Below, piece after piece: positions 1-64,000 of a DNA stretch of 64,000 nucleotides (the stretch's first letter is position 1; every line of letters starts with the position of its first letter). The translations under genes were made by a program, and so were the position numbers. The DNA is from Leucobacter salsicius M1-8 (lineage in GTDB: Bacteria > Actinomycetota > Actinomycetes > Actinomycetales > Microbacteriaceae). Location: NCBI RefSeq assembly GCF_000350525.1, contig NZ_AOCN01000007.1:62001-126000 (forward strand). The letters run 5' to 3'. The notes under the pieces were generated by a model. It searched no databases and was not told the DNA's origin. It saw only the letters and a program-made list of their open reading frames with translations.

Positions 1-92
1 TACTCGTTGCCTCGGTCACCAGAATTCTTCCCGACTGGTGGTTCCCCCAGAAAGACTGATCCGGGGTACGGGGACAGCCCGGGAGAGCGCGC

Positions 93-1058
93 CTAGGAAA
101 GCTCCGGCTGCTTGGCAAACTGCCGAGTAAGGGCGAGCACCGCAATGACGACCGCCACGACGATCCAACCCGCCGCACCCACAACGCTGGCGAGTTCGGG
201 GCGAAGCTCTCCTCCCGCCGCCACAAAGAGCAGTGTCACGTTGCCCACGGCGTTGAGGGCGCCGTGCGCAAAGACCGCTGGCCACACTGATCCAGTGCGC
301 AGCCGAAGCCACCCGAACAGCACGCCCCAGAGCACACAGTTCACCGTCATCAGGGCCACTCCCCGCCAGTCGAACAGGCCATAGTTGTGGCCGAGCAGAG
401 TGAGGGGCGCGTGCCAGACGCCCCAGATCGCGCCGCTCAGTGCGAGCGCGGGCCAGGTGCCGAGCGGGCGCAGGGCAGGCAATAACCAGCCGCGCCACCC
501 GAGTTCTTCGCCCAGGGCAAGCAATGAATTGAGCACCGCGCCGAGCGGCAGCATCGCCAGTTGAATCGCGATCAGCAGCGCGGGTGGGGGCAGAATTCCC
601 GGGTCCATGCCGTCTGGCAGGGCGGCCTCATTGAGGGCCGCGAAGCCCGAGAAGTTCACGAGATCTAGGGTGACCCAACCCGCGAGTGCAGCGACCCCGA
701 CGGTCACAAACCCGATTGCCAGGGTGCCAAAGAGTGCCGCGACCGTCATCCACACCACGCGCTTCGCTGGCCGCAGCGGCCACAGGCCGAGAAAGCGCGC
801 GCGAGCCGTGCGGGGCGTGCGAGCCAGAAACACGACCACCAGCGCCGCGATCCCGGGGGTGAGCATCATCACGGGAGCGAGCAGCCCTGCGAGCAATGGA
901 GTACTCGCCGCTGCGGGGTCAGCCTGCCACAGGGGCATCGTGACGAGCCAGGCAAGCCCGTAGGCGAGTCCCACGAACAGCGCGACCGCGAGCCAGGGCA
1001 CCCGCTGAAGGCGCGTTGTCTGGGCGGGAGCGTTCGGGTCGGTGGTCTGATGCGTCAT
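93..1058 (-). CDS. CPBP family intramembrane metalloprotease
   Basis: A 321-residue polytopic membrane protein of the CPBP (Abi/CAAX-like) glutamic-type intramembrane protease family. Visible family motifs are EELGWRGWLLPAL (the EExxxR motif, about residues 184-196), WHAPL (the conserved FxxxH-type histidine) and FAHGALN near the C-terminus. About eight hydrophobic segments are present. The family processes membrane substrates or, in some bacteria, protects against self-produced bacteriocins; the substrate here cannot be inferred. It overlaps the next gene upstream (1055 onward) by four bases, so it is probably translated from the same message as the DUF1648 protein and the GntR regulator. 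The start is the ATG overlapping that gene's stop. Confidence 0.88.
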   Translation of the reverse strand: MTHQTTDPNAPAQTTRLQRVPWLAVALFVGLAYGLAWLVTMPLWQADPAAASTPLLAGLLAPVMMLTPGIAALVVVFLARTPRTARARFLGLWPLRPAKRVVWMTVAALFGTLAIGFVTVGVAALAGWVTLDLVNFSGFAALNEAALPDGMDPGILPPPALLIAIQLAMLPLGAVLNSLLALGEELGWRGWLLPALRPLGTWPALALSGAIWGVWHAPLTLLGHNYGLFDWRGVALMTVNCVLWGVLFGWLRLRTGSVWPAVFAHGALNAVGNVTLLFVAAGGELRPELASVVGAAGWIVVAVVIAVLALTRQFAKQPELS

Positions 1059-2188
1059 GATTCTTCCCCTGCGTTATTACTGTGACTCGCGTAAGTTTCG
1101 AGCAGCCCCGCCGCGGTCTCGGAGTCGTCCACCGTCAAGGCGAAAATACGGCCATCTCGTCGCGAAATGATGAGCCCTTCCCCCGAGCGCATCACGAGAC
1201 CGAACCGACCGGGTGCCCACCGCATTCCCCACCCGCCGAAATCACCGAGGGGCGAGATGTGGCTGCTCGCGGCGTGTGCCACGTCAGCAGCGGGGACGCG
1301 AAACACGGGCCAGCCCGCCACCGACCGGGCTTCGAGTCCGGCAACGTCGATGCGCACGCGAAACCACAGCGAGCAGGTGCTGAGCAGCAAGACGAGCGCG
1401 GTCACTCCCGTCATGATCCAGGTCGCGATGGGCTCCGTCTGCGCAATCCAAGCCGTGACCGTACCCATCGCGAGTGCAGCCAGAGCCACGCCCAACACGA
1501 TGATCAAGCTTCGAGACGGTCGCACCGTGCCCACCCACACCGCGCGTTCAGTTGTCGCGAGCGGCACAGCGTCGGCGGGGGCACCTTCCCCGCCCGAGAT
1601 GTATACCTTGGGTTGCACGAAGTACCCGACTGCTCCCAGCCCGATCCCAATGCCGAATGCGAGTCCCAGGGCCCCGCCAATACTCCCCGCGTCGCGCGCG
1701 TCCGCGAGCCCCAGCTGCATGTGAGTACTGAGCACCCCCATGAGTGAAATGCTGACGGAGAGCCCGAGTGACATCGCAGCGAGGAGGCGATTGAGGGCTG
1801 ACCACACTGCAATCGAACCCTTACCCGACCCAAACACCGCGAGCGACCCGATGAGCAGTCCCAGCCCGCCGCTCAAGCCGCCCACCATGGCAATGTTGAC
1901 GCCCGCACTCATAAAGCTGGTGGGCTCGTCTCCCGACCACTGGGTAGCAATCGGGTTGGGAGTGAACGGTAGCCACGTGATGAGCAGAATGGTCGCGGTG
2001 ATTGCGGCGGCCATCGGCAGCACGAGCCCCACCACGATCGCGGACACCTTCGCCCGGCGCAGTGCGACGAGCTCTTCATCACTGAGGCCGACATGCTCCG
2101 GAGGAAGCGGTCGGTTGGTCGAGCTTGACCGGCCCTGGGATGCTTCACTGGCACCCGGGTGGTGCGGGTGTCGGTGCAGTTCGTTCAT
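1055..2188 (-). CDS. DUF1648-like multi-pass membrane protein
   Basis: A 377-residue predicted membrane protein. After a charged N-terminal tail of about 45 residues, a segment with an LP...PIATQWSG pattern resembles the DUF1648 domain, which is frequent in proteins paired with YtrA/GntR-type regulators. Further hydrophobic segments follow, and the C-terminal part looks soluble. The frame stays open upstream to a TTG at 2242, but ATG at 2188 is preceded by GGAGG nine bases away, so this start is preferred. It lies between a small GntR regulator (ends 2243) and the CPBP protease (4-base overlap), making a three-gene minus-strand operon. The function is unknown. Confidence 0.75.
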   Translation of the reverse strand: MNELHRHPHHPGASEASQGRSSSTNRPLPPEHVGLSDEELVALRRAKVSAIVVGLVLPMAAAITATILLITWLPFTPNPIATQWSGDEPTSFMSAGVNIAMVGGLSGGLGLLIGSLAVFGSGKGSIAVWSALNRLLAAMSLGLSVSISLMGVLSTHMQLGLADARDAGSIGGALGLAFGIGIGLGAVGYFVQPKVYISGGEGAPADAVPLATTERAVWVGTVRPSRSLIIVLGVALAALAMGTVTAWIAQTEPIATWIMTGVTALVLLLSTCSLWFRVRIDVAGLEARSVAGWPVFRVPAADVAHAASSHISPLGDFGGWGMRWAPGRFGLVMRSGEGLIISRRDGRIFALTVDDSETAAGLLETYASHSNNAGEES

Positions 2189-2242
2189 GCGTCGTAGCCT
2201 CCGTGGCTCGTGCTGGTCATGTTCGTATTGGGTTGCAATCAA

Positions 2243-2617
2243 CTACGCCAGGTGTTGACGCTGCGCGGCACTCGCGCGCACGGACACCATCGCGGCGAGG
2301 GCCTCAGCACTAATGCCTCGCGCACGCGCGCGCTCGACGAGGGCATCAATGTCGCCATTCAACTCGGTGAGGTGGGTCACGGCCTCAGTGACCACGGCGC
2401 CGCGGCGGCGCTTCAGGTCGACAAGTCCCTCGTCGCGCAGCAGCTGATACGCGCGCAGCACCGTGTGCACGTTCGCGCCCAGCCCGGTCGCGACCTCGCG
2501 CGCGGGCGGCAGTACCGTGCCCTGCTCGATGCGCCCGGCGAGCATGTCACCGCGCACGGAATCGGCGATCTGCGCATAGATAGGCCGCTCGCTAGCTTCG
2601 TCGATCCGGATCAGCAC
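2243..2617 (-). CDS. short GntR (YtrA-type) transcriptional regulator
   Basis: A 124-residue GntR-family regulator with the N-terminal winged helix (IYAQIADSVRGDMLAGRI, then LPPAREVATGLGANVHTV as recognition region, about residues 12-58) and only a short C-terminal tail, the size of the YtrA subfamily. These usually repress their own operon, which encodes membrane proteins or ABC transporters. Here it heads the operon with the DUF1648 and CPBP genes. The start is GTG at 2617 with AAAGGAAG about eight bases upstream. No clear palindromic operator was found upstream, so autoregulation is an inference from the subfamily. Confidence 0.88.
   Translation of the reverse strand: MLIRIDEASERPIYAQIADSVRGDMLAGRIEQGTVLPPAREVATGLGANVHTVLRAYQLLRDEGLVDLKRRRGAVVTEAVTHLTELNGDIDALVERARARGISAEALAAMVSVRASAAQRQHLA
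2603..2612. repeat. first of ten copies of the palindrome GATCCGGATC
   Basis: Exact copies start at 2603, 7035, 12628, 24575, 26359, 28164, 29995, 49350, 52691 and 60152. Several extend to longer perfect palindromes, for example 14 bases at 24573-24586 and 29993-30006. Copies lie in coding sequence in different reading frames (Asp-Pro-Asp in some, Ile-Arg-Ile in others) and one lies just after a stop codon. The DNA word itself therefore seems to be selected or propagated. Confidence 0.8.
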
Positions 2618-2706
2618 GGGACACCGCTTCCTTTAGTTCTAATAAAACCCTATCAAACGCGCCCTACTCCCGACGCGCGAAACGGGCCATCGACCCAAGC
2701 AACGCG

Positions 2707-2750
2707 AACTGCCCCGCGTCGCTTCCTCGAGGGAGCGACGCGGGGCAGTT
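2707..2750 (-). terminator. hairpin terminator after the acyl-CoA dehydrogenase gene
   Basis: Perfect 17-base arms (2707-2723 and 2734-2750), extendable inward to a tiny loop, sit 15 bases past the stop of the minus-strand dehydrogenase. There is no long T tract, which is common for high-GC actinobacterial terminators. It separates this operon from the GntR operon downstream. Confidence 0.7.
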
Positions 2751-2764
2751 CGGAACAGTGCGAA

Positions 2765-3925
2765 TTAGAACGCAGCGATACCTGTGAGCTCGCGACCGAT
2801 CACGAGCTGGTGCACCTCGTCGGTGCCCTCGTAGGTGCGCACGGATTCGAGGTTCGCCATGTGGCGCATCACGGGGAAGTCAGAGGTGATGCCGTCGCCA
2901 CCCAGGATCGCGCGGCAGGTGCCGGCAATCTTGATGGCCTCGCGCACGTTGTTGAGCTTGCCCACCGAAATCTGCGCGTGCGGAAGCGTGCCCGCGTCCT
3001 TGAGTCGACCGAGGTGCAGCGCGAGCAGCAGGCCCTTCTGGTACTCGAGAAACATGTCGGCGAGCTGGCCCTGGATGAGCTGCTTGCCGCCGATCGGGGC
3101 ACCAAATACCTGGCGGGTCTGCGAGCGCTCGACCGCGGCCTCGAGGCACGAGCGCGCGGCACCCATGACGCCCCAGGCGATGCCGTAGCGCGCCTCGTTG
3201 AGGCACTTGAACGGCGACGAAAGCCCCTTCGATCCGGGCAGGATCGCGTCGAGGGGCAGCCGCACATCATTCAGATCGATCTCGGTCTGCAGCGATGCAC
3301 GCATCGACAGCTTGTTCTCGATCGCGCGCGCTTCGAAGCCCGGGGTATCGGTCGGCACGACGAAGCCGCGCACGATTCCCTCCTCGTCCTTGGCCCAGAT
3401 CACGCCGACCTGCGCGATCGTGGCGAGCCCGATCCAGCGCTTCTTGCCGTTGAGCACCCACTGGTCGCCCTCGCGGCGCGCGGTGGTGATCATCGTGTTG
3501 GGGTCGGAGCCGCCCTGCGGCTCGGTCAGCCCGAAGAAGCCGATTGCTTCGCCGCGCCCCATCGCGGGGAGCCAGCGCTGCTTCTGCTCTTCTGAACCGA
3601 ACTTGTAAATCGCGCCCATTGCGAGCGATCCCTGCACCGACAGTGCGGTACGAAAACCCGAGTCAACGGCTTCAAACTCCATCGCAACGAGGCCGTACGC
3701 CACCGAGGACGCACCTTTCAGCCCGTATCCGTTCATGTACATGCCGAACGCACCGAACTCTCCAACGGCGGGCAACAGCTCGACGGGCAGGCGTCGCTCT
3801 TCAAAGGCGTCGTCAATGATCGGCTGGATCTTGGTCTGCGCGAACTCGCGAGCCTTTAGCTGCCACTCGCGCTCCTCCTCGGTGACATAGTCTGCAACGT
3901 CGAAGAGCTGGTCAATCGTGGTCAT
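2765..3925 (-). CDS. gcdH: glutaryl-CoA dehydrogenase (acyl-CoA dehydrogenase family)
   Basis: A 386-residue FAD enzyme expected to oxidise and decarboxylate glutaryl-CoA to crotonyl-CoA and CO2. The segment FRTALSVQGSLAM aligns with the glutaryl-CoA dehydrogenase motif GYRSAMSVQSSLVM; its Arg92 corresponds to the arginine that binds the substrate gamma-carboxylate. The catalytic base is Glu366 in YEGTDEVH, and the C-terminus ...GRELTGIAAF also fits this subfamily. FGLTEPQGGSDP is the FAD/substrate loop. The start ATG at 3925 has AAGGAA upstream. It lies 74 bases downstream of a family III CoA-transferase on the same strand, an arrangement that supports glutarate (or lysine-derived glutarate) catabolism. 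The alternative is another short acyl-CoA dehydrogenase, but the arginine motif argues against it. Confidence 0.88.
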   Translation of the reverse strand: MTTIDQLFDVADYVTEEEREWQLKAREFAQTKIQPIIDDAFEERRLPVELLPAVGEFGAFGMYMNGYGLKGASSVAYGLVAMEFEAVDSGFRTALSVQGSLAMGAIYKFGSEEQKQRWLPAMGRGEAIGFFGLTEPQGGSDPNTMITTARREGDQWVLNGKKRWIGLATIAQVGVIWAKDEEGIVRGFVVPTDTPGFEARAIENKLSMRASLQTEIDLNDVRLPLDAILPGSKGLSSPFKCLNEARYGIAWGVMGAARSCLEAAVERSQTRQVFGAPIGGKQLIQGQLADMFLEYQKGLLLALHLGRLKDAGTLPHAQISVGKLNNVREAIKIAGTCRAILGGDGITSDFPVMRHMANLESVRTYEGTDEVHQLVIGRELTGIAAF

Positions 3926-3999
3926 GTGGGTTCCTTACTCTGAGAAGTTCGGGGCAAAAAATGAAGCTTGGGGTGACTAAATTTCAGGGGCCGGATCGC

Positions 4000-5199
4000 C
4001 TAGCGATCACGCCACTTGGCGTCTTGATGCTCGCCCACGTTGGGCGGCGGCGCGTGGTAGGTGGCGGGGGTGCGCGACAGCGAAATGGGCAGCGCCACCG
4101 AGCTCAGCGTCTGGCTGGAACCGTCGGGCGCGGTCGCCTCCGTGCGGGCGATCGTGCCGAGGCCGAGCGACTCGGCCAGGTCGAATGCCTGCCCGATCGT
4201 GTTGACTCGACCAGCCGGAATGTTGGCGGTGGTGAAGGCATCGATCCACTCCTGCGCGGGACGGGTACTCAGTTTGGTTTCGAGGGCCGACCGCAGCGCC
4301 ACACGATTGGCGACGCGGGCCGGGTTGTTTGCGAACCGCTCATCAGTGGCGAGCTCGGGGGCGCCGATCACCTCGCACAGGCGCGCGAACTGGCCGTCAG
4401 TTCCGACCGCGAGAGCGAGGGACTGGTCGGCGGCGTGGAACGTCTCGTACGGCGCGATCGACGGGTGTGCGTTGCCCATGCGTGTGGGCGAGACCCCGGT
4501 CTCGAGAGTTGACGACGCCTGGTTGGCGAGGGCCGACAGGAGCGAGCCGAGCAGCGTCACCTTGACGTGCTGTCCCGCGCCAAACGACCCCGAGCCTTCA
4601 GTGTCGCGGGCGCGCAGTGCGGCCTGGATACCGATCACCGAGTTGAGGCCCGTGAGGATGTCGACGAGCGCGACGCCCACCTTGTTGGGCTCGCCACCGT
4701 CAGCATCGGACTGGCCTGTGATGCTCATGAGGCCGCCGACGGCCTGTACAAGCAGGTCGTAGCCCGGCAGATCCTTGCCTGCCTCGTCACCGAAGCCCGA
4801 GATCGAGCAGTACACGACGCCCGGGTTCGCGGCTGCAACCGTTTCGTAGCCGAGCCCGAAGCGGTCCATGGTGCCGGGCTTAAAGTTCTCGATGACGACG
4901 TCGGCCGTGGCGGCGAGCTCGCGCGCACGCTGCATTCCCTCGGGGGCGCGCAGGTCGCACACGACCGAGCGTTTGCCGCGGTTGACGCCCGCGAAGTAGG
5001 TGCTCTGACCAATCGCGTTGGTCGGCGGGTTCCATTGCCGGGTCCCGTCGCCCTCGGGGCTTTCGATCTTGATCACATCTGCGCCCAGGTCGGCGAGGAT
5101 CATGGTGGCGTGCGGCCCCGCGAGTACCCGTGAGAAGTCGGCGACCCGAATTCCCGAGAGCGCGCCGCCCTGCTGCCCGTTCGATGCCCCAGCTGCCAC
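4000..5199 (-). CDS. CaiB/BaiF family III CoA-transferase, probably glutarate CoA-transferase
   Basis: A protein of about 399 residues of the formyl-CoA transferase (family III) type. Features include LSGIRVADFSRVLAGP near the N-terminus, GADVIKIESPEGD, NRGKRSV, and PGYDLLVQAVGG, whose Asp (about residue 148) corresponds to the catalytic aspartate that forms the acyl-anhydride intermediate. Human SUGCT and bacterial relatives move CoA onto glutarate; with the glutaryl-CoA dehydrogenase directly downstream this is the most economical role. The frame allows GTG at 5205, but GAGGA abuts that codon. The GTG at 5199 has proper spacing and is preferred. A PucR regulator is divergent, 133 bases away. 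Substrate identity is inferred from context only. Confidence 0.82.
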   Translation of the reverse strand: MAAGASNGQQGGALSGIRVADFSRVLAGPHATMILADLGADVIKIESPEGDGTRQWNPPTNAIGQSTYFAGVNRGKRSVVCDLRAPEGMQRARELAATADVVIENFKPGTMDRFGLGYETVAAANPGVVYCSISGFGDEAGKDLPGYDLLVQAVGGLMSITGQSDADGGEPNKVGVALVDILTGLNSVIGIQAALRARDTEGSGSFGAGQHVKVTLLGSLLSALANQASSTLETGVSPTRMGNAHPSIAPYETFHAADQSLALAVGTDGQFARLCEVIGAPELATDERFANNPARVANRVALRSALETKLSTRPAQEWIDAFTTANIPAGRVNTIGQAFDLAESLGLGTIARTEATAPDGSSQTLSSVALPISLSRTPATYHAPPPNVGEHQDAKWRDR

Positions 5200-5332
5200 A
5201 ACCACTCCTCGTCACACGTCACAATTGGTGCGCGGTAGTGCACCGTATGCTCAGCAGTCTACGGTGGCCTGCACCCCAAGACCCCGCAGCATTGCACACT
5301 CACCTCGACTCGCATCGTGCAAGAATGACAGT

Positions 5333-6874
5333 ATGGCTTTCTTGTCACAGCTCATCGCGCTCCCCGATTTGGGGCTACGCCTGATCAAGGCGGGCCCGGG
5401 CGACCCCGAGATCAGCTGGGTATCGACCACCGAGCTCCTCGACCTGAGTGAGTATCTCGACGGCGGCGAAGTGTTGCTCACAACGGGCCTCGCGTTCTCC
5501 CATGACGACCCGCGCTGGCGTGACTTCGTGGCAAGTCTCAATCGCGCTCGTATAGCGGCCATCGGCTTTGGTATCGGCGTAAATCACGACGCGGTGCCCG
5601 CCACCCTCATCCAAGCGGCTACCCAGTACCGTGTCGCGCTGTTCGAGATCCCCCTCCCTACCCCGTTCGTGGCGATCAGCAAGGCGGCTGCCGGACTGCT
5701 CCGCGCCGACGAGTTACGTGCGGCCCGCAGCGCACTCCAGGTGCAGCAACGGCTGCTCGACGGCGCGCGCGGCGACCAGGACCCGGCCGAGGTACTCGCG
5801 GTCATCGCGCAGGCCACGGGCCGCCACCTCGCCCTCGTCACGACCGACGGCACACTCGTCGCGAGCACCGCGGGCTTTGCTTTCCAGCAGGGTGCAATAG
5901 AGTACATCGATCTCGATCGGGAGGGCACGCTGCGGCTCGGGGTCACCGGCACCGCGCCGCTCACCCCCGAGGGCAACGCGATTATTGCCGCAGGCTCGAT
6001 GGTGCTCGGTCTCGGGCTCCACGGCGGCCGCGCCGACGAGCTGCGCGAACGCGAGCGCTGGGAACGCCTCGCATCCGGGTTACTCACGGGCACGCACGGC
6101 CCCGATGCACTCGAGATCCTCGCTCCAGCTCTGCCCGAGGCCGAGCACCCCACTCGCCTACGCGCGATCGCGGTGCAGGGCGGTGCGGAAGACGTGGGGG
6201 CCTGGCGTCGACGCCCCCGCAGCGGGCTGGATCGCCTTGTTGCGCCGGATCCCTCGGCCCCGCGCGCGCCCGGACTCGGACTGGCCTGGCAGGTTTGCCC
6301 CGATACTGAGGAAGCGGTCGCCGGTGCGCTCTCCGCTGCGGCGGCCCACGGTCTCGACGCTGTGGTGGGTCGCCCCGTACCCGCGACGCATACGCCGGTG
6401 AGCCGCCGATCCGCCGCCGGGAGGCTGCGTGCGCTCTCCCCCACCGAGCCCCTCTACCGGGCACCCCGCGTACCCACGGTGGTGTGGGCGGACCGCGATG
6501 CTCCCTTGTTCGATGCGCTCGTCGGGCTCTCGGAGTCTGGCGCGGTGCACACGCTCGGCAGCCAGGTGCTAGGCCCCTTGTCATTGCACGCTGAGCGGGC
6601 AGATCTGCCCGATGAGACCGGGCAGGTCGCGCGGCCCGCGGAAACGCTCACGTCGGCCGAGCGCGATCAGTTGCGTGCCACCCTCACTGCGGTGTTCGAA
6701 CATGATGGACAGCGCGGCCCTGCCGCCGCATCCCTCGGCATTCACCGCAACACACTGCGCGATCGTGTCGCACGCATCGAGCGGCTCACGCAGCGGTCTC
6801 TCAGCGACCCCGACGATCGCGCTGAGCTGTGGTTTGCGCTCAGGCTCGAGGACGTGTCCCCGGAACGGGCCTAG
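5333..6874 (+). CDS. PucR family transcriptional regulator
   Basis: A 513-residue regulator. The N-terminal PucR domain contains EYLDGGEVLLTTGLAF (about residues 37-52). The middle is a variable GAF-like sensory region. The C-terminal HTH_30 domain carries AAASLGIHRNTLRDRVARIE, typical of PucR/CdaR proteins. The frame is open for 315 bases further upstream, but that part runs antisense to the CoA-transferase and is not credible; ATG at 5333 starts exactly at the conserved domain. No good ribosome binding site is visible, so a short or leaderless mRNA is possible. It is divergent from the CoA-transferase/dehydrogenase operon and is the likely regulator. Four TGCAC/TGCAA words in the intergenic region (5239-5321) are possible but unproven sites. 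Its stop overlaps the convergent neighbour by four bases. Confidence 0.87.
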   Translation: MAFLSQLIALPDLGLRLIKAGPGDPEISWVSTTELLDLSEYLDGGEVLLTTGLAFSHDDPRWRDFVASLNRARIAAIGFGIGVNHDAVPATLIQAATQYRVALFEIPLPTPFVAISKAAAGLLRADELRAARSALQVQQRLLDGARGDQDPAEVLAVIAQATGRHLALVTTDGTLVASTAGFAFQQGAIEYIDLDREGTLRLGVTGTAPLTPEGNAIIAAGSMVLGLGLHGGRADELRERERWERLASGLLTGTHGPDALEILAPALPEAEHPTRLRAIAVQGGAEDVGAWRRRPRSGLDRLVAPDPSAPRAPGLGLAWQVCPDTEEAVAGALSAAAAHGLDAVVGRPVPATHTPVSRRSAAGRLRALSPTEPLYRAPRVPTVVWADRDAPLFDALVGLSESGAVHTLGSQVLGPLSLHAERADLPDETGQVARPAETLTSAERDQLRATLTAVFEHDGQRGPAAASLGIHRNTLRDRVARIERLTQRSLSDPDDRAELWFALRLEDVSPERA

Positions 6875-7494
6875 TACAGCAAGAACTGAGCCGTGCCGCT
6901 GCCCTGGACGCCAGCCGCCGCAGCCCGCAGGTGGTAAGAGGCTCCGCCAGCTGCCACCGGGTCCCGTGTAATGTCGCAGGTCTCGGCGCTCGATCGGGTG
7001 CGATCCCACGCAATCGGCTCCGTCTGCACGGCCTGATCCGGATCAAGAATCACCGCGAGTGCCTCGGGCTCGGACTGGCAGTCCACCGATCGCCACACTT
7101 GATCGTCCCCGCTCGACACGGTGAATTCCATGCCGGCCGTCCCCAGATCCGCGCTACACGGTTCGGTACCGGCGTTGACGACGCTCAGAAACAGCTGCGG
7201 CAGCTCCCCCTCGGCGTAATCCGTCTTATCGGTGCCGGGGGTGACCTTGAGCTGCCCTGACTGGCAGGCAGGCACGTCGCCTTCCTTGGGCTCCGGCGAC
7301 TGCGCGGTCTGTGCCGCCAGGTCCGTGGGGAGTTTGACCTCATTCGCCTCTGGAGCTCCGGCACCGGATCCCGGCTTCAGAATCGCGAGCACGATGACCG
7401 CGATAACTGCGAGCAGGACCGCGAGTACGACCAGGCGACGGCGCAGGTACACCTTGGCTGATTTGGGCCCCACGGGGTCACGAAAGGTCGACAT
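6871..7494 (-). CDS. single-pass membrane-anchored protein of unknown function
   Basis: A 207-residue protein with a short cytoplasmic N-terminus, one strong transmembrane helix (about residues 20-41, rich in V, A, L, I) and an extracytoplasmic domain of about 160 residues. The domain contains four cysteines (in DVPACQSG, EPCSAD, DCQSEP and ETCDIT), suggesting two disulfides outside the membrane. The beta-rich pattern (LFLSVVNAGTEPC) recalls DUF4232-like or immunoglobulin-like wall proteins, but no family is certain. It follows argA by 19 bases on the same strand. No Shine-Dalgarno is evident before ATG 7494. Its last bases overlap the convergent PucR gene. Confidence 0.75.
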   Translation of the reverse strand: MSTFRDPVGPKSAKVYLRRRLVVLAVLLAVIAVIVLAILKPGSGAGAPEANEVKLPTDLAAQTAQSPEPKEGDVPACQSGQLKVTPGTDKTDYAEGELPQLFLSVVNAGTEPCSADLGTAGMEFTVSSGDDQVWRSVDCQSEPEALAVILDPDQAVQTEPIAWDRTRSSAETCDITRDPVAAGGASYHLRAAAAGVQGSGTAQFLLY

Positions 7495-7513
7495 AGCGTC
7501 AGCGTATCCCGGT

Positions 7514-8038
7514 TCAGCTGGCTAGGCGCTTGAGCATGCGCGTGTTGCCCAGGGTGTTGGGCTTGACTCGCGAGAGGTCGAGAAACTCGGCGACGCCCTC
7601 GTCCGTTGAGCGCAGCAGCTCGGCATACACGTCTGATGCCACGAGCTCGTGGTTCTCACCGACGTCCTCGAACCCGTGGCTCGTGAAGAAGTCCGTCTCA
7701 AACGTGAGGCAGAACAGCTGGGTGAGGCCAAGGTCGCGGGCGCGGGCCTCGAGCGCGGTGAGCAGGCGGTGTCCGACGCCGCGGCCGAGCCACTCTTGGG
7801 CGACGCCGAGCGTGCGCACCTCCCCGAGCTGATCCCACATCACGTGCACGGCACCATAGCCGATCACGTCGCCACCGGGCTCGCATGCCACCAGAAACTC
7901 GGGCACCGCGCCATACAGCTCGACGAGGTCTTTGCCGAGCAGGATTCGTCGGTTGACCAGAGGTTCCATCAGCTCAACCATGCGCGGCACATCTGCCGTA
8001 CGCGCGGGGCGAATGAACATCTCATCGGCAGCAGTCAT
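7514..8038 (-). CDS. argA: amino-acid N-acetyltransferase (N-acetylglutamate synthase, actinobacterial type)
   Basis: A 174-residue single-domain GNAT protein that should acetylate L-glutamate with acetyl-CoA, the first step of arginine synthesis. It closely follows the short actinobacterial type known from Mycobacterium (Rv2747): shared blocks include IRPARTADVP, the acetyl-CoA loop EWLGRGVGHRLL (about residues 82-93), LFCLTFETDFFTSHGF, and VAEFLDLSRVKPNTLGNTRM at the end. It lacks the amino-acid-kinase domain of classical ArgA. A second Met (8020) is possible, but the longer form keeps the usual N-terminus. A large hairpin ends only three bases before the start codon and includes the only weak Shine-Dalgarno-like AGG, so expression may depend on RNA structure. 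Confidence 0.88.
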   Translation of the reverse strand: MTAADEMFIRPARTADVPRMVELMEPLVNRRILLGKDLVELYGAVPEFLVACEPGGDVIGYGAVHVMWDQLGEVRTLGVAQEWLGRGVGHRLLTALEARARDLGLTQLFCLTFETDFFTSHGFEDVGENHELVASDVYAELLRSTDEGVAEFLDLSRVKPNTLGNTRMLKRLAS

Positions 8039-8041
8039 ACT

Positions 8042-8093
8042 TCTAGCCTACTGCTGGCTGGGCGATCGGTCGCACCGCCAGCAGTAGGCTAGA
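8042..8093 (-). terminator. long nested hairpin between the MFS gene and argA
   Basis: Perfect 17-base arms at 8042-8058 and 8077-8093 enclose a second small stem (GCGA/TCGC, 8062-8073). It begins 18 bases after the MFS stop and ends just before the argA ATG. The simplest reading is a terminator for the MFS gene. Because argA follows immediately, it could also act as an attenuator or mask ribosome binding. Confidence 0.65.
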
Positions 8094-8110
8094 TTCCTGT
8101 GTGACGACGG

Positions 8111-9577
8111 CTAACTGTGAGTCGGCAGGAGGTCTTCCTTCTTGCCTCGCACACAGATAGCAGCAACGACTCCGGCCAGCACGAGTGCGATACCCGCGGA
8201 GAGAAACACCGCACTATACCCCTGCGTCTGGGCCGCGAGTTCTGAATCTCCGAGTGCTGTGGCCGATGCAGTGGCAGAGCTCGCGGCCAGCGCGAACACG
8301 GACAGCCCGATAGAACCACCGATCTGCATCGCTACGTTGACCATTGCCGAAGCAGCTCCGGCATCCGAGGGTTCAACTCCGACAAGTGCGACGTTCTGCA
8401 GCGGCACGAGCGTAACTCCCACGCCCAGACCGATCAAAATCAGACCGGGCATGACCTGCGTGACATAGTTTCCATCAGCCGTGATGGAAACCATCCAGAA
8501 CATACCCACAGCGGCGATCAACGGCCCGAACACCATCATCGGGCGGGGCCCGGACACCGGCATCAACTTGGTCATAATAGGCACGACAAGGATGGTGATG
8601 GCGGTCATTACGACGCTGGCGAGGCCGGCTAGCAGCGGAGACATGCCCAGCACATTTTGGAGGTGGAAGGCCAGGTACATCGTTGTTCCGATGAGCACAG
8701 CTCCGACGACAGCCTGCACAAAGTACGCACCCGCGCGTACGCGATGAAGGATGACGCGCATGGGGAGCAGCGGATTCCGAGCACGGGTTTCAATGAACAC
8801 AAAGAGCGCAAGCAAGAGGACTCCCCCCGCCATGAATCCGATGGTGTCGACGCTCACCCAGCTTTCCTCGGCAAGAGTAAAGCTGTAGACGAGTGAGCCA
8901 AGCCCGAGCACGACGGCAATCGCGCCCAAGATATCGAGGCGCCCCTTCCCCTCAGCTTTGCTCTCCTCAAGCACGAAAGCCCCGATTCCCACCGAGATGA
9001 TCACGAAGATCAGGTTGACCAACAAGCACCAGCGCCAGCTTGTGAACTCGGTAAGGAAGCCGCCCAGCAGGAGCCCCACGGCCGCGCCGCTTCCAGCGAC
9101 TGCGCCGAATACGGCAAAAGCGATGTTCCGTTCGCGTCCGAAAGGAAAGGCTACAGTGAGCATTGCCAGGGCAGCGGGAGCCAGCAGCGCCGCGAAGAGC
9201 CCCTGCAGGCCGCGCGCCAGAATCAAGTCAGTACCGCTCTGCGCGAGGCCACCATACAACGAAGCGACGCCAAAACCGATCATGCCCAGCATGAAAGTGC
9301 GCTTGCGGCCCCACGTGTCGGCGATGCGTCCGCCCAGCAAGAGAAGCGCACCGAATACAAGCACATAGGAGGTGACCACCCACTGACGCTCAGTGTTGCT
9401 GAGCGTCAGTTCAACTTGCGCGGTGGGGAGTGCAATATTCACGATCGTGCCGTCAAGTACTACGACCAGCTGAGTGAGGGCAATGATTGCGAGAGCCCAC
9501 CAACGGCGAGGCTGCGCGGCTTGACGCGGAACCTCGATCGGGCTGGTTTCGGGCGGGGAGGCATGGGTAATCGTCAT
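8111..9577 (-). CDS. DHA2-family MFS drug efflux transporter (EmrB/QacA type)
   Basis: A 488-residue proton-driven exporter with about 14 hydrophobic segments. The family motifs are visible: LDGTIVNIALP in the first helix (DHA2 motif D1), GRIADTWGRKR (motif A) and GSGAAVGLLLGGFLTE (motif C of drug:proton antiporters). The frame extends to a TTG at 9595, but ATG 9577 has TGGAG six bases before it and is preferred. No regulator gene is adjacent. It is separated from clpC by that gene's terminator and from argA by a hairpin, so it is probably monocistronic. The substrate is unknown. Confidence 0.87.
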   Translation of the reverse strand: MTITHASPPETSPIEVPRQAAQPRRWWALAIIALTQLVVVLDGTIVNIALPTAQVELTLSNTERQWVVTSYVLVFGALLLLGGRIADTWGRKRTFMLGMIGFGVASLYGGLAQSGTDLILARGLQGLFAALLAPAALAMLTVAFPFGRERNIAFAVFGAVAGSGAAVGLLLGGFLTEFTSWRWCLLVNLIFVIISVGIGAFVLEESKAEGKGRLDILGAIAVVLGLGSLVYSFTLAEESWVSVDTIGFMAGGVLLLALFVFIETRARNPLLPMRVILHRVRAGAYFVQAVVGAVLIGTTMYLAFHLQNVLGMSPLLAGLASVVMTAITILVVPIMTKLMPVSGPRPMMVFGPLIAAVGMFWMVSITADGNYVTQVMPGLILIGLGVGVTLVPLQNVALVGVEPSDAGAASAMVNVAMQIGGSIGLSVFALAASSATASATALGDSELAAQTQGYSAVFLSAGIALVLAGVVAAICVRGKKEDLLPTHS

Positions 9578-9739
9578 GATTTCTCCAGAACTCAATGTGA
9601 ATTGATGCTGGAGGTTTCAAGCCTCGGACCAGTGCGCTGGGTGCTTACCCGTGTCACTAACCGCTCCACGTTACTGCCGCGGACAGGTACACCAGCGTAT
9701 CACAGCGTTGGCGCGTCACCGCATTACAGGGATAGACAA

Positions 9740-9779
9740 ACGCTCCGGGCCCCCAGCAATTGCTGAGGGCCCGGAGCGT
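9740..9779 (-). terminator. clpC terminator
   Basis: Thirteen-base perfect arms (9740-9752 and 9767-9779) with an inner palindrome CAGCAATTGCTG, lying 18 bases beyond the clpC stop. GC-rich stem, no T tract. Confidence 0.75.
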
Positions 9780-9796
9780 CGTACAACGGGGAACTT

Positions 9797-12322
9797 TTAT
9801 TCGACCGTATCGGGGGTAGCCGCTGCAGAGGCGATGCTTGCCGCCGAGGTGGCCGACGTCTCGCCGTGCGCCTTCTCGGTGCCGCGATCGGTCTCGAACG
9901 TGAACTTGCCATCCACGAAGTCGACCTTAACCAGGTCACCCGCGAGCAGCTCGGCACCCAGGATCTTCTCCGACAGCATGTCCTCGATCTCACGCTGGAT
10001 CGCGCGGCGCAGCGGCCGTGCACCCAGTGCGGGATCGTAGCCCAGATCGGCGAGTCGCTCGCGAGCGGGCTGCGACATCTCGATGCCCATGTCGCGATCG
10101 AGCAGACGGTCCTTGAGCTGCTTCACGAACAGGTCGACGATCTGGAGAATCTCGGCCTTCGACAGCTGCGGGAACACGATCGTGTCGTCGACGCGGTTGA
10201 GGAACTCGGGCTTGAAGTGCTTCTTCAGCTCCTCGTTGACCTTGCCCTTCATCGACTCGTAGCCGATCGAGGAGTCACCCTCGATCTGGAAGCCCACGGG
10301 ACCACCGGCGATGGCCGACGAACCGAGGTTCGTGGTCATGATGATGACGGTGTTCTTAAAGTCGATGACGCGGCCCTGGCCGTCGGTGAGACGGCCCTCT
10401 TCGAGCACCTGCAGCAGCGAGTTGAAGATGTCGGGGTGAGCCTTCTCGATCTCGTCAAAGAGCACGACCGAGAACGGCTTGCGGCGCACGCGCTCGGTGA
10501 GCTGGCCTCCCTCTTCGAAGCCGACGAACCCGGGAGGGGCACCGAAGAGGCGCGAAACGGTGTGCTTCTCGCCGTACTCCGACATGTCGAGCGAGATCAG
10601 CGCATCCTCGTCATCGAACAGGAACTCAGCCAGGGCCTTCGCGAGCTCGGTCTTGCCGACACCCGTGGGGCCGGCGAAGATGAACGAGCCCGAGGGACGC
10701 TTCGGGTCCTTGAGCCCTGCGCGCTGGCGCCGGATCGTCTTGGCAAGGGCCGAAATGGCCTCGTTCTGACCGATCACGCGCTGGTGCAGTGCCTCTTCCA
10801 TGAAGCGGAGACGGCTTGTCTCCTCTTCCGTGAGCTTGAAGACGGGGATGCCCGTGGCCTGCGCAAGCACCTCCGCGATCAGCCCCTCGTCGACCTCGGC
10901 CTTAGTAACCACGTCACCCGAGCGCCACTGCTTCTCGAGGCGCAGGCGCTCCGCAATCAGCTTCTTCTCTTCGTCGCGCTTGTTGGCGGCAAGTTCGAAG
11001 TCCTGGCCTTCGATGGCCTTTTCCTTGTCGGCGCGCACGACGGCGATCTTCTCGTCGAATTCGCGCAGCTCGGGCGGGCTCGACAGGATCGACAGGCGCA
11101 GGCGAGCGCCGGCCTCATCGATCAGGTCGATGGCCTTGTCGGGCAGGAAGCGATCCTGCACGTAGCGAGCGGCAAGGTTCACCGCGGCGACGATGGCGCC
11201 ATCAGTGATCGACACCTTATGGTGCGCCTCGTAGCGGTCGCGCAGCCCCTTCAGGATGTTGATCGAGTGGGGAATCGACGGCTCAGCAACCTGGATCGGC
11301 TGGAAGCGGCGTTCAAGCGCGGCATCCTTCTCGAAGTGCTTGCGGTACTCGTCGAGCGTCGTCGCACCAATGGTCTGCAGCTCGCCACGCGCAAGCATGG
11401 GCTTCAGAATATTGGCGGCGTCGATTGCGCCCTCGGCAGCACCGGCACCCACGAGCGTGTGGATCTCATCGATGAAGATGATGATGTCACCGCGGTTGCG
11501 GATCTCCTTGGTGACCTTCTTGAGGCGTTCCTCAAAGTCACCGCGGTAGCGGCTACCGGCGATCATTGAGCCGAGGTCAAGCATGTAGACCTGCTTGTCC
11601 TTCAGCGTCTCGGGCACCTCGCCGCGCACGATGGCCTGCGCGAGCCCCTCGACGACGGCCGTCTTGCCAACGCCTGGCTCACCGATCAGCACGGGGTTGT
11701 TCTTGGAGCGGCGCGAGAGGATCTGCATGACCCGCTCGACCTCCTTCTCGCGCCCAATGACCGGGTCGAGCTTACCGTCGCGGGCAGCCTGGGTCAGGTT
11801 GGTGCCGAAGTTGTCGAGCACCTGCGAACCCTTGGACTCGCTCTGCTGCTCGGGAGCGCCAACCGTCGCGCTCTCCTTGCCGGCCTGGTAGCCAGACAGC
11901 AGCTGAATCACCGTCTGGCGCACGCGGTTCAGGTCAGCCCCGAGCTTCACGAGCACCTGGGCTGCGACACCCTCGCCCTCGCGAATCAGGCCAAGCAGGA
12001 TGTGCTCCGTGCCGATGTAGTTGTGTCCCAGCTGCAGCGCCTCGCGCAGGCTGAGCTCGAGCACCTTCTTGGCGCGCGGCGTGAACGGGATGTGACCCGC
12101 GGGCGGCTGCTGGCCGGTGCCGATGATGTCGGTCACCTGCGCGCGAACGGCGTCCAGTGAAATATCAAGCTGCTCAAGCGCCTTTGCAGCGACGCCCTCA
12201 CCCTCATGAATGAGGCCGAGCAGAATGTGCTCCGTGCCGATGTAGTTGTGGTTGAGCATCTTCGCCTCTTCTTGGGCGAGCACAACCACGCGGCGAGCGC
12301 GATCGGTGAATCTCTCGAACAT
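9797..12322 (-). CDS. clpC: ATP-dependent Clp protease ATP-binding subunit ClpC
   Basis: An 841-residue AAA+ unfoldase that feeds substrates to ClpP in protein quality control and regulated proteolysis. It has two N-terminal Clp-N repeats (each with [13 protein letters not shown]), AAA module 1 with [13 protein letters not shown] and Walker [14 protein letters not shown], a UVR-like middle region ([14 protein letters not shown]) that marks ClpC rather than ClpA or ClpB, and AAA module 2 with [16 protein letters not shown]. The ClpP-docking loop lies in the second module. ATG 12322 has GGAGGAG four bases upstream, and the protein then begins [20 protein letters not shown] as usual. Upstream in-frame sequence to 12451 is not credible. 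It is single-gene and divergent from the DUF2975 operon. Confidence 0.97.
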
Positions 12323-12435
12323 CTGTCTCCTCCTCGGGCTGGGGTCGCGTCGTCGGTGCGGCGCCAACCGATGTGTCCAGATTACGGGCTGCAGCCTTAC
12401 ATTTGGGGCGTGTTCGTGCTGGGCGTAACGGGTGC

Positions 12436-12465
12436 TTGACAGCGCACCCACACAGGGAATATTTT
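12436..12465 (+). promoter_or_regulatory. promoter of the DUF2975/Xre operon
   Basis: TTGACA at 12436-12441 and TATTTT at 12460-12465 with an 18-base spacer. The predicted transcript start falls inside the palindrome cluster that follows. Confidence 0.5.
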
Positions 12466-12496
12466 ATCGATTAACGATAATATCGATAATCGATAA
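12464..12496 (+). promoter_or_regulatory. clustered palindromic operators upstream of the DUF2975 operon
   Basis: An AT-rich 33-base stretch holds two inverted repeats: TTATCG-N5-CGATAA (12464-12480) and TATCGAT-A-ATCGATA (12481-12495). They overlap the predicted transcription start and run into the Shine-Dalgarno AAGGAG of the first gene. The Xre protein encoded at the end of the operon is the natural candidate to bind here and repress its own synthesis. Confidence 0.6.
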
Positions 12497-12505
12497 GGAG
12501 CGCTC

Positions 12506-13132
12506 ATGTTGGACGTCCTGGATTCTGCCCCACCCGCACACCGTCTCTCCCGCGGTGACCGCGGCGCCTTGTGGGCATTCATCATTGCAGGCATCGCCCT
12601 CGCCACTACGACCGCGGTATTCGCCGCGATCCGGATCTCATCACTCCTGGGCCCGGGCCCCACCCCGATCGAGATCGAGTTTGCGGGCCTCCCCGCGAAG
12701 GCCGCGGCAGGAACGAGCACACTGTCGTTCGAAGTCACCTCCGCAACGCTTCTGGCGTCCGAGCTCTCGCCTGTCGCGCTTGTCACTGGCATCTCAGCGC
12801 CGGTGCTCTTGACACTGGTGACTGCGACCATTGCCGTCTGCTTGATTGCACTCGCGGCGTCACTAATTCGCGGTCAGATCTTCAGCAAGCGCAACTCGCG
12901 CCTCGTGGTTACTGCGGGCCTCACTGGCCTCATCGGGTTCGTAGCCGTCAATTTACTCAATACCGTGCTCGCAAACGACGTACTCTTTGGGGCTACCGGT
13001 GGGCAGAGCAGCTACATGGTGTTGAGCTTTGAACCCGGCACCTATCTCCTCTCGGCGTTCGTGATCGCACTCGTGAGCTCAGTGTTTGTTATCGGCGAGC
13101 GCATGCAGCGCGATACGGAGGGACTCGTATGA
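12506..13132 (+). CDS. DUF2975-like membrane protein, first of a tandem pair
   Basis: A 208-residue protein with four predicted membrane helices (about residues 22-44, 98-120, 132-152 and 172-194) and an extracytoplasmic segment between the first two. The end GERMQRDTEGLV matches the DUF2975 signature in which the last helix is followed by a short charged tail ending in a D-x-GL(V/I). These proteins are typically encoded with a small Xre-type regulator (Bacillus YoaS/YozG pattern). AAGGAG precedes the ATG by about six bases. Its stop overlaps the next start by four bases. The molecular function of the family is not known; a membrane sensor or anti-regulator is a guess. Confidence 0.75.
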   Translation: MLDVLDSAPPAHRLSRGDRGALWAFIIAGIALATTTAVFAAIRISSLLGPGPTPIEIEFAGLPAKAAAGTSTLSFEVTSATLLASELSPVALVTGISAPVLLTLVTATIAVCLIALAASLIRGQIFSKRNSRLVVTAGLTGLIGFVAVNLLNTVLANDVLFGATGGQSSYMVLSFEPGTYLLSAFVIALVSSVFVIGERMQRDTEGLV

Positions 13133-13779
13133 ACACCCAGCTGCCCGTAGAGTCGGGCCCAGGCAAGATACGCGCCGATGCCATCGCCATCTTCGCGCTC
13201 GGGGTTGCCGCTATCGCCTCGGTCATTGCCCTGGCGGTGCGGACCTTTGCCCAGACATTTTCACCTGATGGCGTCGTGTGGCAGCTGCCAATCGAACGGC
13301 AAGCAGGCACGGCCGCAGGCCTCGCGTTGTACTCCAGCGATGGCCCCGCCACCGCCAAACCGGTGAGCGGATCGTTCACACACATGCAGGTCCTTGTACC
13401 CAATCTCAATACGGTGTCAACGGTGTGCCTGGGAGCTGCCATCGCGCTCGCCGCGCTCGCGATACTGGCCGTGATCGCGAGCACAGTACGGGTCGCCTGG
13501 CTGTTTCAGCAGGGACGGTTCTTCACCCTTGCGACGAGCCGTGCAATTCGCACCCTGAACTGGGCGCTGCTCGCCGGGGGTCTGGGTGCCTACATCTGCT
13601 GGAAGTTGGGTGCGAACGGCGTCGAAGCGGCGCTCAACGTGCGCGTCGCCGATACGGGCGCCGTCGAGTGGTGGGGTTGGTACGTCATCGCATTGTTTAC
13701 GGTCACCTCGCTCGGCCTGATCGATATCGCGCTGCGCCGGGCGATCCGGCTACAGCATGACGCAGAGGGGCTGATCTAG
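13129..13779 (+). CDS. DUF2975 membrane protein, second of a tandem pair
   Basis: A 216-residue paralogue-like partner of the preceding protein with the same plan: a first helix (about 17-38), a large outside loop, three more helices and the tail AIRLQHDAEGLI. LFQQGRFFTLATSRAIRTLNW is the conserved 'G.FF...n...l' region of DUF2975. The ATG overlaps the previous stop by four bases. The last base of its stop codon is the first base of the GTG start of the Xre gene, so the three proteins are translationally coupled. Divergence between the two membrane proteins is high, which fits a heteromer rather than a recent duplication. Confidence 0.8.
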   Translation: MNTQLPVESGPGKIRADAIAIFALGVAAIASVIALAVRTFAQTFSPDGVVWQLPIERQAGTAAGLALYSSDGPATAKPVSGSFTHMQVLVPNLNTVSTVCLGAAIALAALAILAVIASTVRVAWLFQQGRFFTLATSRAIRTLNWALLAGGLGAYICWKLGANGVEAALNVRVADTGAVEWWGWYVIALFTVTSLGLIDIALRRAIRLQHDAEGLI

Positions 13780-14000
13780 TGGTCGCCGAAGACGGCCACG
13801 CGATCCGGTGTCGCTTGGATGAGCTGCTCGCCGAGCGCAGCATGACCCTCACTGAGCTCAGTGAGCGGGTGGGAGTGAGCATCGTGAATCTGTCGGTGTT
13901 GAAGAATGATCGCGCAAAGGCGATCAGATTCTCAACGCTCACCGCGATCTGCAAGGTGCTTGGCTGCGAAGTGGGTGAGCTACTCGTCGTCGCACGGTAA
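13779..14000 (+). CDS. small Xre-family (YozG-type) DNA-binding protein
   Basis: A 73-residue helix-turn-helix protein: LDELLAERSMTLTELSERVGVSIVNLSVLKNDRAKAIRF covers helices 1-4, and FSTLTAICKVLGCEVGELL is the typical end of the YozG/Cro-C1 group. It consists of essentially only the DNA-binding domain. It starts at GTG 13779, sharing a base with the previous stop codon. As the last gene of the DUF2975 operon it probably binds the palindromes at 12464-12496, with the membrane proteins modulating it; that model is an inference. Confidence 0.85.
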   Translation: MVAEDGHAIRCRLDELLAERSMTLTELSERVGVSIVNLSVLKNDRAKAIRFSTLTAICKVLGCEVGELLVVAR

Positions 14001-14009
14001 CCCCCGCGT

Positions 14010-14049
14010 TACCGTGAGGCCAACTGCGGGTTCCCCGCTATTCACGGTA
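14010..14049. repeat. inverted repeat between the Xre gene and the RpiR gene
   Basis: TACCGTGA at 14010-14017 and its exact complement TCACGGTA at 14042-14049 are separated by 24 bases. It may terminate the DUF2975 operon, or be an operator for the RpiR gene, whose GTG start is only 18 bases further. Confidence 0.45.
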
Positions 14050-14067
14050 GCGACCTAGCGTGACAAC

Positions 14068-14919
14068 GTGACCGACGCCTTCGCAAGCTCTGCAACCTCC
14101 CGCATTCGCGCCCTCGAGGCCACACTCGGCCCGAGTGAGGGGGCGGTCGCACGCGCGATACTCGCTCACCACCCCGAGGTGCCACAGTGGTCGACGCAGG
14201 AGCTGGCCGTGGTCGCCGGTACCTCGACCGCGACAGTGATTCGCGCGGCCCAGCGCCTCGGATTTCGAGGATTCCAGCATCTACGCCTCGAACTCGCGCG
14301 TGAGGGCTCGCCTCAGGGCACGACTGCCTTGCAGGGCGGCGACCACATCGATGAGCTCTTTGCCAGTGCCAGCGCGGCGCTCGATGTGAGTCGTCAAGCC
14401 ATCGACCGCGCGACGCTGGCCGCGGCAGCCGCAGCCCTGGCTGACGCACGCCGTGTCGTCTTCGCTGCGAATGGGTTCTCAGCCCCGCCACTTCAGGATG
14501 CCGCAATGCGCTTCGCGACGATCGGGCGCCCCGTCGAGGCGCCGCTCGACATTCTCGCGCAGCAGTTTGCGACGCACACACTCGGCCCGGGTGATGTCTG
14601 TCTCGCGCTCAGCCATTCGGGCGCGAACGCACACACGCTAGCCGCGTGCCGGGCGGCTGCACAGCGTGGTGCCCGCGTGATCGCGCTCTGCAGCTTTGCC
14701 CGCACCCCGCTCTCTGACATCGCAGATCTCACAATCTCGACCGGCGCTTCGGGGCCCCAGCACACGGTCGACCCATTTTTCATTCGACTCGGGCACTCGG
14801 TGCTCCTCCAGGCGCTCGTCGCCGAGCTTGCCCAGCGGAGCTCGCCAGCGCAGCAGTTGGAGATGCGGGAGGTCGTCGCCGACGCACTCACGGACGTGCC
14901 TGTCCCCACCCGCCGATAG
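14068..14919 (+). CDS. MurR/RpiR family transcriptional regulator
   Basis: A 283-residue regulator. Residues 1-77 form the RpiR winged helix-turn-helix (STQELAVVAGTSTATVIRAA is the recognition region). Residues about 115-245 form a SIS domain that binds phosphorylated sugars (ALSHSGANAHTL is the phosphosugar loop). The SIS domain implies a phosphosugar-like effector. It starts at GTG 14068 without a clear ribosome site; TAGCGT six bases upstream could be a -10 box, so translation may be leaderless. It precedes, on the same strand, two phosphatases, an ABC importer and a third phosphatase (15073-21000), which it probably controls. Confidence 0.9.
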   Translation: MTDAFASSATSRIRALEATLGPSEGAVARAILAHHPEVPQWSTQELAVVAGTSTATVIRAAQRLGFRGFQHLRLELAREGSPQGTTALQGGDHIDELFASASAALDVSRQAIDRATLAAAAAALADARRVVFAANGFSAPPLQDAAMRFATIGRPVEAPLDILAQQFATHTLGPGDVCLALSHSGANAHTLAACRAAAQRGARVIALCSFARTPLSDIADLTISTGASGPQHTVDPFFIRLGHSVLLQALVAELAQRSSPAQQLEMREVVADALTDVPVPTRR

Positions 14920-15001
14920 GCCAAATTCAATCTTTGCGCGAACGACACATCAAATTCTGAGTTCGTTTACCGGCCCGACACGTCCATCCTCGAGGCTACA
15001 A

Positions 15002-15041
15002 ATGTAATCGCGTTTCACCTCGGATGTAACCGTCGAAACGC
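15002..15041 (+). promoter_or_regulatory. candidate RpiR operator before the phosphatase/importer operon
   Basis: The 153-base gap after the regulator contains direct repeats ATGTAATCG (15002-15010) and ATGTAACCG (15024-15032), spaced 22 bases or two helical turns. Overlapping them is an inverted repeat GCGTTTC (15010-15016) / GAAACGC (15035-15041). This position, about 30-70 bases before the first phosphatase, suits a regulatory site. Confidence 0.5.
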
Positions 15042-15072
15042 ACACTTCACATGTGTATCGAAAGGCAGAGCC

Positions 15073-15744
15073 GTGCACACCATCGTTTCCGTCGAAGGCA
15101 GTTACAACGCGCGCACCATTGGCACAAAGCACATGCCCTGGCTCGTACGCACCGCAGCGCTTGACGAGCTCACCGCCGACGGCGAGCGCACCCTGCGTGC
15201 CCAGGGCGTCGATCTCATCATCGATCTACGTGAGCCGTCCGAGCAACGCACCCGGCGGCACGGCATCCCTGTTTCCTCGGTACCGCTGTATGGCGAGCTG
15301 CCCCCTGCCCACGGCACCATTCATGAGATTTATGCGGGGCTGGTGCGCGACCGCGGTTCCCAGATCGCCGCCGCTGTCTCGGCAATTGCAGCGCACCCGG
15401 GTACCGCAGCGGTGCACTGTACCGCGGGCAAAGACCGCACCGGAATCGTGGTGGCCCTCGCACGCCTCGTTGCCGGCGATTCCCGTACCGAGATCCTCGC
15501 CGACTACGTGCTGTCGGGCAACACGGTGCGCCCGGCGCGTGCCGCGATCGTCACCGACCAGCTTGACTCACTCGGGCTTGAGGGGGCGGTGCGTGCGGCG
15601 GCCGAGGAACTACATCTCGACAGCCCGTCCGCCGCGCTCGCTGGCGCACTCGAACTCGTGAACGAACTCGGGGGTCCCATCGCCTATCTGCTCGACAATG
15701 GCATGTCTGTCGCGCATCTTCGGTCGCTGGCGGAGCGGGCATGA
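15073..15744 (+). CDS. tyrosine-phosphatase-fold phosphatase with HCxxGKDRTG loop
   Basis: A 223-residue cysteine phosphatase. The P-loop HCTAGKDRTG (Cys116, Arg122) includes the Lys-Asp pair seen in MptpB/LipA-type atypical phosphatases and in phosphoinositide phosphatases, rather than the usual protein-tyrosine-phosphatase loop. DLREPSEQ (about residues 51-58) is the conserved N-terminal region of this family. There is no signal peptide, so it acts in the cytoplasm. It starts at GTG 15073 with AAAGG about seven bases upstream. Its stop overlaps the next start by four bases. With the linked importer it may release phosphate from an imported phospho-compound such as an inositol phosphate; a protein substrate cannot be excluded. 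Confidence 0.85.
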   Translation: MHTIVSVEGSYNARTIGTKHMPWLVRTAALDELTADGERTLRAQGVDLIIDLREPSEQRTRRHGIPVSSVPLYGELPPAHGTIHEIYAGLVRDRGSQIAAAVSAIAAHPGTAAVHCTAGKDRTGIVVALARLVAGDSRTEILADYVLSGNTVRPARAAIVTDQLDSLGLEGAVRAAAEELHLDSPSAALAGALELVNELGGPIAYLLDNGMSVAHLRSLAERA

Positions 15745-16535
15745 GCCGGGCTAGCGGGCGATTCACGGTGCTGCATCTCAGCGACGTCCACGCCACCGAA
15801 TCGGGGTTGCTCTACGGTGCTGTGAACGGGCTCGAGCAGCTCGAACGCGTGGGCGCATACGCCCGGGCAACTGGCATCACCCCCGAGGCCGTGATCGTCA
15901 CAGGTGACCTGATTCAGCGTGGCAACGCCGGCGCCTACGCCGCGGTGGACGTGGCCTGTCGCGAGCTCGAGGCAGCAGTCGGGGCCCCTGTCTTCACGGT
16001 GCTCGGCAATCACGATAGCCCGGTACACGCGCGGGCCTTGCGCCACCATAATCTGAACCACTACGGAGTGCACTTCGTTGACGGCTACCGCATCATCCGG
16101 CTGGACTCGCACGCAGGGCGGCTCGATGCCACCCAGCTGGACTGGTTGGGCGAGACTCTTGCTTCGCCGTCCCCGCGCGGCACAATCATCGCCCTGCATC
16201 ACCCGCCGCTCGGTTCTCCCATGCCTGTGCTCAGCAAACAAGGGTTGGCGGATGCCAGTGCGCTGCTCGATGTCCTCGAGGGTTCAGATACGCGAGCGAT
16301 TCTCGCCGGGCATTTTCACCACGTGCTCACCGCGTCGGTGCACAAGATCCCAGTGTTCGTCGGTCCATCGCTCGCCTACCACCAGATCATGAACGCAGGG
16401 CCTGCAGCGGTCGCGGGCCATGCCGCCCCCATGTTCTCGCTGGTGCAGTTCACCGATACCGATGTGAGCGCGTCAACGATCGCTCTCACAGCGCCAGAGC
16501 CGCTGTTCACCCAGCCCATCTCTCGCGTGCCATAG
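15741..16535 (+). CDS. calcineurin-like metallophosphoesterase (CpdA/GpdQ type)
   Basis: A 264-residue two-metal phosphoesterase with the complete motif set: LSDVH, VTGDLIQRG, LGNHDSP, LHHPP and GHFHHV. Class III members of this fold hydrolyse phosphodiesters (cyclic AMP, glycerophosphodiesters) or monoesters. It lacks a signal peptide and is cytoplasmic. It is translationally coupled to the upstream phosphatase (4-base overlap) and followed after 64 bases by the importer's binding-protein gene. A stepwise model, in which this enzyme cuts an imported diester and the other phosphatases remove the remaining phosphate, is inference. Confidence 0.88.
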   Translation: MSRASGRFTVLHLSDVHATESGLLYGAVNGLEQLERVGAYARATGITPEAVIVTGDLIQRGNAGAYAAVDVACRELEAAVGAPVFTVLGNHDSPVHARALRHHNLNHYGVHFVDGYRIIRLDSHAGRLDATQLDWLGETLASPSPRGTIIALHHPPLGSPMPVLSKQGLADASALLDVLEGSDTRAILAGHFHHVLTASVHKIPVFVGPSLAYHQIMNAGPAAVAGHAAPMFSLVQFTDTDVSASTIALTAPEPLFTQPISRVP

Positions 16536-16599
16536 CCCACGCGTCTCAGGTCCTCCCCCTTCCAATTTCGCACTACCCAACACATACAGAAAGCAGACC

Positions 16600-17634
16600 A
16601 TGTCACGCACCCGTTCGCTCGGCACCATCGCCGCGCTCTCGCTGTCAGCCCTCGCCCTCACTGCATGCTCCGCTGCAGGCCCTGACGCGTCAGCAGGTGA
16701 TTCAGCGGCCGAGGCCGCGGAGCCCTCAACGATCACGTTGTACACTTCGGAACCCCAGGAAAAGATCGATGCCATCGTCGCGGCGTTCTCGAGCGACAAT
16801 CCCGAGATCGAAGTTGACGTCTTCCGAGCCGGAACCGGTGACTTGACCGCTCGTATCGCCGCTGAGGAAAAGTCCGGGGACATCGGAGCTGATCTGCTGC
16901 TCGCTGCTGACGCTGGCACATTTGAGGACTACGCTGATCGCGACCTGCTACTCGAGTACGAGTCACCCGAGGCAGCGAACATCAATCAAGATCTCATCGA
17001 CCCCGAGCACTTTTACGTGGGCACACGCCTACTTCCGACGGTCATCGCAATCAACACCAACGTGATCACCGACGCTCCTACCTCGTGGCAGGATCTCACG
17101 GATCCCGCATATGCCGGCAAGATCGCAATGCCCAACCCTGATGTGTCGGGCGCTGCCGCCTACAACGCCGCGGTGTGGCTGAATGAGCCTGCGCTGGGCG
17201 AGCCATGGCTGCAGGGCCTCGCTGCCAACACCCCGCTCATTGCCGAGAGCAACGGCCCCGTGTCGCAGGCCGTGGCCGACGGCTCGAATCCGGTCGGCAT
17301 CGTCGTAGATTCTCTCGTGCGCGACCTCGCCGCGGCGGGCTCGCCCATTGAGGCGGTGTACCCGGAGGAGGGTGTGCCGTTCGTATCGCAGCCAGTCGGC
17401 ATCTTTGCCAACACCGACGAGTCCGACGCGTCGAAGCTGTTCGTCGATTTCTTGATCAGCAAGAAGGGGCAAGAGATTGCTGCCTCGCAGTCTTACCTTC
17501 CGATCCGCGAAGATGTCGACAGCCCTGAGGGTGCCCCCGCAGTCGCAGACATCACGCTCTTGACGCCTGAGCTCGAGACCATTCGTTCGACCCAGGCCGG
17601 GGCCATCGAGACGTTTAATGCGCTCTTCCAGTAA
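16600..17634 (+). CDS. ABC importer substrate-binding lipoprotein (ferric/phosphosugar/aminoethylphosphonate class)
   Basis: A 344-residue extracellular binding protein with a lipoprotein signal peptide (SALALTACSAAG; lipidated Cys23). The mature domain belongs to the type 2 periplasmic-binding superfamily that includes FbpA, the phosphonate-binding PhnS type and the hexose-phosphate binder AfuA: TITLYTSEPQEKIDAIVAAF at the start, LTDPAYAGKIAMPNPDVSG, and KGQEIAASQSYLPIREDV near the end. Many such proteins are annotated as iron binders by default. The paired phosphatases favour a phosphorylated organic ligand here. It overlaps the permease gene by 17 bases. Confidence 0.85.
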   Translation: MSRTRSLGTIAALSLSALALTACSAAGPDASAGDSAAEAAEPSTITLYTSEPQEKIDAIVAAFSSDNPEIEVDVFRAGTGDLTARIAAEEKSGDIGADLLLAADAGTFEDYADRDLLLEYESPEAANINQDLIDPEHFYVGTRLLPTVIAINTNVITDAPTSWQDLTDPAYAGKIAMPNPDVSGAAAYNAAVWLNEPALGEPWLQGLAANTPLIAESNGPVSQAVADGSNPVGIVVDSLVRDLAAAGSPIEAVYPEEGVPFVSQPVGIFANTDESDASKLFVDFLISKKGQEIAASQSYLPIREDVDSPEGAPAVADITLLTPELETIRSTQAGAIETFNALFQ

Positions 17635-19285
17635 CACGCTCTCCCGCGCCGTCGCGGCGCCGGCCCTCCCGGGCTGGCGCCGCGTGGATGGTCTCGCCGG
17701 GCTCCGTTTCGGGCTCTGGTGCGCGGTGGCTGCGCTCGTGCTCGTACCGGTACTGGCGATCGTTTTACTGGCCGCCACCGGAGACGGATGGGCACATCTT
17801 GCGGATCCGGATGTATTGACCGCGACCGCGAACTCACTCACCTCGGCCGGCATCTCGGCCGCCCTCGCGGTCGCGTTTGGGACCGCGCTTGCGCTGCTGC
17901 TCGAGCGCACCGATCTTCCGGGGCGCCGCGCGCTTCGGTTACTCGCCCTGAGCCCGATGCTCATGCCCCCGTTCGTAGGAGCAATCGCCTGGCTCAGCTT
18001 GTTGGGCCCGTCCTCCGCCGTCAACAAGTGGTGGACCAACCGCTTCGGTGGCCCCCTGTGGAACCTCTACGGCGGAGACGGCGTCGTGTTTCTGCTTACG
18101 CTGCACAGCTTTCCCATCGCCATGATGATCGTCACCGCGGCACTTAAGCGCGTCCCGGCCGATCTTGAACAGGCCGCACGCATCGCGGGCTCATCAGCAC
18201 CGCGCGCGCTCTGGGAAGTTACAGTGCCGCTGCTACGCCCCGCCATGCTCTCCTCCTTCACGCTAATAGCGGTGTCAAATCTCGCCGATTTTGGCATTCC
18301 CTCGATCATCGGCTTGCCCGATCGGTATGTCACTCTGTCAACGCTCGTGTATCGCTACCTGCAGTCGGGCACCGTCGACGATCCCCTTGCAGTGGTCGCT
18401 GCGATCGGGTTCGTGCTGCTTGTCATCGCGCTACTCGGTGTGGTTATTGATCTGCTGCGCTCTCGCACACGCGTCGAGCTCGACGCGCAGTCTGCTGCCC
18501 CGGATCGCCTCCCCCTGGGCCGCGCCCGCTTGGGGGCCTCGATCATCACGACCACGGGTATCCTCGTGCTCACGGTGTTGCCGCTCGTGACGCTAACGAT
18601 CCAGGCGCTGCTGCCCGCCCCAGGGGTACCGTTCACACTTGAAACCATCACGCTCGCAAGTTTCGAACGCGCGCTCACGGCGTCGGGCACTCTGCAAGGT
18701 GTCGGAAACTCGCTCATGCTGGCAACCCTTGCTGCGGTAATTTGTGGAGCGCTGGGGCTCGCGATTGGCACGCTCGTCACTCGAACCCGTGCTCGCGACA
18801 ACGGCGCGCTTCTCGGCCTGTCGTTGATGCCACAGGCCATCCCTGGCCTGGTCATCGCTGTGGCATGGCTCGTTATCGCTCCCCACGTCGGCTTGCAAAA
18901 CACACCCTGGATCATTCTCTGCGCCTATCTGACCTCGTTCCTGGCCCTAGTGGTGCAGTCAGTGAGTGCGCCGCTCGCGGCGACACCTACGACCGCGGAA
19001 GAGGCCGCTCGTATCTCTGGCGCGAGCCGACTCCGGGCGCTCTGGGACATTTCCTGCCGGATGGCCGTCCCCGCCGCGATCTCTGGGGCCGTTCTCGTGG
19101 GCCTCACTGCAGTGCGCGAGCTCACTCTCTCAGTACTCCTACTCTCGCCCGGCTCGCAGACGCTTGGCGTCGTCATCTTCAACCTGCAACAAGCTGGCGC
19201 TTACAATGCCTCGTCTGCGCTGTCCCTCATCGTCGCTGTGGTTGGCCTCGCTGGACTCGGCTTGACCGCCCGCTCTCACCGTTAG
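17618..19285 (+). CDS. ABC importer permease, duplicated FbpB-type
   Basis: A 555-residue permease made of two fused halves with about twelve membrane helices, the architecture of FbpB/AfuB/ThiP. Each half has an EAA loop that docks the ATPase: EQAARIAGSSAPRALWEV (about residues 185-202) and EEAARISGASRLRALWDI (about 462-479). It starts at ATG 17618 inside the end of the binding-protein gene, without its own ribosome site, so translation is coupled. The ATPase gene follows after nine bases. Confidence 0.9.
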   Translation: MRSSSNTLSRAVAAPALPGWRRVDGLAGLRFGLWCAVAALVLVPVLAIVLLAATGDGWAHLADPDVLTATANSLTSAGISAALAVAFGTALALLLERTDLPGRRALRLLALSPMLMPPFVGAIAWLSLLGPSSAVNKWWTNRFGGPLWNLYGGDGVVFLLTLHSFPIAMMIVTAALKRVPADLEQAARIAGSSAPRALWEVTVPLLRPAMLSSFTLIAVSNLADFGIPSIIGLPDRYVTLSTLVYRYLQSGTVDDPLAVVAAIGFVLLVIALLGVVIDLLRSRTRVELDAQSAAPDRLPLGRARLGASIITTTGILVLTVLPLVTLTIQALLPAPGVPFTLETITLASFERALTASGTLQGVGNSLMLATLAAVICGALGLAIGTLVTRTRARDNGALLGLSLMPQAIPGLVIAVAWLVIAPHVGLQNTPWIILCAYLTSFLALVVQSVSAPLAATPTTAEEAARISGASRLRALWDISCRMAVPAAISGAVLVGLTAVRELTLSVLLLSPGSQTLGVVIFNLQQAGAYNASSALSLIVAVVGLAGLGLTARSHR

Positions 19286-19294
19286 GACTATTTC

Positions 19295-20407
19295 GTGTCA
19301 TCTGTCTCGCTCTCTGGCGTTAGCCTCGCTTACCCGGGCGGCCAGCTGGGTCTCGCTGACGTCGACTTCACCGTACGCGACGGCGAGTTCGTCGCGCTTG
19401 TCGGCCCCTCCGGGTCCGGCAAGACAACGCTGCTACGCACGGTCGCGGGTTTTGTGCGCCCCACAGCGGGGTGCGTCTCGATCGCCGACTCAGTAGTGGC
19501 TGACCCGCACCGCTCACTCGAACCCGAGCGACGCGGGCTCGGAATGGTGTTTCAGCAGCACGCAGTCTGGCCACACTGGTCGGTGGGGCGCAACATCGAA
19601 TACCCACTCAAGCGGGCGGGTATCGCCAAACCCGAGCGCGTCAAAAGGGTGGCTGAAGCCCTCGAACTCGTGGGGCTCGCTGGCTACGCCCTGCGTAACC
19701 CCGCGACCCTGTCGGGAGGGCAGCGGCAGCGTGTGGCCATCGCGCGCGCCATCGTGGCCCGGCCGCGGGTGCTATTGCTTGATGAGGCGCTCTCCGCGCT
19801 CGACGAGCCGCTGCGGGATCGCCTCCGTCTCGAGCTTCGCGAGCTCACGAGGGAACTCGGGCTCACCGTGCTGCACGTCACTCACGACCGGGCCGAGGCA
19901 CTCGCGGTCGCCGACCGGATCGTCGTACTCGACGGCGGTCGGATTCAACAGGTCGGGGCTCCCGCCGCGCTTTTGGCCGAGCCCTCGAGCGCGTTTGTGG
20001 CCTCCTTTATCGCCGACGCCACCGTCTTAACGGGCACGACAGACGATATGGGATTCGTCTCTCACGAATCGGGCCTGTCGGTACCCGCGGCTGCCTTGAG
20101 CGCGCCGGGAGGCAGGGTGTCGTTGCCCACTGGCGCCACCGACATCGCGATCCTTCCCCATGCAGTTCGAGTCGTACCCGATGCTGAGGGTACAGGGCGA
20201 GTCGTTTCGTCTCTGTTTGGTAGGGACGGCGACGATCTCGTCGTCGATTGGAACGGAGTGCGGATCCGTTCTCGCGTGCCAGGGGCGCGGTGCGCCGCAG
20301 GTACCCTCGTACGTCTTGAGGTCGAGCAAGCCCTGATTTATCCCAGCTCGGACGCCCGCGGTTCCTCCCCCGCTCTCACAGCGGGGCGCAGTACGGTGGG
20401 AGCATGA
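19295..20407 (+). CDS. ABC importer ATP-binding protein (FbpC/PotA-like)
   Basis: A 370-residue ATPase with Walker A GPSGSGKTT, the Q-loop region in GMVFQQHAVWP, signature LSGGQRQR, Walker B VLLLDEAL, and His switch LHVTHDRAEA. The last 120 residues form the TOBE-like regulatory region seen in importers of this class. It starts at GTG 19295 with GGA upstream. Its end overlaps the histidine phosphatase start by four bases, linking that enzyme directly to the transporter. Confidence 0.92.
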   Translation: MSSVSLSGVSLAYPGGQLGLADVDFTVRDGEFVALVGPSGSGKTTLLRTVAGFVRPTAGCVSIADSVVADPHRSLEPERRGLGMVFQQHAVWPHWSVGRNIEYPLKRAGIAKPERVKRVAEALELVGLAGYALRNPATLSGGQRQRVAIARAIVARPRVLLLDEALSALDEPLRDRLRLELRELTRELGLTVLHVTHDRAEALAVADRIVVLDGGRIQQVGAPAALLAEPSSAFVASFIADATVLTGTTDDMGFVSHESGLSVPAAALSAPGGRVSLPTGATDIAILPHAVRVVPDAEGTGRVVSSLFGRDGDDLVVDWNGVRIRSRVPGARCAAGTLVRLEVEQALIYPSSDARGSSPALTAGRSTVGA

Positions 20408-21000
20408 CCGTGTGCGATTCTGTCCCGATTGCGCTGGTGCGTCACGGCGAAACCGACTGGAATTTGGATCGCCGTATTCAAGGTCGCACTGACATTCCCC
20501 TGAACGAAACTGGCCGGCAGCAAGCACGCGAGATTTCCCAGATCCTCGCAGCTCACGGCTCTTGGCGTGGCGTCCGGGCATCGCCACTCGGCCGAGCGTC
20601 CGAGACAGCTCAAATCATCGCTGCAGGCCTCAAACTCGATGCCCCAGCCGTCGACGAGCGCTTTTGGGAACGTGATTTCGGTGAGGCCGAGGGGCTCGCC
20701 GTTTCTGACGCACAGCAGCGATGGCCGGGGTTAGACAGCATTCCCGGGGCGGAGTCCCTCGAAGATTTGCGCGCACGTACTGCGACCGCGCTGCTCCAGG
20801 TCCTCATCGACGCCCCCGGCACTATCGTGGTGGCCCACGGCGCAATGCTCCGCGCAGGAATGGCGCATGCGACAGGCGCCGAAGTCCCTCGGGTGCTCAA
20901 CGGCGAGGTCTGGCTGATGTACCCGTCAGGTGGCAAGGCCAGGCTCGAACGTCTTGCCGCCCCTGCCTCGGCAATCGTAGCTACTGCAGCGCAGAGGTGA
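20404..21000 (+). CDS. histidine phosphatase family protein
   Basis: A 198-residue phosphatase of the phosphoglycerate-mutase-like fold. RHGETDWN contains the catalytic His that is phosphorylated, ASPLGRASETA supplies the second arginine, ERDFGEAEG the acid and VVAHGAMLR the second catalytic His. Enzymes of this type act on sugar phosphates, nucleotides or phospho-alcohols in the cytoplasm. The start overlaps the ATPase gene by four bases, so it is part of the importer operon. It is the third phosphatase fold in the cluster. Its 3' end overlaps the convergent cardiolipin synthase gene by 20 bases. Confidence 0.88.
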   Translation: MTVCDSVPIALVRHGETDWNLDRRIQGRTDIPLNETGRQQAREISQILAAHGSWRGVRASPLGRASETAQIIAAGLKLDAPAVDERFWERDFGEAEGLAVSDAQQRWPGLDSIPGAESLEDLRARTATALLQVLIDAPGTIVVAHGAMLRAGMAHATGAEVPRVLNGEVWLMYPSGGKARLERLAAPASAIVATAAQR

Positions 21001-22462
21001 GTCGGGCCAGGCCGTCGAGCAACTGGGACCGCAGCGGCTGCCGCTGCCATTCTTCTAGCGTGAGCTCACGCGCGTTGGCCCGATAGTAGTCGTTGACTTC
21101 ATCGAGATCACGCACAAAACTCGTGCCGTGCACGACCATCGAGATCTCCATGTTGAGACCGAAGGATCGCTGGTCCATGTTCGAGGACCCCACCACCGCC
21201 ACTGCGTCGTCGACGGTGAAGTGCTTGGAGTGCAGGATGTATGGCGCCTTGAACATCCAGATGCGCACGCCCGCACGCAACAGCTCCTCGTAGTACGACC
21301 GTTGCGCGTGGTACACGACCGCCTGGTCTCCGATCTCAGACACAAATAGCTCGACCTGCACCCCGCGACCGGTGGCGGCGCGCACAGCATTCATGATCGA
21401 GCCGTCCGGCACGAAGTATGGGCTCGTAATGCTAATGCGGCGCTGCGCCGTGTACATCAGCGCCACAAACACCTGCAGGTTGTTCTCCCCGGCGTAACCG
21501 GGGCCACTCGGCACGATCTGGCACTCGAGGTTACCCGGCATCTGAAGTTCGAGCGGGTTGTCGGTGAGATGAGTGAGATACTCATCGGTCTCGAGGTACC
21601 AGTCCCCCTGAAACACGGCTTCGAGACCCAGCACGATGGGGCCTTCAACCCGCACCATGAGGTCCTTCCAGTGCAGCCCGCGTCGCCTGTTGGATGGCTT
21701 GTTATAGCTGGAGTCAACGAGGTTTTGGGACCCCATAAATCCGACCTTGCCGTCGATCACGATGAGCTTGCGGTGGTTGCGCAGGTCGGGGCGCTGGTAC
21801 TCTCCCCGCCAGGGGCGCACGGGCAGCATATATGCCCAGTCTGCTCCCATCTCATCAAGCGCATCCGCGGTGCGCTTCATGCCCGGGTTGCGTACGGCCG
21901 AGATGTGGTCGGTCAGTACACGCACCTTCACACCGCGGGCGCTGACCTCACGCAGTGCCGCGAATACGTCGGAGGAGGTGTCATCAAACACCAAAATGTA
22001 GAACTCGACGTGAACGTAGGCTTGGGCCTCTCGAATCGCCGCGGCCATGTGGGCGATGCTCTCTTCGTAGTCGATCGAGATCGAGGCGGTGTTGCCCTGC
22101 ATCATGGGCTGGGCGCCGAGTGTGCGCCCGAGCTTGACGACGTTCTCGAGACCGGGCTGCAGCGGCTCGCCTTCCCAGACGAGACCCCCCTCTTCACGGT
22201 CCGCGATCTGCTTCACAAAGTGATTGATCGCTTCTTGCTTCTGCTCTCGCTTCTTAGGCAACCGCTTGCTGCCAATAATGAGAAACAGCAGCAGTCCTGG
22301 CACCGGCAAGAAGAAGATGGCCATGAGCCACGCCATGCCCGATGTCGGGCGGCGATTGCGCGGCACAATGAACAACGCAGCGATTCTGATGAGATTGTCG
22401 ATGACCAGGACCGCAAAGGTCCAGGCAACGGGCCAATTGATATCTGCCCAACTGAGCATCAT
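20981..22462 (-). CDS. cls: cardiolipin synthase (phospholipase D family)
   Basis: An enzyme of about 493 residues that condenses phosphatidylglycerol or CDP-diacylglycerol substrates into cardiolipin at the membrane. Two N-terminal helices (VAWTFAVLVIDNLIRIAALF and AWLMAIFFLPVPGLLLFLII) precede the catalytic part. Two HKD motifs are present: HRKLIVIDGKVGFMGSQN and HSKHFTVDDAVAVVGSSN. GTG 22465, ATG 22462 and ATG 22459 are all possible starts. GGGGAG seven bases before 22462 favours that one. It is followed upstream by small membrane-protein genes on the same strand. Confidence 0.92.
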   Translation of the reverse strand: MMLSWADINWPVAWTFAVLVIDNLIRIAALFIVPRNRRPTSGMAWLMAIFFLPVPGLLLFLIIGSKRLPKKREQKQEAINHFVKQIADREEGGLVWEGEPLQPGLENVVKLGRTLGAQPMMQGNTASISIDYEESIAHMAAAIREAQAYVHVEFYILVFDDTSSDVFAALREVSARGVKVRVLTDHISAVRNPGMKRTADALDEMGADWAYMLPVRPWRGEYQRPDLRNHRKLIVIDGKVGFMGSQNLVDSSYNKPSNRRRGLHWKDLMVRVEGPIVLGLEAVFQGDWYLETDEYLTHLTDNPLELQMPGNLECQIVPSGPGYAGENNLQVFVALMYTAQRRISITSPYFVPDGSIMNAVRAATGRGVQVELFVSEIGDQAVVYHAQRSYYEELLRAGVRIWMFKAPYILHSKHFTVDDAVAVVGSSNMDQRSFGLNMEISMVVHGTSFVRDLDEVNDYYRANARELTLEEWQRQPLRSQLLDGLARLTSALQ

Positions 22463-22548
22463 CACTGCACTCCCCTCAGACGAAACCTTGCTTGGTTCAC
22501 CCTATCGGGAGTTTTCGCTTCGCCCTCGCAAAAGGGCGGCGCAATTCG

Positions 22549-22728
22549 CTACTTCTGGTTGCGCAACGGCAGCCCGGCCTTGGCGCGCTCTTCGTCTTCA
22601 ATCTCCTGATAGACGCGACGCTCGGTGCGATCAGCACGAACGATGAGGCGCAACACGAGCCAAAAGAAAAGCCCGATCAGCACGGTCGGGGTCAGCGACC
22701 AGATCGCGTTCATCCACCAGTTTTCCAT
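22549..22728 (-). CDS. small single-pass membrane protein
   Basis: A 59-residue protein: short outside N-terminus (MENWWMNAIWS), one helix (about residues 9-30) and a highly charged cytoplasmic tail (RADRTERRVYQEIEDEERAK). It lies 86 bases before the cardiolipin synthase gene on the same strand. The frame is open to 22782, but the sequence before ATG 22728 is cysteine-rich and unlikely to be coding. The ribosome site is poor. No function is known; a helper of the membrane enzyme downstream is a guess. Confidence 0.6.
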   Translation of the reverse strand: MENWWMNAIWSLTPTVLIGLFFWLVLRLIVRADRTERRVYQEIEDEERAKAGLPLRNQK

Positions 22729-22817
22729 ACCTTCAACTGTAACCCAGCGAGTCCCGGTACTTCCTGAGCAAGCAGAGCACACCCAGGTTGATGGGCATCT
22801 CGAACCACGAGAACCGG

Positions 22818-23201
22818 TTAGAACGCAATGGCAAAAGCCCCCGGCCCGAACACGGCGATCACAGAAGCCAGCACCAGCAGAAGCAGGTCATACTCGGGTC
22901 CACCCTGCTGTGCCCAGTAGGAGCTGTGCCACTTGAACACGTGGAGGGCAGTCGTGGCAAGCATTAGGAGCATCACACCGAGCGCCGCCCAAACTGCCAA
23001 CACGCCACTCGCGAACGAGAGCGCAGCGGCGCCCTCAGCAATGACGATGACCCACGCAACCGGTACGGGTAGCCCATCATTGCGCGCAAACTTGCTCACA
23101 TCCTTGAGCTTGATCACACACTCACGCGCAAACGCGACCGCGAGCATTGCGCGCACCAGCGCGAGCACCAGAGAAACTACGAAGGTCGGGAGTATCAACA
23201 T
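22818..23201 (-). CDS. DoxX/MauE-like four-helix membrane protein
   Basis: A 127-residue protein with four membrane helices. ARECVIKLKDVSKFARNDGLPVP between helices 1 and 2 and the GPEYDLLLLVLASVIAVFGPG end fit the MauE/DoxX-related redox-associated membrane family (helix-1 region followed by K(L/F)xDxxxF). ATG 23201 has AGGTGA six bases upstream. It is divergent from the manganese transporter gene, sharing a 135-base intergenic region. The function is not determined; members have been linked to thiol or quinone redox systems. Confidence 0.65.
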   Translation of the reverse strand: MLILPTFVVSLVLALVRAMLAVAFARECVIKLKDVSKFARNDGLPVPVAWVIVIAEGAAALSFASGVLAVWAALGVMLLMLATTALHVFKWHSSYWAQQGGPEYDLLLLVLASVIAVFGPGAFAIAF

Positions 23202-23263
23202 GATCGGTCACCTCTAACCCCATGCTAACCCCGCAAGCACGGCAGCAACAGGTCAAAAGATGC

Positions 23264-23293
23264 TACGATCAGAAAAGTTCGTGATGCCGAACA
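23264..23293 (+). promoter_or_regulatory. mntH promoter with MntR-like operator
   Basis: TGCTACGAT gives an extended -10 (TACGAT 23264-23269). The palindrome AGTTCG-N6-CGAACA (23276-23293) follows where transcription should start. Its GTTC-N8-GAAC layout resembles the MntR site described for Corynebacterium (TGTTCAATGCGTTGAACA), as expected for a manganese transporter gene repressed by manganese. Confidence 0.5.
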
Positions 23294-23336
23294 TTTAAGT
23301 TTCATCAAGCTCAAACACCCCGATAGGCCACATATC

Positions 23337-24572
23337 TTGACCAGCACCGCTGCCGCCCGCCCGAGCAAGCACGCCCCGGCCTGGCTGCTCGGCCCTGCCA
23401 TGGTTGCCGGCGTCGCATATCTCGACCCCGGCAACGTCGCCGTCAATATGTCCGCGGGCGCCCAATTCGGGTTTTTGCTCGTTTGGGTCCTGGTCGCGGC
23501 AAACGTCGCCGCGTGGCTCATTCAGTACATGTCGGCAAAGCTCGGGCTGGCAACCGGCGCAAGCATGGCCGAACTCATCGGGGCACGCACCAAGACGCGA
23601 CGCGGCAGGCTCCTCTTCGGACTTCAGGCACAGTTCGTCGCGATAGCCACCGACGTCGCGGAGGTCATCGGCGGTGCCGTAGCCCTCTGGATCCTGTTCG
23701 ACACCCCCCTCATCGTGGGCGCTATCATCACCGGCGCCGTATCCACTGCCATGCTCTTTGCGCAGGCGCGGCACGGCGCGAAGACCTTTGAATTTGCCAT
23801 CATGGGTCTGATCATCGTCATCATGATCGGGTTCTGCTACGGGTTCTTTCTCGCGCCTCCTCCGCCCGCTGATGTACTCGGCGGCATGATCCCGAAATTC
23901 GAAGGCCCCCAATCTGTGCTCCTGGCCGCCAGCATCATGGGCGCGACCGTCATGCCGCACGCCATCTATGCCCACTCTTCGCTTGCGCGCGACCGTTTCA
24001 GATCCGGACCCAGTTTTCCATTGCCGCGTCTCTTGCGCGCAACCCGCATCGACGTGACGATCGCACTCACCATTGCGGGCAGCGTCAACCTCGTGATGCT
24101 CCTTGTCGCGGCTACGGTGCTCCCCGGTGTCGAGGGCACCGACAGCCTCGAGGGCGCACACGCCGCCCTCGAAAGCGCGCTCGGCGCTACGGCCGGTTTA
24201 CTCTTCGCCGTGGCACTGCTCGCCTCCGGCCTTGCCTCCACCGCAGTGGGCGCATACGCGGGCGCCGACATCATGGGCGGCCTTTTTCGCACCCGCCTCA
24301 AGCTCATCACCCGGCGTCTCATCACGATCATTCCCGCAATCGTGGTGCTCGCGCTCGGCGTCGACCCGACGTTCGCACTCGTCCTCAGCCAGGTGGTGCT
24401 ATCGTTCGGCATCCCGTTCGCACTCGTGCCGCTCGTCTGGCTCACGTCACGCCGCAGCATCATGGGCGTCGCCGTCAACGCCTGGTGGACCACCGCGGCC
24501 GGCTGGGTCATCGCTGCGGGCATAATCGCACTTAATCTCGCGCTGCTCACCCTCCAGATCGGCCTCATTTAG
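23337..24572 (+). CDS. mntH: Nramp family divalent metal transporter
   Basis: A 411-residue proton-coupled Mn2+ (or Fe2+) importer with about eleven helices. The metal-binding motifs are intact: DPGN in helix 1 (YLDPGNVAVNMSAG, about residues 24-37) and MPH in helix 6 (GATVMPHAIYAHS). The start is TTG 23337, giving a normal N-terminus, but with a poor ribosome site. A later ATG would cut into helix 1 and is less likely. The upstream palindrome at 23276 fits manganese control. The stop is followed after two bases by the palindrome GCGATCCGGATCGC. Confidence 0.9.
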   Translation: MTSTAAARPSKHAPAWLLGPAMVAGVAYLDPGNVAVNMSAGAQFGFLLVWVLVAANVAAWLIQYMSAKLGLATGASMAELIGARTKTRRGRLLFGLQAQFVAIATDVAEVIGGAVALWILFDTPLIVGAIITGAVSTAMLFAQARHGAKTFEFAIMGLIIVIMIGFCYGFFLAPPPPADVLGGMIPKFEGPQSVLLAASIMGATVMPHAIYAHSSLARDRFRSGPSFPLPRLLRATRIDVTIALTIAGSVNLVMLLVAATVLPGVEGTDSLEGAHAALESALGATAGLLFAVALLASGLASTAVGAYAGADIMGGLFRTRLKLITRRLITIIPAIVVLALGVDPTFALVLSQVVLSFGIPFALVPLVWLTSRRSIMGVAVNAWWTTAAGWVIAAGIIALNLALLTLQIGLI

Positions 24573-24622
24573 GCGATCCGGATCGCCAGCAGCCGCGCAC
24601 CAATCGCGGCCAGGGCGCAAAA

Positions 24623-24674
24623 AAGCCAGCCAGCGAGGACGATCTGATGCAGATGCGTGCTCGCTGGCTGGCTT
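24623..24674 (-). terminator. rho-independent terminator of lysS
   Basis: Perfect 15-base arms (24623-24637 and 24660-24674) followed on the minus strand by a T run. It lies 16 bases after the lysS stop and, being symmetrical, may also stop transcripts from mntH. Confidence 0.9.
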
Positions 24675-24689
24675 GTTCTCGCGTGAAAC

Positions 24690-26228
24690 CTACTTCACGA
24701 GCGGGAACAGGATCGTCTCGCGAATGCCGAGGCCGGTGAGGGCCATCAGCAGGCGGTCCATGCCCATGCCCATGCCACCGGCGGGCGGCATGCCGTGCTC
24801 GAGCGCGCGCAGGAACTCCTCGTCGACGCCCATGGCCTCGACGTCGCCGCGGGCAGCCTCGGCGGCCTGCTGCGTGAAGCGCTCGCGCTGCACGACGGGG
24901 TCAATGAGCTCGGAGTAACCGGTCGCCAGCTCGAAGCCGCGAATGTACAGGTCCCACTTTTCCACGACGCCCGCGATGGAGCGGTGGTGACGGGTCAGCG
25001 GGCTGGTCTCGACCGGGAAGTCCATCACGAAGGTGGGGGCAGTGAGGCCGTCCTTCACGAAGTGCTCCCACAGCTCCTCGACGAGCTTGCCGTGGTTGGG
25101 CAGGTGCACCTCGACGCCCTCGGCGTCGGCGATCGCGAGCAGATCTTCGACGGAGGTCTCGGGCGTGATCTCGCGACCGGCGGCCTCTGACAGCGTGCCG
25201 TACATCGAGATACGATCCCAGTTGCCGCCCAGGTCGAACAACGTGCCGTCGGCCCACTTCACGACGTGCGTGCCCTCACGCTCGGAGCCCACGTTTGCTG
25301 CGAGTGCCGCGTTCTGGATCAGGTCCTGGGTGAGATCAGCAATGCCGTTGTAGTCGGTGTATGTCTCGTATGCCTCGAGCATCGCGAACTCGGGGCTGTG
25401 CGTCGAGTCGGCGCCCTCGTTGCGGAAGTTGCGGTTGATCTCGAACACGCGCTCGAGGCCACCGACAACGGCGCGCTTCAGGTAGAGCTCGGGCGCGATG
25501 CGCAGGTAGAGCTCCATGTCGAAGGCATTCGAGTGCGTGATAAACGGACGGGCCGAGGCGCCACCGTGCATCGTCTGCAGCATCGGGGTCTCGACCTCGA
25601 GGTACGAGCGCTCGGAGAACGTCTTGCGCAGGCTTTCCATAGTGCGTGCGCGCGTCACGACGTTGATGCGGGCCTGCTCGCGCTGAATCAGGTCGAGGTA
25701 GCGCTGGCGTACGCGCGTCTCTTCGTTCAACTCGGTGTACATGTTGGGCAGCGGCGCGAGGGCCTTCGCTGCCATCTGCCACTCGGTGACCATGATCGAC
25801 AGCTCGCCGCGGCGGCTCGAGATTACTTCACCGGCAATGAACAGGTGGTCGCCGAGGTCGACGAGCTCCTTGAACTTGGCGAGCGACTCTTCGCCTACCT
25901 CGGCGAGGCTCACCATTGCCTGGATGCGAGTGCCGTCGCCGGCCTGCAGCGAGGCGAAGCACAGCTTGCCCGTGTTGCGTTGGAACACGATACGGCCAGC
26001 AACGCCCACGGTCGCGCCCGAAGCGGTGTCGGGGGTCTCCTCGAGGTGACCCCACTGCGCGCGCACGGCGGGAATGGTGGTCGTCACGGGAACTGCCACG
26101 GGGTACGCGCCGCCACCGAGTTCGGCACCGGCGTTGAGCTTCTCGCGCTTCTCCATGCGCACGCGCTTCTGTTCGAAGACGTCCTCTTCGCTCGTCGCGG
26201 GAGTGCTGGATGCGGGCTGATCGCTCAT
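24690..26228 (-). CDS. lysS: lysine--tRNA ligase, class II
   Basis: A 512-residue class II lysyl-tRNA synthetase. An OB-fold anticodon-binding domain (about residues 70-190, with GRIVFQRNTGKLCFASL) is followed by the catalytic domain with motif 2 (FRNEGADSTHSPEFAMLEAY) and motif 3 (GMGMDRLLMALTG) near the C-terminus. The frame continues to ATG 26279, but ATG 26228 has GAGGA upstream and gives the usual acidic N-terminal tail, so it is preferred. It is 82 bases downstream of the DUF2520 gene on the same strand and ends at a strong terminator. Confidence 0.97.
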   Translation of the reverse strand: MSDQPASSTPATSEEDVFEQKRVRMEKREKLNAGAELGGGAYPVAVPVTTTIPAVRAQWGHLEETPDTASGATVGVAGRIVFQRNTGKLCFASLQAGDGTRIQAMVSLAEVGEESLAKFKELVDLGDHLFIAGEVISSRRGELSIMVTEWQMAAKALAPLPNMYTELNEETRVRQRYLDLIQREQARINVVTRARTMESLRKTFSERSYLEVETPMLQTMHGGASARPFITHSNAFDMELYLRIAPELYLKRAVVGGLERVFEINRNFRNEGADSTHSPEFAMLEAYETYTDYNGIADLTQDLIQNAALAANVGSEREGTHVVKWADGTLFDLGGNWDRISMYGTLSEAAGREITPETSVEDLLAIADAEGVEVHLPNHGKLVEELWEHFVKDGLTAPTFVMDFPVETSPLTRHHRSIAGVVEKWDLYIRGFELATGYSELIDPVVQRERFTQQAAEAARGDVEAMGVDEEFLRALEHGMPPAGGMGMGMDRLLMALTGLGIRETILFPLVK

Positions 26229-26309
26229 TGGGGCGGGTTCCTCCGGGTCGTGGCTCGCCAAATCCAGGTGGATTGGCATATCGGCCTATCCTACGCGAGA
26301 TCGCCTGAG

Positions 26310-27047
26310 TTAGGTCTCGTCGGGCCCAAGCTCGGGCCCTTCGTGGCCGAGGCCCTCTGATCCGGATCCCGTTGCGAGCGCTTCTTCGAGCGCCGCACGC
26401 ACGAGACCGCCCAGGAGCAGCGCGGGATGTTCAACCCGGATCTCGCGCAGGGCGTCGAGCCCCTGGCGCACGACCGCGCCGACGAGGTCGCCAGCCGCGC
26501 CGACGGCGTCGGCGTAGGCCGGGCGATCCGCCTCAGCAATCGCGATGGGTTCCGCCCCCATCTCGACCGCGAGGGCGAGCCCGATCGGGAGCACCGGAGC
26601 GGGCGCGGTGACCGCGATCGAGGCACCAGCGAGGCGCGTGAGGTCGAGACTCGTGCCCGTAAATGTCAGCGCCGGGTGCAGCGCGAGCGGGATCACTCCC
26701 GCCGCCATCGCTGGCGCGAAGACGCCGTAGCCAAATTCGGGCGCGGTGTGGATCACGAGTTGGCCGGGCTGCCATGCCCCGGTCGCGGTGAGTCCGGCAA
26801 TCAGGCCGGGCAGCTCCTCACCCGGAATCGCGAACAGCACGAGCTCCGAGCGCCGCACGACCTCGGCAACCTCGAGCACGGGCACGCCCGGCAGCATCGC
26901 GTCGGCTCGTTCACGGCTCTCGGCGCTGATCGCGCTGATGCCGGTGATCGCGTGCCCCGCGCCCGCGAGGGCACGCGCGAGCACGGGGCCCACGCGGCCC
27001 GCGCCGACGACTCCGACGCCCAGGCGGGATTCACTCGCTGATGACAT
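26310..27047 (-). CDS. Rossmann-fold DUF2520 oxidoreductase-like protein
   Basis: A 245-residue protein. GVGVVGAGRVGPVLARAL is an N-terminal NAD(P)-binding Rossmann motif (GxGxxG variant), and the C-terminal half (HPALTFTGTSLDLTRLAGA, then an all-helical part) is the DUF2520 domain. It resembles the 6-phosphogluconate-dehydrogenase-like C-terminal fold. In many actinobacteria it sits beside panC; here panC is absent and lysS follows. GGGAG precedes ATG 27047, whose first 17 bases overlap the end of the PH-domain gene. The longer upstream frame is antisense-like noise. The substrate is unknown. Confidence 0.82.
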   Translation of the reverse strand: MSSASESRLGVGVVGAGRVGPVLARALAGAGHAITGISAISAESRERADAMLPGVPVLEVAEVVRRSELVLFAIPGEELPGLIAGLTATGAWQPGQLVIHTAPEFGYGVFAPAMAAGVIPLALHPALTFTGTSLDLTRLAGASIAVTAPAPVLPIGLALAVEMGAEPIAIAEADRPAYADAVGAAGDLVGAVVRQGLDALREIRVEHPALLLGGLVRAALEEALATGSGSEGLGHEGPELGPDET

Positions 27048-28815
27048 CGGGGCTCCCGCTCGTCGTGATTGGTGCAGCTGGTAGTGCGCGCGCGTCCGCG
27101 ATCTCGCGCGCCTCCGCGCCCTGCACGCGCAGCACGCAGGCGGCAAAGTCGTCGAAGAAGCGGCGCGCGGCTTCAAGCTCGACGCCCCGCACATACATGT
27201 TCACGGGGCCGAGCACGGTGTGCGCGTGCAGCAGCGCAAGCCCGAGCATGCGATGTACGAGCGGGCGATGCAACAGCACCGACTGTGCCCGCAGCACCGG
27301 CATGACGCCGAGCGTGCGGGTGAGCACGCCGCGGCGGATGCGCAGCGTCGCGTGCGGCTCGCTTGCGTCGGCGATGGTGACCCCTGAACGGCGGCGACCG
27401 AACCACAGGACCCAGCCCGCTCGCGGGCCCGCCCCCAGGTATCCGGTGCCGGGGCCAACGAGGGCGTCGCGCAACTCGTCTGTCTCGCGCGGATCATCGC
27501 CGATACCGGGCAACAGCGTTTCAAACACGCGCAGCACGTCGTCAACCGTTCCGACCGGCAACACGACGTTCTGCGACGAGTTCTGACCGCCCTGCGCGAC
27601 GGAATGACCGGCGGTCGTAACCCGCACGCGCCACCACCCCAACCCGCGCCACAGCAATGGCTGGCTGGCTTGCACCGCGTGAATGCGGCCAAAGGGAATG
27701 GTCTCGGTGATTGTCGAGGTCAACCCGGCACCGGTGCGAATGGTGTCACTTCCCCGCGACAGCGTGAAGTTAAAGCCCCGGTTGAACTGGCTAATGATCA
27801 GGCTCGCCATGATGATGATCAGCGGCAAGAGACCAAACACGAACGCCGGGTCGAGCACTGCGGCACCGACAGTAACACCCACCCCGACAATGACGAGTAT
27901 CACCATTTCCCACCCGATGACGAGGCTCGCGATGAGCCGGGGCACCGGCACGCGCACGAGCGTGTTGTCGGTGATTGCCATGGGGTCGACATCAACATCG
28001 ACGAACTCGTTGGCGCGTGCAGTGAGGGCGGCATCGAACTTTGCCGATCCGATTCGCGCGGGCGTGAAGTCGTCGACCGCGTGCCCGGCTGGCTGCATCG
28101 GGGCCACACCGATCGCGGCCGCCCCCGCGGCAGCCACATTGCTATCTGGTGCGAGGCCGCCCTGATCCGGATCATTGCGCGCATTCTTCGTAGCAGCGCG
28201 ACCGAGAATCTCGGCGCGCACGTTCTTGGCGTCCTGAAAGCTCAGATACGCGAGCTCGACTTTACCGCCCTGGCCCGCCGTGACAACCTCGATCTTCGTG
28301 AGCCCCAGGGCTCGCGCAAGCAGGGGTCGCTGCAGGTTGACGCTCTGGATGCGTTCGAGGGGCGCACGACGGTGACTGCGAAACAGCACGCCCTTGCGTT
28401 CCTCGACCGCATCATCGGTGACGCGGTAGGTCGCGAACCTCCAACCGATCCAGGAGAACAGCACGATCAGGGCGATGATGCCAAGTAGCGCGCCCAGGGC
28501 GATAAAGATGAAGCCCTGCTCGATCAGATATCCGATGGGATCCTGCGCGCCCGACACCTCGTCGTTGCCGTACTCGGCCCAGAACCGGTCGCCAAAGAAG
28601 ATCTCGATGAAGCGATCGCGAAAGTTTGCGATGATGATGCCCGCGATGACCAGCACCGCGAGCCCCCCGCGCAGCAGCGGCGAGAAGGGGTGCATGCGAC
28701 GCCATTCAACCGTCGCTGCCCCGCCGTGATTCGGGGCTTGCAGCGGCTCCGCCACCGACTCCGGCTGTGGCGCCGGGACTGGCTCTCCCTCGGGAGCAGG
28801 GTCGACGAAGCTCAC
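27031..28815 (-). CDS. large bacterial-PH-domain membrane protein (YdbT-like)
   Basis: A 594-residue membrane protein with three bPH2 (PF03703-type) modules separated by pairs of helices. The modules are recognised from FATYRVTDDAVEERKGVLF...RIQSVNLQRPLLARALGL (about 130-200), a second near FNFTLSRGSDTIRTG...HAVQASQPLLWRGLG (about 340-405) and a third near LRIRRGVLTRTLGVMPVLR (about 480-560). The partner PH protein directly upstream overlaps by four bases. The pair is known from Bacillus (YdbS/YdbT) and is widespread in actinobacteria beside fol genes. It has been linked to resistance against membrane-active bacteriocins in Bacillus; the role here is unknown. Confidence 0.85.
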   Translation of the reverse strand: MSFVDPAPEGEPVPAPQPESVAEPLQAPNHGGAATVEWRRMHPFSPLLRGGLAVLVIAGIIIANFRDRFIEIFFGDRFWAEYGNDEVSGAQDPIGYLIEQGFIFIALGALLGIIALIVLFSWIGWRFATYRVTDDAVEERKGVLFRSHRRAPLERIQSVNLQRPLLARALGLTKIEVVTAGQGGKVELAYLSFQDAKNVRAEILGRAATKNARNDPDQGGLAPDSNVAAAGAAAIGVAPMQPAGHAVDDFTPARIGSAKFDAALTARANEFVDVDVDPMAITDNTLVRVPVPRLIASLVIGWEMVILVIVGVGVTVGAAVLDPAFVFGLLPLIIIMASLIISQFNRGFNFTLSRGSDTIRTGAGLTSTITETIPFGRIHAVQASQPLLWRGLGWWRVRVTTAGHSVAQGGQNSSQNVVLPVGTVDDVLRVFETLLPGIGDDPRETDELRDALVGPGTGYLGAGPRAGWVLWFGRRRSGVTIADASEPHATLRIRRGVLTRTLGVMPVLRAQSVLLHRPLVHRMLGLALLHAHTVLGPVNMYVRGVELEAARRFFDDFAACVLRVQGAEAREIADARALPAAPITTSGSPDVISE

Positions 28816-29441
28816 AGCCCCGACCGCCGAATCTCGGCGAGCTCGACGAGGCGGTCGCGCAGCGTTTCGGCGTCCTCAACCTTGAGCCCGGGCAGCTGCA
28901 CGCCAGTCGCGGCCGATGCCGTGACGAACTTCAGCGTCGCGAGTCCGAGGGCACGCAGCAGCGGCCCGCGGGTCACGTCAACGAGCTGGAGGCGGCCGTA
29001 GGGCACGGCGACGATGCGCTCGAACATGATGCCGCGGCGAAACAGGAGGTCGTCGGCACGCAGGATGTAGCCGATGGCACGCACCCGTCTGAACGCGAGA
29101 ATCGCATTGACGATGAGCGCAACGATGACCAGGGGCAGGATGATCATGACCGGGATCGGCAGGTCATCGCTGTTGGTGAGATAAATGACGACGAATACGG
29201 CGGCCACCGCCAACACGAGCAGCAGGTTGATGGCCAGGTCGGCCCACGCGTACTTCGTGGAGACGCGGGTCCACTCCCCCTCGAGGTTGCCACCGCTCAG
29301 CGTCGGCGCGGCGCTCGGCACGGAGCTGGGCGCGGCGTCAGGCATGGCGCCAGGCATGGGCGCCGACTCGGTCACGGCCACCTCAGGGCTTGCGGGCGAT
29401 GGCCCGGTGGCCGGGATCACAGGGTGCTCTTCGTTGTTCAC
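28812..29441 (-). CDS. small bacterial-PH-domain membrane protein (YdbS-like)
   Basis: A 209-residue protein: a proline/alanine-rich disordered N-terminus of about 50 residues, two helices (about 68-88 and 94-115) and one bPH2 module (YILRADDLLFRRGIMF...RLQLVDVTRGPLLRALGLATLKFVTA). It starts at GTG 29441; GGAGG lies unusually close (one base), so an internal start such as Met29 or Met33 is possible. It ends overlapping the larger PH protein by four bases and lies ten bases after DUF3180. It probably forms a complex with the larger protein. Confidence 0.8.
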   Translation of the reverse strand: MNNEEHPVIPATGPSPASPEVAVTESAPMPGAMPDAAPSSVPSAAPTLSGGNLEGEWTRVSTKYAWADLAINLLLVLAVAAVFVVIYLTNSDDLPIPVMIILPLVIVALIVNAILAFRRVRAIGYILRADDLLFRRGIMFERIVAVPYGRLQLVDVTRGPLLRALGLATLKFVTASAATGVQLPGLKVEDAETLRDRLVELAEIRRSGL

Positions 29442-29450
29442 CCCTCCAGC

Positions 29451-29975
29451 TTACGGGCGACGATACGCGGCCTGAGATTCTGGGCCGGTCTCACCGTCTT
29501 CGCTCGCGCGTGTCTCATCGTCGCCGGGCGGCACCCGGCACCATCGTTCGGCCAGCACCCCGCACACGGCCAGATACAGGCCGGCCCCGCACACGGCCAC
29601 CATGGGCACCCAGATCGCGGCGGCCGCGGGCACGCTTCGCCCGATGAGCGACAGCGCGAGCCCAGCCCCAAACCCGCCAAACAATCCGCCCACGAGGGCA
29701 CCGGCGCGCGCGGACACGAGCACGCGCACGGCATGGAACGGGTCGACTCTGCGCTTCTTGTCGGCGATCAAGCGCTTGAGTCGCAGACCGAACACGAGCA
29801 GTACCGTGCCGATCGCGACGAGCGCGAATACGATCGAGTACGTCGGCACGAGCGGCGAGCGGCCCGAACGCGCCAGCCCAAACTGCACGATCAGCGCGGC
29901 AACCAGGGCCACCGCCCCCACGACGAGTGGTGCGAGCGGATGACCTTGGGCGCCTGGGCCCGGGACCTTAGACAT
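29451..29975 (-). CDS. DUF3180 family membrane protein
   Basis: A 174-residue protein with four membrane helices and the conserved centre KKRRVDPFHAVRVLVSARAGALVGGLFGGFGAGL that defines DUF3180, an actinobacterial family normally encoded directly after folK. The C-terminal 35 residues are acidic and probably disordered. The ATG at 29975 has only a weak ribosome site and lies 11 bases after the folK stop. The function is unknown. Confidence 0.85.
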   Translation of the reverse strand: MSKVPGPGAQGHPLAPLVVGAVALVAALIVQFGLARSGRSPLVPTYSIVFALVAIGTVLLVFGLRLKRLIADKKRRVDPFHAVRVLVSARAGALVGGLFGGFGAGLALSLIGRSVPAAAAIWVPMVAVCGAGLYLAVCGVLAERWCRVPPGDDETRASEDGETGPESQAAYRRP

Positions 29976-29986
29976 AAGCCGACAAC

Positions 29987-30511
29987 CTAGGTTTGATCCG
30001 GATCAATCGCTGCAGTGAGGGGCTGCGTCGTATCTCCGATCCGCGTGAGCAGATCGGTGACCCGACCGTGGCCCATCAGCACCGCTCCGGGCTCGAGGGC
30101 GAGCCAGGGCGAGAGCACGAAGTCGCGCTCGTGCGCGCGCGGGTGCGGCACCTGCAGGCGTTCGTCCTTGATGACGCGGCCGCCGTAGAGAATCAGATCG
30201 AGATCGAGGGTGCGCGCGCCCCAGCGCACGTCGCGAACACGGCCGTGATCGAGTTCGATGCGCTGCATGATGTCGAGCAGCGCGTGCGCGCTCAGGGTGG
30301 TCGTCGCTCGGGCGACCGCATTCAGGTACCGCGGGGCATCGGGGTCGGGGCCGTCGATGGTCATCGCGATCGTTTCGTGCAGCGGTGAGGCCTCAAACTC
30401 CGAGATGCCTGGCGCATCGGCGAGCGCCTGCTGCGCCGCGATGATCGTCTCGCCGCGGTCACCGAGGTTGGCGCCAAAGGCGATGAGCACTTGAGTAACC
30501 TGAGCGATCAT
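29987..30511 (-). CDS. folK: 2-amino-4-hydroxy-6-hydroxymethyldihydropteridine pyrophosphokinase
   Basis: A 174-residue enzyme that pyrophosphorylates hydroxymethyl-dihydropterin, providing the substrate for FolP. Motifs are IAFGANLGDRGETI at the N-terminus, and WGARTLDLDLILYGG and VPHPRAHERDFVLSPW that form the ATP/pterin site. It overlaps the fused folP-folB gene by four bases (ATGA). A copy of the GATCCGGATC palindrome encodes its C-terminal Asp-Pro-Asp. Confidence 0.95.
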   Translation of the reverse strand: MIAQVTQVLIAFGANLGDRGETIIAAQQALADAPGISEFEASPLHETIAMTIDGPDPDAPRYLNAVARATTTLSAHALLDIMQRIELDHGRVRDVRWGARTLDLDLILYGGRVIKDERLQVPHPRAHERDFVLSPWLALEPGAVLMGHGRVTDLLTRIGDTTQPLTAAIDPDQT

Positions 30512-31761
30512 CGCACCACCGTCACAGACACGTTTTCGAAGGGATGCTCGATCGGGGCATCGGGCTTGCTCACCGTGATCCGGGCCTCGCGGACGCTGGG
30601 AAACCCGAGTGCGACGGCGGCCACTCGCTCGGCGACCGTCTCGATGAGGTCGACCGGGTCACGCTTCACCGCGTCTACGATGGCGTCGGCCAATTCGCCG
30701 TAGTGCACGGTCTGGCCCAGGGCATCGCCCGCCGCGGCAGCGTGCAGATTCACTGAGATTTCGGCGTCGATCAGGAACTTCTGTCCCTGCTCACGCTCGA
30801 AATCGAAAACGCCGTGGTGTGCGAACACCTCGAGGCCGGTCAGCGTGATGCGATCACCATTGCCCACCTCAGCGGTGCTCGCGGCAGGCAGACCGGAGCC
30901 AGTGGTGGGCTGGCTGGCCGCGCTCCAGGCCGCTTCGACCGCCAGCGCCTGAGTCGTGCCCGCGACGTCGTGCACGCGCACACCCCAAGCACCCGCTCGG
31001 GCGGCGAAAGCGCTCACAACGGAGGTTGCGAGGTCACGCTCGTGGGTTTCGCAGGCGTCGATGTGCGCGGTGACGGCGCCCGGCAGCCCGCCGAGCATCT
31101 CCCCCAGCATGCGCTTGCGCGAGGCCCCGACGAGCACGGGATATCCGGTCGCTGCGAGGTCGGGCAAACGCGTGAGCAGCTGCCAGCACTGCGCATCGGT
31201 CTTATCAAAACCGAGGCCTGGGTCAATGACCACGTGCGCAGGGTCGACGCCGGCACGGATCGCCTGTGCGGCCAGGGCAGTGAGCGCATCGCGCACCTCG
31301 GTCACGACGTCCGTGTAATCGGAACGGTGGTGCCCCAGGTCGGGGATGCCGCGCCAGTGCCCGATGATGAATTTGGTGCCGTGGGCCTTACTCGCGGCCG
31401 CGGCGACGTCGCACATGCGCGGGTCGTGCGTGCCTCCCGAGACATCGTTGATGAACCCGGCCCCCGCGTTCGCGGCGGCCTCGGCCGTCGACGCGTGAAT
31501 CGTGTCGATCGAAACGGGGATGCCGCGGGCCACGAGGGCGCGGATCACGGGCAGCACCCGCGCGGCTTCTTCGTCTTCGCTCACCGGCTCGGAGCCGGGG
31601 CGGGTCGATTCACCGCCCACATCCACGAAGGATGCGCCCTGCGTCATTAGCTCTTCGCCGCGACGCACGGCCGTCTCAACGTCGACGTACTTGCCGCCGT
31701 CGCTGAACGAATCGGGGGTGACGTTGAGCACCCCCATGACTTCGATGGAGGCTCCGCTCAC
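30508..31761 (-). CDS. folP-folB: fused dihydropteroate synthase / dihydroneopterin aldolase
   Basis: A 417-residue two-domain folate enzyme. Residues about 1-275 are dihydropteroate synthase: [51 protein letters not shown] and VRVHDV. A linker of about 25 residues (rich in S, T, G, A) leads to dihydroneopterin aldolase at about 300-417: [24 protein letters not shown] and [11 protein letters not shown]. In most bacteria these are separate proteins. No stop codon or frameshift occurs between them. The start overlaps the ftsH stop by four bases, with no folE in between. The enzymes sit on either side of the FolK step. Confidence 0.93.
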
Positions 31762-33833
31762 TGTGTCGGGGCCTCCGGTGCCTCCGGTGCTTCTGGGGTG
31801 TCAGTTGCGGCCGATGCGTCAGCAGCGCCCGAAGCGTCCGAGCCCGTCGCCGGGCTCTTGCTGTCGAGCGAGGAAATGTCGATGACGGGGCCGTCGGTGC
31901 GCACGTCTGCGGGTACCTCGATGGGCGGCCTGTGCGATACCGGTCGGTCATCGTGCGACAGCCAGGTGTCACGCGGCGGTAGCTTCTTCACGTGCGTGAA
32001 TATCTCTGCGATCTGGTTGTGGTCGAGAGTTTCCTTTTCGAGCAGCTCGCGGGCGAGGTTGTCAAGGATGTCGCGGTTCTGCACGAGCACCTCGTAGGCC
32101 TCGTTGTGGGCGTGCTCCAGCAAGTCGCGCACCTCGGCGTCAATCGTGACGGCAAGCCCCTCGGAGTAGTCGCGGCTCTGGCCAAACTCCCCCATAAAGG
32201 CGCCGGGCTGAGCCTGGCCGAGCTTCACCGGGCCGACGGTCGACGACATGCCGTACTCGGTCACCATCTTGCGTGCGGTGCTCGTGGCCTTCTCGATGTC
32301 ATTGCCCGCACCCGTGGTGGGGTCGTGGAACACGAGCTCCTCGGCGACGCGGCCACCGAGCGCATAGGCGAGCTGATCCTGCAACTCGTTGCGCGAGATC
32401 GAGTACTTGTCCTCGAGCGGAATCACCATCGTGTAGCCGAGGGCACGGCCGCGCGGCAGGATCGTGATCTTGGTGACGGGGTCCGTGTAGTTGAGGCCCG
32501 CCGCCACGAGCGCGTGACCGCCCTCGTGATACGCCGTGACCAGGCGCTCGTGATCCTTCATGCGGCGCGTGCGGCGCTGCGGGCCAGCGATCGAACGATC
32601 GATCGCCTCGTCGAGCGCGCGGTTGTCGATGAGCTGCGCGTTCGAGCGCGCGGTGAGCAGCGCAGCCTCGTTGAGTACGTTCGCGAGGTCGGCACCCGAG
32701 AACCCGGGGGTCTTGCGCGCGACGATCTCGAGGTCGACGTTCTTCGACAGCGGCTTGCCCTTGGCGTGCACCTGCAGAATCTTGAGGCGGCCCGGCATAT
32801 CGGGGGCGTCAACGCCCACCTGGCGGTCGAAGCGGCCCGGGCGCAGCAGCGCGGGGTCGAGCATGTCGGGCCGGTTGGTTGCCGCGATCATGATGACGTT
32901 CGACTTCGGGTCGAAGCCGTCCATCTCGACGAGCAGCTGGTTGAGCGTCTGCTCGCGCTCGTCGTGGCCGCCGCCCATGCCCTGGCCGCGGCGCTGGCCG
33001 ACGGCGTCGATCTCATCGATGAAGATGATGGCGGGGGCGTTTGCCTTGGCCTCCTTGAAGAGGTCGCGCACGCGGCTCGCGCCGACGCCCACGAACATCT
33101 CGACGAAGTCGGATCCCGAGATTGAATAGAAGGGCACGCCAGCCTCGCCAGCCACGGCGCGCGCAAGCAGCGTCTTGCCGGTGCCGGGAGGGCCGTACAG
33201 CAGCACTCCCTTGGGAATGCGGGCGCCCACGGCTTCGAACCGCGATGCGTCCTGCAAAAAGTCTTTGATTTCGTGCAGCTCTTCGACCGCTTCGTCGGCA
33301 CCAGCGACGTCGGCGAAGGTGACCTGCGGCATGTCCTTGGTGACGAGCTTGGCCTTGTTCTTGCCAAACTGCATCACGCCCTTGCCGCCGCCCTGCATGG
33401 ACGACAGCATCCACCAGATCAGCAGGCCGATGAGCAACAGGGGCAGCAGGAATCCGAGCAGCGACCACAGCGGGTTGGGCTGTGGCACTTGGTCGGTGAA
33501 GCCGTCCTTGATCTTGGCGTCGTTGACGGCGGCAACCACTTCTTCGCCGCGCGGCGTGACGTAGTAGAAGTAGACGTCGGTCGCGCCCGACTTCTTCTCG
33601 GCCTTTGTGAGCTCGAGGTTGACTCGCTGCTCGCCGTCGATGATCTCGGCCTTCTTCACCTGACCGTCTGCCAGTAGTTCAAGGCCCTGCTCGGTGGGTA
33701 CCTCGCGCACGTTGCCGCCCGACAGCAGCGACCATCCCAACAGCACAATGAGCGGCGCCAGGATCAGGTAAACGAGGGGGCCACGAAACAGCTTCTTGCT
33801 CTTAGGCGGGCTCTTCGGTGAATTCTCTGCCAA
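31758..33833 (-). CDS. ftsH: ATP-dependent zinc metalloprotease FtsH
   Basis: A 691-residue membrane-anchored AAA+ protease for membrane protein quality control. Two helices (about residues 18-38 and 122-145) flank an external domain. Walker A GPPGTGKT is at about 214-221, Walker B is [10 protein letters not shown], and the zinc site HEGGH (436-440) carries the actinobacterial Gly in place of Ala; the third ligand lies in [11 protein letters not shown]. The C-terminal 60 residues are disordered and end in repeated PEA units. It is followed, with a 4-base overlap, by folP-folB, and preceded by hpt and tilS, the usual order. Confidence 0.97.
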
Positions 33834-33901
33834 GTCAGGGCCTTTCGGGTACGCGGGGTGCAGGTGTAAGCGTAGCTAATGCCACTGACATCAAACGGTA
33901 A

Positions 33902-33940
33902 CGGGGGCAGTTGTCCGCTGTCGGCGCACAACTACCCCCG
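33902..33940 (-). terminator. hpt terminator
   Basis: Thirteen-base arms with one mismatch (33902-33914 and 33928-33940) directly after the hpt stop. It implies that ftsH has its own promoter in the following 70 bases, although no clear -35/-10 pair was found. Confidence 0.7.
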
Positions 33941-33947
33941 AACCTGG

Positions 33948-34505
33948 TTACGCGCTGTAAACGTGCGGCGCGAGAATTGCGACGTCGCGCAGGTTGCGGT
34001 AGTCCTCGGCGTAGTCGAGACCGTAGCCGACCACGAACTCGACGGGAATGTCGAAGCCGACGTACGCGACATCAACCTGTACCTTGAGCGCCTCGGGCTT
34101 GCGCAGCATGGTGCAGATACGCACTGACTTCGCGCCGCGGCTCTCGAGGTTTTCTTTCAGCCACGACAGCGTCAGGCCAGAGTCGATGATGTCCTCGACG
34201 ATCAGCACGTCGCGGCCGGTGATGTCGGCATCAAGGTCCTTAAGAATCTTGACGACGCCACTCGACTTCGTGCCCGCTCCGTACGACGACACGGCCATCC
34301 AGTCCATCTGCGCGTGGAAGCGCAGCTCGCGAGCGAGGTCGGCCATCACCATCACCGCGCCCTTGAGCACGCCAACGAGCAGCGGCGGGGGGCCATCAGC
34401 GTAGTCGGCCTCAATCTGGCGGGCCATTTCAGCGAGCCGCGCGTGTAGTTCGGCCTCGGTGTGCAGTACTTCGGTGAGATCGTCACCCAGGTGTTCAACG
34501 TCCAT
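33948..34505 (-). CDS. hpt: hypoxanthine phosphoribosyltransferase
   Basis: A 185-residue purine salvage enzyme that joins hypoxanthine or guanine to PRPP. The PRPP loop is VLIVEDIIDSGLTL, with the paired acidic residues. LLVGVLKGAVMVMADLARE and SSYGAGTKSSG are the pyrophosphate and flexible-loop regions, and VVGYGLDYAEDYRNL contacts the base. It lies between tilS and ftsH as in most Gram-positives. The ATG at 34505 is preceded by a reasonable gap from tilS (95 bases). Confidence 0.95.
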   Translation of the reverse strand: MDVEHLGDDLTEVLHTEAELHARLAEMARQIEADYADGPPPLLVGVLKGAVMVMADLARELRFHAQMDWMAVSSYGAGTKSSGVVKILKDLDADITGRDVLIVEDIIDSGLTLSWLKENLESRGAKSVRICTMLRKPEALKVQVDVAYVGFDIPVEFVVGYGLDYAEDYRNLRDVAILAPHVYSA

Positions 34506-34600
34506 GGGAACACTTTACCCGCGGCGCAATAGGGATACCCTGGGCAATTCCCACGATCCGGCTAGCTTGGGGGGCTCGGCAATCCCGCTGAGATTCCGGA

Positions 34601-35743
34601 TCAGCCCCGCGGCGACCCCACTTGCCGTTCAAAGCTGAGCCACCCGGCGCGGCGCGTGACGCTAATGTCTGGCACGTAGACCGCCGCCTGCCCGCGCCAG
34701 TGGGTCACCAGCTCCGCGATCGCGAGCGTGTGTACCCGCTCGAGATAGGTGCCAAAGCGCAGCTGCGCAAGCACCCGGATCACCCGGTAGAGCACGGGCC
34801 GAGCGAGGCCAGCGAGCTCCGAAACATCGATTGAGAGCCCCTCAACGCCTGGCACGAGATTCCCCGGGCGCACGCTGATCGTTTCCTCCGCGACACGGCC
34901 CCGAAGCAACCCCTGAGCGACCTCGGTGGCCATATCGTCGAGCGCATCGGCGTCTTCCCTGGCCAGTGCCGCCGTACGCACGAGCGCGTCGGCGACCCCC
35001 GGCCCCAGCTCCGCCTCGAGCATGGGGAGCACGCGCTCCCGCACGCGCACCCGCGCATAGGTGGGGTCCGAGTTGTGCGGGTCGCGCCAGAAACTCGCTT
35101 CGTAGTCGGCGCAGGCGGCCTCCGTCGTCGCCCGCGTGATCGCGGGCGCACCGGTTTCGCCGTCTGGGGCGAGGAACGGCCGCAGCATCACCCCCGCTGC
35201 GGGCTCGTCCCCTAGAGTTCGCCGGGCTGGAATCCCCGCGATGCTGCGCAGCCCCGAGCCCCGCGCGATCCCCAGCAGCACCTGTTCAGCCTGGTCGTCG
35301 TGGGTGTGCGCCGTCAAGATCGCGCGGGCCCCCGTGGCGGTAGCCGCGTTCGTGAAGGCTTCGTATCGTGCACTGCGAGCTGCGGCCTCGGGCCCACCAC
35401 GGTCCGATTCCCCGTCGACGTGCACCCGCTCGACAATCACAGGGGTCAGCCCCAGCTGTCGAGCCTGGGCAGCGGCCGCCTCAGCCACCTCAGCAGATCC
35501 GGGCTGCAAGCCGTGGTCAATAATGATGGCACCGGATCGCACACCGCTGCGCGGGGCCTCGTGTGCGAGCGCGAACGCCAGGGCCAGCGAGTCAGCGCCG
35601 CCAGAGAGCGCGACAAGCACCAGGGGTGAGGCCTCGGCGGCCGCTCCCGTGTTCGCGCGCGAACCCCGCAAATACGCAGTGAGGCACTTTCGCACCGCCA
35701 GCCGCGTTGCCATGACCGCCGGGCCAAACGTGCGCCGCGGCAT
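34601..35743 (-). CDS. tilS: tRNA(Ile)-lysidine synthase
   Basis: A protein of about 380 residues that converts C34 of the AUA-reading isoleucine tRNA to lysidine. The N-type ATP pyrophosphatase loop LVALSGGADSLALAF lies near the N-terminus, followed by IIIDHGLQPGSAEVA, ARSARYEAF and LTAHTHDDQAEQVLL. The C-terminal part is the shorter actinobacterial form. Several starts are possible: TTG 35815, ATG 35767, ATG 35743 and ATG 35713. ATG 35743 (MPRRTFGPAV) has AGGGTGG about seven bases before it and matches the usual N-terminus, so it is preferred. Confidence 0.92.
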   Translation of the reverse strand: MPRRTFGPAVMATRLAVRKCLTAYLRGSRANTGAAAEASPLVLVALSGGADSLALAFALAHEAPRSGVRSGAIIIDHGLQPGSAEVAEAAAAQARQLGLTPVIVERVHVDGESDRGGPEAAARSARYEAFTNAATATGARAILTAHTHDDQAEQVLLGIARGSGLRSIAGIPARRTLGDEPAAGVMLRPFLAPDGETGAPAITRATTEAACADYEASFWRDPHNSDPTYARVRVRERVLPMLEAELGPGVADALVRTAALAREDADALDDMATEVAQGLLRGRVAEETISVRPGNLVPGVEGLSIDVSELAGLARPVLYRVIRVLAQLRFGTYLERVHTLAIAELVTHWRGQAAVYVPDISVTRRAGWLSFERQVGSPRG

Positions 35744-35913
35744 CTGGGGCCCACCCTGCTCGATCATGCCACCTACGCTATCGCGGGCTGGCGCTCGCTC
35801 TGATCCGGAGCCCAAATATTGGCCCCGTCACCCGAGCTCGCCAGATTCTCGCCGCAGGTCGGGTACTCTGGGGCACGGAATCATCTCGCAAACTTTTAGG
35901 CAAGGAGCCGTCC

Positions 35914-36405
35914 ATGACCGCAGCGTTCGACGCCGTCATCGAGATCCCCAAGGGGAGCCGCAACAAGTACGAAATCGATCACGAGACGGGACGCGTCTAC
36001 CTCGATCGCGTGCTGTACACCGGTTTCGTCTACCCCGCCGACTACGGCTTCTTCGAGGAGACCCTCGGCGAGGACGGCGATCCGCTCGACGTGCTCGTGC
36101 TGCTCGACTACCCGGTATACCCCGGCGTGGGCATCAAGGTGCGCCCCGTGGGCGTGCTCAAGATGAGCGACGAGGCCGGCGGTGACGACAAGGTCGTAGC
36201 CGTACAGGTCAAGGATCCGCGCTGGACCCACATTCAGGACGTCGAGGACATTCCCGAGTACACGCGCAAGGAGATCGAGCACTTCTTCGAGCGCTACAAG
36301 GACCTCGAGCCCGGCAAGTGGGTCAAGGTTGACGCGTGGGGCTCGGCCGCTGACGCGGCGCAGCTCATCGTCGAGGCGCAGGAGCGCCTCGCAGCAAAGG
36401 CGTAA
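35914..36405 (+). CDS. ppa: inorganic pyrophosphatase, family I
   Basis: A 163-residue soluble pyrophosphatase that drives biosynthesis by hydrolysing PPi. Visible are EIPKGSRNKYEID, DRVLYTGFVYPADYGF, and the metal-binding signature DGDPLDVLV (the PROSITE D-[SGDN]-D-[PE]-[LIVMF]-D motif). AAGGAG precedes the ATG by seven bases. It is transcribed divergently from tilS. The D-Ala-D-Ala carboxypeptidase often found between ppa and tilS in relatives is absent. A strong terminator follows. Confidence 0.97.
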   Translation: MTAAFDAVIEIPKGSRNKYEIDHETGRVYLDRVLYTGFVYPADYGFFEETLGEDGDPLDVLVLLDYPVYPGVGIKVRPVGVLKMSDEAGGDDKVVAVQVKDPRWTHIQDVEDIPEYTRKEIEHFFERYKDLEPGKWVKVDAWGSAADAAQLIVEAQERLAAKA

Positions 36406-36427
36406 GTCTCTCGCCCCTCGGGGCAGC

Positions 36428-36466
36428 AAGAAGGGCGCTGGGAGAATTTCTCCCAGCGCCCTTCTT
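36428..36466. terminator. bidirectional terminator between ppa and the M23 peptidase gene
   Basis: An uninterrupted 19-base inverted repeat (36428-36446 and 36448-36466) lies 22 bases past ppa and 19 bases past the convergent peptidase gene. Flanking AA/TT pairs give short U tracts in both directions. Confidence 0.92.
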
Positions 36467-36485
36467 GCGTTGTGGCGTGCTCCCG

Positions 36486-37796
36486 CTAGAAGCGGATGTA
36501 ATCGGCGGGGTTCACAAACCCGAACCAGCCATCGTGCTGCCCCGGAATCATCTCGAAGTGCAGGTGGCAGCCGGTGCTCGCACCGGTCGTGCCGACGTAG
36601 CCGAGCAGCTGGCCTGCGTTGACCCACTGGCCCGGGGCGACGCTCGCCCACTTCACCATGTGCGCGTAGCGGGTCTGCCATCCGTTTGAGTGATCCACGG
36701 TGACCATGTTGCCGCCGGGGCCGTCCCAGTAGGCGCTGCGCACGGTGCCTGAGGCGGCCGACACGATCGGGGTCCAGCAGGCCGTAGCGAGGTCAATACC
36801 CGTGTGGTCCCAGCGACCGGGGCTGCGGTATCCCTCAGAAACGTAGTAGCCCGAGGTCGGCAGCGTCCAACCGTTCGACGAGGTCGGGGGCGTGGTCGGT
36901 GGGCCAGTGGGCGGACCCGTGGGCGGCGGCGGAGTGGGGTTGTTCTTCTCCTCCTCCTTGCGGCGGCGCTCGGCCTCCTCGGCCTCCTTGCGCAGTCGCT
37001 CTTCTTCGGCCTTACGCTGCTCTTCCTCAATGCGCAGTCGCTCTTTGTAGCCGTCGACCGTCTTGGTGGTCTTGTCCTGCAGCGCCTCAAGCTTGATCTC
37101 GAGATCCCGCTGCTGCTCCTCCTGCTCGGTCACGAGCACGCTCTGGGATGCGACTGCCGTCGCCGCGGCGTCTTCCTTGACCTTCTTGTCGGCACGCAGC
37201 ACCTCGCGCTCGGCCTCAGCCGACTTCGCCTGCTTGCCCAGTGAGTCTGCAGTGTTGGCCGTCTGCTCGGCAGCCTCCGAAACCTTGGAGTTACGCTCGG
37301 TGGCCTTCGACATCGAGGCCATGCGCTCGAGTAGAGCGTCGGTCGTGCTGCCGTCGGCGTCGAGGAACAGCTCCATGCTGCGGTCGACACCACCTGAGCG
37401 GTACATCTGAGCGACGATCACACCGGCGCGGTCGGCTGCTTCTTCGGCTTCCTTGCGGCTGGTCGCAGCTTCTTCGTTGAGGGTGGCCGCCTTGTCAGCG
37501 GCTGCAGCGAGCGCCGCCTCGGCGTCCTTCAGCTCTTGAATCGTGGTTGAGTGGAGGTTACGGCGTCGATCGAGCTCCTTCTCACCCTCAACGATGAGCT
37601 GCTGGATCTCCTTGACCTTCTTGTCGGCCGCCGATTGGTTTTGCTTGGCGGCCTGCACGTCGTCCCAGGTGGGGAGGTCGAGTGCCTGTGCCGCGGGTGC
37701 GTTGACCTGCTGCGTGACTGCCATGCCGACGATAAAGACGCCGACCCCCAGCATCGCTAAGCCACGGCGCAGCCTCGATCGGGCTCCTACGCGCAT
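36486..37796 (-). CDS. secreted M23 peptidase with coiled-coil N-terminal domain
   Basis: A 436-residue cell-wall hydrolase candidate. A signal peptide (LAMLGVGVFIVGMAVTQQV, cleavage near NAPAAQALD) leads into about 250 residues of heptad-rich coiled coil like PcsB/RipA/EnvC, then a Pro/Thr linker (residues about 290-315) and a LytM/M23 domain. The domain keeps the zinc ligands HTGIDLA and HLHFEM and the YYVSEGYRSPGRWDHTG entry region, so it is probably an active endopeptidase cutting peptidoglycan cross-bridges. GGGGAGG seven bases before ATG 37796 fixes the start; the longer frame to 37856 is rejected. Confidence 0.9.
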   Translation of the reverse strand: MRVGARSRLRRGLAMLGVGVFIVGMAVTQQVNAPAAQALDLPTWDDVQAAKQNQSAADKKVKEIQQLIVEGEKELDRRRNLHSTTIQELKDAEAALAAAADKAATLNEEAATSRKEAEEAADRAGVIVAQMYRSGGVDRSMELFLDADGSTTDALLERMASMSKATERNSKVSEAAEQTANTADSLGKQAKSAEAEREVLRADKKVKEDAAATAVASQSVLVTEQEEQQRDLEIKLEALQDKTTKTVDGYKERLRIEEEQRKAEEERLRKEAEEAERRRKEEEKNNPTPPPPTGPPTGPPTTPPTSSNGWTLPTSGYYVSEGYRSPGRWDHTGIDLATACWTPIVSAASGTVRSAYWDGPGGNMVTVDHSNGWQTRYAHMVKWASVAPGQWVNAGQLLGYVGTTGASTGCHLHFEMIPGQHDGWFGFVNPADYIRF

Positions 37797-37947
37797 ATGG
37801 TGGCCTCCCCAGGTGTGATCCAACACGAACATCGCTACGCTAGCACCCGTCCGCACGCTGATCGCTCAGGTACACCGGCGCTTCCCCGACTTTAGGGTGT
37901 TTCGCTGGCCCGAGCGTGTGCCGCGGGCCCGGGTTCACCCCGAGCCC

Positions 37948-38418
37948 TCACCCCGCAGCGTCACCCGCGAGCAGCCCCGTCACACGATACGGAATCACCT
38001 CGCGCAGAAACAGGCTCGTCGAGGTGCGATTGATTCCGGGGCAGAGCCGAATCTCCTCACTCACCCGGTACAGGTCGTCGGGGCTCTTGGCGACCACGCG
38101 CAGCAACAGGTCGGTATTACCCGCTGGCGCAAAGCACTCGAGCACCTCGGGGATACTCGCGAGCGCCGCGATCGCCTCCGTGATCTGGTGTTGGTCGAGT
38201 TCGACCTGCACGCTCGCGGCGACGGGGCGCCCGAGGGCAGCGGGGGTCACCCGCGAACTGTGCGCGCGCAGCATCCCCGATTCGCGCAGCTTCTCGAGCC
38301 GCGCCTGCACAGTCCCTCGGGCGAGCCCCAGTCGCACCGCGATCATCGCGGTGGGCATGCGTCCGTCCTCGTCGAGTGCGGCGAGGATTTTGCGGTCGGT
38401 TGCGTCGAGATCACTCAT
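37948..38418 (-). CDS. Lrp/AsnC family transcriptional regulator
   Basis: A 156-residue regulator: N-terminal helix-turn-helix (LDATDRKILAALDEDGRMP, then MIAVRLGLARGTVQARLEKL) and C-terminal RAM domain (about 70-150, with AGNTDLLLRVVAKSPDDLY) that binds amino acids and drives oligomerisation. ATG 38418 with AAGGTGG five bases upstream is preferred over the longer frame at 38454, which would run through the operator. It is divergent from an MFS gene; an amino-acid exporter under Lrp control is the usual reading. Confidence 0.92.
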   Translation of the reverse strand: MSDLDATDRKILAALDEDGRMPTAMIAVRLGLARGTVQARLEKLRESGMLRAHSSRVTPAALGRPVAASVQVELDQHQITEAIAALASIPEVLECFAPAGNTDLLLRVVAKSPDDLYRVSEEIRLCPGINRTSTSLFLREVIPYRVTGLLAGDAAG

Positions 38419-38448
38419 TTTGACCACCTTCTGACGGTTCGAGATTGC

Positions 38449-38477
38449 TTGCATTGATCATATTGATCAATCTGCAA
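38449..38477. promoter_or_regulatory. Lrp operator between the regulator and the MFS gene
   Basis: Perfect palindrome TTGATCA-TAT-TGATCAA (38454-38470) nested in an outer inverted repeat TTGCA (38449-38453) / TGCAA (38473-38477). It covers the -10 box of the regulator's own promoter and lies just upstream of the MFS -35 box. Confidence 0.75.
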
Positions 38478-38485
38478 CTTGTCAC
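38457..38485 (-). promoter_or_regulatory. promoter of the Lrp gene
   Basis: On the minus strand GTGACA (38485-38480), a 17-base spacer and TATGAT (38462-38457). The -10 lies inside the palindrome, so binding there should repress the regulator's own gene. Confidence 0.6.
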
Positions 38486-38514
38486 TTGCTCGATACGCGC
38501 GAATCCGATGTAAT
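38486..38514 (+). promoter_or_regulatory. promoter of the MFS gene
   Basis: TTGCTC (38486-38491), a 17-base spacer and TGTAAT (38509-38514). The weak -35 immediately follows the Lrp operator, the position expected for activation by Lrp. Confidence 0.45.
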
Positions 38515-38614
38515 TTCTTTGTGCCCCAGACACCCCTGAGGCATACAGCACCGCTCGCACCACCCCGCGAGTGAGCACGGCCGCCCCACCCTGGCGACCG
38601 CGAAGGAGATCACC

Positions 38615-39997
38615 ATGTTGCGCGCCACCCCCGCGTTCTACCGACCGGCCACTCGAGCCTTCACGTCGGTGCTCCCCCATATGCCGGCCCGGGCCCTCGC
38701 GCCCGTTCAGTCTCCCGGGCCAGCTCGGCGTCTTGCCCCGGTTCAGCCCTTCGTGCCGATCCGGCCCCGCGCTCGCATGCTCGTGACCTCGGTCACGCTC
38801 TTCGTGCTGCTCGTGAGCGCCAACCTCAGTACCCCGCTGTTTTCGCTACTCGAGGTCAAGCTGAGCATGTCGTCACTCGGCACCGCCCTTGCGTTTTCGA
38901 GCTATGTGCTGGCGCTCATCGCGGGTCTCGTGGCGTCGCGGCGTCTTGCCGACACCGCGAACCGGCGCACGGTGCTGCTCGCGAGCGTCGTCGCTGCGGC
39001 GCTCGCGACGGCCGGGCTCGCGTTCGCGCCGTCACTCGGCTGGTTCTGCGTCGCGCGAGCGGTGCAGGGCGTGGCTATCGCGTGCGCCACCGGCACCGGA
39101 TCGGGAGCCCTGCGCGCCCTCTCACCGGATCGCCCCGCGCTCGTGGGTCGCCTCACCCTCCTGGCCACCTCGGGCGGGGTGGCGGTGGGGCCTATTCTGG
39201 GCGGGGCGCTGTCGCTCGCCGGTGCAAACGATACAGGCCCCACCCCGTTTCTCACTGGCCCGCTCGTACTGCCCTATCTCGCGGTGGCGGCGGCACTAGT
39301 ACTGCTCGTGCCCGTCATCCTGGTCGTCGCTCCCCACCGGGAGTGCGTGCCGCGCTTGGCCCCCTCAACTCTGGCGCTCCCGGACGCCCCCGAGCAGCTC
39401 CCCGAGACTCGCGGCATCCGCACCCACTCGAGTCCGAGCCCCAGCCCCCGATCCCTCCGCGCGTTCCGGGTCGCGGCCGCAACAGGATTCCTAAGCTTTA
39501 CCGTCTTTGGCTTTTGCCTCTCGCTCGCGCCCACGCATTTTGCGGGCATTGCGGGCACCGACTCGCGCCTCACCATTGGGCTCCTCGCCGCGGTCACGCT
39601 CGCCGCGTCCGCGCTCACCCAGCTCGTCCCGCTGCGTGGCGAATGGCGGGTACGTGTCGGGCTCCTCACCCTTGCCGCGGCACTCGTCGGGGTGGCCGCC
39701 GCGGGTCCCCTCCACAGTGTCGTGCTCCTGATCTCGGCGAGTGCGCTGGCCGGCGTCGGGCAGGGCATCGCGTTCCAGGCGGCGTTCACCGCGGCAACCG
39801 CAGCCGTTGAACCCGAACGCCACGCATCTACGGTCAACGCGATCTACACGGTCACCTACCTCGGCAGTGCGCTGCCCGTCATCGGGCTCGGGCTGCTCGC
39901 CGAGCGGCTGGGCCTCACTACGGCCGTCACGGTGTTTGCGGTCGTTGTCGCGGCCGCGTGCGCGGCGCTCGCGGTGTTCGCACGGCCGCGGCATTAG
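38615..39997 (+). CDS. MFS transporter (DHA1-like), Lrp-linked
   Basis: A 460-residue exporter-type major facilitator with twelve helices. [13 protein letters not shown] (helix 1), [15 protein letters not shown] (motif A, loop 2-3) and [20 protein letters not shown] are recognisable, with a long cytoplasmic loop between helices 6 and 7. AAGGAG six bases upstream supports ATG 38615. That gives an unusual N-terminal tail of about 50 residues with repeated PAR.LAPVQ units before helix 1. The Lrp regulator and operator upstream suggest an amino acid or related small compound as cargo; this is inference. Confidence 0.85.
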
Positions 39998-40077
39998 CGG
40001 GGCACTCGGTTACGCTCACACACCAGATCCGGCACATTCACTAACTCCGGCGCAACAACGCCAGCAGCGCCCCAGCC

Positions 40078-40833
40078 CTATTCCGCGAGGGCCTCGAGCG
40101 CGCGGCGTCCCTCGTCCCCGAGCAGCGGGGCGAAGCGGTCGGCTACCGCACGCCGTGCGATCCGGCTGGCGAGTGCGGCGTCGCGACTCGCGATCGCCTC
40201 GAACAGCCCGCGATCGATCTTCGCCGAGGCGAGCTTGACGCGGTTGTCGTGGTGCTCACCCTCGGCGTCGCGCTGCATGATGCCTCGCAGCGCGCCCGAT
40301 ACGGCCTGCCCGCTCATGCGCAGCACCTCGTTGCCGCTCGCGGCCCAGATCGCCTCGTGAAACTCGAGGTCGGCGTCGGCGAAACTGTCGGCATTGCCCT
40401 CGGCCTCCCGCTCCATACGCTCGATTGCGGCGCGCAGGCGGGCGAGCGAGACGTCGTCGTGGCGCAGCGCGGCCAGCTTGCTCGCGGTGCCCTCGAGCAC
40501 GACGCGGTACTCCATGAGGTCGGCGATATCGAGGGCGTCGGTGCCGATCATGGCGCGGAAGGAGCGCGACAGCGCCTTGGATGAGGGCGAGAGCACGACG
40601 GGCCCACCACGGGTGCCCGGGCGCGACTCGAGCAGCCCCATGCTCTGCAGAATGCGCAGCGCCTCACGCACGGTCGGCCGACTCACGCCGAACTGCACCA
40701 TGAGGTCACGCTCGCTCGCGAGCTGCGAGCCGACCGGGATCTCCCCCGACACGATCGCCTGCTCGATCTGATCGACGATGCGCTCGTATGTGTGCACGGG
40801 CACCGCCGGGGCAAAGCTGTGGGGCGTGGTCAA
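40078..40833 (-). CDS. FCD-domain GntR (FadR subfamily) transcriptional regulator
   Basis: A 251-residue regulator: GntR winged helix (ERIVDQIEQAIVSGEIPVGSQLASERDLMVQFGVSRPTVREALR, seen as residues about 17-60) and a C-terminal all-helical FCD domain (about 95-235), including the metal-binding Asp/His pattern ADLEFHEAI. FCD members respond to organic acids or sugar acids. The start is TTG 40833, with a modest AGG before it. The adjacent palindrome TGGCCTTACCA (40893) and TGGTCTTACCA (50416) match the PdhR/LldR-type half-site pair, so it probably controls the catabolic island 41126-51641. Confidence 0.9.
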   Translation of the reverse strand: MTTPHSFAPAVPVHTYERIVDQIEQAIVSGEIPVGSQLASERDLMVQFGVSRPTVREALRILQSMGLLESRPGTRGGPVVLSPSSKALSRSFRAMIGTDALDIADLMEYRVVLEGTASKLAALRHDDVSLARLRAAIERMEREAEGNADSFADADLEFHEAIWAASGNEVLRMSGQAVSGALRGIMQRDAEGEHHDNRVKLASAKIDRGLFEAIASRDAALASRIARRAVADRFAPLLGDEGRRALEALAE

Positions 40834-40892
40834 CCTGAGCTCGTTTCTGTGGGTCGTGATCCGATTGTTCCCGATACTAGCGTGACGTCAAG

Positions 40893-40903
40893 TGGCCTTA
40901 CCA
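40893..40903. promoter_or_regulatory. FCD-regulator operator before the ABC importer operon
   Basis: TGGCCTTACCA, one base away from the perfect TGGTCTTACCA at 50416. It lies between the regulator start (40833) and the binding-protein gene (41126). A possible -10 (TATCCT, 40906-40911) directly follows. Nothing else was recognised in the rest of this 292-base gap. Confidence 0.6.
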
Positions 40904-41125
40904 TGTATCCTGGTTCAAATCTTCACGTGCACGAAGCCACCACTGAGAACACTGAAGAGCCAACTCGGCAATACGCTTGATCGGAACCAGTGATCAACAA
41001 CCCTCGCGGTTGAGTATCGGCAGTCACCACACATGACGGCCACGGGGAGGCGAGCAGGCACCGCCGCCCGCAACGTGCACAGGCGTCTCTATCTCAGAGA
41101 CCCACAGACCAAAAAGGAAGCAATG

Positions 41126-42649
41126 ATGCGTCGTAAGAATCCCCTCCTGCTGACCGCAACGCTCGCAGTCACCGCAGCACTCGGCCTCGCCGGCTGCTCG
41201 GCAGGTGCTAGCAGCTCGGGCGGCTCAGGCAACAGCGGCGACACGCCCACGACCGCGACGATCGCGCTCACCGGCCCGCCCACGAACCTCGACTTCACCA
41301 CGACCGCCGGATCCGCGATCCCGCAGGCGATGATGTCGAACGTGTACGAGGGCCTCGTGCAGCTGAACGACGCGGGCGAAATCGTCCCGTCGCTCGCCAC
41401 GGAGTGGGCCGTCAGCCCGGACGGCAAGACCTACACGTTCACGCTGCAGGAGGGCGTCACCTTTTCAAACGGTGATCCCTTCACCGCGGAAGATGTGAAG
41501 TTCAGCTTCGACCGCGTCAAGAGCGACTGGGTCTCGAGCCTCAAGGCCAAGATGGATGTCGTCGACAACGTCGAGGTCGTCTCGGACACCGAGGTCAAGG
41601 TCACACTCAGCACCCCCTCGAACGCCTGGCTCTTCAGCCTCGCGACCCCGGTCGGCGCGATCTTCACGCCCGAGGGCGTCGACGACCTCGCAAACACCCC
41701 CGTCGGCACGGGCCCCTACACGGTCGAGAAGTGGGCGCCGAACGAGAGCATTGTGCTCGACACTCGCGACGACTACTGGGGCGAAGCTCCCGGCGTCGAG
41801 AGCGTCACGCTCAAGTACTTCGCCGATGCGACGGCCACCACCAACGCGCTGCAGACCGGCGACGTCGACGCGATCGTCAACCTGCAGGCCCCCGAGCTAC
41901 TCACCGCGTTCGAGTCCGACGACAAGTTCAAGGTCATTGAGGGCACCTCGAGCGGCGAGGTATCGCTGTCCATGAACAACCAGGCCGCCCCGTTCGACGA
42001 CGTGCGCGTGCGCCAGGCCGTGCTCTACGCGCTCGACAAGCAGGCGATCATTGACACCGCGTGGAACGGCTACGGCTCGCTCGTCGCGACCTTCGCGACG
42101 CCCACCGATCCGTACTACGAGGATCTGAACGACGTCTACCCCTACGACCCCGAGAAGGCCAAGGAACTCCTCAAGGAGGCCGGCCAGGAGAACCTCGAGA
42201 TCTCGTACACCGTGCCCACCCGCCCCTACGCGCAGGCCGTCAGCGAGATCGTCGTGTCGCAGCTCAAGGACGTCGGCATCACGGCCAACATCAAGTCCGC
42301 CGAGTTCCCCGCTGTCTGGCTCGACGAGGTCTTCACGAAGCACGACTACCAGATGACCACCGTGCTGGCCGTTGAGGCGCGTGACATGCTCACCGTGTTC
42401 AACGACCCGAACTACTACATCGGGTACGACAACACGAAGATCGCGCCGATCGCGAAGCAGGCCGACGCGGCTGACGAGGCCGGATACGTTGACGGCATGA
42501 AGCAGGTCTCGCGTCAGATCGTCGAAGACGCCGCCAGCGGTGTGCTCTTCCTCTTCCCGAACATCGTCGTCGCGAAGGCCGATCTCGAGGGACTCCCCGA
42601 GAACGCCATCATCGAGGCTCTGGATCTCACGAACCTGAGCTGGAAGTAA
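41126..42649 (+). CDS. family 5 (peptide/opine/nickel class) ABC substrate-binding lipoprotein
   Basis: A binding protein of about 507 residues. The lipoprotein signal (AALGLAGCSAGASS) is followed by a Ser/Gly-rich tether and the SBP_bac_5 domain: LATEWAVSPDGKTYTFTLQEGVTFSNGDPF, EDVKFSFDRV, GTGPYTVEKW and VRQAVLYALDKQAI are family hallmarks. Family 5 proteins bind di/oligopeptides but also opines, sugars and amides. The AAGGAAG ribosome site is spaced best for ATG 41126 rather than ATG 41123; the longer frame to 41033 is rejected. A stable hairpin after the stop separates it from the permease genes, as expected for higher expression of the binding protein. Confidence 0.92.
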   Translation: MRRKNPLLLTATLAVTAALGLAGCSAGASSSGGSGNSGDTPTTATIALTGPPTNLDFTTTAGSAIPQAMMSNVYEGLVQLNDAGEIVPSLATEWAVSPDGKTYTFTLQEGVTFSNGDPFTAEDVKFSFDRVKSDWVSSLKAKMDVVDNVEVVSDTEVKVTLSTPSNAWLFSLATPVGAIFTPEGVDDLANTPVGTGPYTVEKWAPNESIVLDTRDDYWGEAPGVESVTLKYFADATATTNALQTGDVDAIVNLQAPELLTAFESDDKFKVIEGTSSGEVSLSMNNQAAPFDDVRVRQAVLYALDKQAIIDTAWNGYGSLVATFATPTDPYYEDLNDVYPYDPEKAKELLKEAGQENLEISYTVPTRPYAQAVSEIVVSQLKDVGITANIKSAEFPAVWLDEVFTKHDYQMTTVLAVEARDMLTVFNDPNYYIGYDNTKIAPIAKQADAADEAGYVDGMKQVSRQIVEDAASGVLFLFPNIVVAKADLEGLPENAIIEALDLTNLSWK

Positions 42650-42659
42650 GCTCCGGATC

Positions 42660-42690
42660 GCTGGGGCAGCGGCTTCGCCGCTGCCCCAGC
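42660..42690 (+). terminator. hairpin after the binding-protein gene (partial terminator / mRNA stabiliser)
   Basis: Thirteen-base GC stem (42660-42672 and 42678-42690) with a CTTCG loop, ten bases after the stop and 80 bases before the permease start. No T tract follows, so read-through to the permeases is expected. Confidence 0.7.
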
Positions 42691-42770
42691 TGCACCACCG
42701 CGAGATCGCTCCACCGCACGCACCACGCACCACCACTCCCGCCCAGCGCGGCCCCACCCCAGAGGAACCC

Positions 42771-43718
42771 ATGGCCATACGGATTCTGATTAACCTCGCG
42801 AGGTTCGCGGTGACATTCCTTGTCGCCACGGTCGTCGTGTTCCTCTTTATGCGACTGATCCCGGGCGACCCGGCACAGATCGCGCTCGGCGTGAACGCGA
42901 CCCCCGAGCTCCTCGAGCAGACCCGCAAGGAGTTCGGCACCGACCGGTCTCTTTTCGAGCAGTACTTCGAGTGGCTTGGCGGACTCCTACGCGGCGATTT
43001 CGGCACCTCGTACCTGACGCGCCAGGACATTAGTCCGATACTCACCGACCGGCTGCAGGTCACCCTGATCCTCGTGCTCACCGCGATGGCTGTTGCGCTG
43101 CTGATTGCGATCCCGCTCGGCACCTGGGCCGCCGTGAGGCACCGCCACTTTTCGGGCGCACTGATCGGCGTCGGCTCTCAGCTGGGCGTCGCAATCCCCG
43201 GCTTCCTCGCCGGTATCTTGCTCGTCATGGTCTTCGCGGTGGGCCTCGGTTGGCTGCCCGCGAACGGCTGGACGGCTCCCTCGGAAGACTTCGGCGATTT
43301 CATACGCCGCCTCATCCTTCCCGTTGTCGCTCTCGCCTCAGTGCAAGGCGCGATTCTCACCCGCTACGTGCGATCGGCCGTGCTCGAAGTCATGAGCGAG
43401 GACTACCTCCGCACCGCCCGCGCCAAGGGCCTGTCGAAGTCGGGTGCCCTCGTGAAGCACGGGCTGCGCAACGCCGCGATCCCCGTCATCACCGTCACGG
43501 GCGTGCAGATCGCCGCGCTCATCATCGGCGCCGTGGTCATCGAACGCGTCTTTGTGATTCCCGGCCTCGGCTCCATGCTGCTTGATGCCGTCGGCAACCG
43601 CGACCTGCTCACCGTGCAGTCGGTCGTGATCGTGCTCGTCGCCATCACGCTCATCCTCAACCTCGTCGTCGATCTGCTGTATACGATTGTCGACCCCCGT
43701 CTGCGAAGGAGCGCCTAA
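42771..43718 (+). CDS. ABC transporter permease, DppB/GsiC type
   Basis: A 315-residue inner-membrane permease with six helices. FMRLIPGDPAQIALG (GDP motif after helix 1), FGTSYLTRQDISPILTDR, and the EAA loop YLRTARAKGLSKSGALVKHG, with the end IVVDLLYTIVDPRLR, are typical of DppB-like proteins. It forms the translocation pore with the following DppC-type permease, starting three bases downstream of its stop. Confidence 0.93.
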   Translation: MAIRILINLARFAVTFLVATVVVFLFMRLIPGDPAQIALGVNATPELLEQTRKEFGTDRSLFEQYFEWLGGLLRGDFGTSYLTRQDISPILTDRLQVTLILVLTAMAVALLIAIPLGTWAAVRHRHFSGALIGVGSQLGVAIPGFLAGILLVMVFAVGLGWLPANGWTAPSEDFGDFIRRLILPVVALASVQGAILTRYVRSAVLEVMSEDYLRTARAKGLSKSGALVKHGLRNAAIPVITVTGVQIAALIIGAVVIERVFVIPGLGSMLLDAVGNRDLLTVQSVVIVLVAITLILNLVVDLLYTIVDPRLRRSA

Positions 43719-43720
43719 CC

Positions 43721-44652
43721 ATGAGCACCCAGCAGGTTCCCGTCCCCCCGGTCCAGGCCCCGCGCACCACCGCCATCCAGGCGCCCGGCGGCGCCACCAC
43801 CGGCCGCCGCAGCAAGCGCTCCGACGGCTCGCGCCAGAAGCTCTCGGCGACACTCATCATCGGCCTCGTGCTGATCGGACTCGTCGCCGCCGCCGCGATC
43901 ATGTCGTTCATCTGGACCCCCTATGACCCGACGCAAGCGATGCCAGCTGACCGCCTGCAGGGGTCAAGCCCTGCGCACCTCATGGGCACCGACAAGTACG
44001 GCCGCGACGTGTTCTCGGCCATGCTCTACGGCGCACGCATCACCCTCTTCGTCGGTGTCATCTCGGTTGGCATTGCAATCCTCATCGGCACCCCGCTCGG
44101 CATCCTCGCCGGCATTCGCGGCGGCTGGATCGAAGAGGTCATCATGCGCACCTCAGACATCGCGCTCGCATTCCCCGCACTACTACTCGCGATCATGTTC
44201 TCGGCCGTGTTCGGTGCCTCAACGCTCACCGCGATGGTCGCGATCGGCATCGCCACCATCCCCGGGTTCGCCCGCGTGGCGCGATCCGGCACCCTGCAGG
44301 TCATGAGCACCGAATATATTCTCGCGGCCCGGGCCGCGAGCCAATCGAGATTCCGGATCGCACTGCGCCACGTGCTCCCCAACATCATCGGCATAGTGGT
44401 CGTGCAGTCCTCGGTGTCGTTTGCGCTCGCGGTGCTTGCGGAGGCGGGCCTGAGCTTCCTGGGCCTCGGCACACCCCCGCCCACCCCGTCGTGGGGACGC
44501 ATGCTGCAGGAGTCGCAGCAGTTCCTCGGCACCGAGCCGATGCTCGCCGTGTGGCCAGGCCTCGCGATCGCGATCGCCGTGATGGGCTTCAACCTCCTCG
44601 GGGACGGTCTGCGCGACCGCTTCGACCCCAAGCTGAACGGGAGCCGTAGCTA

Positions 44653-44653
<1 letters not shown>
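43721..44653 (+). CDS. ABC transporter permease, DppC/GsiD type
   Basis: A 310-residue permease partner. A disordered N-terminus of about 40 residues rich in Pro and Thr precedes helix 1. HLMGTDKYGRDVFSAMLYGARITL is the conserved DppC motif, EYILAARAASQSRFRIAL the EAA loop and LGTPPPTPSWGRML the hallmark after helix 5. Its stop shares one base with the start of the ATPase gene, so translation is coupled. Confidence 0.93.
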
Positions 44654-46419
<1,766 letters not shown>

Positions 46420-46441
46420 GTTTGCCCGGGCCTCACACCCC

Positions 46442-46522
46442 GTCATCCTGCGGGAGCTTGCGACTCGCAGGATCCACACCCACAACCTAGATTCTGCGAC
46501 TCGCTGGCTCGTGCAGAATGAC
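46442..46522. repeat. REP-like inverted pair (BIME-like element)
   Basis: Two 33-base imperfect palindromes, 46442-46474 and 46490-46522, are near-identical when one is reverse-complemented (GTCATyCTGC...TCGCAGrATC pattern). They are separated by 15 bases. The element lies between the ATPase and amidase genes and is organised like enterobacterial BIMEs. Confidence 0.75.
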
Positions 46523-46559
46523 AAGTTTTCAAGGTAGTCCACAGTAGAAAGAAGCGCAC

Positions 46560-47969
46560 ATGACCTCCGCCGCCTCGCCCCGCCTCGCAGACCTCGACGC
46601 CGCAGCCCTCACGGCGGGCTACGCGGCCGGCACGTTGACGCCGAGCGAGGTCGCCGAGGACGTCATCGCCCGCGTCGAGGCACGCGAGCCTGAGCTCAAC
46701 GCCTTCTACCTGTTCGACGCGGCCCAGGTGCGCGCCGACGCGGCGGCCTCGACCCAGCGTTGGGCGGCGGGCACGCAGCTGAGCGAGTTCGACGGGGTGC
46801 CCGTCACGGTGAAGGAGAACATCGCGCGGGCTGGCCAGCCGAAACCCTCGGGCACCGCGATCCCCAACCCGCCGGTACCCGCGCAGAACGCGCCCACGAC
46901 CGACCGGCTGCTCGAGGCCGGCGCGGTCATCATCGGCTCAACCACGATGCCCGACTGGGGCATGCTGTCATCGGGCGTCTCGAGCCTGCACGGCCTCACG
47001 CGCGGCGGCCTCAACCCCGCCCATACCTCTGGCGGATCGAGCGCCGGCGCCGGCGCCGCGGCGGCCGCGGGATATGGACCGTTCCACGTCGGCACCGACA
47101 TCGGCGGGTCGATCCGGCTCCCCGGGTCCTGGCAGGGACTCACCGCGCTGAAGCCGAGCGAGGGGCTCATCCCCCTCGACGTGCCCTACACGGGACGTGC
47201 GGCGGGCCCGCTGACCCGCACGGCGGCCGACGCGATCCGACTCATGTCGATCGTCGCGAGGCCCGACGCCCGCGACTATCTCACGCGCGCTTACCCCGCG
47301 ATGGACTGGTCGACCGAGCCCCTCTCCCCCGCGGGCATGCGGGTGGCGGTGCAGCTGGATGCCGGATCCGGAATCCCCGTGGAGCCCGAGACTCGTGCCG
47401 CGATCGAGCGGGCAGCTGCGCTCTTCGCCGAGGCCGGGGCCGAGGTCGTACCGCTCGCCCCGTTCATCGCGCCCGAGGTGCTCGACGGCATCGTCAACTA
47501 CTGGCGCAGTCGCTCGTGGGCCGACTACGAGGCACTCAGCGAGGCAGAGCGCGCAGTCGTGCTCCCGTTCATCGCCGAGTGGTGCGGCGCCGGGGCGTCA
47601 TTCACGGCGGCCGAGACCGTGCGTGGCCGCTCAATGATGGACGAGATGGCGCGCCTCACGCGGGCCGCGACCGAGCCGTTCGATCTCGTGTTGTCGCCGG
47701 TGACCCCCGTGGCCGCCTTCGCCGCCGAGGATCCGATGCCACTCACCGACCCGCTCGTCACGATGGGGCACATCTCATTCACCGCGCCCTACAACATGTC
47801 GGGGCAGCCCGCCGTGTCCGTGGGTGCGGGGATCCAGGCCGACGGCCGCACGATTGGGTTGCAGATCGCATCGCACATCGGCACGGACGACATGCTGTTG
47901 CGCGTGGCTGCGTGGTTCGAGACGGTACGCGGCGCTGAGGCTTCAGTGGATTGGTCGCTGCTGCCGTAG
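46560..47969 (+). CDS. amidase (amidase signature family)
   Basis: A 469-residue amide hydrolase. The Ser-cisSer-Lys triad is complete: Lys85 in VTVKENI, the cis-Ser in HTSGGSSAGAG (160/161) and the nucleophile Ser184 in GTDIGGSIRLP. It has no signal peptide and is cytoplasmic. AAAGAAG lies upstream of the ATG. Placed directly after the importer genes, it probably hydrolyses an amide, amino-acid conjugate or nitrile-derived amide brought in by the ABC system. The glutaminyl-tRNA amidotransferase subunit GatA is an alternative family member, but the context and sequence do not suit it. Confidence 0.92.
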   Translation: MTSAASPRLADLDAAALTAGYAAGTLTPSEVAEDVIARVEAREPELNAFYLFDAAQVRADAAASTQRWAAGTQLSEFDGVPVTVKENIARAGQPKPSGTAIPNPPVPAQNAPTTDRLLEAGAVIIGSTTMPDWGMLSSGVSSLHGLTRGGLNPAHTSGGSSAGAGAAAAAGYGPFHVGTDIGGSIRLPGSWQGLTALKPSEGLIPLDVPYTGRAAGPLTRTAADAIRLMSIVARPDARDYLTRAYPAMDWSTEPLSPAGMRVAVQLDAGSGIPVEPETRAAIERAAALFAEAGAEVVPLAPFIAPEVLDGIVNYWRSRSWADYEALSEAERAVVLPFIAEWCGAGASFTAAETVRGRSMMDEMARLTRAATEPFDLVLSPVTPVAAFAAEDPMPLTDPLVTMGHISFTAPYNMSGQPAVSVGAGIQADGRTIGLQIASHIGTDDMLLRVAAWFETVRGAEASVDWSLLP

Positions 47970-47984
47970 TACGCTCCCAGCACG

Positions 47985-48042
47985 CACTGGGGCCAACTGT
48001 GGGGATTATGGTCACGCATAATCCCCACCGTTGGCCCCAGTG
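47985..48042. terminator. bidirectional terminator between amidase and SDR genes
   Basis: Arms of 26 bases (47985-48010 and 48017-48042) with a single two-base internal mismatch and a six-base loop, in the 93-base gap between convergent genes. Confidence 0.85.
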
Positions 48043-48062
48043 GGTTGAGTACTGGGGTGCTG

Positions 48063-48863
48063 CTAGCTCGCGGGCGGCGTGTAGCGGCCGTCGATGGCGG
48101 TCCAACCGCCGTCGACGGTGAGCGTGGTGCCCGTCACAAAGGTCGACGCGTCTGACGCGAGGAAGACGACGGCCCCCGCGAGCTCGTCGGGGCGCGACCA
48201 ACGGCCCAGCGCGCTCTTCGACGCGTAGGCTCCGTACCACTCGGGATTTGCGGTGATCTGCGCGGTGAGCGGGGTCTCGACGACGCCCGGCGCCACGACA
48301 TTGACGCGTACGCCCGCGGCGCCGTACTCGGCCGCGCCTGTCTTCGCGAGCTGCACAAGGCCAGCCTTTGTCGCCGCGTAGACGCCCTGGCCGGGCTCAA
48401 CGACCTGCGCGCGAATCGACGCGAATCCGATGATTGAGCCACCACCGTTGGCTGCAAAGCGCGTGCCGAACTTGCGGATCAGCTGGAACGAGGCCCGCAG
48501 GTTGAGGTTCACGACCCGGTCGAACTCGTCCATCGAGTAGTCCTCCATGCGCTTGCGCACATTGGTCGCCGCCGTAAACACGAGCGACGAGGCATGGCCG
48601 AAGCGCTCCACCGCGTCGTCGATCGCAGCGTCGTCGAGCACGTTCATCTCGTAGGCTTCGGCCAAGCCGCCGGTGGCTTGAATCAGCTCGGTCGTGGCCT
48701 CGGCGGCCTCGAGCGAGTAGTCGGCGATGACCACGTGCGCGCCCTGGGCAGCGAGAGCCTGGGCCGACTCGCGGCCGATGCCACTGCCCGCCCCGATCAC
48801 CACGACGGTGCGATTGTCGAGGCGGAAGAGCTGGGTGTAGTCGATGGGTGCTGCGGCGTTCAT
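48063..48863 (-). CDS. SDR family NAD(P)-dependent oxidoreductase
   Basis: A 266-residue classical short-chain dehydrogenase. VVVIGAGSGIGRES is the cofactor loop, with Asp in VIADYS favouring NAD. FASIRAQVVEPGQGVYAATKAG carries the Ser, Tyr and Lys of the active site, and SDASTFVTGTTLTVDGGW closes the fold. It follows the aldehyde dehydrogenase gene by 45 bases on the same strand and probably oxidises the alcohol whose aldehyde that enzyme processes. GGAG lies about nine bases before ATG 48863. Confidence 0.9.
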   Translation of the reverse strand: MNAAAPIDYTQLFRLDNRTVVVIGAGSGIGRESAQALAAQGAHVVIADYSLEAAEATTELIQATGGLAEAYEMNVLDDAAIDDAVERFGHASSLVFTAATNVRKRMEDYSMDEFDRVVNLNLRASFQLIRKFGTRFAANGGGSIIGFASIRAQVVEPGQGVYAATKAGLVQLAKTGAAEYGAAGVRVNVVAPGVVETPLTAQITANPEWYGAYASKSALGRWSRPDELAGAVVFLASDASTFVTGTTLTVDGGWTAIDGRYTPPAS

Positions 48864-48908
48864 GCGGGTCTCCTAGAGAGTGGTACAGATCAGTCGTGAA
48901 TGCGCGCG

Positions 48909-50393
48909 TTAGCCGCGGGCGCGGGGCCGAATCATCGCCATGCGCGTCACCGTGAACTCTTCGATCGCGAAGCGGGGGCCCTCTCGGCCGATGCCCGAAT
49001 CCTTCACTCCGCCGTAGGGCATGATGTCGGAGCGGAAGCCCGGAATCTCGTTGACCACGACGCCGCCCACTTCGAGCCGGTCGATCGCGTCGAACGCGGC
49101 CTCAAGCGATGCCGTGTAGATCGCGGCCTGCAGGCCGTAGCGCGAGTCATTCACGAGGTCGATCGCCTCGTCCACCGAATCCACCACGGTGAGGCACACG
49201 ACCGGGCCGAAGATCTCCTCGCACCACACGTCGACGTCGGCGGGCACGTCTCCCAGCACCACGGGGCGCAGATTGGCGGCCTCGCCATCTCCTGGGCCCT
49301 CAGTGAGCAGTGTGGCGCCCGCGGCCAGGGCGCGATCGATCATGGCGCGGATCCGGATCCCGGATGCCTCATTGATTACGGGCGCGACGTTGGTTTCGAT
49401 GTTGCGCGGGTCACCGACGACGATCTCGGTCATGCGTTCGACGAGGCGCGCGGTGAAGGCCTCAGCGATGGGGCGTTCGAGTACGACGCGCTGCACCGAG
49501 ATGCAGGCCTGCCCGTTGGCGTAGAAACCGCCGCGCAGCACGGCGTCGACCGCGGCTTCGAGGTGGGCGTCGGCCGCGACGATGAAGCCGGTGTTCGAGC
49601 CGAGCTCAAGCACGGCCTTGCGGGGCGCGGCCTGCTGGGCGATGAGGTGGCCGATCTTGGCGGATCCCGTGAAGGAGACGACCTGGGCGCGTGGGTCGCG
49701 CACGAGCACCTCGCCGACCTCGGGGCCACCGTTGACGAGCTGCACCGCGGCCGCCGAGACGCCGTGGGCGGCCAGCGCTTCGCGGGTGATCGCGACGAGC
49801 TCGAGCGTCGCGAGCGGAGTGTTGGGGGCCGGCTTGATGATGACCGGGCAGCCCGCGGCGATCGCGGGCGCGAGCTTGTGGGTCGCGAGCAGCATGGGGT
49901 AGTTGAAGCCCGCGATGCCGACGACGACGCCCACGGGCTTGCGCGTGTAGTAACCGATCATGCCGCGGCCCTGCTCTTGCACGTCAAGCGGCACGGTCTC
50001 GCCGTGCATGTGCGAGACCTCTTCGGCCGTGGCCTGAAGCGTTACGATCGTGCGGTTCACCTCGACGCGGCAGTCCGCGCGGGGTTTGCCGGTTTCGAGC
50101 ACGAGAAGATCTTCGAGACGCTGAGCTTCCTCGCGCACGCGGTCGTGGATCGCGACGATGATCGAGCGGCGCTCGGCGGTCGTGAGCGCCGCGACTTCCT
50201 TGCGCACGGCCTCGGCCGCGTCCATGGCGTCGCGGGAGTCGGCTGCGTTCGACACGGGGGCCTGGGCGACGACGCTGCCGTCGAACGGGAACACGATGTC
50301 GCTCGCCTCTTCGAGGGTGCGCCAGGCGTCACCGATCGGGAGCGAGCGCGCGGGTGCGAGCAGGGGCGCGAGTGAATTGTGCGCGTGTGACAT
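48909..50393 (-). CDS. NAD(P)-dependent aldehyde dehydrogenase
   Basis: A 494-residue aldehyde dehydrogenase. Conserved residues are Asn164 (GFNYP), Glu263 (VLELGSN) and the nucleophile Cys297 (NGQACISVQR); VNEIPGFRSDIMPYGGVKDSGIGREG is the typical C-terminal stretch. The sequence (HGETVPLD, FRSDIMPYGG) is nearest the lactaldehyde/phosphonoacetaldehyde/succinate-semialdehyde branch. ATG 50393 has GGGGAG nine bases upstream and is preferred to the frame reaching 50426, which would overlie the operator TGGTCTTACCA. It forms an operon with the SDR gene. Confidence 0.92.
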   Translation of the reverse strand: MSHAHNSLAPLLAPARSLPIGDAWRTLEEASDIVFPFDGSVVAQAPVSNAADSRDAMDAAEAVRKEVAALTTAERRSIIVAIHDRVREEAQRLEDLLVLETGKPRADCRVEVNRTIVTLQATAEEVSHMHGETVPLDVQEQGRGMIGYYTRKPVGVVVGIAGFNYPMLLATHKLAPAIAAGCPVIIKPAPNTPLATLELVAITREALAAHGVSAAAVQLVNGGPEVGEVLVRDPRAQVVSFTGSAKIGHLIAQQAAPRKAVLELGSNTGFIVAADAHLEAAVDAVLRGGFYANGQACISVQRVVLERPIAEAFTARLVERMTEIVVGDPRNIETNVAPVINEASGIRIRAMIDRALAAGATLLTEGPGDGEAANLRPVVLGDVPADVDVWCEEIFGPVVCLTVVDSVDEAIDLVNDSRYGLQAAIYTASLEAAFDAIDRLEVGGVVVNEIPGFRSDIMPYGGVKDSGIGREGPRFAIEEFTVTRMAMIRPRARG

Positions 50394-50415
50394 GGTGTGA
50401 TTCTCCCCACTGAGT

Positions 50416-50426
50416 GGTCTTACCAT
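50416..50426. promoter_or_regulatory. perfect FCD/GntR operator between aldehyde dehydrogenase and LeuB-like genes
   Basis: TGGTCTTACCA is the exact reverse complement of the PdhR core TGGTAAGACCA and one base from the site at 40893. It sits 23 bases before the aldehyde dehydrogenase start and 82 bases before the divergent dehydrogenase, so it can control both. Confidence 0.65.
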
Positions 50427-50507
50427 CTAACATAGATCACCACAGGGAAGTTTTCCAACAGACTCGATTGATCCGCGCCCCGCCGCGCCCGCGAAAGGAT
50501 CCACCCC

Positions 50508-51641
50508 ATGAGCACCAACTACGCCATCGCAGTTCTCCCCGGCGACGGGATCGGCCCCGAGATCATTCAGGGTGCGCTCGACGTACTCGACGCGGCCGAG
50601 GCGCGCTTCGGATTCACGACCACTCGCAACGAGGTCGCTGCGGGTGCCAACCACTACCTCGCGACCGGCGAACTGTTTGACGCGGTCGAGTCCGAATTGC
50701 GCGGCGCCGATGCCGTACTCTTCGGTTCCATGGGCGACCCCCGCGTCACCCCGGGCATCCTCGAGCGCGGCTTCATCCTCGAGATGCGCCAGCGCTTCGC
50801 ACAGGCCGCGAACGTGCGCCCCGTGCGCCTCTACCCGGGCGTCCCAACACCCATCGCCGGCCTCACCCCCGAGCGCTGCGAGATGGTGATCGTGCGCGAG
50901 AACACTGAGGGCGCCTACGTCGGCCAAGGATCGACCGTGCACGGCGGCACCACGAACGCAGTCGCCATGCAGGAGTCGCTCAACACCTACGCGGGCATCG
51001 AGCGCGTCGTCGACTTCGCGTTTCGCCTCGCGGTCGGCCGCCGCAAGAAGCTGACACTGTGCCACAAGACGAACATCCTCGTCGCGGCGGGCCAGCTGTG
51101 GCAGCAGGTCGTCGCCGAGGTTGGAGCCCGCTACCCCGAGGTCGAGACCGACTACGTACACGTGGACGCCATGTGCTTCCACCTGCCACTCACGCCCGAG
51201 CGCTTCGACGTGGTCGTCACCGACAATCTGTTCGGTGACATCATCACCGACCTGGGCGCGGTCATTCAGGGCGGCCTGGGCGTTGCGACCAGCGCGAACC
51301 TGAATCTCGACGGCTCGGCCCCGAGCATGTTCGAGGCAATCCACGGTTCGGCCCCCGATATTGCGGGCACGGGTGCAGCCAACCCTGCGGGAGCGATCCT
51401 GTCGCTCGCACTGATGCTCGGACACCTGGGCGAGGGCGAGGCGGCGCGCGCCGTCGAGGCCGCGACCGTCGAGGTCATCGGCGGCATGGAGGCACTCGCG
51501 GGCCCGGGCATGGGCATGAACACTGCCGAGGTCGGGCGCCGGATCGCCGAGATCGTGCGCGCGGGCAACGCCAATGAGGCACTCGTACCCGACTCGCTGC
51601 TCGGCACCCTGGCGGCGCTGCCCGCGTCGCGCCGCGTCTAG
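50508..51641 (+). CDS. isocitrate/isopropylmalate dehydrogenase family protein (LeuB-like, catabolic context)
   Basis: A 377-residue beta-decarboxylating dehydrogenase. LPGDGIGPEI, RENTEGAYVGQG (catalytic Tyr), CHKTNIL (catalytic Lys) and DNLFGDIITDLGA (metal Asp) are intact. HGSAPDIAGTGAANP is the NAD-binding loop with the pattern of isopropylmalate/tartrate dehydrogenases. It could be the biosynthetic LeuB, but no other leucine gene is near. It shares an operator with the aldehyde dehydrogenase, so oxidation of a 2-hydroxy (tartrate- or malate-like) acid formed in the catabolic island is more likely. It starts at ATG 50508 with AAAGGA upstream. Confidence 0.88.
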   Translation: MSTNYAIAVLPGDGIGPEIIQGALDVLDAAEARFGFTTTRNEVAAGANHYLATGELFDAVESELRGADAVLFGSMGDPRVTPGILERGFILEMRQRFAQAANVRPVRLYPGVPTPIAGLTPERCEMVIVRENTEGAYVGQGSTVHGGTTNAVAMQESLNTYAGIERVVDFAFRLAVGRRKKLTLCHKTNILVAAGQLWQQVVAEVGARYPEVETDYVHVDAMCFHLPLTPERFDVVVTDNLFGDIITDLGAVIQGGLGVATSANLNLDGSAPSMFEAIHGSAPDIAGTGAANPAGAILSLALMLGHLGEGEAARAVEAATVEVIGGMEALAGPGMGMNTAEVGRRIAEIVRAGNANEALVPDSLLGTLAALPASRRV

Positions 51642-51664
51642 CCCCGCAGGCGAAGCCCAGATCG

Positions 51665-51734
51665 GCATCACTCACTCCGGCAGATTGATAATCTCCGGAT
51701 CTTCAGAGCGAAAGTCTTCCGAAGTGAGTGATGC
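51665..51734 (+). terminator. long inverted repeat after the LeuB-like gene
   Basis: Sixteen-base arms with one mismatch (51665-51680 and 51719-51734) around a 38-base loop that can fold further. It lies 24 bases past the stop and is probably a terminator. Confidence 0.55.
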
Positions 51735-51989
51735 TGCCGGGGTTCGTGAATCCGCCGGGGCTGGCGCCACGGCCATTCCGGTTTCCCACAGGCAGCAACC
51801 AGCTAAACCCCTGGTCGGATCCGCGAGCCTAGCTTTCCTCCCCAAGTAGGGCTAAGGTGACGGGTGACCGTTGACAATGGCGTCCTCGGTCCCTTTCCCT
51901 AAATTTCTGAGCCGGCCTGCTGATCCGGCTTTCTGCACTCCAATGCCCGTCGCACCGAGGCTACTTGCCCGCGACGGCCTCGATTTTCC
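51735..51989. other. non-coding remainder of a 348-base convergent intergenic region
   Basis: No plausible gene, tRNA or repeat was recognised here. A seven-base inverted pair CCTCGGT / ACCGAGG is 60 bases apart and a lone TTGACA occurs at 51871 without a convincing -10 box. Confidence 0.6.
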
Positions 51990-53237
51990 CTAGTACTCCT
52001 CGAGCAGCGCGGTGGCGTACATCGGCCGTGCAGCATCGGCGCTCGGTGGGTGGAACAGGCTCGCGGTCGCGTCGCGGTAGACGCGTCCCATTTCGTTGCG
52101 ATTGCCGAAGCCGGATCCGCCCGTGCACACGAGCCCTACCTCGGCGCACTGCCGTGCCGCGTCGCCCGCAGAGATGCGCGCTGCTACAAGCAAGAGCGGC
52201 CAACGCGCCCCGTGGTCATTGAGCTCATCGAGGTCGCGGGCACACATCTCCAGCTGTGCGGGCACCGCCAGGAACGCGCGATGGGCGTCAGCCAAGCGTG
52301 CGCGCAATTCAGGGTTCTCAGCAAGCGTCGTGCCGCTCTTGGCCGAGCGGCGCAAGTGGAGACCTTCGGCCCCGAGCTCGAGGGCACGCCACGCCACGCC
52401 AGCGTAGACCGAGCCGACGAGCAGCTGGAAGCAGCTCGTGATGGCGAACACGAGGAGGTCGGGCGTGCGCCCAGGCGCTAGCGTACGAGCTACGCGTTCG
52501 GGTCGCACGCGCACACCGTTCAACCGAGTGGTGCGGCTGTGGGAGGCGCGCATGCCGAGCACGTCCCAGTCGGCTCCGACGACGACGGTCCCGTCGTGCG
52601 TCGCGATTTCGGCAAGCTCCGAGCCGTCTCCAGTCGGCGGCTGAACGGCGCTCGAGGGCCGCTCCACGAAGCCGTAGACCAACTGTTCGCGATCCGGATC
52701 GCTCGCATCCAGTCCGTGCACAATGAGTCGCGTCCACACCGGAGACAGTGACGTGAAGATCTTGGTGCCCGTGAACAGGTAGCCGCCGTCGGCCTGCGGT
52801 TCGGCGCGCGTGCGCGATCCCTGCAATACCCAGTCATTGGCGGGCTCGCTGATGCCAAAGGCGAAGATTTCGCCCGCCTGGGCCTCCTCGAGCACGTAGT
52901 CGAGGGAGTTGTCGCCGCGATCCCGCATGACTCGCACGACGCCCGTGCACACCAGGTGCATGTTGATAGCGAGGGCGGTGGCCGGGGCCGCGGTCGCCAG
53001 GCGCTGTTGCAGGCGCGACACCTCCGCCAGGCTCAGGCCCGGGCCACCGAACTCGGCCGGAACGAGACAGGCGAGGTATCCCTGCGAGCGCAGATCCTCA
53101 ATGTCCTCGGCACAGAACTGGTTGTCGCGGTCATACGCGTGAGCGCGATCGCGGAAGCGCGCGAGCAGCCAGTTCGGCAGAAACTGCTCTTCGAGCTGGG
53201 CCTGTCGTGCTTCACGGTGCTGTGGTTTCGCGGTCAT
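51990..53237 (-). CDS. acyl-CoA-dehydrogenase-fold flavoprotein without the usual catalytic glutamate
   Basis: A 415-residue protein of the acyl-CoA dehydrogenase superfamily: helical N-terminus (LVPAEFGGPGLSLAEV), the flavin loop FAFGISEPAND (in place of FALTEP..GSD), a middle beta domain (GYLFTGTKIFTSLSP) and a C-terminal helical bundle. The C-terminal position that normally carries YEGT reads YRDATASLFHPP, and no Glu is seen at the alternative isovaleryl-CoA dehydrogenase position, so classical alpha-beta desaturation is doubtful. Flavin monooxygenases of the same fold (DszC-like group D) also lack it. It overlaps the ketosynthase gene by four bases and is the last gene of the triad. Confidence 0.8.
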   Translation of the reverse strand: MTAKPQHREARQAQLEEQFLPNWLLARFRDRAHAYDRDNQFCAEDIEDLRSQGYLACLVPAEFGGPGLSLAEVSRLQQRLATAAPATALAINMHLVCTGVVRVMRDRGDNSLDYVLEEAQAGEIFAFGISEPANDWVLQGSRTRAEPQADGGYLFTGTKIFTSLSPVWTRLIVHGLDASDPDREQLVYGFVERPSSAVQPPTGDGSELAEIATHDGTVVVGADWDVLGMRASHSRTTRLNGVRVRPERVARTLAPGRTPDLLVFAITSCFQLLVGSVYAGVAWRALELGAEGLHLRRSAKSGTTLAENPELRARLADAHRAFLAVPAQLEMCARDLDELNDHGARWPLLLVAARISAGDAARQCAEVGLVCTGGSGFGNRNEMGRVYRDATASLFHPPSADAARPMYATALLEEY

Positions 53238-54616
53238 GCTGAGTTCTCCTTCGCGGCACGGTGCTTCTCAGAAACACGGCGCACTTCAATGCCGTTGTGT
53301 CCTTTAGCCATACTGTCCTCACGCCACTCACGCAGCAGCACGGCCCCGTTGTGCCCGCCGAACCCGAACGAGGTCGAGAGCACGGTCGGTCGCTCGTGCG
53401 CTTCCGCGAGCGCACGAGCTTGCCCGCTCACGAAGTTCCAGCCGGGCTCCGCGGGGGTATCGAGGTTGATGGTGGGAGGCATTGCGCCGTCGCGCAGCAC
53501 CATCACCGAAATGAGCGCTTCGACGACGCCGGCCGCGCCGAGCAGGTGTCCCGTGCTCGACTTTGTGGCACTAATTGGGATCTCTCGCGCACGCTCCCCG
53601 AGCGCGGCTTCGAACGCGCGCAGTTCGGCTGCGTCTCCGGCGGGGGTACCGGTGCCGTGGGCGTTGATGTGGTCAATGTCTACCGGAGCAACCTCGGCAT
53701 CGGCGAGGCACGCCGCGATGGCCTGCGCCGCTCCCCGCCCTTCGGGGTGCGGGGCGGTTGGATGATGCGCGTCGCTCGAGGCGCCGAACCCGGCGAGCTC
53801 GGCAAGCACGCGCGCCCCGCGTTGGCGCGCACTCGAGGCCGATTCGACAAGGATCGCGGCCGCGCCCTGGCTCATCACGAAGCCCGCGCGGTCCCGGTCA
53901 AACGGGCGCGACGCGGCAGCGGGCCTATCTTCAAAACCTGCGGCGAGCGCCCGCAGGTTCGCGTTCGACGCCAGGTTCACGGGGTTGAGGCAGTCCTCCA
54001 TCCCCACGACGAGCACGGCGTCGGCGTAGCCGTGGCGAATGCGCCGCAGCGCCTCTCCCAGACCGATCGCTCCGCTCGCGCACGTCGCAGAAACCCCCTG
54101 CGCGGGTCCCTGAAATCCATACCGCTGGCTGATGAGCGCCGCGGCCGAGTCGGGGGCTCCGTGCATGGAAAGAGTGAGCGGAACGGCCCGCGGGCCGCTG
54201 GCATCGAGCGCCCGGGTCGCTGCCTGTATCGCGTCAATGGGGCCGGATCCGGTGGCCGCAATCACCGCGATCCGCTGCAGGTCGAGGTTCGAGGCAGTAC
54301 CGAATTCAGCGGGCACCCCTTCAGCTTGCTCAAGTGGCTGCGCAATACCTGCTTGGGTGAGCGCCTCGTCTGCGGCTGCAATAGCCCACTGTTGCACTGG
54401 ACTGATGCGGCGAGCGAGCTGCGCGCCAACCTGCGATGCACCGTCAAAGCCTCGGATCTGCCCGCCGATGCGCACGGCAAGATCGGCGAACTGTGCGCCA
54501 TCAAGTTCGGTGATGGCACTATGCCCCTCGCGCACCGCTGACCACAGGGATTCGGCGCTCTGGCCGCTCGGAGTGATGGCGCCGAGGCCGGTGATGACCA
54601 CCCGCTCGCCGTTCAC
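53234..54616 (-). CDS. beta-ketoacyl synthase (FabF-like), stand-alone
   Basis: A 460-residue condensing enzyme. The active-site triad is intact: Cys179 in SATCASGAIG, His320 in NAHGTGTPAGD and His357 in TKSSTGHLLGAAG; the end has FGFGGHNGAVLL. It is of the FabF type that elongates carrier-protein-bound acyl chains by decarboxylative condensation. The primary FabF normally sits with fabD-acpP, which are absent here, so this is a specialised copy. It overlaps the AMP-ligase gene upstream and the flavoprotein downstream by four bases each. GTG or ATG at 54616 overlaps the ligase stop. Confidence 0.9.
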   Translation of the reverse strand: MNGERVVITGLGAITPSGQSAESLWSAVREGHSAITELDGAQFADLAVRIGGQIRGFDGASQVGAQLARRISPVQQWAIAAADEALTQAGIAQPLEQAEGVPAEFGTASNLDLQRIAVIAATGSGPIDAIQAATRALDASGPRAVPLTLSMHGAPDSAAALISQRYGFQGPAQGVSATCASGAIGLGEALRRIRHGYADAVLVVGMEDCLNPVNLASNANLRALAAGFEDRPAAASRPFDRDRAGFVMSQGAAAILVESASSARQRGARVLAELAGFGASSDAHHPTAPHPEGRGAAQAIAACLADAEVAPVDIDHINAHGTGTPAGDAAELRAFEAALGERAREIPISATKSSTGHLLGAAGVVEALISVMVLRDGAMPPTINLDTPAEPGWNFVSGQARALAEAHERPTVLSTSFGFGGHNGAVLLREWREDSMAKGHNGIEVRRVSEKHRAAKENSA

Positions 54617-56235
54617 AGCCGCTCCGCAATTTCGGAGCTAGCGAGCTCAGTCACTTCACCGCGCCGGATCTTGCCACCCACCGTGCGCGGAAGCCGCTCC
54701 ACCCGAAACCACCTGGTGGGCACGAATTGTGGCGCGAGCAGCGACTCTGCACGCGCACGCAGGGCGTCTCGCCCGGGAGCATCTCCCGATTCGCCTTCCA
54801 TCACGAGCCCGATGACGCTGCCCAGCTTCGGGTGCGGCAGCGCAATCGCGCACACATTTGCGTAGCCTACGAAGGCGCGCTCCACCTCCAGCAGGGACAC
54901 CTTGTGTCCGCCCGTGATGGCGATGTCGCCGGCGCGGCCCAGGAGTTCGAGTTGCCCGTCGACCATGCGGGCCTGATCGTGCACGGTCGCCCAGCCGTCT
55001 GCGCCCACCAGACGCTCCGTCGTGGTGCCCGCGACGTATCCGTCAGAGCAGGCCTCAGCGAGAATCCAGAGCGTCCCCGGCTCACCCTCCGGAAGCTCGG
55101 TGCCAGACTGCATAGCACCGGCCTGGGCAGCACCAGCCTGCACACCACCAGCTTCACGCACGCTCGCGCGAACCCCGTCATAGACCTGCACCCGTGTGCC
55201 GTCGCCCCCGCGGCTATCGCCGATGAACCCGATCTCGGCCGCACCGTAGTAACTGATCAGCCGAACCGAGGGGAGCTCACTCGCAAGCGCTTCCCGAATG
55301 CTCGCGGGCAGATTGGCACCCCCGGTCACCACGAGGTCGAGCCCCGAGAACGCCTCGGGAGTGCGCCTCGCAGCGGCAGCAATCCCCTGCACAACCGCGG
55401 GCACCGCGACGACGCGGGTAATCCCCTCACGCGCGACCCGAGCAGCTACCCCAAAAGCGTCGAACTGGTCGGCCAGGTGCACACTGCCCGCAGTCGCCAG
55501 ACACTCAATCACTGCGTAGAGCGTCAAGCTGTACGAGACCGGCCCGGGAGCCAGCGTCGCGGCACCGGGCAGTGGCTCGAGGTGCGCCGTCGAAATCGCG
55601 AGATTCGCGCGGTATTGCGCCCGCGTCTTGATAAACGCCTTGGGATTGCTCGTGGTGCCCGAAGAGAAGAGCAGCAAAAATGCCTCGTCACCTGCGCGCA
55701 CCTGGGGCTGAGCCAGCTGCTCACGCGGCGGAAGTGCCTCAACCGCGAACCGCGGCTCCGGATCCGCGCGCCCCACGAGCGCCTCGAAGTCTCGGGGCGT
55801 GATCACGGTGCCGCCCCAACCGCGCCGAATCAGCGCGGGGGAAAGCGCTGCGTCGTCGGAGATCACCACGCCAATACCCGTGGTGAGAATCACCTCAATA
55901 CGATGGTCGATCGGCCAGCGTGGGTCGATGACTGCCGACACCGCACGAAACCCCGCAAGCCCGGCGACCACGCGAGCTGCGAGAAACGCCGACTCGACGC
56001 TCACCGCGGTGATCGGGATGCCGCCGGTTTCGGGGGCGGGGCAAGGCGGAAGAGACTGAGCCTGGTGGAGCTCGTCTACCGTGGCAAACACGCGAAGCGA
56101 GTCAGCAACCAACTTGGCGTATGTCAGGCGCTCGCGTTCCGCGCCCGCGGGTGCCGCGCTCCCACCCGATCCGGCAATTGCGACGCGATCGGGATGCCGG
56201 GCTGCCGCCTCGAGAATTGCCCCCGTGATCGGCAT
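54613..56235 (-). CDS. AMP-dependent acyl/aryl ligase
   Basis: A 540-residue adenylate-forming enzyme. The phosphate loop is LLFSSGTTSNPKAFIKT, the A5 motif SYYGAAEIGFIG, and the A8-A10 region GDIAITGGHKVSLLEVE...TVGGKIRR, with the catalytic C-terminal Lys in GGKIRR. It activates a carboxylic acid as acyl-AMP and probably transfers it to CoA or a carrier thiol. A short Ala/Gly/Gln repeat (QAGAAQAGAMQSG, about residue 370) is inserted in a surface loop. It heads the ligase-ketosynthase-flavoprotein operon. The substrate class (fatty or aromatic acid) cannot be told from the sequence by eye. Confidence 0.88.
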   Translation of the reverse strand: MPITGAILEAAARHPDRVAIAGSGGSAAPAGAERERLTYAKLVADSLRVFATVDELHQAQSLPPCPAPETGGIPITAVSVESAFLAARVVAGLAGFRAVSAVIDPRWPIDHRIEVILTTGIGVVISDDAALSPALIRRGWGGTVITPRDFEALVGRADPEPRFAVEALPPREQLAQPQVRAGDEAFLLLFSSGTTSNPKAFIKTRAQYRANLAISTAHLEPLPGAATLAPGPVSYSLTLYAVIECLATAGSVHLADQFDAFGVAARVAREGITRVVAVPAVVQGIAAAARRTPEAFSGLDLVVTGGANLPASIREALASELPSVRLISYYGAAEIGFIGDSRGGDGTRVQVYDGVRASVREAGGVQAGAAQAGAMQSGTELPEGEPGTLWILAEACSDGYVAGTTTERLVGADGWATVHDQARMVDGQLELLGRAGDIAITGGHKVSLLEVERAFVGYANVCAIALPHPKLGSVIGLVMEGESGDAPGRDALRARAESLLAPQFVPTRWFRVERLPRTVGGKIRRGEVTELASSEIAERL

Positions 56236-56357
56236 GCTCCACCTCCCAGTGCTTGTCGATGCCCCTCTGAGGGGCCTGCGCCCAGTCTAGAGAAGACCAC
56301 CGTCAAGACGAGTGCCGACAAGCGTGTTCGCGCATGGAGGCTATTCAGCTCGCGGGT

Positions 56358-56819
56358 CTACTCAGCGCGCGGCCAGGGCTGCACATAGCGGCGTTCGATG
56401 GACTCGTTGAGGTGCCGCAGCACCCGGGCCAGATCACCGAGTTCCTCGTCGCTCCAGTCGTTGATTGTGCGGGCGAGGGCAGCGCGGCTCTGGTTCTGTT
56501 CAAACTCGAGCGTCATCTGCCCCGAGAACGTCAGCTTAAAGACTCGAGCGATGCCGCCCGCGGGGTCGGCCACGCGCTCGACGTATCCGTCCCGCACAAG
56601 CCCAGCCGTCTGCCGGTTCAGGGTCGATGCGTCCAGGCCAGTTACGTCTGACAGCGTGCCAATTGAGGCGGGGCCACCCGCGGCAATCAAGCTCAACAGC
56701 GTGTACGCGCTGCCCTCGAGCACCGGGTCATCGCCACGAGCACGCCCCACTGCACTCGTAATGTGCCGCGCAAATGCGAGCGTCTCAAATTCGATGGCCG
56801 CAATGAGGTCGGAGGTCAT
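56358..56819 (-). CDS. MarR family transcriptional regulator
   Basis: A 153-residue winged-helix regulator: TLLSLIAAGGPASIGTLSDVTGLDASTLNRQTAGLVRDGYVERV covers the recognition helices and leads into the wing. MarR proteins usually sense small phenolic or lipophilic compounds and repress adjacent efflux genes. It is divergent from an MFS exporter 65 bases away, with a palindrome between. It lies 122 bases upstream of the ligase gene on the same strand, so it may be in the same operon as the biosynthetic triad. Confidence 0.9.
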   Translation of the reverse strand: MTSDLIAAIEFETLAFARHITSAVGRARGDDPVLEGSAYTLLSLIAAGGPASIGTLSDVTGLDASTLNRQTAGLVRDGYVERVADPAGGIARVFKLTFSGQMTLEFEQNQSRAALARTINDWSDEELGDLARVLRHLNESIERRYVQPWPRAE

Positions 56820-56857
56820 GCCGCCAGAGTAGCAAAATGAGCGTGAAAATGTGCATC

Positions 56858-56884
56858 TTGCATCCGATGTGTATGATGCATAAG
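56858..56884. promoter_or_regulatory. MarR operator overlapping the -10 box of the leaderless MFS gene
   Basis: TTGCATC (56858-56864) and GATGCAT (56875-56881) form a near-perfect inverted repeat spaced ten bases, with another TGCATC just before. TATGAT (56872-56877) lies inside it and six bases before the GTG start at 56884, so transcription probably starts at or next to the start codon. Confidence 0.6.
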
Positions 56885-58347
56885 TGATCCGAACTTCGCG
56901 CGACTCTCGCGCTGCCTTTCAGCCCTCGCCCGGTCTCATCGTCGCGGTGCTCGCCGCTGCCGGGATTCTGGTGTCGCTCGCGCAGACCCTCATCGTGCCC
57001 CTGATTGGCGAGCTGCCGAGCATGTTCGACACCTCGGCCGCCAATGCCTCCTGGATCATCACGTCGACGCTGCTCGCGGGAGCCGTCTCCACGCCAATCA
57101 CCGGCCGTCTCGCCGATCTCTACGGCAAGAAGCTCATGCTGCTCGTGGCTATCGCTGCATTCGTCGCCGGATCAATCGCTTGCGCCCTCGCCGACTCGCT
57201 CGGAGTCATGGTGTTGGGACGCACCCTGCAGGGCGTCGCGAGCGGCATGGTGCCGCTCGGCATCTCGATCCTGCACGAACTCCTGCCCCGCGAGAAGGCC
57301 GGGGCGGCGATCGCGCTCATGAGTTCCTCCATGGGCATCGGCGGCGCCCTGGGCCTGCCGATCGCGGCGGGAGTAGCGCAGTTCGCCGACTGGCGGATGC
57401 TGTTTTGGGGCGTGGGCATCGCCGCTCTCATCGTGGGCACCGCGATCGCGGTCGTCATTCGGCCGCGGCCACAGGGCCGTACGGGCGCGAGCTTCGATGT
57501 TGTGGGGGCGATTGGGCTGGCGATCGGACTCGTCGCGCTGCTGCTCGGTATTTCCAAGGGCAGCGAGTGGGGCTGGGCGAGCCCACTCACGCTGGGATCG
57601 TTCGGTATCGCGATCGCGGTTCTTGGGCTGTGGGGCTGGTACGAACTGCGCCTGCGCCACCCGCTCATCAGTCTGCGCACGGCCATCATTCCGACCGTGT
57701 TGTACACAAACCTCGCATCGATCATGTTTGGTTTTGTGATGTACGCGATGAACCTCGTCGTGCCACAGGTCATGCAGCTGCCGGTCACGCTCGGTTATGG
57801 TCTGGGACAGCCGATGGTGATCATGGGATTGTGGATGATGCCGATCGGAATCGGCATGATGGCCGTCGCGAAGATGGGCGCGGAGATTAGCCGCACCCGC
57901 GGGCCGCGAGTCACGCTGATGCTCGCTGGCATCGTGATCGCGGTGGGCTACGGCGTGATCGCTCTGGTCCTCGGCACTTTGGGCAACCGCGCACCGGGAG
58001 AGGCGCCGGCCTCGCTTATCCTGACCACGATCGTGCTGTTGACAATTGGTAGCGCGGTTTCGGGCTGCGGCATCGGTTTCGCGTTTGGTGCGATGCCGGC
58101 GCTCGTCATGGGTTCGGTGCCCGCGGCGGAGGTCGCCGCGGCAAACGGGTTTAATGCCCTCATGCGCTCGCTCGGCACCACCAGCGCAGCCGCCATCGTG
58201 GGAGTGATCCTCGCATCGATGATGCACGACGTGGGTGGGACACTCGTGCCGACGCTCGACGGGTTCCTGGTGTCGCTCGCCGTCGCGGTCGGGGCAGCCC
58301 TCGCGGGCACCGCCCTCGCGGCCGCGATTCCCCGCGGGCGTAAGTAA
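56884..58347 (+). CDS. MFS transporter (DHA2-like), MarR-linked
   Basis: A 487-residue exporter with about 14 hydrophobic segments. SAANASWIITSTLLAGAVSTPITGRLADLYGKK contains the helix 2 and motif A region, and GIGGALGLPIAAGVAQ is the motif C of antiporters. GTG 56884 is the only sensible start; there is no ribosome binding site, in line with a leaderless message. Regulation by the divergent MarR protein is likely. With the neighbouring ligase-ketosynthase-flavoprotein operon, export of that pathway's product is an attractive but unproven role. Confidence 0.88.
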   Translation: MIRTSRDSRAAFQPSPGLIVAVLAAAGILVSLAQTLIVPLIGELPSMFDTSAANASWIITSTLLAGAVSTPITGRLADLYGKKLMLLVAIAAFVAGSIACALADSLGVMVLGRTLQGVASGMVPLGISILHELLPREKAGAAIALMSSSMGIGGALGLPIAAGVAQFADWRMLFWGVGIAALIVGTAIAVVIRPRPQGRTGASFDVVGAIGLAIGLVALLLGISKGSEWGWASPLTLGSFGIAIAVLGLWGWYELRLRHPLISLRTAIIPTVLYTNLASIMFGFVMYAMNLVVPQVMQLPVTLGYGLGQPMVIMGLWMMPIGIGMMAVAKMGAEISRTRGPRVTLMLAGIVIAVGYGVIALVLGTLGNRAPGEAPASLILTTIVLLTIGSAVSGCGIGFAFGAMPALVMGSVPAAEVAAANGFNALMRSLGTTSAAAIVGVILASMMHDVGGTLVPTLDGFLVSLAVAVGAALAGTALAAAIPRGRK

Positions 58348-58391
58348 CGCGAGTAGCGCAAGGCCGCCAGAAGTCTTCGACCCCTGGGTAT

Positions 58392-58988
58392 CTAGTCGCG
58401 AATCACCCCGTACTCCAGGCGTGCGAACTGCCCCACCGCGCGGGCGCTCTCGAGCCGCAGCTTGGCCGGATCAATGCGCCGCGGTAGAAGCGGCGCGCCA
58501 CCGGGCAGCGTTGCCGGGGCTACCGACACCGCGATGCGGTCGAGCACCCCGGCGTCGTAGAACTGCCCTGCGAGGTCTCCCCCTCCGACGATCCAGACCT
58601 GGGGTACGGGTGAGCCAGCGACAGCCGGCTCACCCGCCGCCGCTTCCGCAGCCGCCGCGCAGATTTCGGGCAGTGCGTCGGCCACCGACCCACGCAGCAG
58701 CCGCACGTCCGCGCCCTCGGGTACCGGAAGGTCGCGCGAGGAGAACACGAACGTGATCTTGTCGCCGTACAGTTCGCCCCAGCGTTTGGGGTTTTCGAGC
58801 AGTTGTTCCTGCTTCAGCACCCACTCATAGGTGTGCGATCCTTCGACCAGCACCCGGGCCTTCGAGGGGTACAGCTCGTCGGTCGGAGCGTCGCCGCCCT
58901 CGACGGCAAAGAGCCAGTCCAGGCTGTGGTTCTTGTCAGCGAGGAATCCATTGAGCGTAGTGGCGGTGTCAAAAATGAATAGGACCAT
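58392..58988 (-). CDS. DHFR/RibD-C-fold reductase
   Basis: A 198-residue protein of the RibD C-terminal / dihydrofolate-reductase-like family (bacterial YyaP/YwjB type). It starts with the strand LFIFDTATTLNGFLAD, has VFSSRDLPVPEG in the middle, and the NADPH loop WIVGGGDLAGQFYDAGVLD. These stand-alone proteins have no firmly known substrate. It is convergent with the MFS gene and 38 bases past the cyclase-family gene (which lies upstream on the same strand). Confidence 0.85.
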   Translation of the reverse strand: MVLFIFDTATTLNGFLADKNHSLDWLFAVEGGDAPTDELYPSKARVLVEGSHTYEWVLKQEQLLENPKRWGELYGDKITFVFSSRDLPVPEGADVRLLRGSVADALPEICAAAAEAAAGEPAVAGSPVPQVWIVGGGDLAGQFYDAGVLDRIAVSVAPATLPGGAPLLPRRIDPAKLRLESARAVGQFARLEYGVIRD

Positions 58989-59026
58989 GCGGGCAGGCTA
59001 CAACCCACCCCCGACATGTCATTCAG

Positions 59027-59728
59027 CTAGCGCATCAGATCACTGCCGGGCCGCCAGGCCACGGCACGCACGGGGGCGCCGTCGCCGGTGAGTGGCAGCG
59101 GAAAGAAGCCGACCCGTGCGAGCGCACCGAGTTGTTCGAGGCCGCGCAGGTTCTCCACGATGAGCCCATCACCGCCCAACACGACGTCGTGCACGGGAAA
59201 CACTCCGGGCGCCGCTTCTTTGCCAAGCCCCAAACCCGCTCCTCCGCCCGCCACTTCGGCAGCGGTGCGATCCGGACTCAGCGTATCGACCCCCAGCACG
59301 CGCATGCCGCGATGCCAGAGCGCCTGAGCCGCATCGCGGTCGAGGAACGGATGGTCGAAAGCAAGGTCGGTATCGAAGTGTCGATCCCAGCCGGTGTGAA
59401 TCAGCACGATGCGCGGCACCGCGACGAACTGTTCGAGCTCAGCCTCGAGCATCGCGGCATCGATGCGAGTGCCGGGCCCGACACGGTCTTCGAGGTGCAG
59501 CACGAGCGCGTCGCCGACGAGTTCGTCGAGGGCCACCTCGTCGATGCTCCGGCCGCCCTCGACCGAGTGCGAGGGCGCATCGATGTGGGTGCCGGAGTGC
59601 GACCCCAGGCTCACCGCCATCACTTCCGCACCATCAGCATCGAGCGAGAGGGACTGCACGCATCGCACCCCGGGGTCGCCCGGATACACAGTCATGCCTG
59701 TACGAATCGAGTGACTCAGATCGATCAT
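59027..59728 (-). CDS. cyclase family metal-dependent hydrolase (kynurenine formamidase-like)
   Basis: A 233-residue protein with the family's metal-binding signature HSGTHIDAPSH (about residues 43-53), starting IDLSHSIRTGMTVYPGDP as in KynB and isatin hydrolase. It is likely to hydrolyse a formamide or lactam/lactone. ATG 59728 begins precisely at the conserved N-terminus. The frame open to 59779 would add a proline-rich stretch and would overlap the divergent DUF2200 gene by two bases. No tryptophan-degradation genes are nearby. Confidence 0.87.
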   Translation of the reverse strand: MIDLSHSIRTGMTVYPGDPGVRCVQSLSLDADGAEVMAVSLGSHSGTHIDAPSHSVEGGRSIDEVALDELVGDALVLHLEDRVGPGTRIDAAMLEAELEQFVAVPRIVLIHTGWDRHFDTDLAFDHPFLDRDAAQALWHRGMRVLGVDTLSPDRTAAEVAGGGAGLGLGKEAAPGVFPVHDVVLGGDGLIVENLRGLEQLGALARVGFFPLPLTGDGAPVRAVAWRPGSDLMR

Positions 59729-59777
59729 GCTGGCAGTGTAACTGGGCGCGGGCGGCGGGCGGGGATACACTCGCGGC

Positions 59778-60122
59778 ATGCACCGAATCTTTGAGACAAG
59801 CTTCGCGTCGGTCTATCCGCTCTACCTCGCCAAGGTCGAGCGGAAGGGGCGCACGAAGGACGAGCTTGATACTGTCATCGGCTGGCTGACCGGGTACTCC
59901 GCGGCGGAGCTTGAAGATCAGATCGCCCGCGAGACAACATTTCGCGAGTTCTTTGCTTCGGCCCGGCTAAATAAGGCGGCCTCACTCATCACCGGGTCGG
60001 TGTGCGGTGTGAAGGTACAGGAGGTCGAGGACCCCCTCATGAAGCAGATTCGTCTACTCGACAAGGTGGTCGATGAGCTGGCCAAGGGCAAGGCGCTCGA
60101 AAAGATCCTGCGCACGCTGTAG
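59778..60122 (+). CDS. DUF2200 family protein
   Basis: A 114-residue soluble protein that matches the DUF2200 pattern: [31 protein letters not shown] at the start, [10 protein letters not shown] in the middle and [24 protein letters not shown] at the end. Members are small, widespread proteins of unknown role and look like a winged-helix or alpha-only fold. It starts at ATG 59778, divergent from the cyclase gene across 49 bases. It is convergent with the HAD phosphatase six bases later. Confidence 0.85.
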
Positions 60123-60128
60123 CGCGGG

Positions 60129-60863
60129 TTAGCGGGTGCGCACCCTGATTCGATCCGGATCGAGCACAAACTCACACGCGTCCAGGTCGCCCACCACCGC
60201 GAACTGTGCCGCGGATTTGGCACCGGTGCCGCTGTGATCGTTGCTTCGGTTGCTGTGACCCAGCATCGCCGCAAAGAAAGTCGCCGCCGATTGGAGTTCG
60301 GGCTCGGAGTGCGAGGTCGCGACCGCGAGCACATGGCCGCCCGCAGCAAGACCCGCGCCGATCCCTGCGGGGGCGTCCTCGATGACCAGGCAATCGGCCG
60401 GATCGACGCCGAGCTCTCGTGCGGCCATGCGGTAGCCCGCGGGGTCGGGCTTACCGCGGGGAACATCTTCGGCGGCGATGAACACCGGGGGCACGGGGAG
60501 GCCTGTGGCCCGAAGCCGCGGTTCCATGATTGAGCGGCCGCCCGAGGTAACGGCGGCCCAGCGTGGATGTGTCTCACGCGCGAGTTGTTCGAGGAGTGCG
60601 CGGGTGCCGGGAAGCGCGACCTCGCTACCAGCGTACTCAAGTTCGAGCGCATCGAGTTCGGCGAGCGCTCGCGGAATCTCTTCCTGCGGCAAGAGCTCTG
60701 CGAGGGTGTCTTCGCTGCGTCGTCCGTGGCAGGTCAACAGGATAGGTTCGGGGTCCAGGCCCCGGGTGGCGGCCCAGGCCCGCCACACTCGCTCGACGGT
60801 GTCGATCGAAGCCACCAGGGTTCCATCGATGTCAAAAAGCAGCGCTGCCACGTCGATTCGCAT
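60129..60863 (-). CDS. HAD-IA family sugar-phosphatase-like hydrolase
   Basis: A 244-residue phosphatase: motif I LLFDIDGTLVAS, motif II VTSGG, and motifs III/IV GKPDPAGYRMAARELGVDPADCLVIEDAPAGIGAG, with the helical cap between I and II. This is the layout of YfbT/GPP-type hexitol and sugar phosphatases (the 'EDAPAG' form of motif IV). The last 45 residues are less conserved. The start is ATG 60863, with only a weak ribosome site. The palindrome GATCCGGATC encodes an Asp-Pro-Asp near the end. Confidence 0.87.
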   Translation of the reverse strand: MRIDVAALLFDIDGTLVASIDTVERVWRAWAATRGLDPEPILLTCHGRRSEDTLAELLPQEEIPRALAELDALELEYAGSEVALPGTRALLEQLARETHPRWAAVTSGGRSIMEPRLRATGLPVPPVFIAAEDVPRGKPDPAGYRMAARELGVDPADCLVIEDAPAGIGAGLAAGGHVLAVATSHSEPELQSAATFFAAMLGHSNRSNDHSGTGAKSAAQFAVVGDLDACEFVLDPDRIRVRTR

Positions 60864-60956
60864 GCAATCAGCCTACGGTGAGAGCAACTGGTTCGGCGAA
60901 GGATCTGGACAACGGTGCTGACCTTGTTCCCGCGGGCTGCTGGGTGGTTTGGGTGA

Positions 60957-62627
60957 TTAAAACGGGGCTGTCCCCTCACCGCCCTGGCGTTTGTCATTAC
61001 CCCGATCCCTGCTGCTATCGCGGGCCTTACTGTCGCTCCGCGCTTTCAACGGCGGGAAGTCCCTGCCCCACGGTGTTTCACGTTCGGTTCCCGATCCGTG
61101 CCCGGGTGCGGGAGGCGCAGCTGTCCCCTCGCCCTCGTCCACCGCTCGAAATCGCACGTTACTCTCAGGCCGGTCGACAAAGGTGCGCCCGGTCGGACTG
61201 ACCCAGCTGAATACGCCGTTCTGGTCTTGCGTCACCGTCCACGGGGTCGCGTGTTTCAACGTGTGGTGTCGACGACACAAATGCCCCAGATTGTCACTGC
61301 TTGTGGGCCCTCCCCACGCCGCATCGATCGTGTGGTCAATATCGCACCAGGCCAGCGACGCCCGACAGCCCGGGAACCGGCAGTGGAGGTCTCTCGCACC
61401 AAGGAATCTGCGTTGCGCGGCCGAGGGCCGATACGTGTCGACCGTGAGCACGGTCCCGGTATCAGCGTCCACGGATACTTTCTCCCAGCAGGTCGCATGC
61501 GCCGCAATATCGGTGGCGTCTTCGTCGCCGATCGGGCCATACCCCTCCAACGTCGCGACATCAGCACCTGTGCCACTGGTTCCTGCGATGAGGTCCAGCT
61601 CGTCAGCGTCCAAGAACCCACTAAACGGCTCGTCGAACTCGTTCTTGCTGGCGCGAAATCCCCCACCAACACCCTGCCTGATGCGGCGCACCGGAACGAT
61701 CACTTGCACCCGCGCCCTCACATTACTGCCGGGCGCACCATTGGTGCGCAGCTGGTCGAAGTCGCTGGTGAGGAGCATGTCGGTCAAGAGGTCGGCGCGC
61801 AGCTGGTCAGCCGTCCGGTTATCGGCCGGAAAGTTATCGGGAGGGCGGTTGTCGGCGGAGCGGGTATCAGCCACATCGAACGTTTGCTGGCAGACCCCAG
61901 CCGCAGCCGCAGCTTTCTCGGCGCTCTGTCGCTCATCCAACGCGAGACGCGCCATCTGGTCTAAGCGGTCCTTAATCCCGTACGCATACGGGGCCGGCAG
62001 GTATGCCGTCAGATCGGCCATCCCGTCCTCGCGCTCCACCACGAACACCCGCCGCAACGCGCGCGCCCGCTCACACCGCTCCTCACGCCCTTCACCCGAA
62101 TGCTCCTCGGCCAACTGCTTCGCGACCGGCCGCAACCGGCCCACCGACTCCCCTGCTGCGAACTCGAGCACCCGTGCCTCATACGCCCCGCGCGCTGCCT
62201 CGTCATCGATGATCTCGCCCGCATCAACAATCGCGTTCGCGTGCGCCCCCGACAGGTTTCCCCGGGTAAGCGCCCGGTAGACCGCCGGATACTGCTCCAC
62301 GAGCTCGGTGGCACGCCCCATTTTCAGCGCGATCGTTCGATCCGACTCGTGTACCGCCGCACCGATCTCGGTCTGCACGGCACGGTACGCCATATTGAGG
62401 GCACTGTCCGTCGGCTTCCCGCCAGCACCCGCCGCCGCACCAGCCCCCGCAGACACAGACGCAGACGCAGACGCCATCTGCCTGGCCATCATGTCACCGG
62501 CCTGCAACAGCATCGCTTCCGCCGCCTCCAACGCATGCATTTGCGCACGCACCGCAACAATTCCCGCCACCACCGAATCGAGCACCGCGAGGAGCTCGGC
62601 AGGTGGATTCAACGGTGAATGTCTCAT
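60957..62627 (-). CDS. DUF222 / HNH endonuclease-domain protein (13E12 repeat family)
   Basis: A 556-residue protein. The N-terminal two thirds are the helical DUF222 region, and the C-terminus has an HNH nuclease module CRFPGCRASLAWCDIDHT, then CRRHHTLKH, with the paired cysteines and His-Asn-His set. The family is multicopy in many actinobacteria, and its activity is not firmly known. Met at 62627 with GGGGA upstream gives a normal N-terminus; the frame remains open to 63221, but that part runs antisense through the amidohydrolase gene. The Ala/Gly-rich stretch near residues 50-70 and the DNRPPDNFPADNRTADQ repeat near 275 are low-complexity spots. Confidence 0.88.
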   Translation of the reverse strand: MRHSPLNPPAELLAVLDSVVAGIVAVRAQMHALEAAEAMLLQAGDMMARQMASASASVSAGAGAAAGAGGKPTDSALNMAYRAVQTEIGAAVHESDRTIALKMGRATELVEQYPAVYRALTRGNLSGAHANAIVDAGEIIDDEAARGAYEARVLEFAAGESVGRLRPVAKQLAEEHSGEGREERCERARALRRVFVVEREDGMADLTAYLPAPYAYGIKDRLDQMARLALDERQSAEKAAAAAGVCQQTFDVADTRSADNRPPDNFPADNRTADQLRADLLTDMLLTSDFDQLRTNGAPGSNVRARVQVIVPVRRIRQGVGGGFRASKNEFDEPFSGFLDADELDLIAGTSGTGADVATLEGYGPIGDEDATDIAAHATCWEKVSVDADTGTVLTVDTYRPSAAQRRFLGARDLHCRFPGCRASLAWCDIDHTIDAAWGGPTSSDNLGHLCRRHHTLKHATPWTVTQDQNGVFSWVSPTGRTFVDRPESNVRFRAVDEGEGTAAPPAPGHGSGTERETPWGRDFPPLKARSDSKARDSSRDRGNDKRQGGEGTAPF

Positions 62628-62674
62628 GTGAATAGTGTCCCCGGGACCACTGACATGGGACGATCGGCTTGTAG

Positions 62675-62703
62675 TTGACAGCCGACGCCGCTTCCACTTA
62701 ACT
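62675..62703 (+). promoter_or_regulatory. candidate promoter of the amidohydrolase gene
   Basis: TTGACA (62675-62680), a 17-base spacer and TTAACT (62698-62703), about 95 bases before the start codon, in the 169-base gap between divergent genes. Confidence 0.4.
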
Positions 62704-62796
62704 GTCACCAGCGCCCCGCTACGTACACCGTACGACACCCGGTCCGAGGCGCATCCCAACCATTCCCTACCCTGACAATGGCGTGAAAGGTTAACA

Positions 62797-64000
62797 ATGA
62801 ATTCGAGGCTCTCCGGCGGCAACATCGCCGTCATCGGCGCGCACCTGCGCAGGAACGTTGCGGCTGCCGCACACGGCAAGGCTGCTACAGCTCTGCTCAT
62901 ACAGGATGGTGTCATTGCGGCCATAGGTTCAGACGACGAGATCCGCGCTGCCGCAACCGCCGCCGCAGCCACAGCCCCCAACCCCATCGAGATCATCGAC
63001 GTGCGCGGCGCCACCGTCACCCCGGGGCTGTGGGACTCACACACCCACCCCATCTCGGGTGCGCTCTCTACCCGAGGCGTCGACCTCGGCGGCCTGAGTA
63101 CGATTGACGATCTGCGCGCGCGCCTCGCAGAAGCCGCCGCGGCACTCGCGCCGGGCGCATGGCTCGAAGGATGGAACCTCGAATACGAGATGTTCGAGGA
63201 AACCGGCATCGACCGCAGCACGTTCGAGGACGTCGTCGGCGACCACCCGACATACCTCCGCTTCTACGACGGCCACACCGGCCTCGCCTCGCTATCCGCA
63301 CTCACCGCCGCTGGGATTCACGAGCCGGTGCACTATCCCGATGGCAGCGAGACCGTCGTGGACAAGAACGGGCGTTTCACCGGTGAGCTCAGCGAGATGT
63401 CGATCCTGAGCGACATGGCCGAGGCCATTCCGATCGCCGACATTGAGGCAGAGCTCGACCGCCTCGAGGCGCTGCTGCTCAAGTTCGCCGCGACCGGCAT
63501 CACCGGCAGCGCGATCATGGACGGCACCGCGAATGACAAGACCATGCTGCGCGAACTCGAGTCGCGCGGTCGCCTGCCGCAGCGCCTCGTGCTGCACGAA
63601 TGGCATAAGGTACATCACACCGACGCTGATCAGGATCGCGTCATTCAGGAGAAAGACGAGCGCGGCCGCCTCTGGGAAGGCGGCGCGGTGAAACTCTTCT
63701 CTGACGGAGTCATCGACACCGGTACCGCACTGCTGCACGCACCAGACACCCACGGCGACGGGCGCGAGGCCGCCTGGCCCGAGTGGAGCGAGTACAAGCG
63801 CGTCATTCGCAAGTACCACGATGCCGGGATTCAGATCGCGACGCACGCCGTCGGCGACCGTGCCGTCAACGATGTGCTCGACGCATACGCCGAGCTGCCG
63901 CCGCGGGCCGTCGGACAACCTCACCACTCGATCGAGCACCTCGAGGTCATGAGCGATGCGGATGTCGCGAAGCTCGGCACCTCGGGCGTCACCGCGTCAA
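62797..64000 (+). CDS. YtcJ-type amidohydrolase, truncated by the window edge
   Basis: The reading frame runs from ATG 62797 to the end of the window (401 codons seen) without a stop, so the C-terminus is missing. GAAAGG six bases before the ATG is a good ribosome site. It begins with the small beta-sandwich strand and then VTPGLWDSHTHP, the metal-binding HxH of amidohydrolase_3 (YtcJ/AtzA-related) enzymes; GAWLEGWNLEYEMFEETG, GAVKLFSDGVID and ATHAVGDRAVND carry further conserved metal/active-site residues. Such enzymes hydrolyse exocyclic or N-acyl amide bonds in small molecules. The substrate is unknown. Confidence 0.88.
   Translation, partial: MNSRLSGGNIAVIGAHLRRNVAAAAHGKAATALLIQDGVIAAIGSDDEIRAAATAAAATAPNPIEIIDVRGATVTPGLWDSHTHPISGALSTRGVDLGGLSTIDDLRARLAEAAAALAPGAWLEGWNLEYEMFEETGIDRSTFEDVVGDHPTYLRFYDGHTGLASLSALTAAGIHEPVHYPDGSETVVDKNGRFTGELSEMSILSDMAEAIPIADIEAELDRLEALLLKFAATGITGSAIMDGTANDKTMLRELESRGRLPQRLVLHEWHKVHHTDADQDRVIQEKDERGRLWEGGAVKLFSDGVIDTGTALLHAPDTHGDGREAAWPEWSEYKRVIRKYHDAGIQIATHAVGDRAVNDVLDAYAELPPRAVGQPHHSIEHLEVMSDADVAKLGTSGVTAS

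Follow-up and report, generated by a model that had tools for sequence, protein, structure and literature searches.

A conserved RpiR, importer and phosphatase gene set in Leucobacter salsicius: a possible scavenger of organic phosphodiesters

We analyzed a 64,000-nucleotide stretch of the Leucobacter salsicius M1-8 genome (the window), in which seven genes, all with Pfam domains above gathering score, lie on the forward strand at positions 14068-21000, where an earlier note on this DNA had placed them:

14068..14919, + strand: RpiR/MurR-family regulator, GTG start (HTH_6 52.3 bits, SIS 45.7 bits)
15003..15030, + strand: predicted operator (TGTAAT-N3-GTTTCA-N7-TGTAAC)
15073..15744, + strand: Cys-based phosphatase (PTP; PF13350), P-loop HCTAGKDRTG
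15741..16535, + strand: calcineurin-fold metallophosphoesterase (PF00149), nearest solved relative Rv0805
16600..17634, + strand: lipoprotein-type binding protein (Cys23), its own subfamily in the FbpA/AfuA/PhnS2 superfamily
17618..19285, + strand: fused permease, two BPD_transp_1 halves in one ORF (Pfam)
19295..20407, + strand: ABC ATPase (Pfam)
20404..21000, + strand: histidine phosphatase, branch 1, PhoE/CobC-like (PF00300)
21031..21047, + strand: terminator-like stem and, after it, a T-rich tail, 3' of the last gene (consensus match only)

The PTP and metallophosphoesterase genes overlap by 4 nt, those of the binding protein and permease by 17 bases, and those of the ATPase and histidine phosphatase by 4 bases; gaps of 153 nt (RpiR to PTP), 64 nt (metallophosphoesterase to binding protein) and 9 nt (permease to ATPase) separate the others. 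The earlier note was right about the first overlap, with only one adjacent phosphatase pair where it spoke of several, and it took the other two for spacers of 17 and 4 bases, which the coordinates contradict. The consensus search behind the terminator-like stem returned 9 matches in the region vs. a mean of 3.9 in shuffles.

The full seven-gene set occurs in 41 of 72 complete binding-protein neighbourhoods (window included), belonging to Microbacteriaceae and Rhodococcus, and the transporter stands without the other genes in 22. Among 11 loci read, genes outside the set vary between genera, and three close Rhodococcus loci have common flanking genes. Since the set recurs while its surroundings differ between genera, chance adjacency is ruled out, and the seven genes are a real, tightly packed and conserved unit. 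The phosphatase linkage, whose loss in related genomes had been named beforehand as evidence against an organophosphate system, is thus conserved. A search of open-licence literature returned no report of this gene combination.

We also searched 10 genomes with transporter-only loci (one of them, L129, with a cut upstream flank) for the PTP and the metallophosphoesterase. An adjacent pair lies elsewhere in the genome in two of the 10; the C. gallinarum genome has no match to either enzyme, the genome of L111 (Millisia) none to the metallophosphoesterase, and that of L137 none to the PTP.

Both the HTH_6 and SIS scores place the regulator in the RpiR/MurR family, and an SxSG motif was read in it by eye. 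An outer 19-bp inverted repeat at 15012-15030 lies 42 nt upstream of the PTP start, and in 48 of 52 loci the RpiR gene and the phosphatase genes have a 19-bp inverted repeat between them; the window's 28-bp site has a single match in its own genome at up to 3 mismatches. Judged from these sequence features, RpiR would bind the repeat and act there as a repressor.

The P-loop of the Cys-phosphatase has the form HCXXGKDR[TA]G that defines atypical lipid phosphatases (ALPs) such as those of the MptpB/Lmo1800 type in the accessible part of PMC3091653, and its core is invariant (17/17). It differs from those ALPs in sitting in a probable import operon, and no signal peptide was seen on it by eye. 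The metallophosphoesterase carries D-x-H, GD, GNHD, H and GHxH (invariant in 19/19), the metal-site motif of class III cyclic nucleotide phosphodiesterases, and shares fold and motif with the cyclic nucleotide phosphodiesterase Rv0805 (E 1.5e-36 to structure 2hy1). It differs from Rv0805 in that the window's family forms its own group in the tree (support 96/97), and it scores 67.6 bits vs. a cut-off of 225 with the CpdA equivalog PRK11148. Further Rv0805-like genes are kept in R. jostii, and none was found in the window's genome at E 1e-30. The 14 further metallophosphoesterase regions that a phylum search gave are varied in context and contain no match to RpiR or the PTP; at L170, one of them, the metallophosphoesterase neighbours an unrelated ABC transporter. 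For the histidine phosphatase, the top-scoring model is that of alpha-ribazole phosphatase (96 bits vs. a cut-off of 163).

In the binding protein, G78-T79-G80, S183-G184 and N218-G219 occupy the phosphate-loop positions of AfuA and P5PA. T79-G80, S183-G184 and N218-G219 are present in 42/42 full-set and 25/25 transporter-only proteins in the alignment, G78 differs in 1 of 67, and pocket residues are nearly identical in the two groups. AfuABC, a hexose-phosphate importer formerly annotated as an iron transporter, shares the binding-protein superfamily and most phosphate-loop positions, and P5PA, a pyridoxal-phosphate binding protein, shares the Gly-Thr-Gly phosphate loop and the Ser-Gly helix start; identities are 22-23% and 21%, and the accessible parts of the two reports mention no phosphatases and, for AfuABC, no RpiR (PMC4546632, PMC8427247). 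When aligned with AfuA at an assumed numbering offset of 2, the window's protein has Asp104 for Thr60, placing an acid near the presumed phosphate, Ala185 for Thr150, and S/Y238, L239 and E257 at the ring residues His205, Asp206 and Glu229; the replacement of His205 and Asp206 disfavours an AfuA-type hexose phosphate cargo. PhnS2 membership is ruled out by score: the PhnS2/PhnU2/PhnT2 models (TIGR03261, TIGR03262, TIGR03265), which include the best named models for the binding protein and permease, reach 131, 152 and 265 bits vs. cut-offs of 393, 593 and 458 (131.4 vs. 392.75 for TIGR03261), and the seven genes include no phosphonate-degrading gene. More distant kin (about 30%) adjoin carboxylate-catabolism-like genes (by eye).

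In FbpA a consecutive Tyr pair ligates Fe3+. Aligned with a Vibrio FbpA, our binding protein has the second Tyr in a gap, and position 238, that of the first, is Y in 26/42 and S in 16/42 full-set proteins. Conserved iron-ligating tyrosines would have counted against the earlier note; the Tyr-Tyr pair, the part of the iron site that was compared, is missing from this alignment, and on this ground we reject iron import in the FbpA mode. With the linkage kept and the Tyr pair missing, the proposal of an organophosphate uptake and dephosphorylation system holds up in part, the transporter-only neighbourhoods weighing against it.

We put at slightly better than even (about 0.55) the probability that the operon is dedicated to scavenging a small organic phosphodiester, or a closely related phosphoester, that contains a polyol or sugar moiety. 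In this scheme the lipoprotein would capture the substrate outside the cell, the permease and ATPase would bring it in intact, the metallophosphoesterase would cleave the diester on the cytoplasmic side, and the Cys-phosphatase and histidine phosphatase would then remove the phosphate from the resulting monoester, yielding alcohol and phosphate. RpiR, probably sensing a phospho-intermediate, would keep the operon repressed at the 15003-15030 operator as long as substrate is absent. In favour of this reading we count the recurring seven-gene unit, the phosphate-loop positions, the invariant catalytic motifs, the operator-like repeat and, described below, the plasmid and CUT1 neighbourhoods. Against it count the transporter-only loci with their nearly identical pocket, the genomes among these that lack one or both enzymes, the replacements Asp104 and Ala185, the absence of G80 outside Actinomycetota, the two plasmid regions with no adjacent hydrolase, the small share of plasmid regions with a regulator, and the carboxylate-type neighbours of distant kin. 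We infer the phosphorylated cargo, its diester nature and the order of reactions alike. Our first guess at the cargo would be a glycerophosphodiester and our second a ribonucleotide-type diester; glycerophosphoinositol is a candidate since it would fit the phosphatase motif, and a literature search on its uptake, judged by the listed results, returned no relevant paper.

Importer relatives with 34-45% identity occur on plasmids, mostly in Pseudomonadota, and we read 14 regions out of 71 records found. T79, S183-G184 and N218-G219 are kept in 14/14, and G80 is absent from these relatives outside Actinomycetota. Other phosphohydrolase families stand beside the transporter in 12 of the 14 regions (H1 and H36 have no adjacent hydrolase): MBL hydrolase in 10, of which three scanned weakly resemble nucleases, SurE 5'/3'-nucleotidase in 3, and HAD acid phosphatase in 2, one scanned matching PNKP phosphatase. 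DeoR- or SorC-type regulators appear in only 5; for one SorC-type protein the top-scoring model is Bacillus DeoR (186 bits vs. a cut-off of 420). The Enterobacter version has no near match in the E. coli collection by megablast. Such neighbourhoods may point to a kind of organophosphate scavenger that has yet to be described. They also speak, together with the Rv0805 kinship and the alpha-ribazole phosphatase score, for a ribonucleotide-type diester (2',3'-cyclic nucleotide or short oligonucleotide) that the diesterase would open and the phosphatases convert to nucleoside. We consider this unlikely: the hydrolase families are broad, the named models score far under their cut-offs (SurE excepted), the Cys-phosphatase P-loop is of phosphoinositide type, and a parallel importer belongs to the carbohydrate class CUT1.

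This unrelated CUT1 importer is likewise adjoined by RpiR and the same two phosphatase families (PTP, metallophosphoesterase), the metallophosphoesterase falling on a different tree branch from the window's. UgpBAEC and GpxB, as presented in the accessible part of PMC12718374, indicate that a single organophosphate can be taken up in the same cell by importers that are not related, and we propose that this may also apply to R. jostii, which has both operon types; GpxB is of the PhnD-type family, unlike the window's binding protein. The CUT1 cluster ATPase passes the UgpC model (456 vs. 432), and the CUT1 binding protein is set apart from UgpB, its only NCBIfam match, by 39.2 bits vs. a cut-off of 411. 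The flanks of the CUT1 clusters show no consistent additional enzyme; histidine phosphatase-like ORFs near clusters L253 and L255 were left uncounted, an ORF intervening in L253 and the one at L255 adjoining cytochrome-biogenesis-like genes (by eye).

A phosphomonoester cargo (inositol, pentose, hexose phosphate or glycerol phosphate), with the metallophosphoesterase as a phosphatase or side-product enzyme, would suit regulators of the RpiR, GlpR and SorC types, which frequently sense sugar phosphates. Of the binding proteins with solved structures and reported phospho-ligands, the nearest bind hexose phosphates and PLP in the accessible text (PMC4546632, PMC8427247). We nevertheless find this reading doubtful, given the replaced His205 and Asp206 and the recurrence of a diesterase-like metal hydrolase: metallophosphoesterase here and with CUT1, and MBL, with a putative diesterase role, on plasmids. 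Rather improbable is a transporter of a non-phosphorylated solute carrying signalling or housekeeping phosphatases along; transporter-only forms do retain nearly the same pocket, and one searched genome lacks both PTP and metallophosphoesterase, but the conserved set, its coupling, the single operator-like site and the variety of hydrolase families that accompany this importer's relatives all point the other way. Very improbable is a ferric or metal-chelate importer with phosphatases adjoining for another reason. The fold class is common to FbpA and the metal-citrate protein MctA, ferric uptake is the annotation given to Corynebacterium relatives, and cg0508-0506 of C. glutamicum (PMC3140484, PMC2807442) is called a ferric transporter in PMC2807442. 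On the other side, nothing in the binding protein corresponds to the second iron Tyr, Ser replaces the first in 16/42 full-set proteins, phosphohydrolases recur next to relatives, and PMC2807442 states that DtxR does not control cg0508-0506.

C. gallinarum carries a 53% relative (L139) without phosphatases beside it. From this relative, and from synteny, cg0508-0506 of C. glutamicum are probably the orthologous transporter.

Beyond the phosphodiester scavenger proposed for the window, we suggest tentatively, at odds short of even, that this binding-protein subfamily is an undescribed importer class for intact phosphodiesters such as glycerophosphoinositol. Its pocket would be largely common to Actinomycetota, Pseudomonadota and, in one case, Bacillota, with catabolic operons repeatedly built around it from diesterases that are not homologous (calcineurin fold or MBL), from PTP, histidine, SurE and HAD phosphatases, and from regulators of phosphosugar type (RpiR, DeoR, SorC), and the RpiR/PTP/diesterase trio also mounted on the unrelated CUT1 importer. 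Transporters of this superfamily are frequently labelled 'iron' or '2-aminoethylphosphonate' without a tested substrate; here one subfamily is given a concrete candidate class of substrates, a regulator for which a single operator is predicted, and a second, parallel importer for comparison. If true, our reading would add an intact-diester route to bacterial phosphorus recovery from organic matter, and it might set right a label that has passed into the annotation of the model species C. glutamicum.

Seven ORFs lie on the + strand at 14068-21000, each with a Pfam match above the gathering score: an RpiR regulator, a Cys-phosphatase of PF13350 (PTP), a calcineurin-fold metallophosphoesterase (MPE), a binding protein (SBP), a permease, an ATPase and a histidine phosphatase (HISP). 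The single-strand arrangement proposed in the earlier note was thus recovered in full, as was its 4-nt PTP/MPE overlap; the other two spacings it had read as gaps are overlaps. The permease is a single ORF containing two permease stretches.

RpiR to PTP: gap of 153 nt
15003-15030: predicted operator TGTAAT-N3-GTTTCA-N7-TGTAAC, between RpiR and PTP
PTP to MPE: overlap of 4 nt
MPE to SBP: gap of 64 nt
SBP to permease: overlap of 17 nt
Permease to ATPase: gap of 9 nt
ATPase to HISP: overlap of 4 nt
21031-21047: terminator-like stem 3′ of the last gene, consensus match only

A cardiolipin-synthase-like ORF (by eye; 20981-22465, - strand) runs towards the operon and shares 20 nt with the end of HISP.

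An SBP orthologue was found in 20 of 299 family-sample genomes, own included (E < 1e-100, at least 53% identity); beyond these, the next full-length matches drop to 34%, and sample genome G279 has a 55% match over the last 85 residues only. Class-wide, 4 of 394 genomes gave a match below 1e-100, so the system is patchy. The closest named relatives are Leucobacter, from a scan of named genomes in which the best 80 of 136 loci were kept for neighbourhood reading, an uneven sample (17 of the 80 are Leucobacter; L097 and L098 are identical). Of the window and the 80 loci, 72 have flanks that are complete over 3.5 kb upstream and 4.5 kb downstream; all seven genes are present in 41 of these, only SBP-permease-ATPase (transporter-only) in 22 and a partial set in 9. 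Full sets occur in Leucobacter, Microbacterium, Pseudoclavibacter, Agrococcus, Labedella, Planctomonas, Frigoribacterium and Zimmermannella, and in five Rhodococcus loci. On the SBP tree, 11 changes are needed to account for the full-set label and 6 for the transporter-only label, which indicates repeated loss or gain of cassette parts. Flanking genes vary between genera (11 loci read), with three close Rhodococcus loci having theirs in common. One full Microbacterium-type cassette (L084, WNZI01000002.1), its SBP inside Microbacterium in the tree, is titled Vibrio cholerae strain 35D, a record that looks mislabelled or contaminated.

The operator pattern was written once 15 RpiR-to-first-phosphatase gaps had been read and k-mers counted in 47 gaps. 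It matches 48 of 52 gaps, including 33 of the 37 not read beforehand (control means of 0.76 per 52 in random stretches of the same loci and 0.12 in shuffled gaps); many of these loci are close relatives and the counts are not independent. A loosened pattern, set after the first count, matches 50 gaps (control 0.76), and when its spacer was varied from 2 to 12 nt, matches numbered 50 at 7 nt, 3 at 2 nt and 1 at 11 nt. In its 3.19-Mb host genome the predicted operator is a single site at up to 3 mismatches (backwards control 0), and RpiR therefore looks like a local, single-site regulator.

SBP has a Cys23 in a lipobox-like stretch, invariant in 20 aligned proteins, and its confident structure model (mean pLDDT 87.6) best matches FbpA-, AfuA-, P5PA-, MctA- and PhnS-type proteins in the PDB. 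Ligand residues listed for AfuA (PMC4546632) and P5PA (PMC8427247) were mapped by alignment, with numbering we matched. The phosphate side has G78-T79-G80, S183-G184 and N218-G219 in common with both, whereas AfuA Thr60 and Thr150 correspond to D104 and A185. On the ring side, Glu229 is kept as E257, but His205/Asp206 are replaced by S/Y238 and L239, and hexose phosphate bound in the AfuA mode was rejected on this replacement. Ferric iron bound in the FbpA mode was likewise rejected: in the alignment with a Vibrio ferric protein nothing pairs with the second Tyr of the latter, and at the position of its first Tyr 16 of 42 full-set proteins have Ser. Pocket positions are nearly identical between these 42 and 25 transporter-only SBPs, which therefore probably have one ligand in common.

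Outside Actinomycetota, tblastn with SBP against plasmids (E 1e-40) returned 71 records, 27 of them Phaeobacter, and we read 14 annotated regions chosen for variety (H1, H3, H23, H24, H25, H28, H29, H30, H31, H33, H36, H37, H39, H40). At least one phosphohydrolase lies beside the transporter in 12, with none in H1 and H36: an MBL-fold hydrolase in 10 (in H37, annotated ribonuclease), a histidine phosphatase in 6, SurE in 3, HAD acid phosphatase in 2 and HAD-IIB in 1 (H31); in H30 (Aerococcus, the sole Bacillota case) a HAD phosphatase is on the opposite strand. The MBL proteins scanned have weak likeness to beta-CASP and other nucleases, the H3 HAD matches PNKP phosphatase (88 bits, cut-off 27.6) and the H29 SurE match in Pfam is clear. 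Five regions have an adjoining regulator, which is of DeoR/GlpR type in H3 and H23 and a sugar-binding protein annotated as SorC-type in H25, H29 and H33; that of H3 scores highest with GlpR (133 of 331 bits) and that of H29 with Bacillus DeoR (186 of 420 bits). The window and plasmid SBPs have R76, T79, A103-D104, S183-G184-A185, N218-G219, E257, Y299 and others in common at 90% or more, though not G80, whereas eight more distant SBPs keep only Y48 and G258 of 48 positions listed. This sets apart a subfamily in which the pocket is largely the same and the accompanying phosphohydrolases vary.

The PTP P-loop, HCTAGKDRTG, is the motif by which PMC3091653 defines atypical lipid phosphatases, whose tested members had phosphoinositide activity; PMC6409689 reports one from soil that is promiscuous and shows some phytase activity. 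Another PTP of this family is encoded at a second place in the genome. MPE is Rv0805-like with its metal-site motif present, and HISP is closest to PhoE and CobC. No signal peptide was seen by eye on any of the three, which should thus act inside the cell.

The regulator and the first two hydrolases recur with an unrelated CUT1 importer, at a separate place in two of the transporter-only genomes and in R. jostii, in the order RpiR, UgpC-like ATPase, CUT1 binding protein, PTP, MPE and two UgpA/UgpE-like permeases. At E 1e-60 this binding protein occurs in 29 of 201 genomes in the family of G912 (presumed Rhodococcus family) and 3 of 199 in the window's family; 13 of the 29 and all 3 were fetched, and adding L190 (from an R. 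rhodnii genome, also one of the 29), L191 and L192 gave 19 loci. In thirteen, RpiR, PTP and MPE accompany the binding protein and the ATPase (L247 and L254 end at contig ends); L191 is degenerate, and five more distant ones keep MPE and have no RpiR or PTP match. MPE recruitment separate from the cassette's is well supported by the tree, where the cassette MPEs cluster together (96/97), outside a group of Rv0805-type and CUT1-type MPEs (96/97) within which these two adjoin (97/88). For PTP it is moderately supported: CUT1-type PTPs fall with background PTPs, away from cassette PTPs (89/99), which do not form one demonstrated group. For RpiR it is no more than possible: the RpiRs fall into two groups (100/99 and 99/98), which include 6 and 2 background rows from same-genus genomes. 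An inner element loosely written as GTAAY-N3-RTTYC, after the CUT1 gaps were seen, occurs in 12 of 13 CUT1-type gaps (control 0.17) and 43 of 52 cassette gaps (control 0.75); the outer 19-bp inverted repeat of the cassette gaps occurs in 0 of the 13.

Several loci stand apart. In L191 (M. paludicola, 2036-5630) a degenerate CUT1-type cluster keeps PTP, MPE and a shortened binding protein, with RpiR matched in two pieces and ATPase and permeases without match; its genome has the other importer alone at a separate place (L079). In R. jostii the CUT1-type cluster is immediately followed by another metallophosphoesterase-like ORF (by eye; L192, 6332-7171). Two CUT1 clusters, L248 and L252, have MPE without a PTP or RpiR match; immediately upstream of them are hydrolase-, thioesterase- and acyl-CoA dehydrogenase-like genes (by eye), and a different substrate is possible. 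The L170 region (5957-10706) has a more distantly related metallophosphoesterase next to genes for an unrelated ABC transporter and a creatininase-like protein (by eye), perhaps another importer-linked phosphoesterase.

Some observations count against a phosphodiester cargo. Transporter-only loci are common; among 10 such genomes searched, two have an adjacent PTP-MPE pair elsewhere (as does R. jostii, a further pair) and that of C. gallinarum has no match to PTP or MPE; distant SBP kin (30-34%) adjoin carboxylate-catabolism-like genes (by eye). The C. glutamicum relative of the C. gallinarum transporter is, we presume from synteny, cg0508-0506. These genes are annotated as ferric uptake yet are not under DtxR control (PMC2807442), and a copRS mutant has reduced levels of cg0507 and cg0508 (PMC3140484). 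By eye, the lone transporter adjoins YcnI/CopC/CopD-like genes in Rhodococcus fascians and lies near such copper genes in the Rhodococcus-type loci L112 and L189.

The gene combination was not found described in open-licence full texts, subscription literature lying mostly outside the search. PMC12718374 shows that one cell can take up the same glycerol phosphate through two unrelated importers, GpxB and UgpB, a pairing that would parallel the two-importer situation proposed for R. jostii. The constant element is the importer, not any single enzyme. Its recurring neighbours are a diesterase-like metal hydrolase and a phosphomonoesterase, joined in the full sets, and in 5 of the 14 regions on plasmids, by a regulator of phosphosugar-sensing kind, the company expected of an imported polyol or sugar phosphodiester. 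A nucleotide-type diester would agree with the enzymes beside the plasmid importers. In our view a glycerophosphodiester would fit best, glycerophosphoinositol being placed first because of the PTP motif, and the imported cargo would thus be a phosphodiester with a polyol or sugar part.
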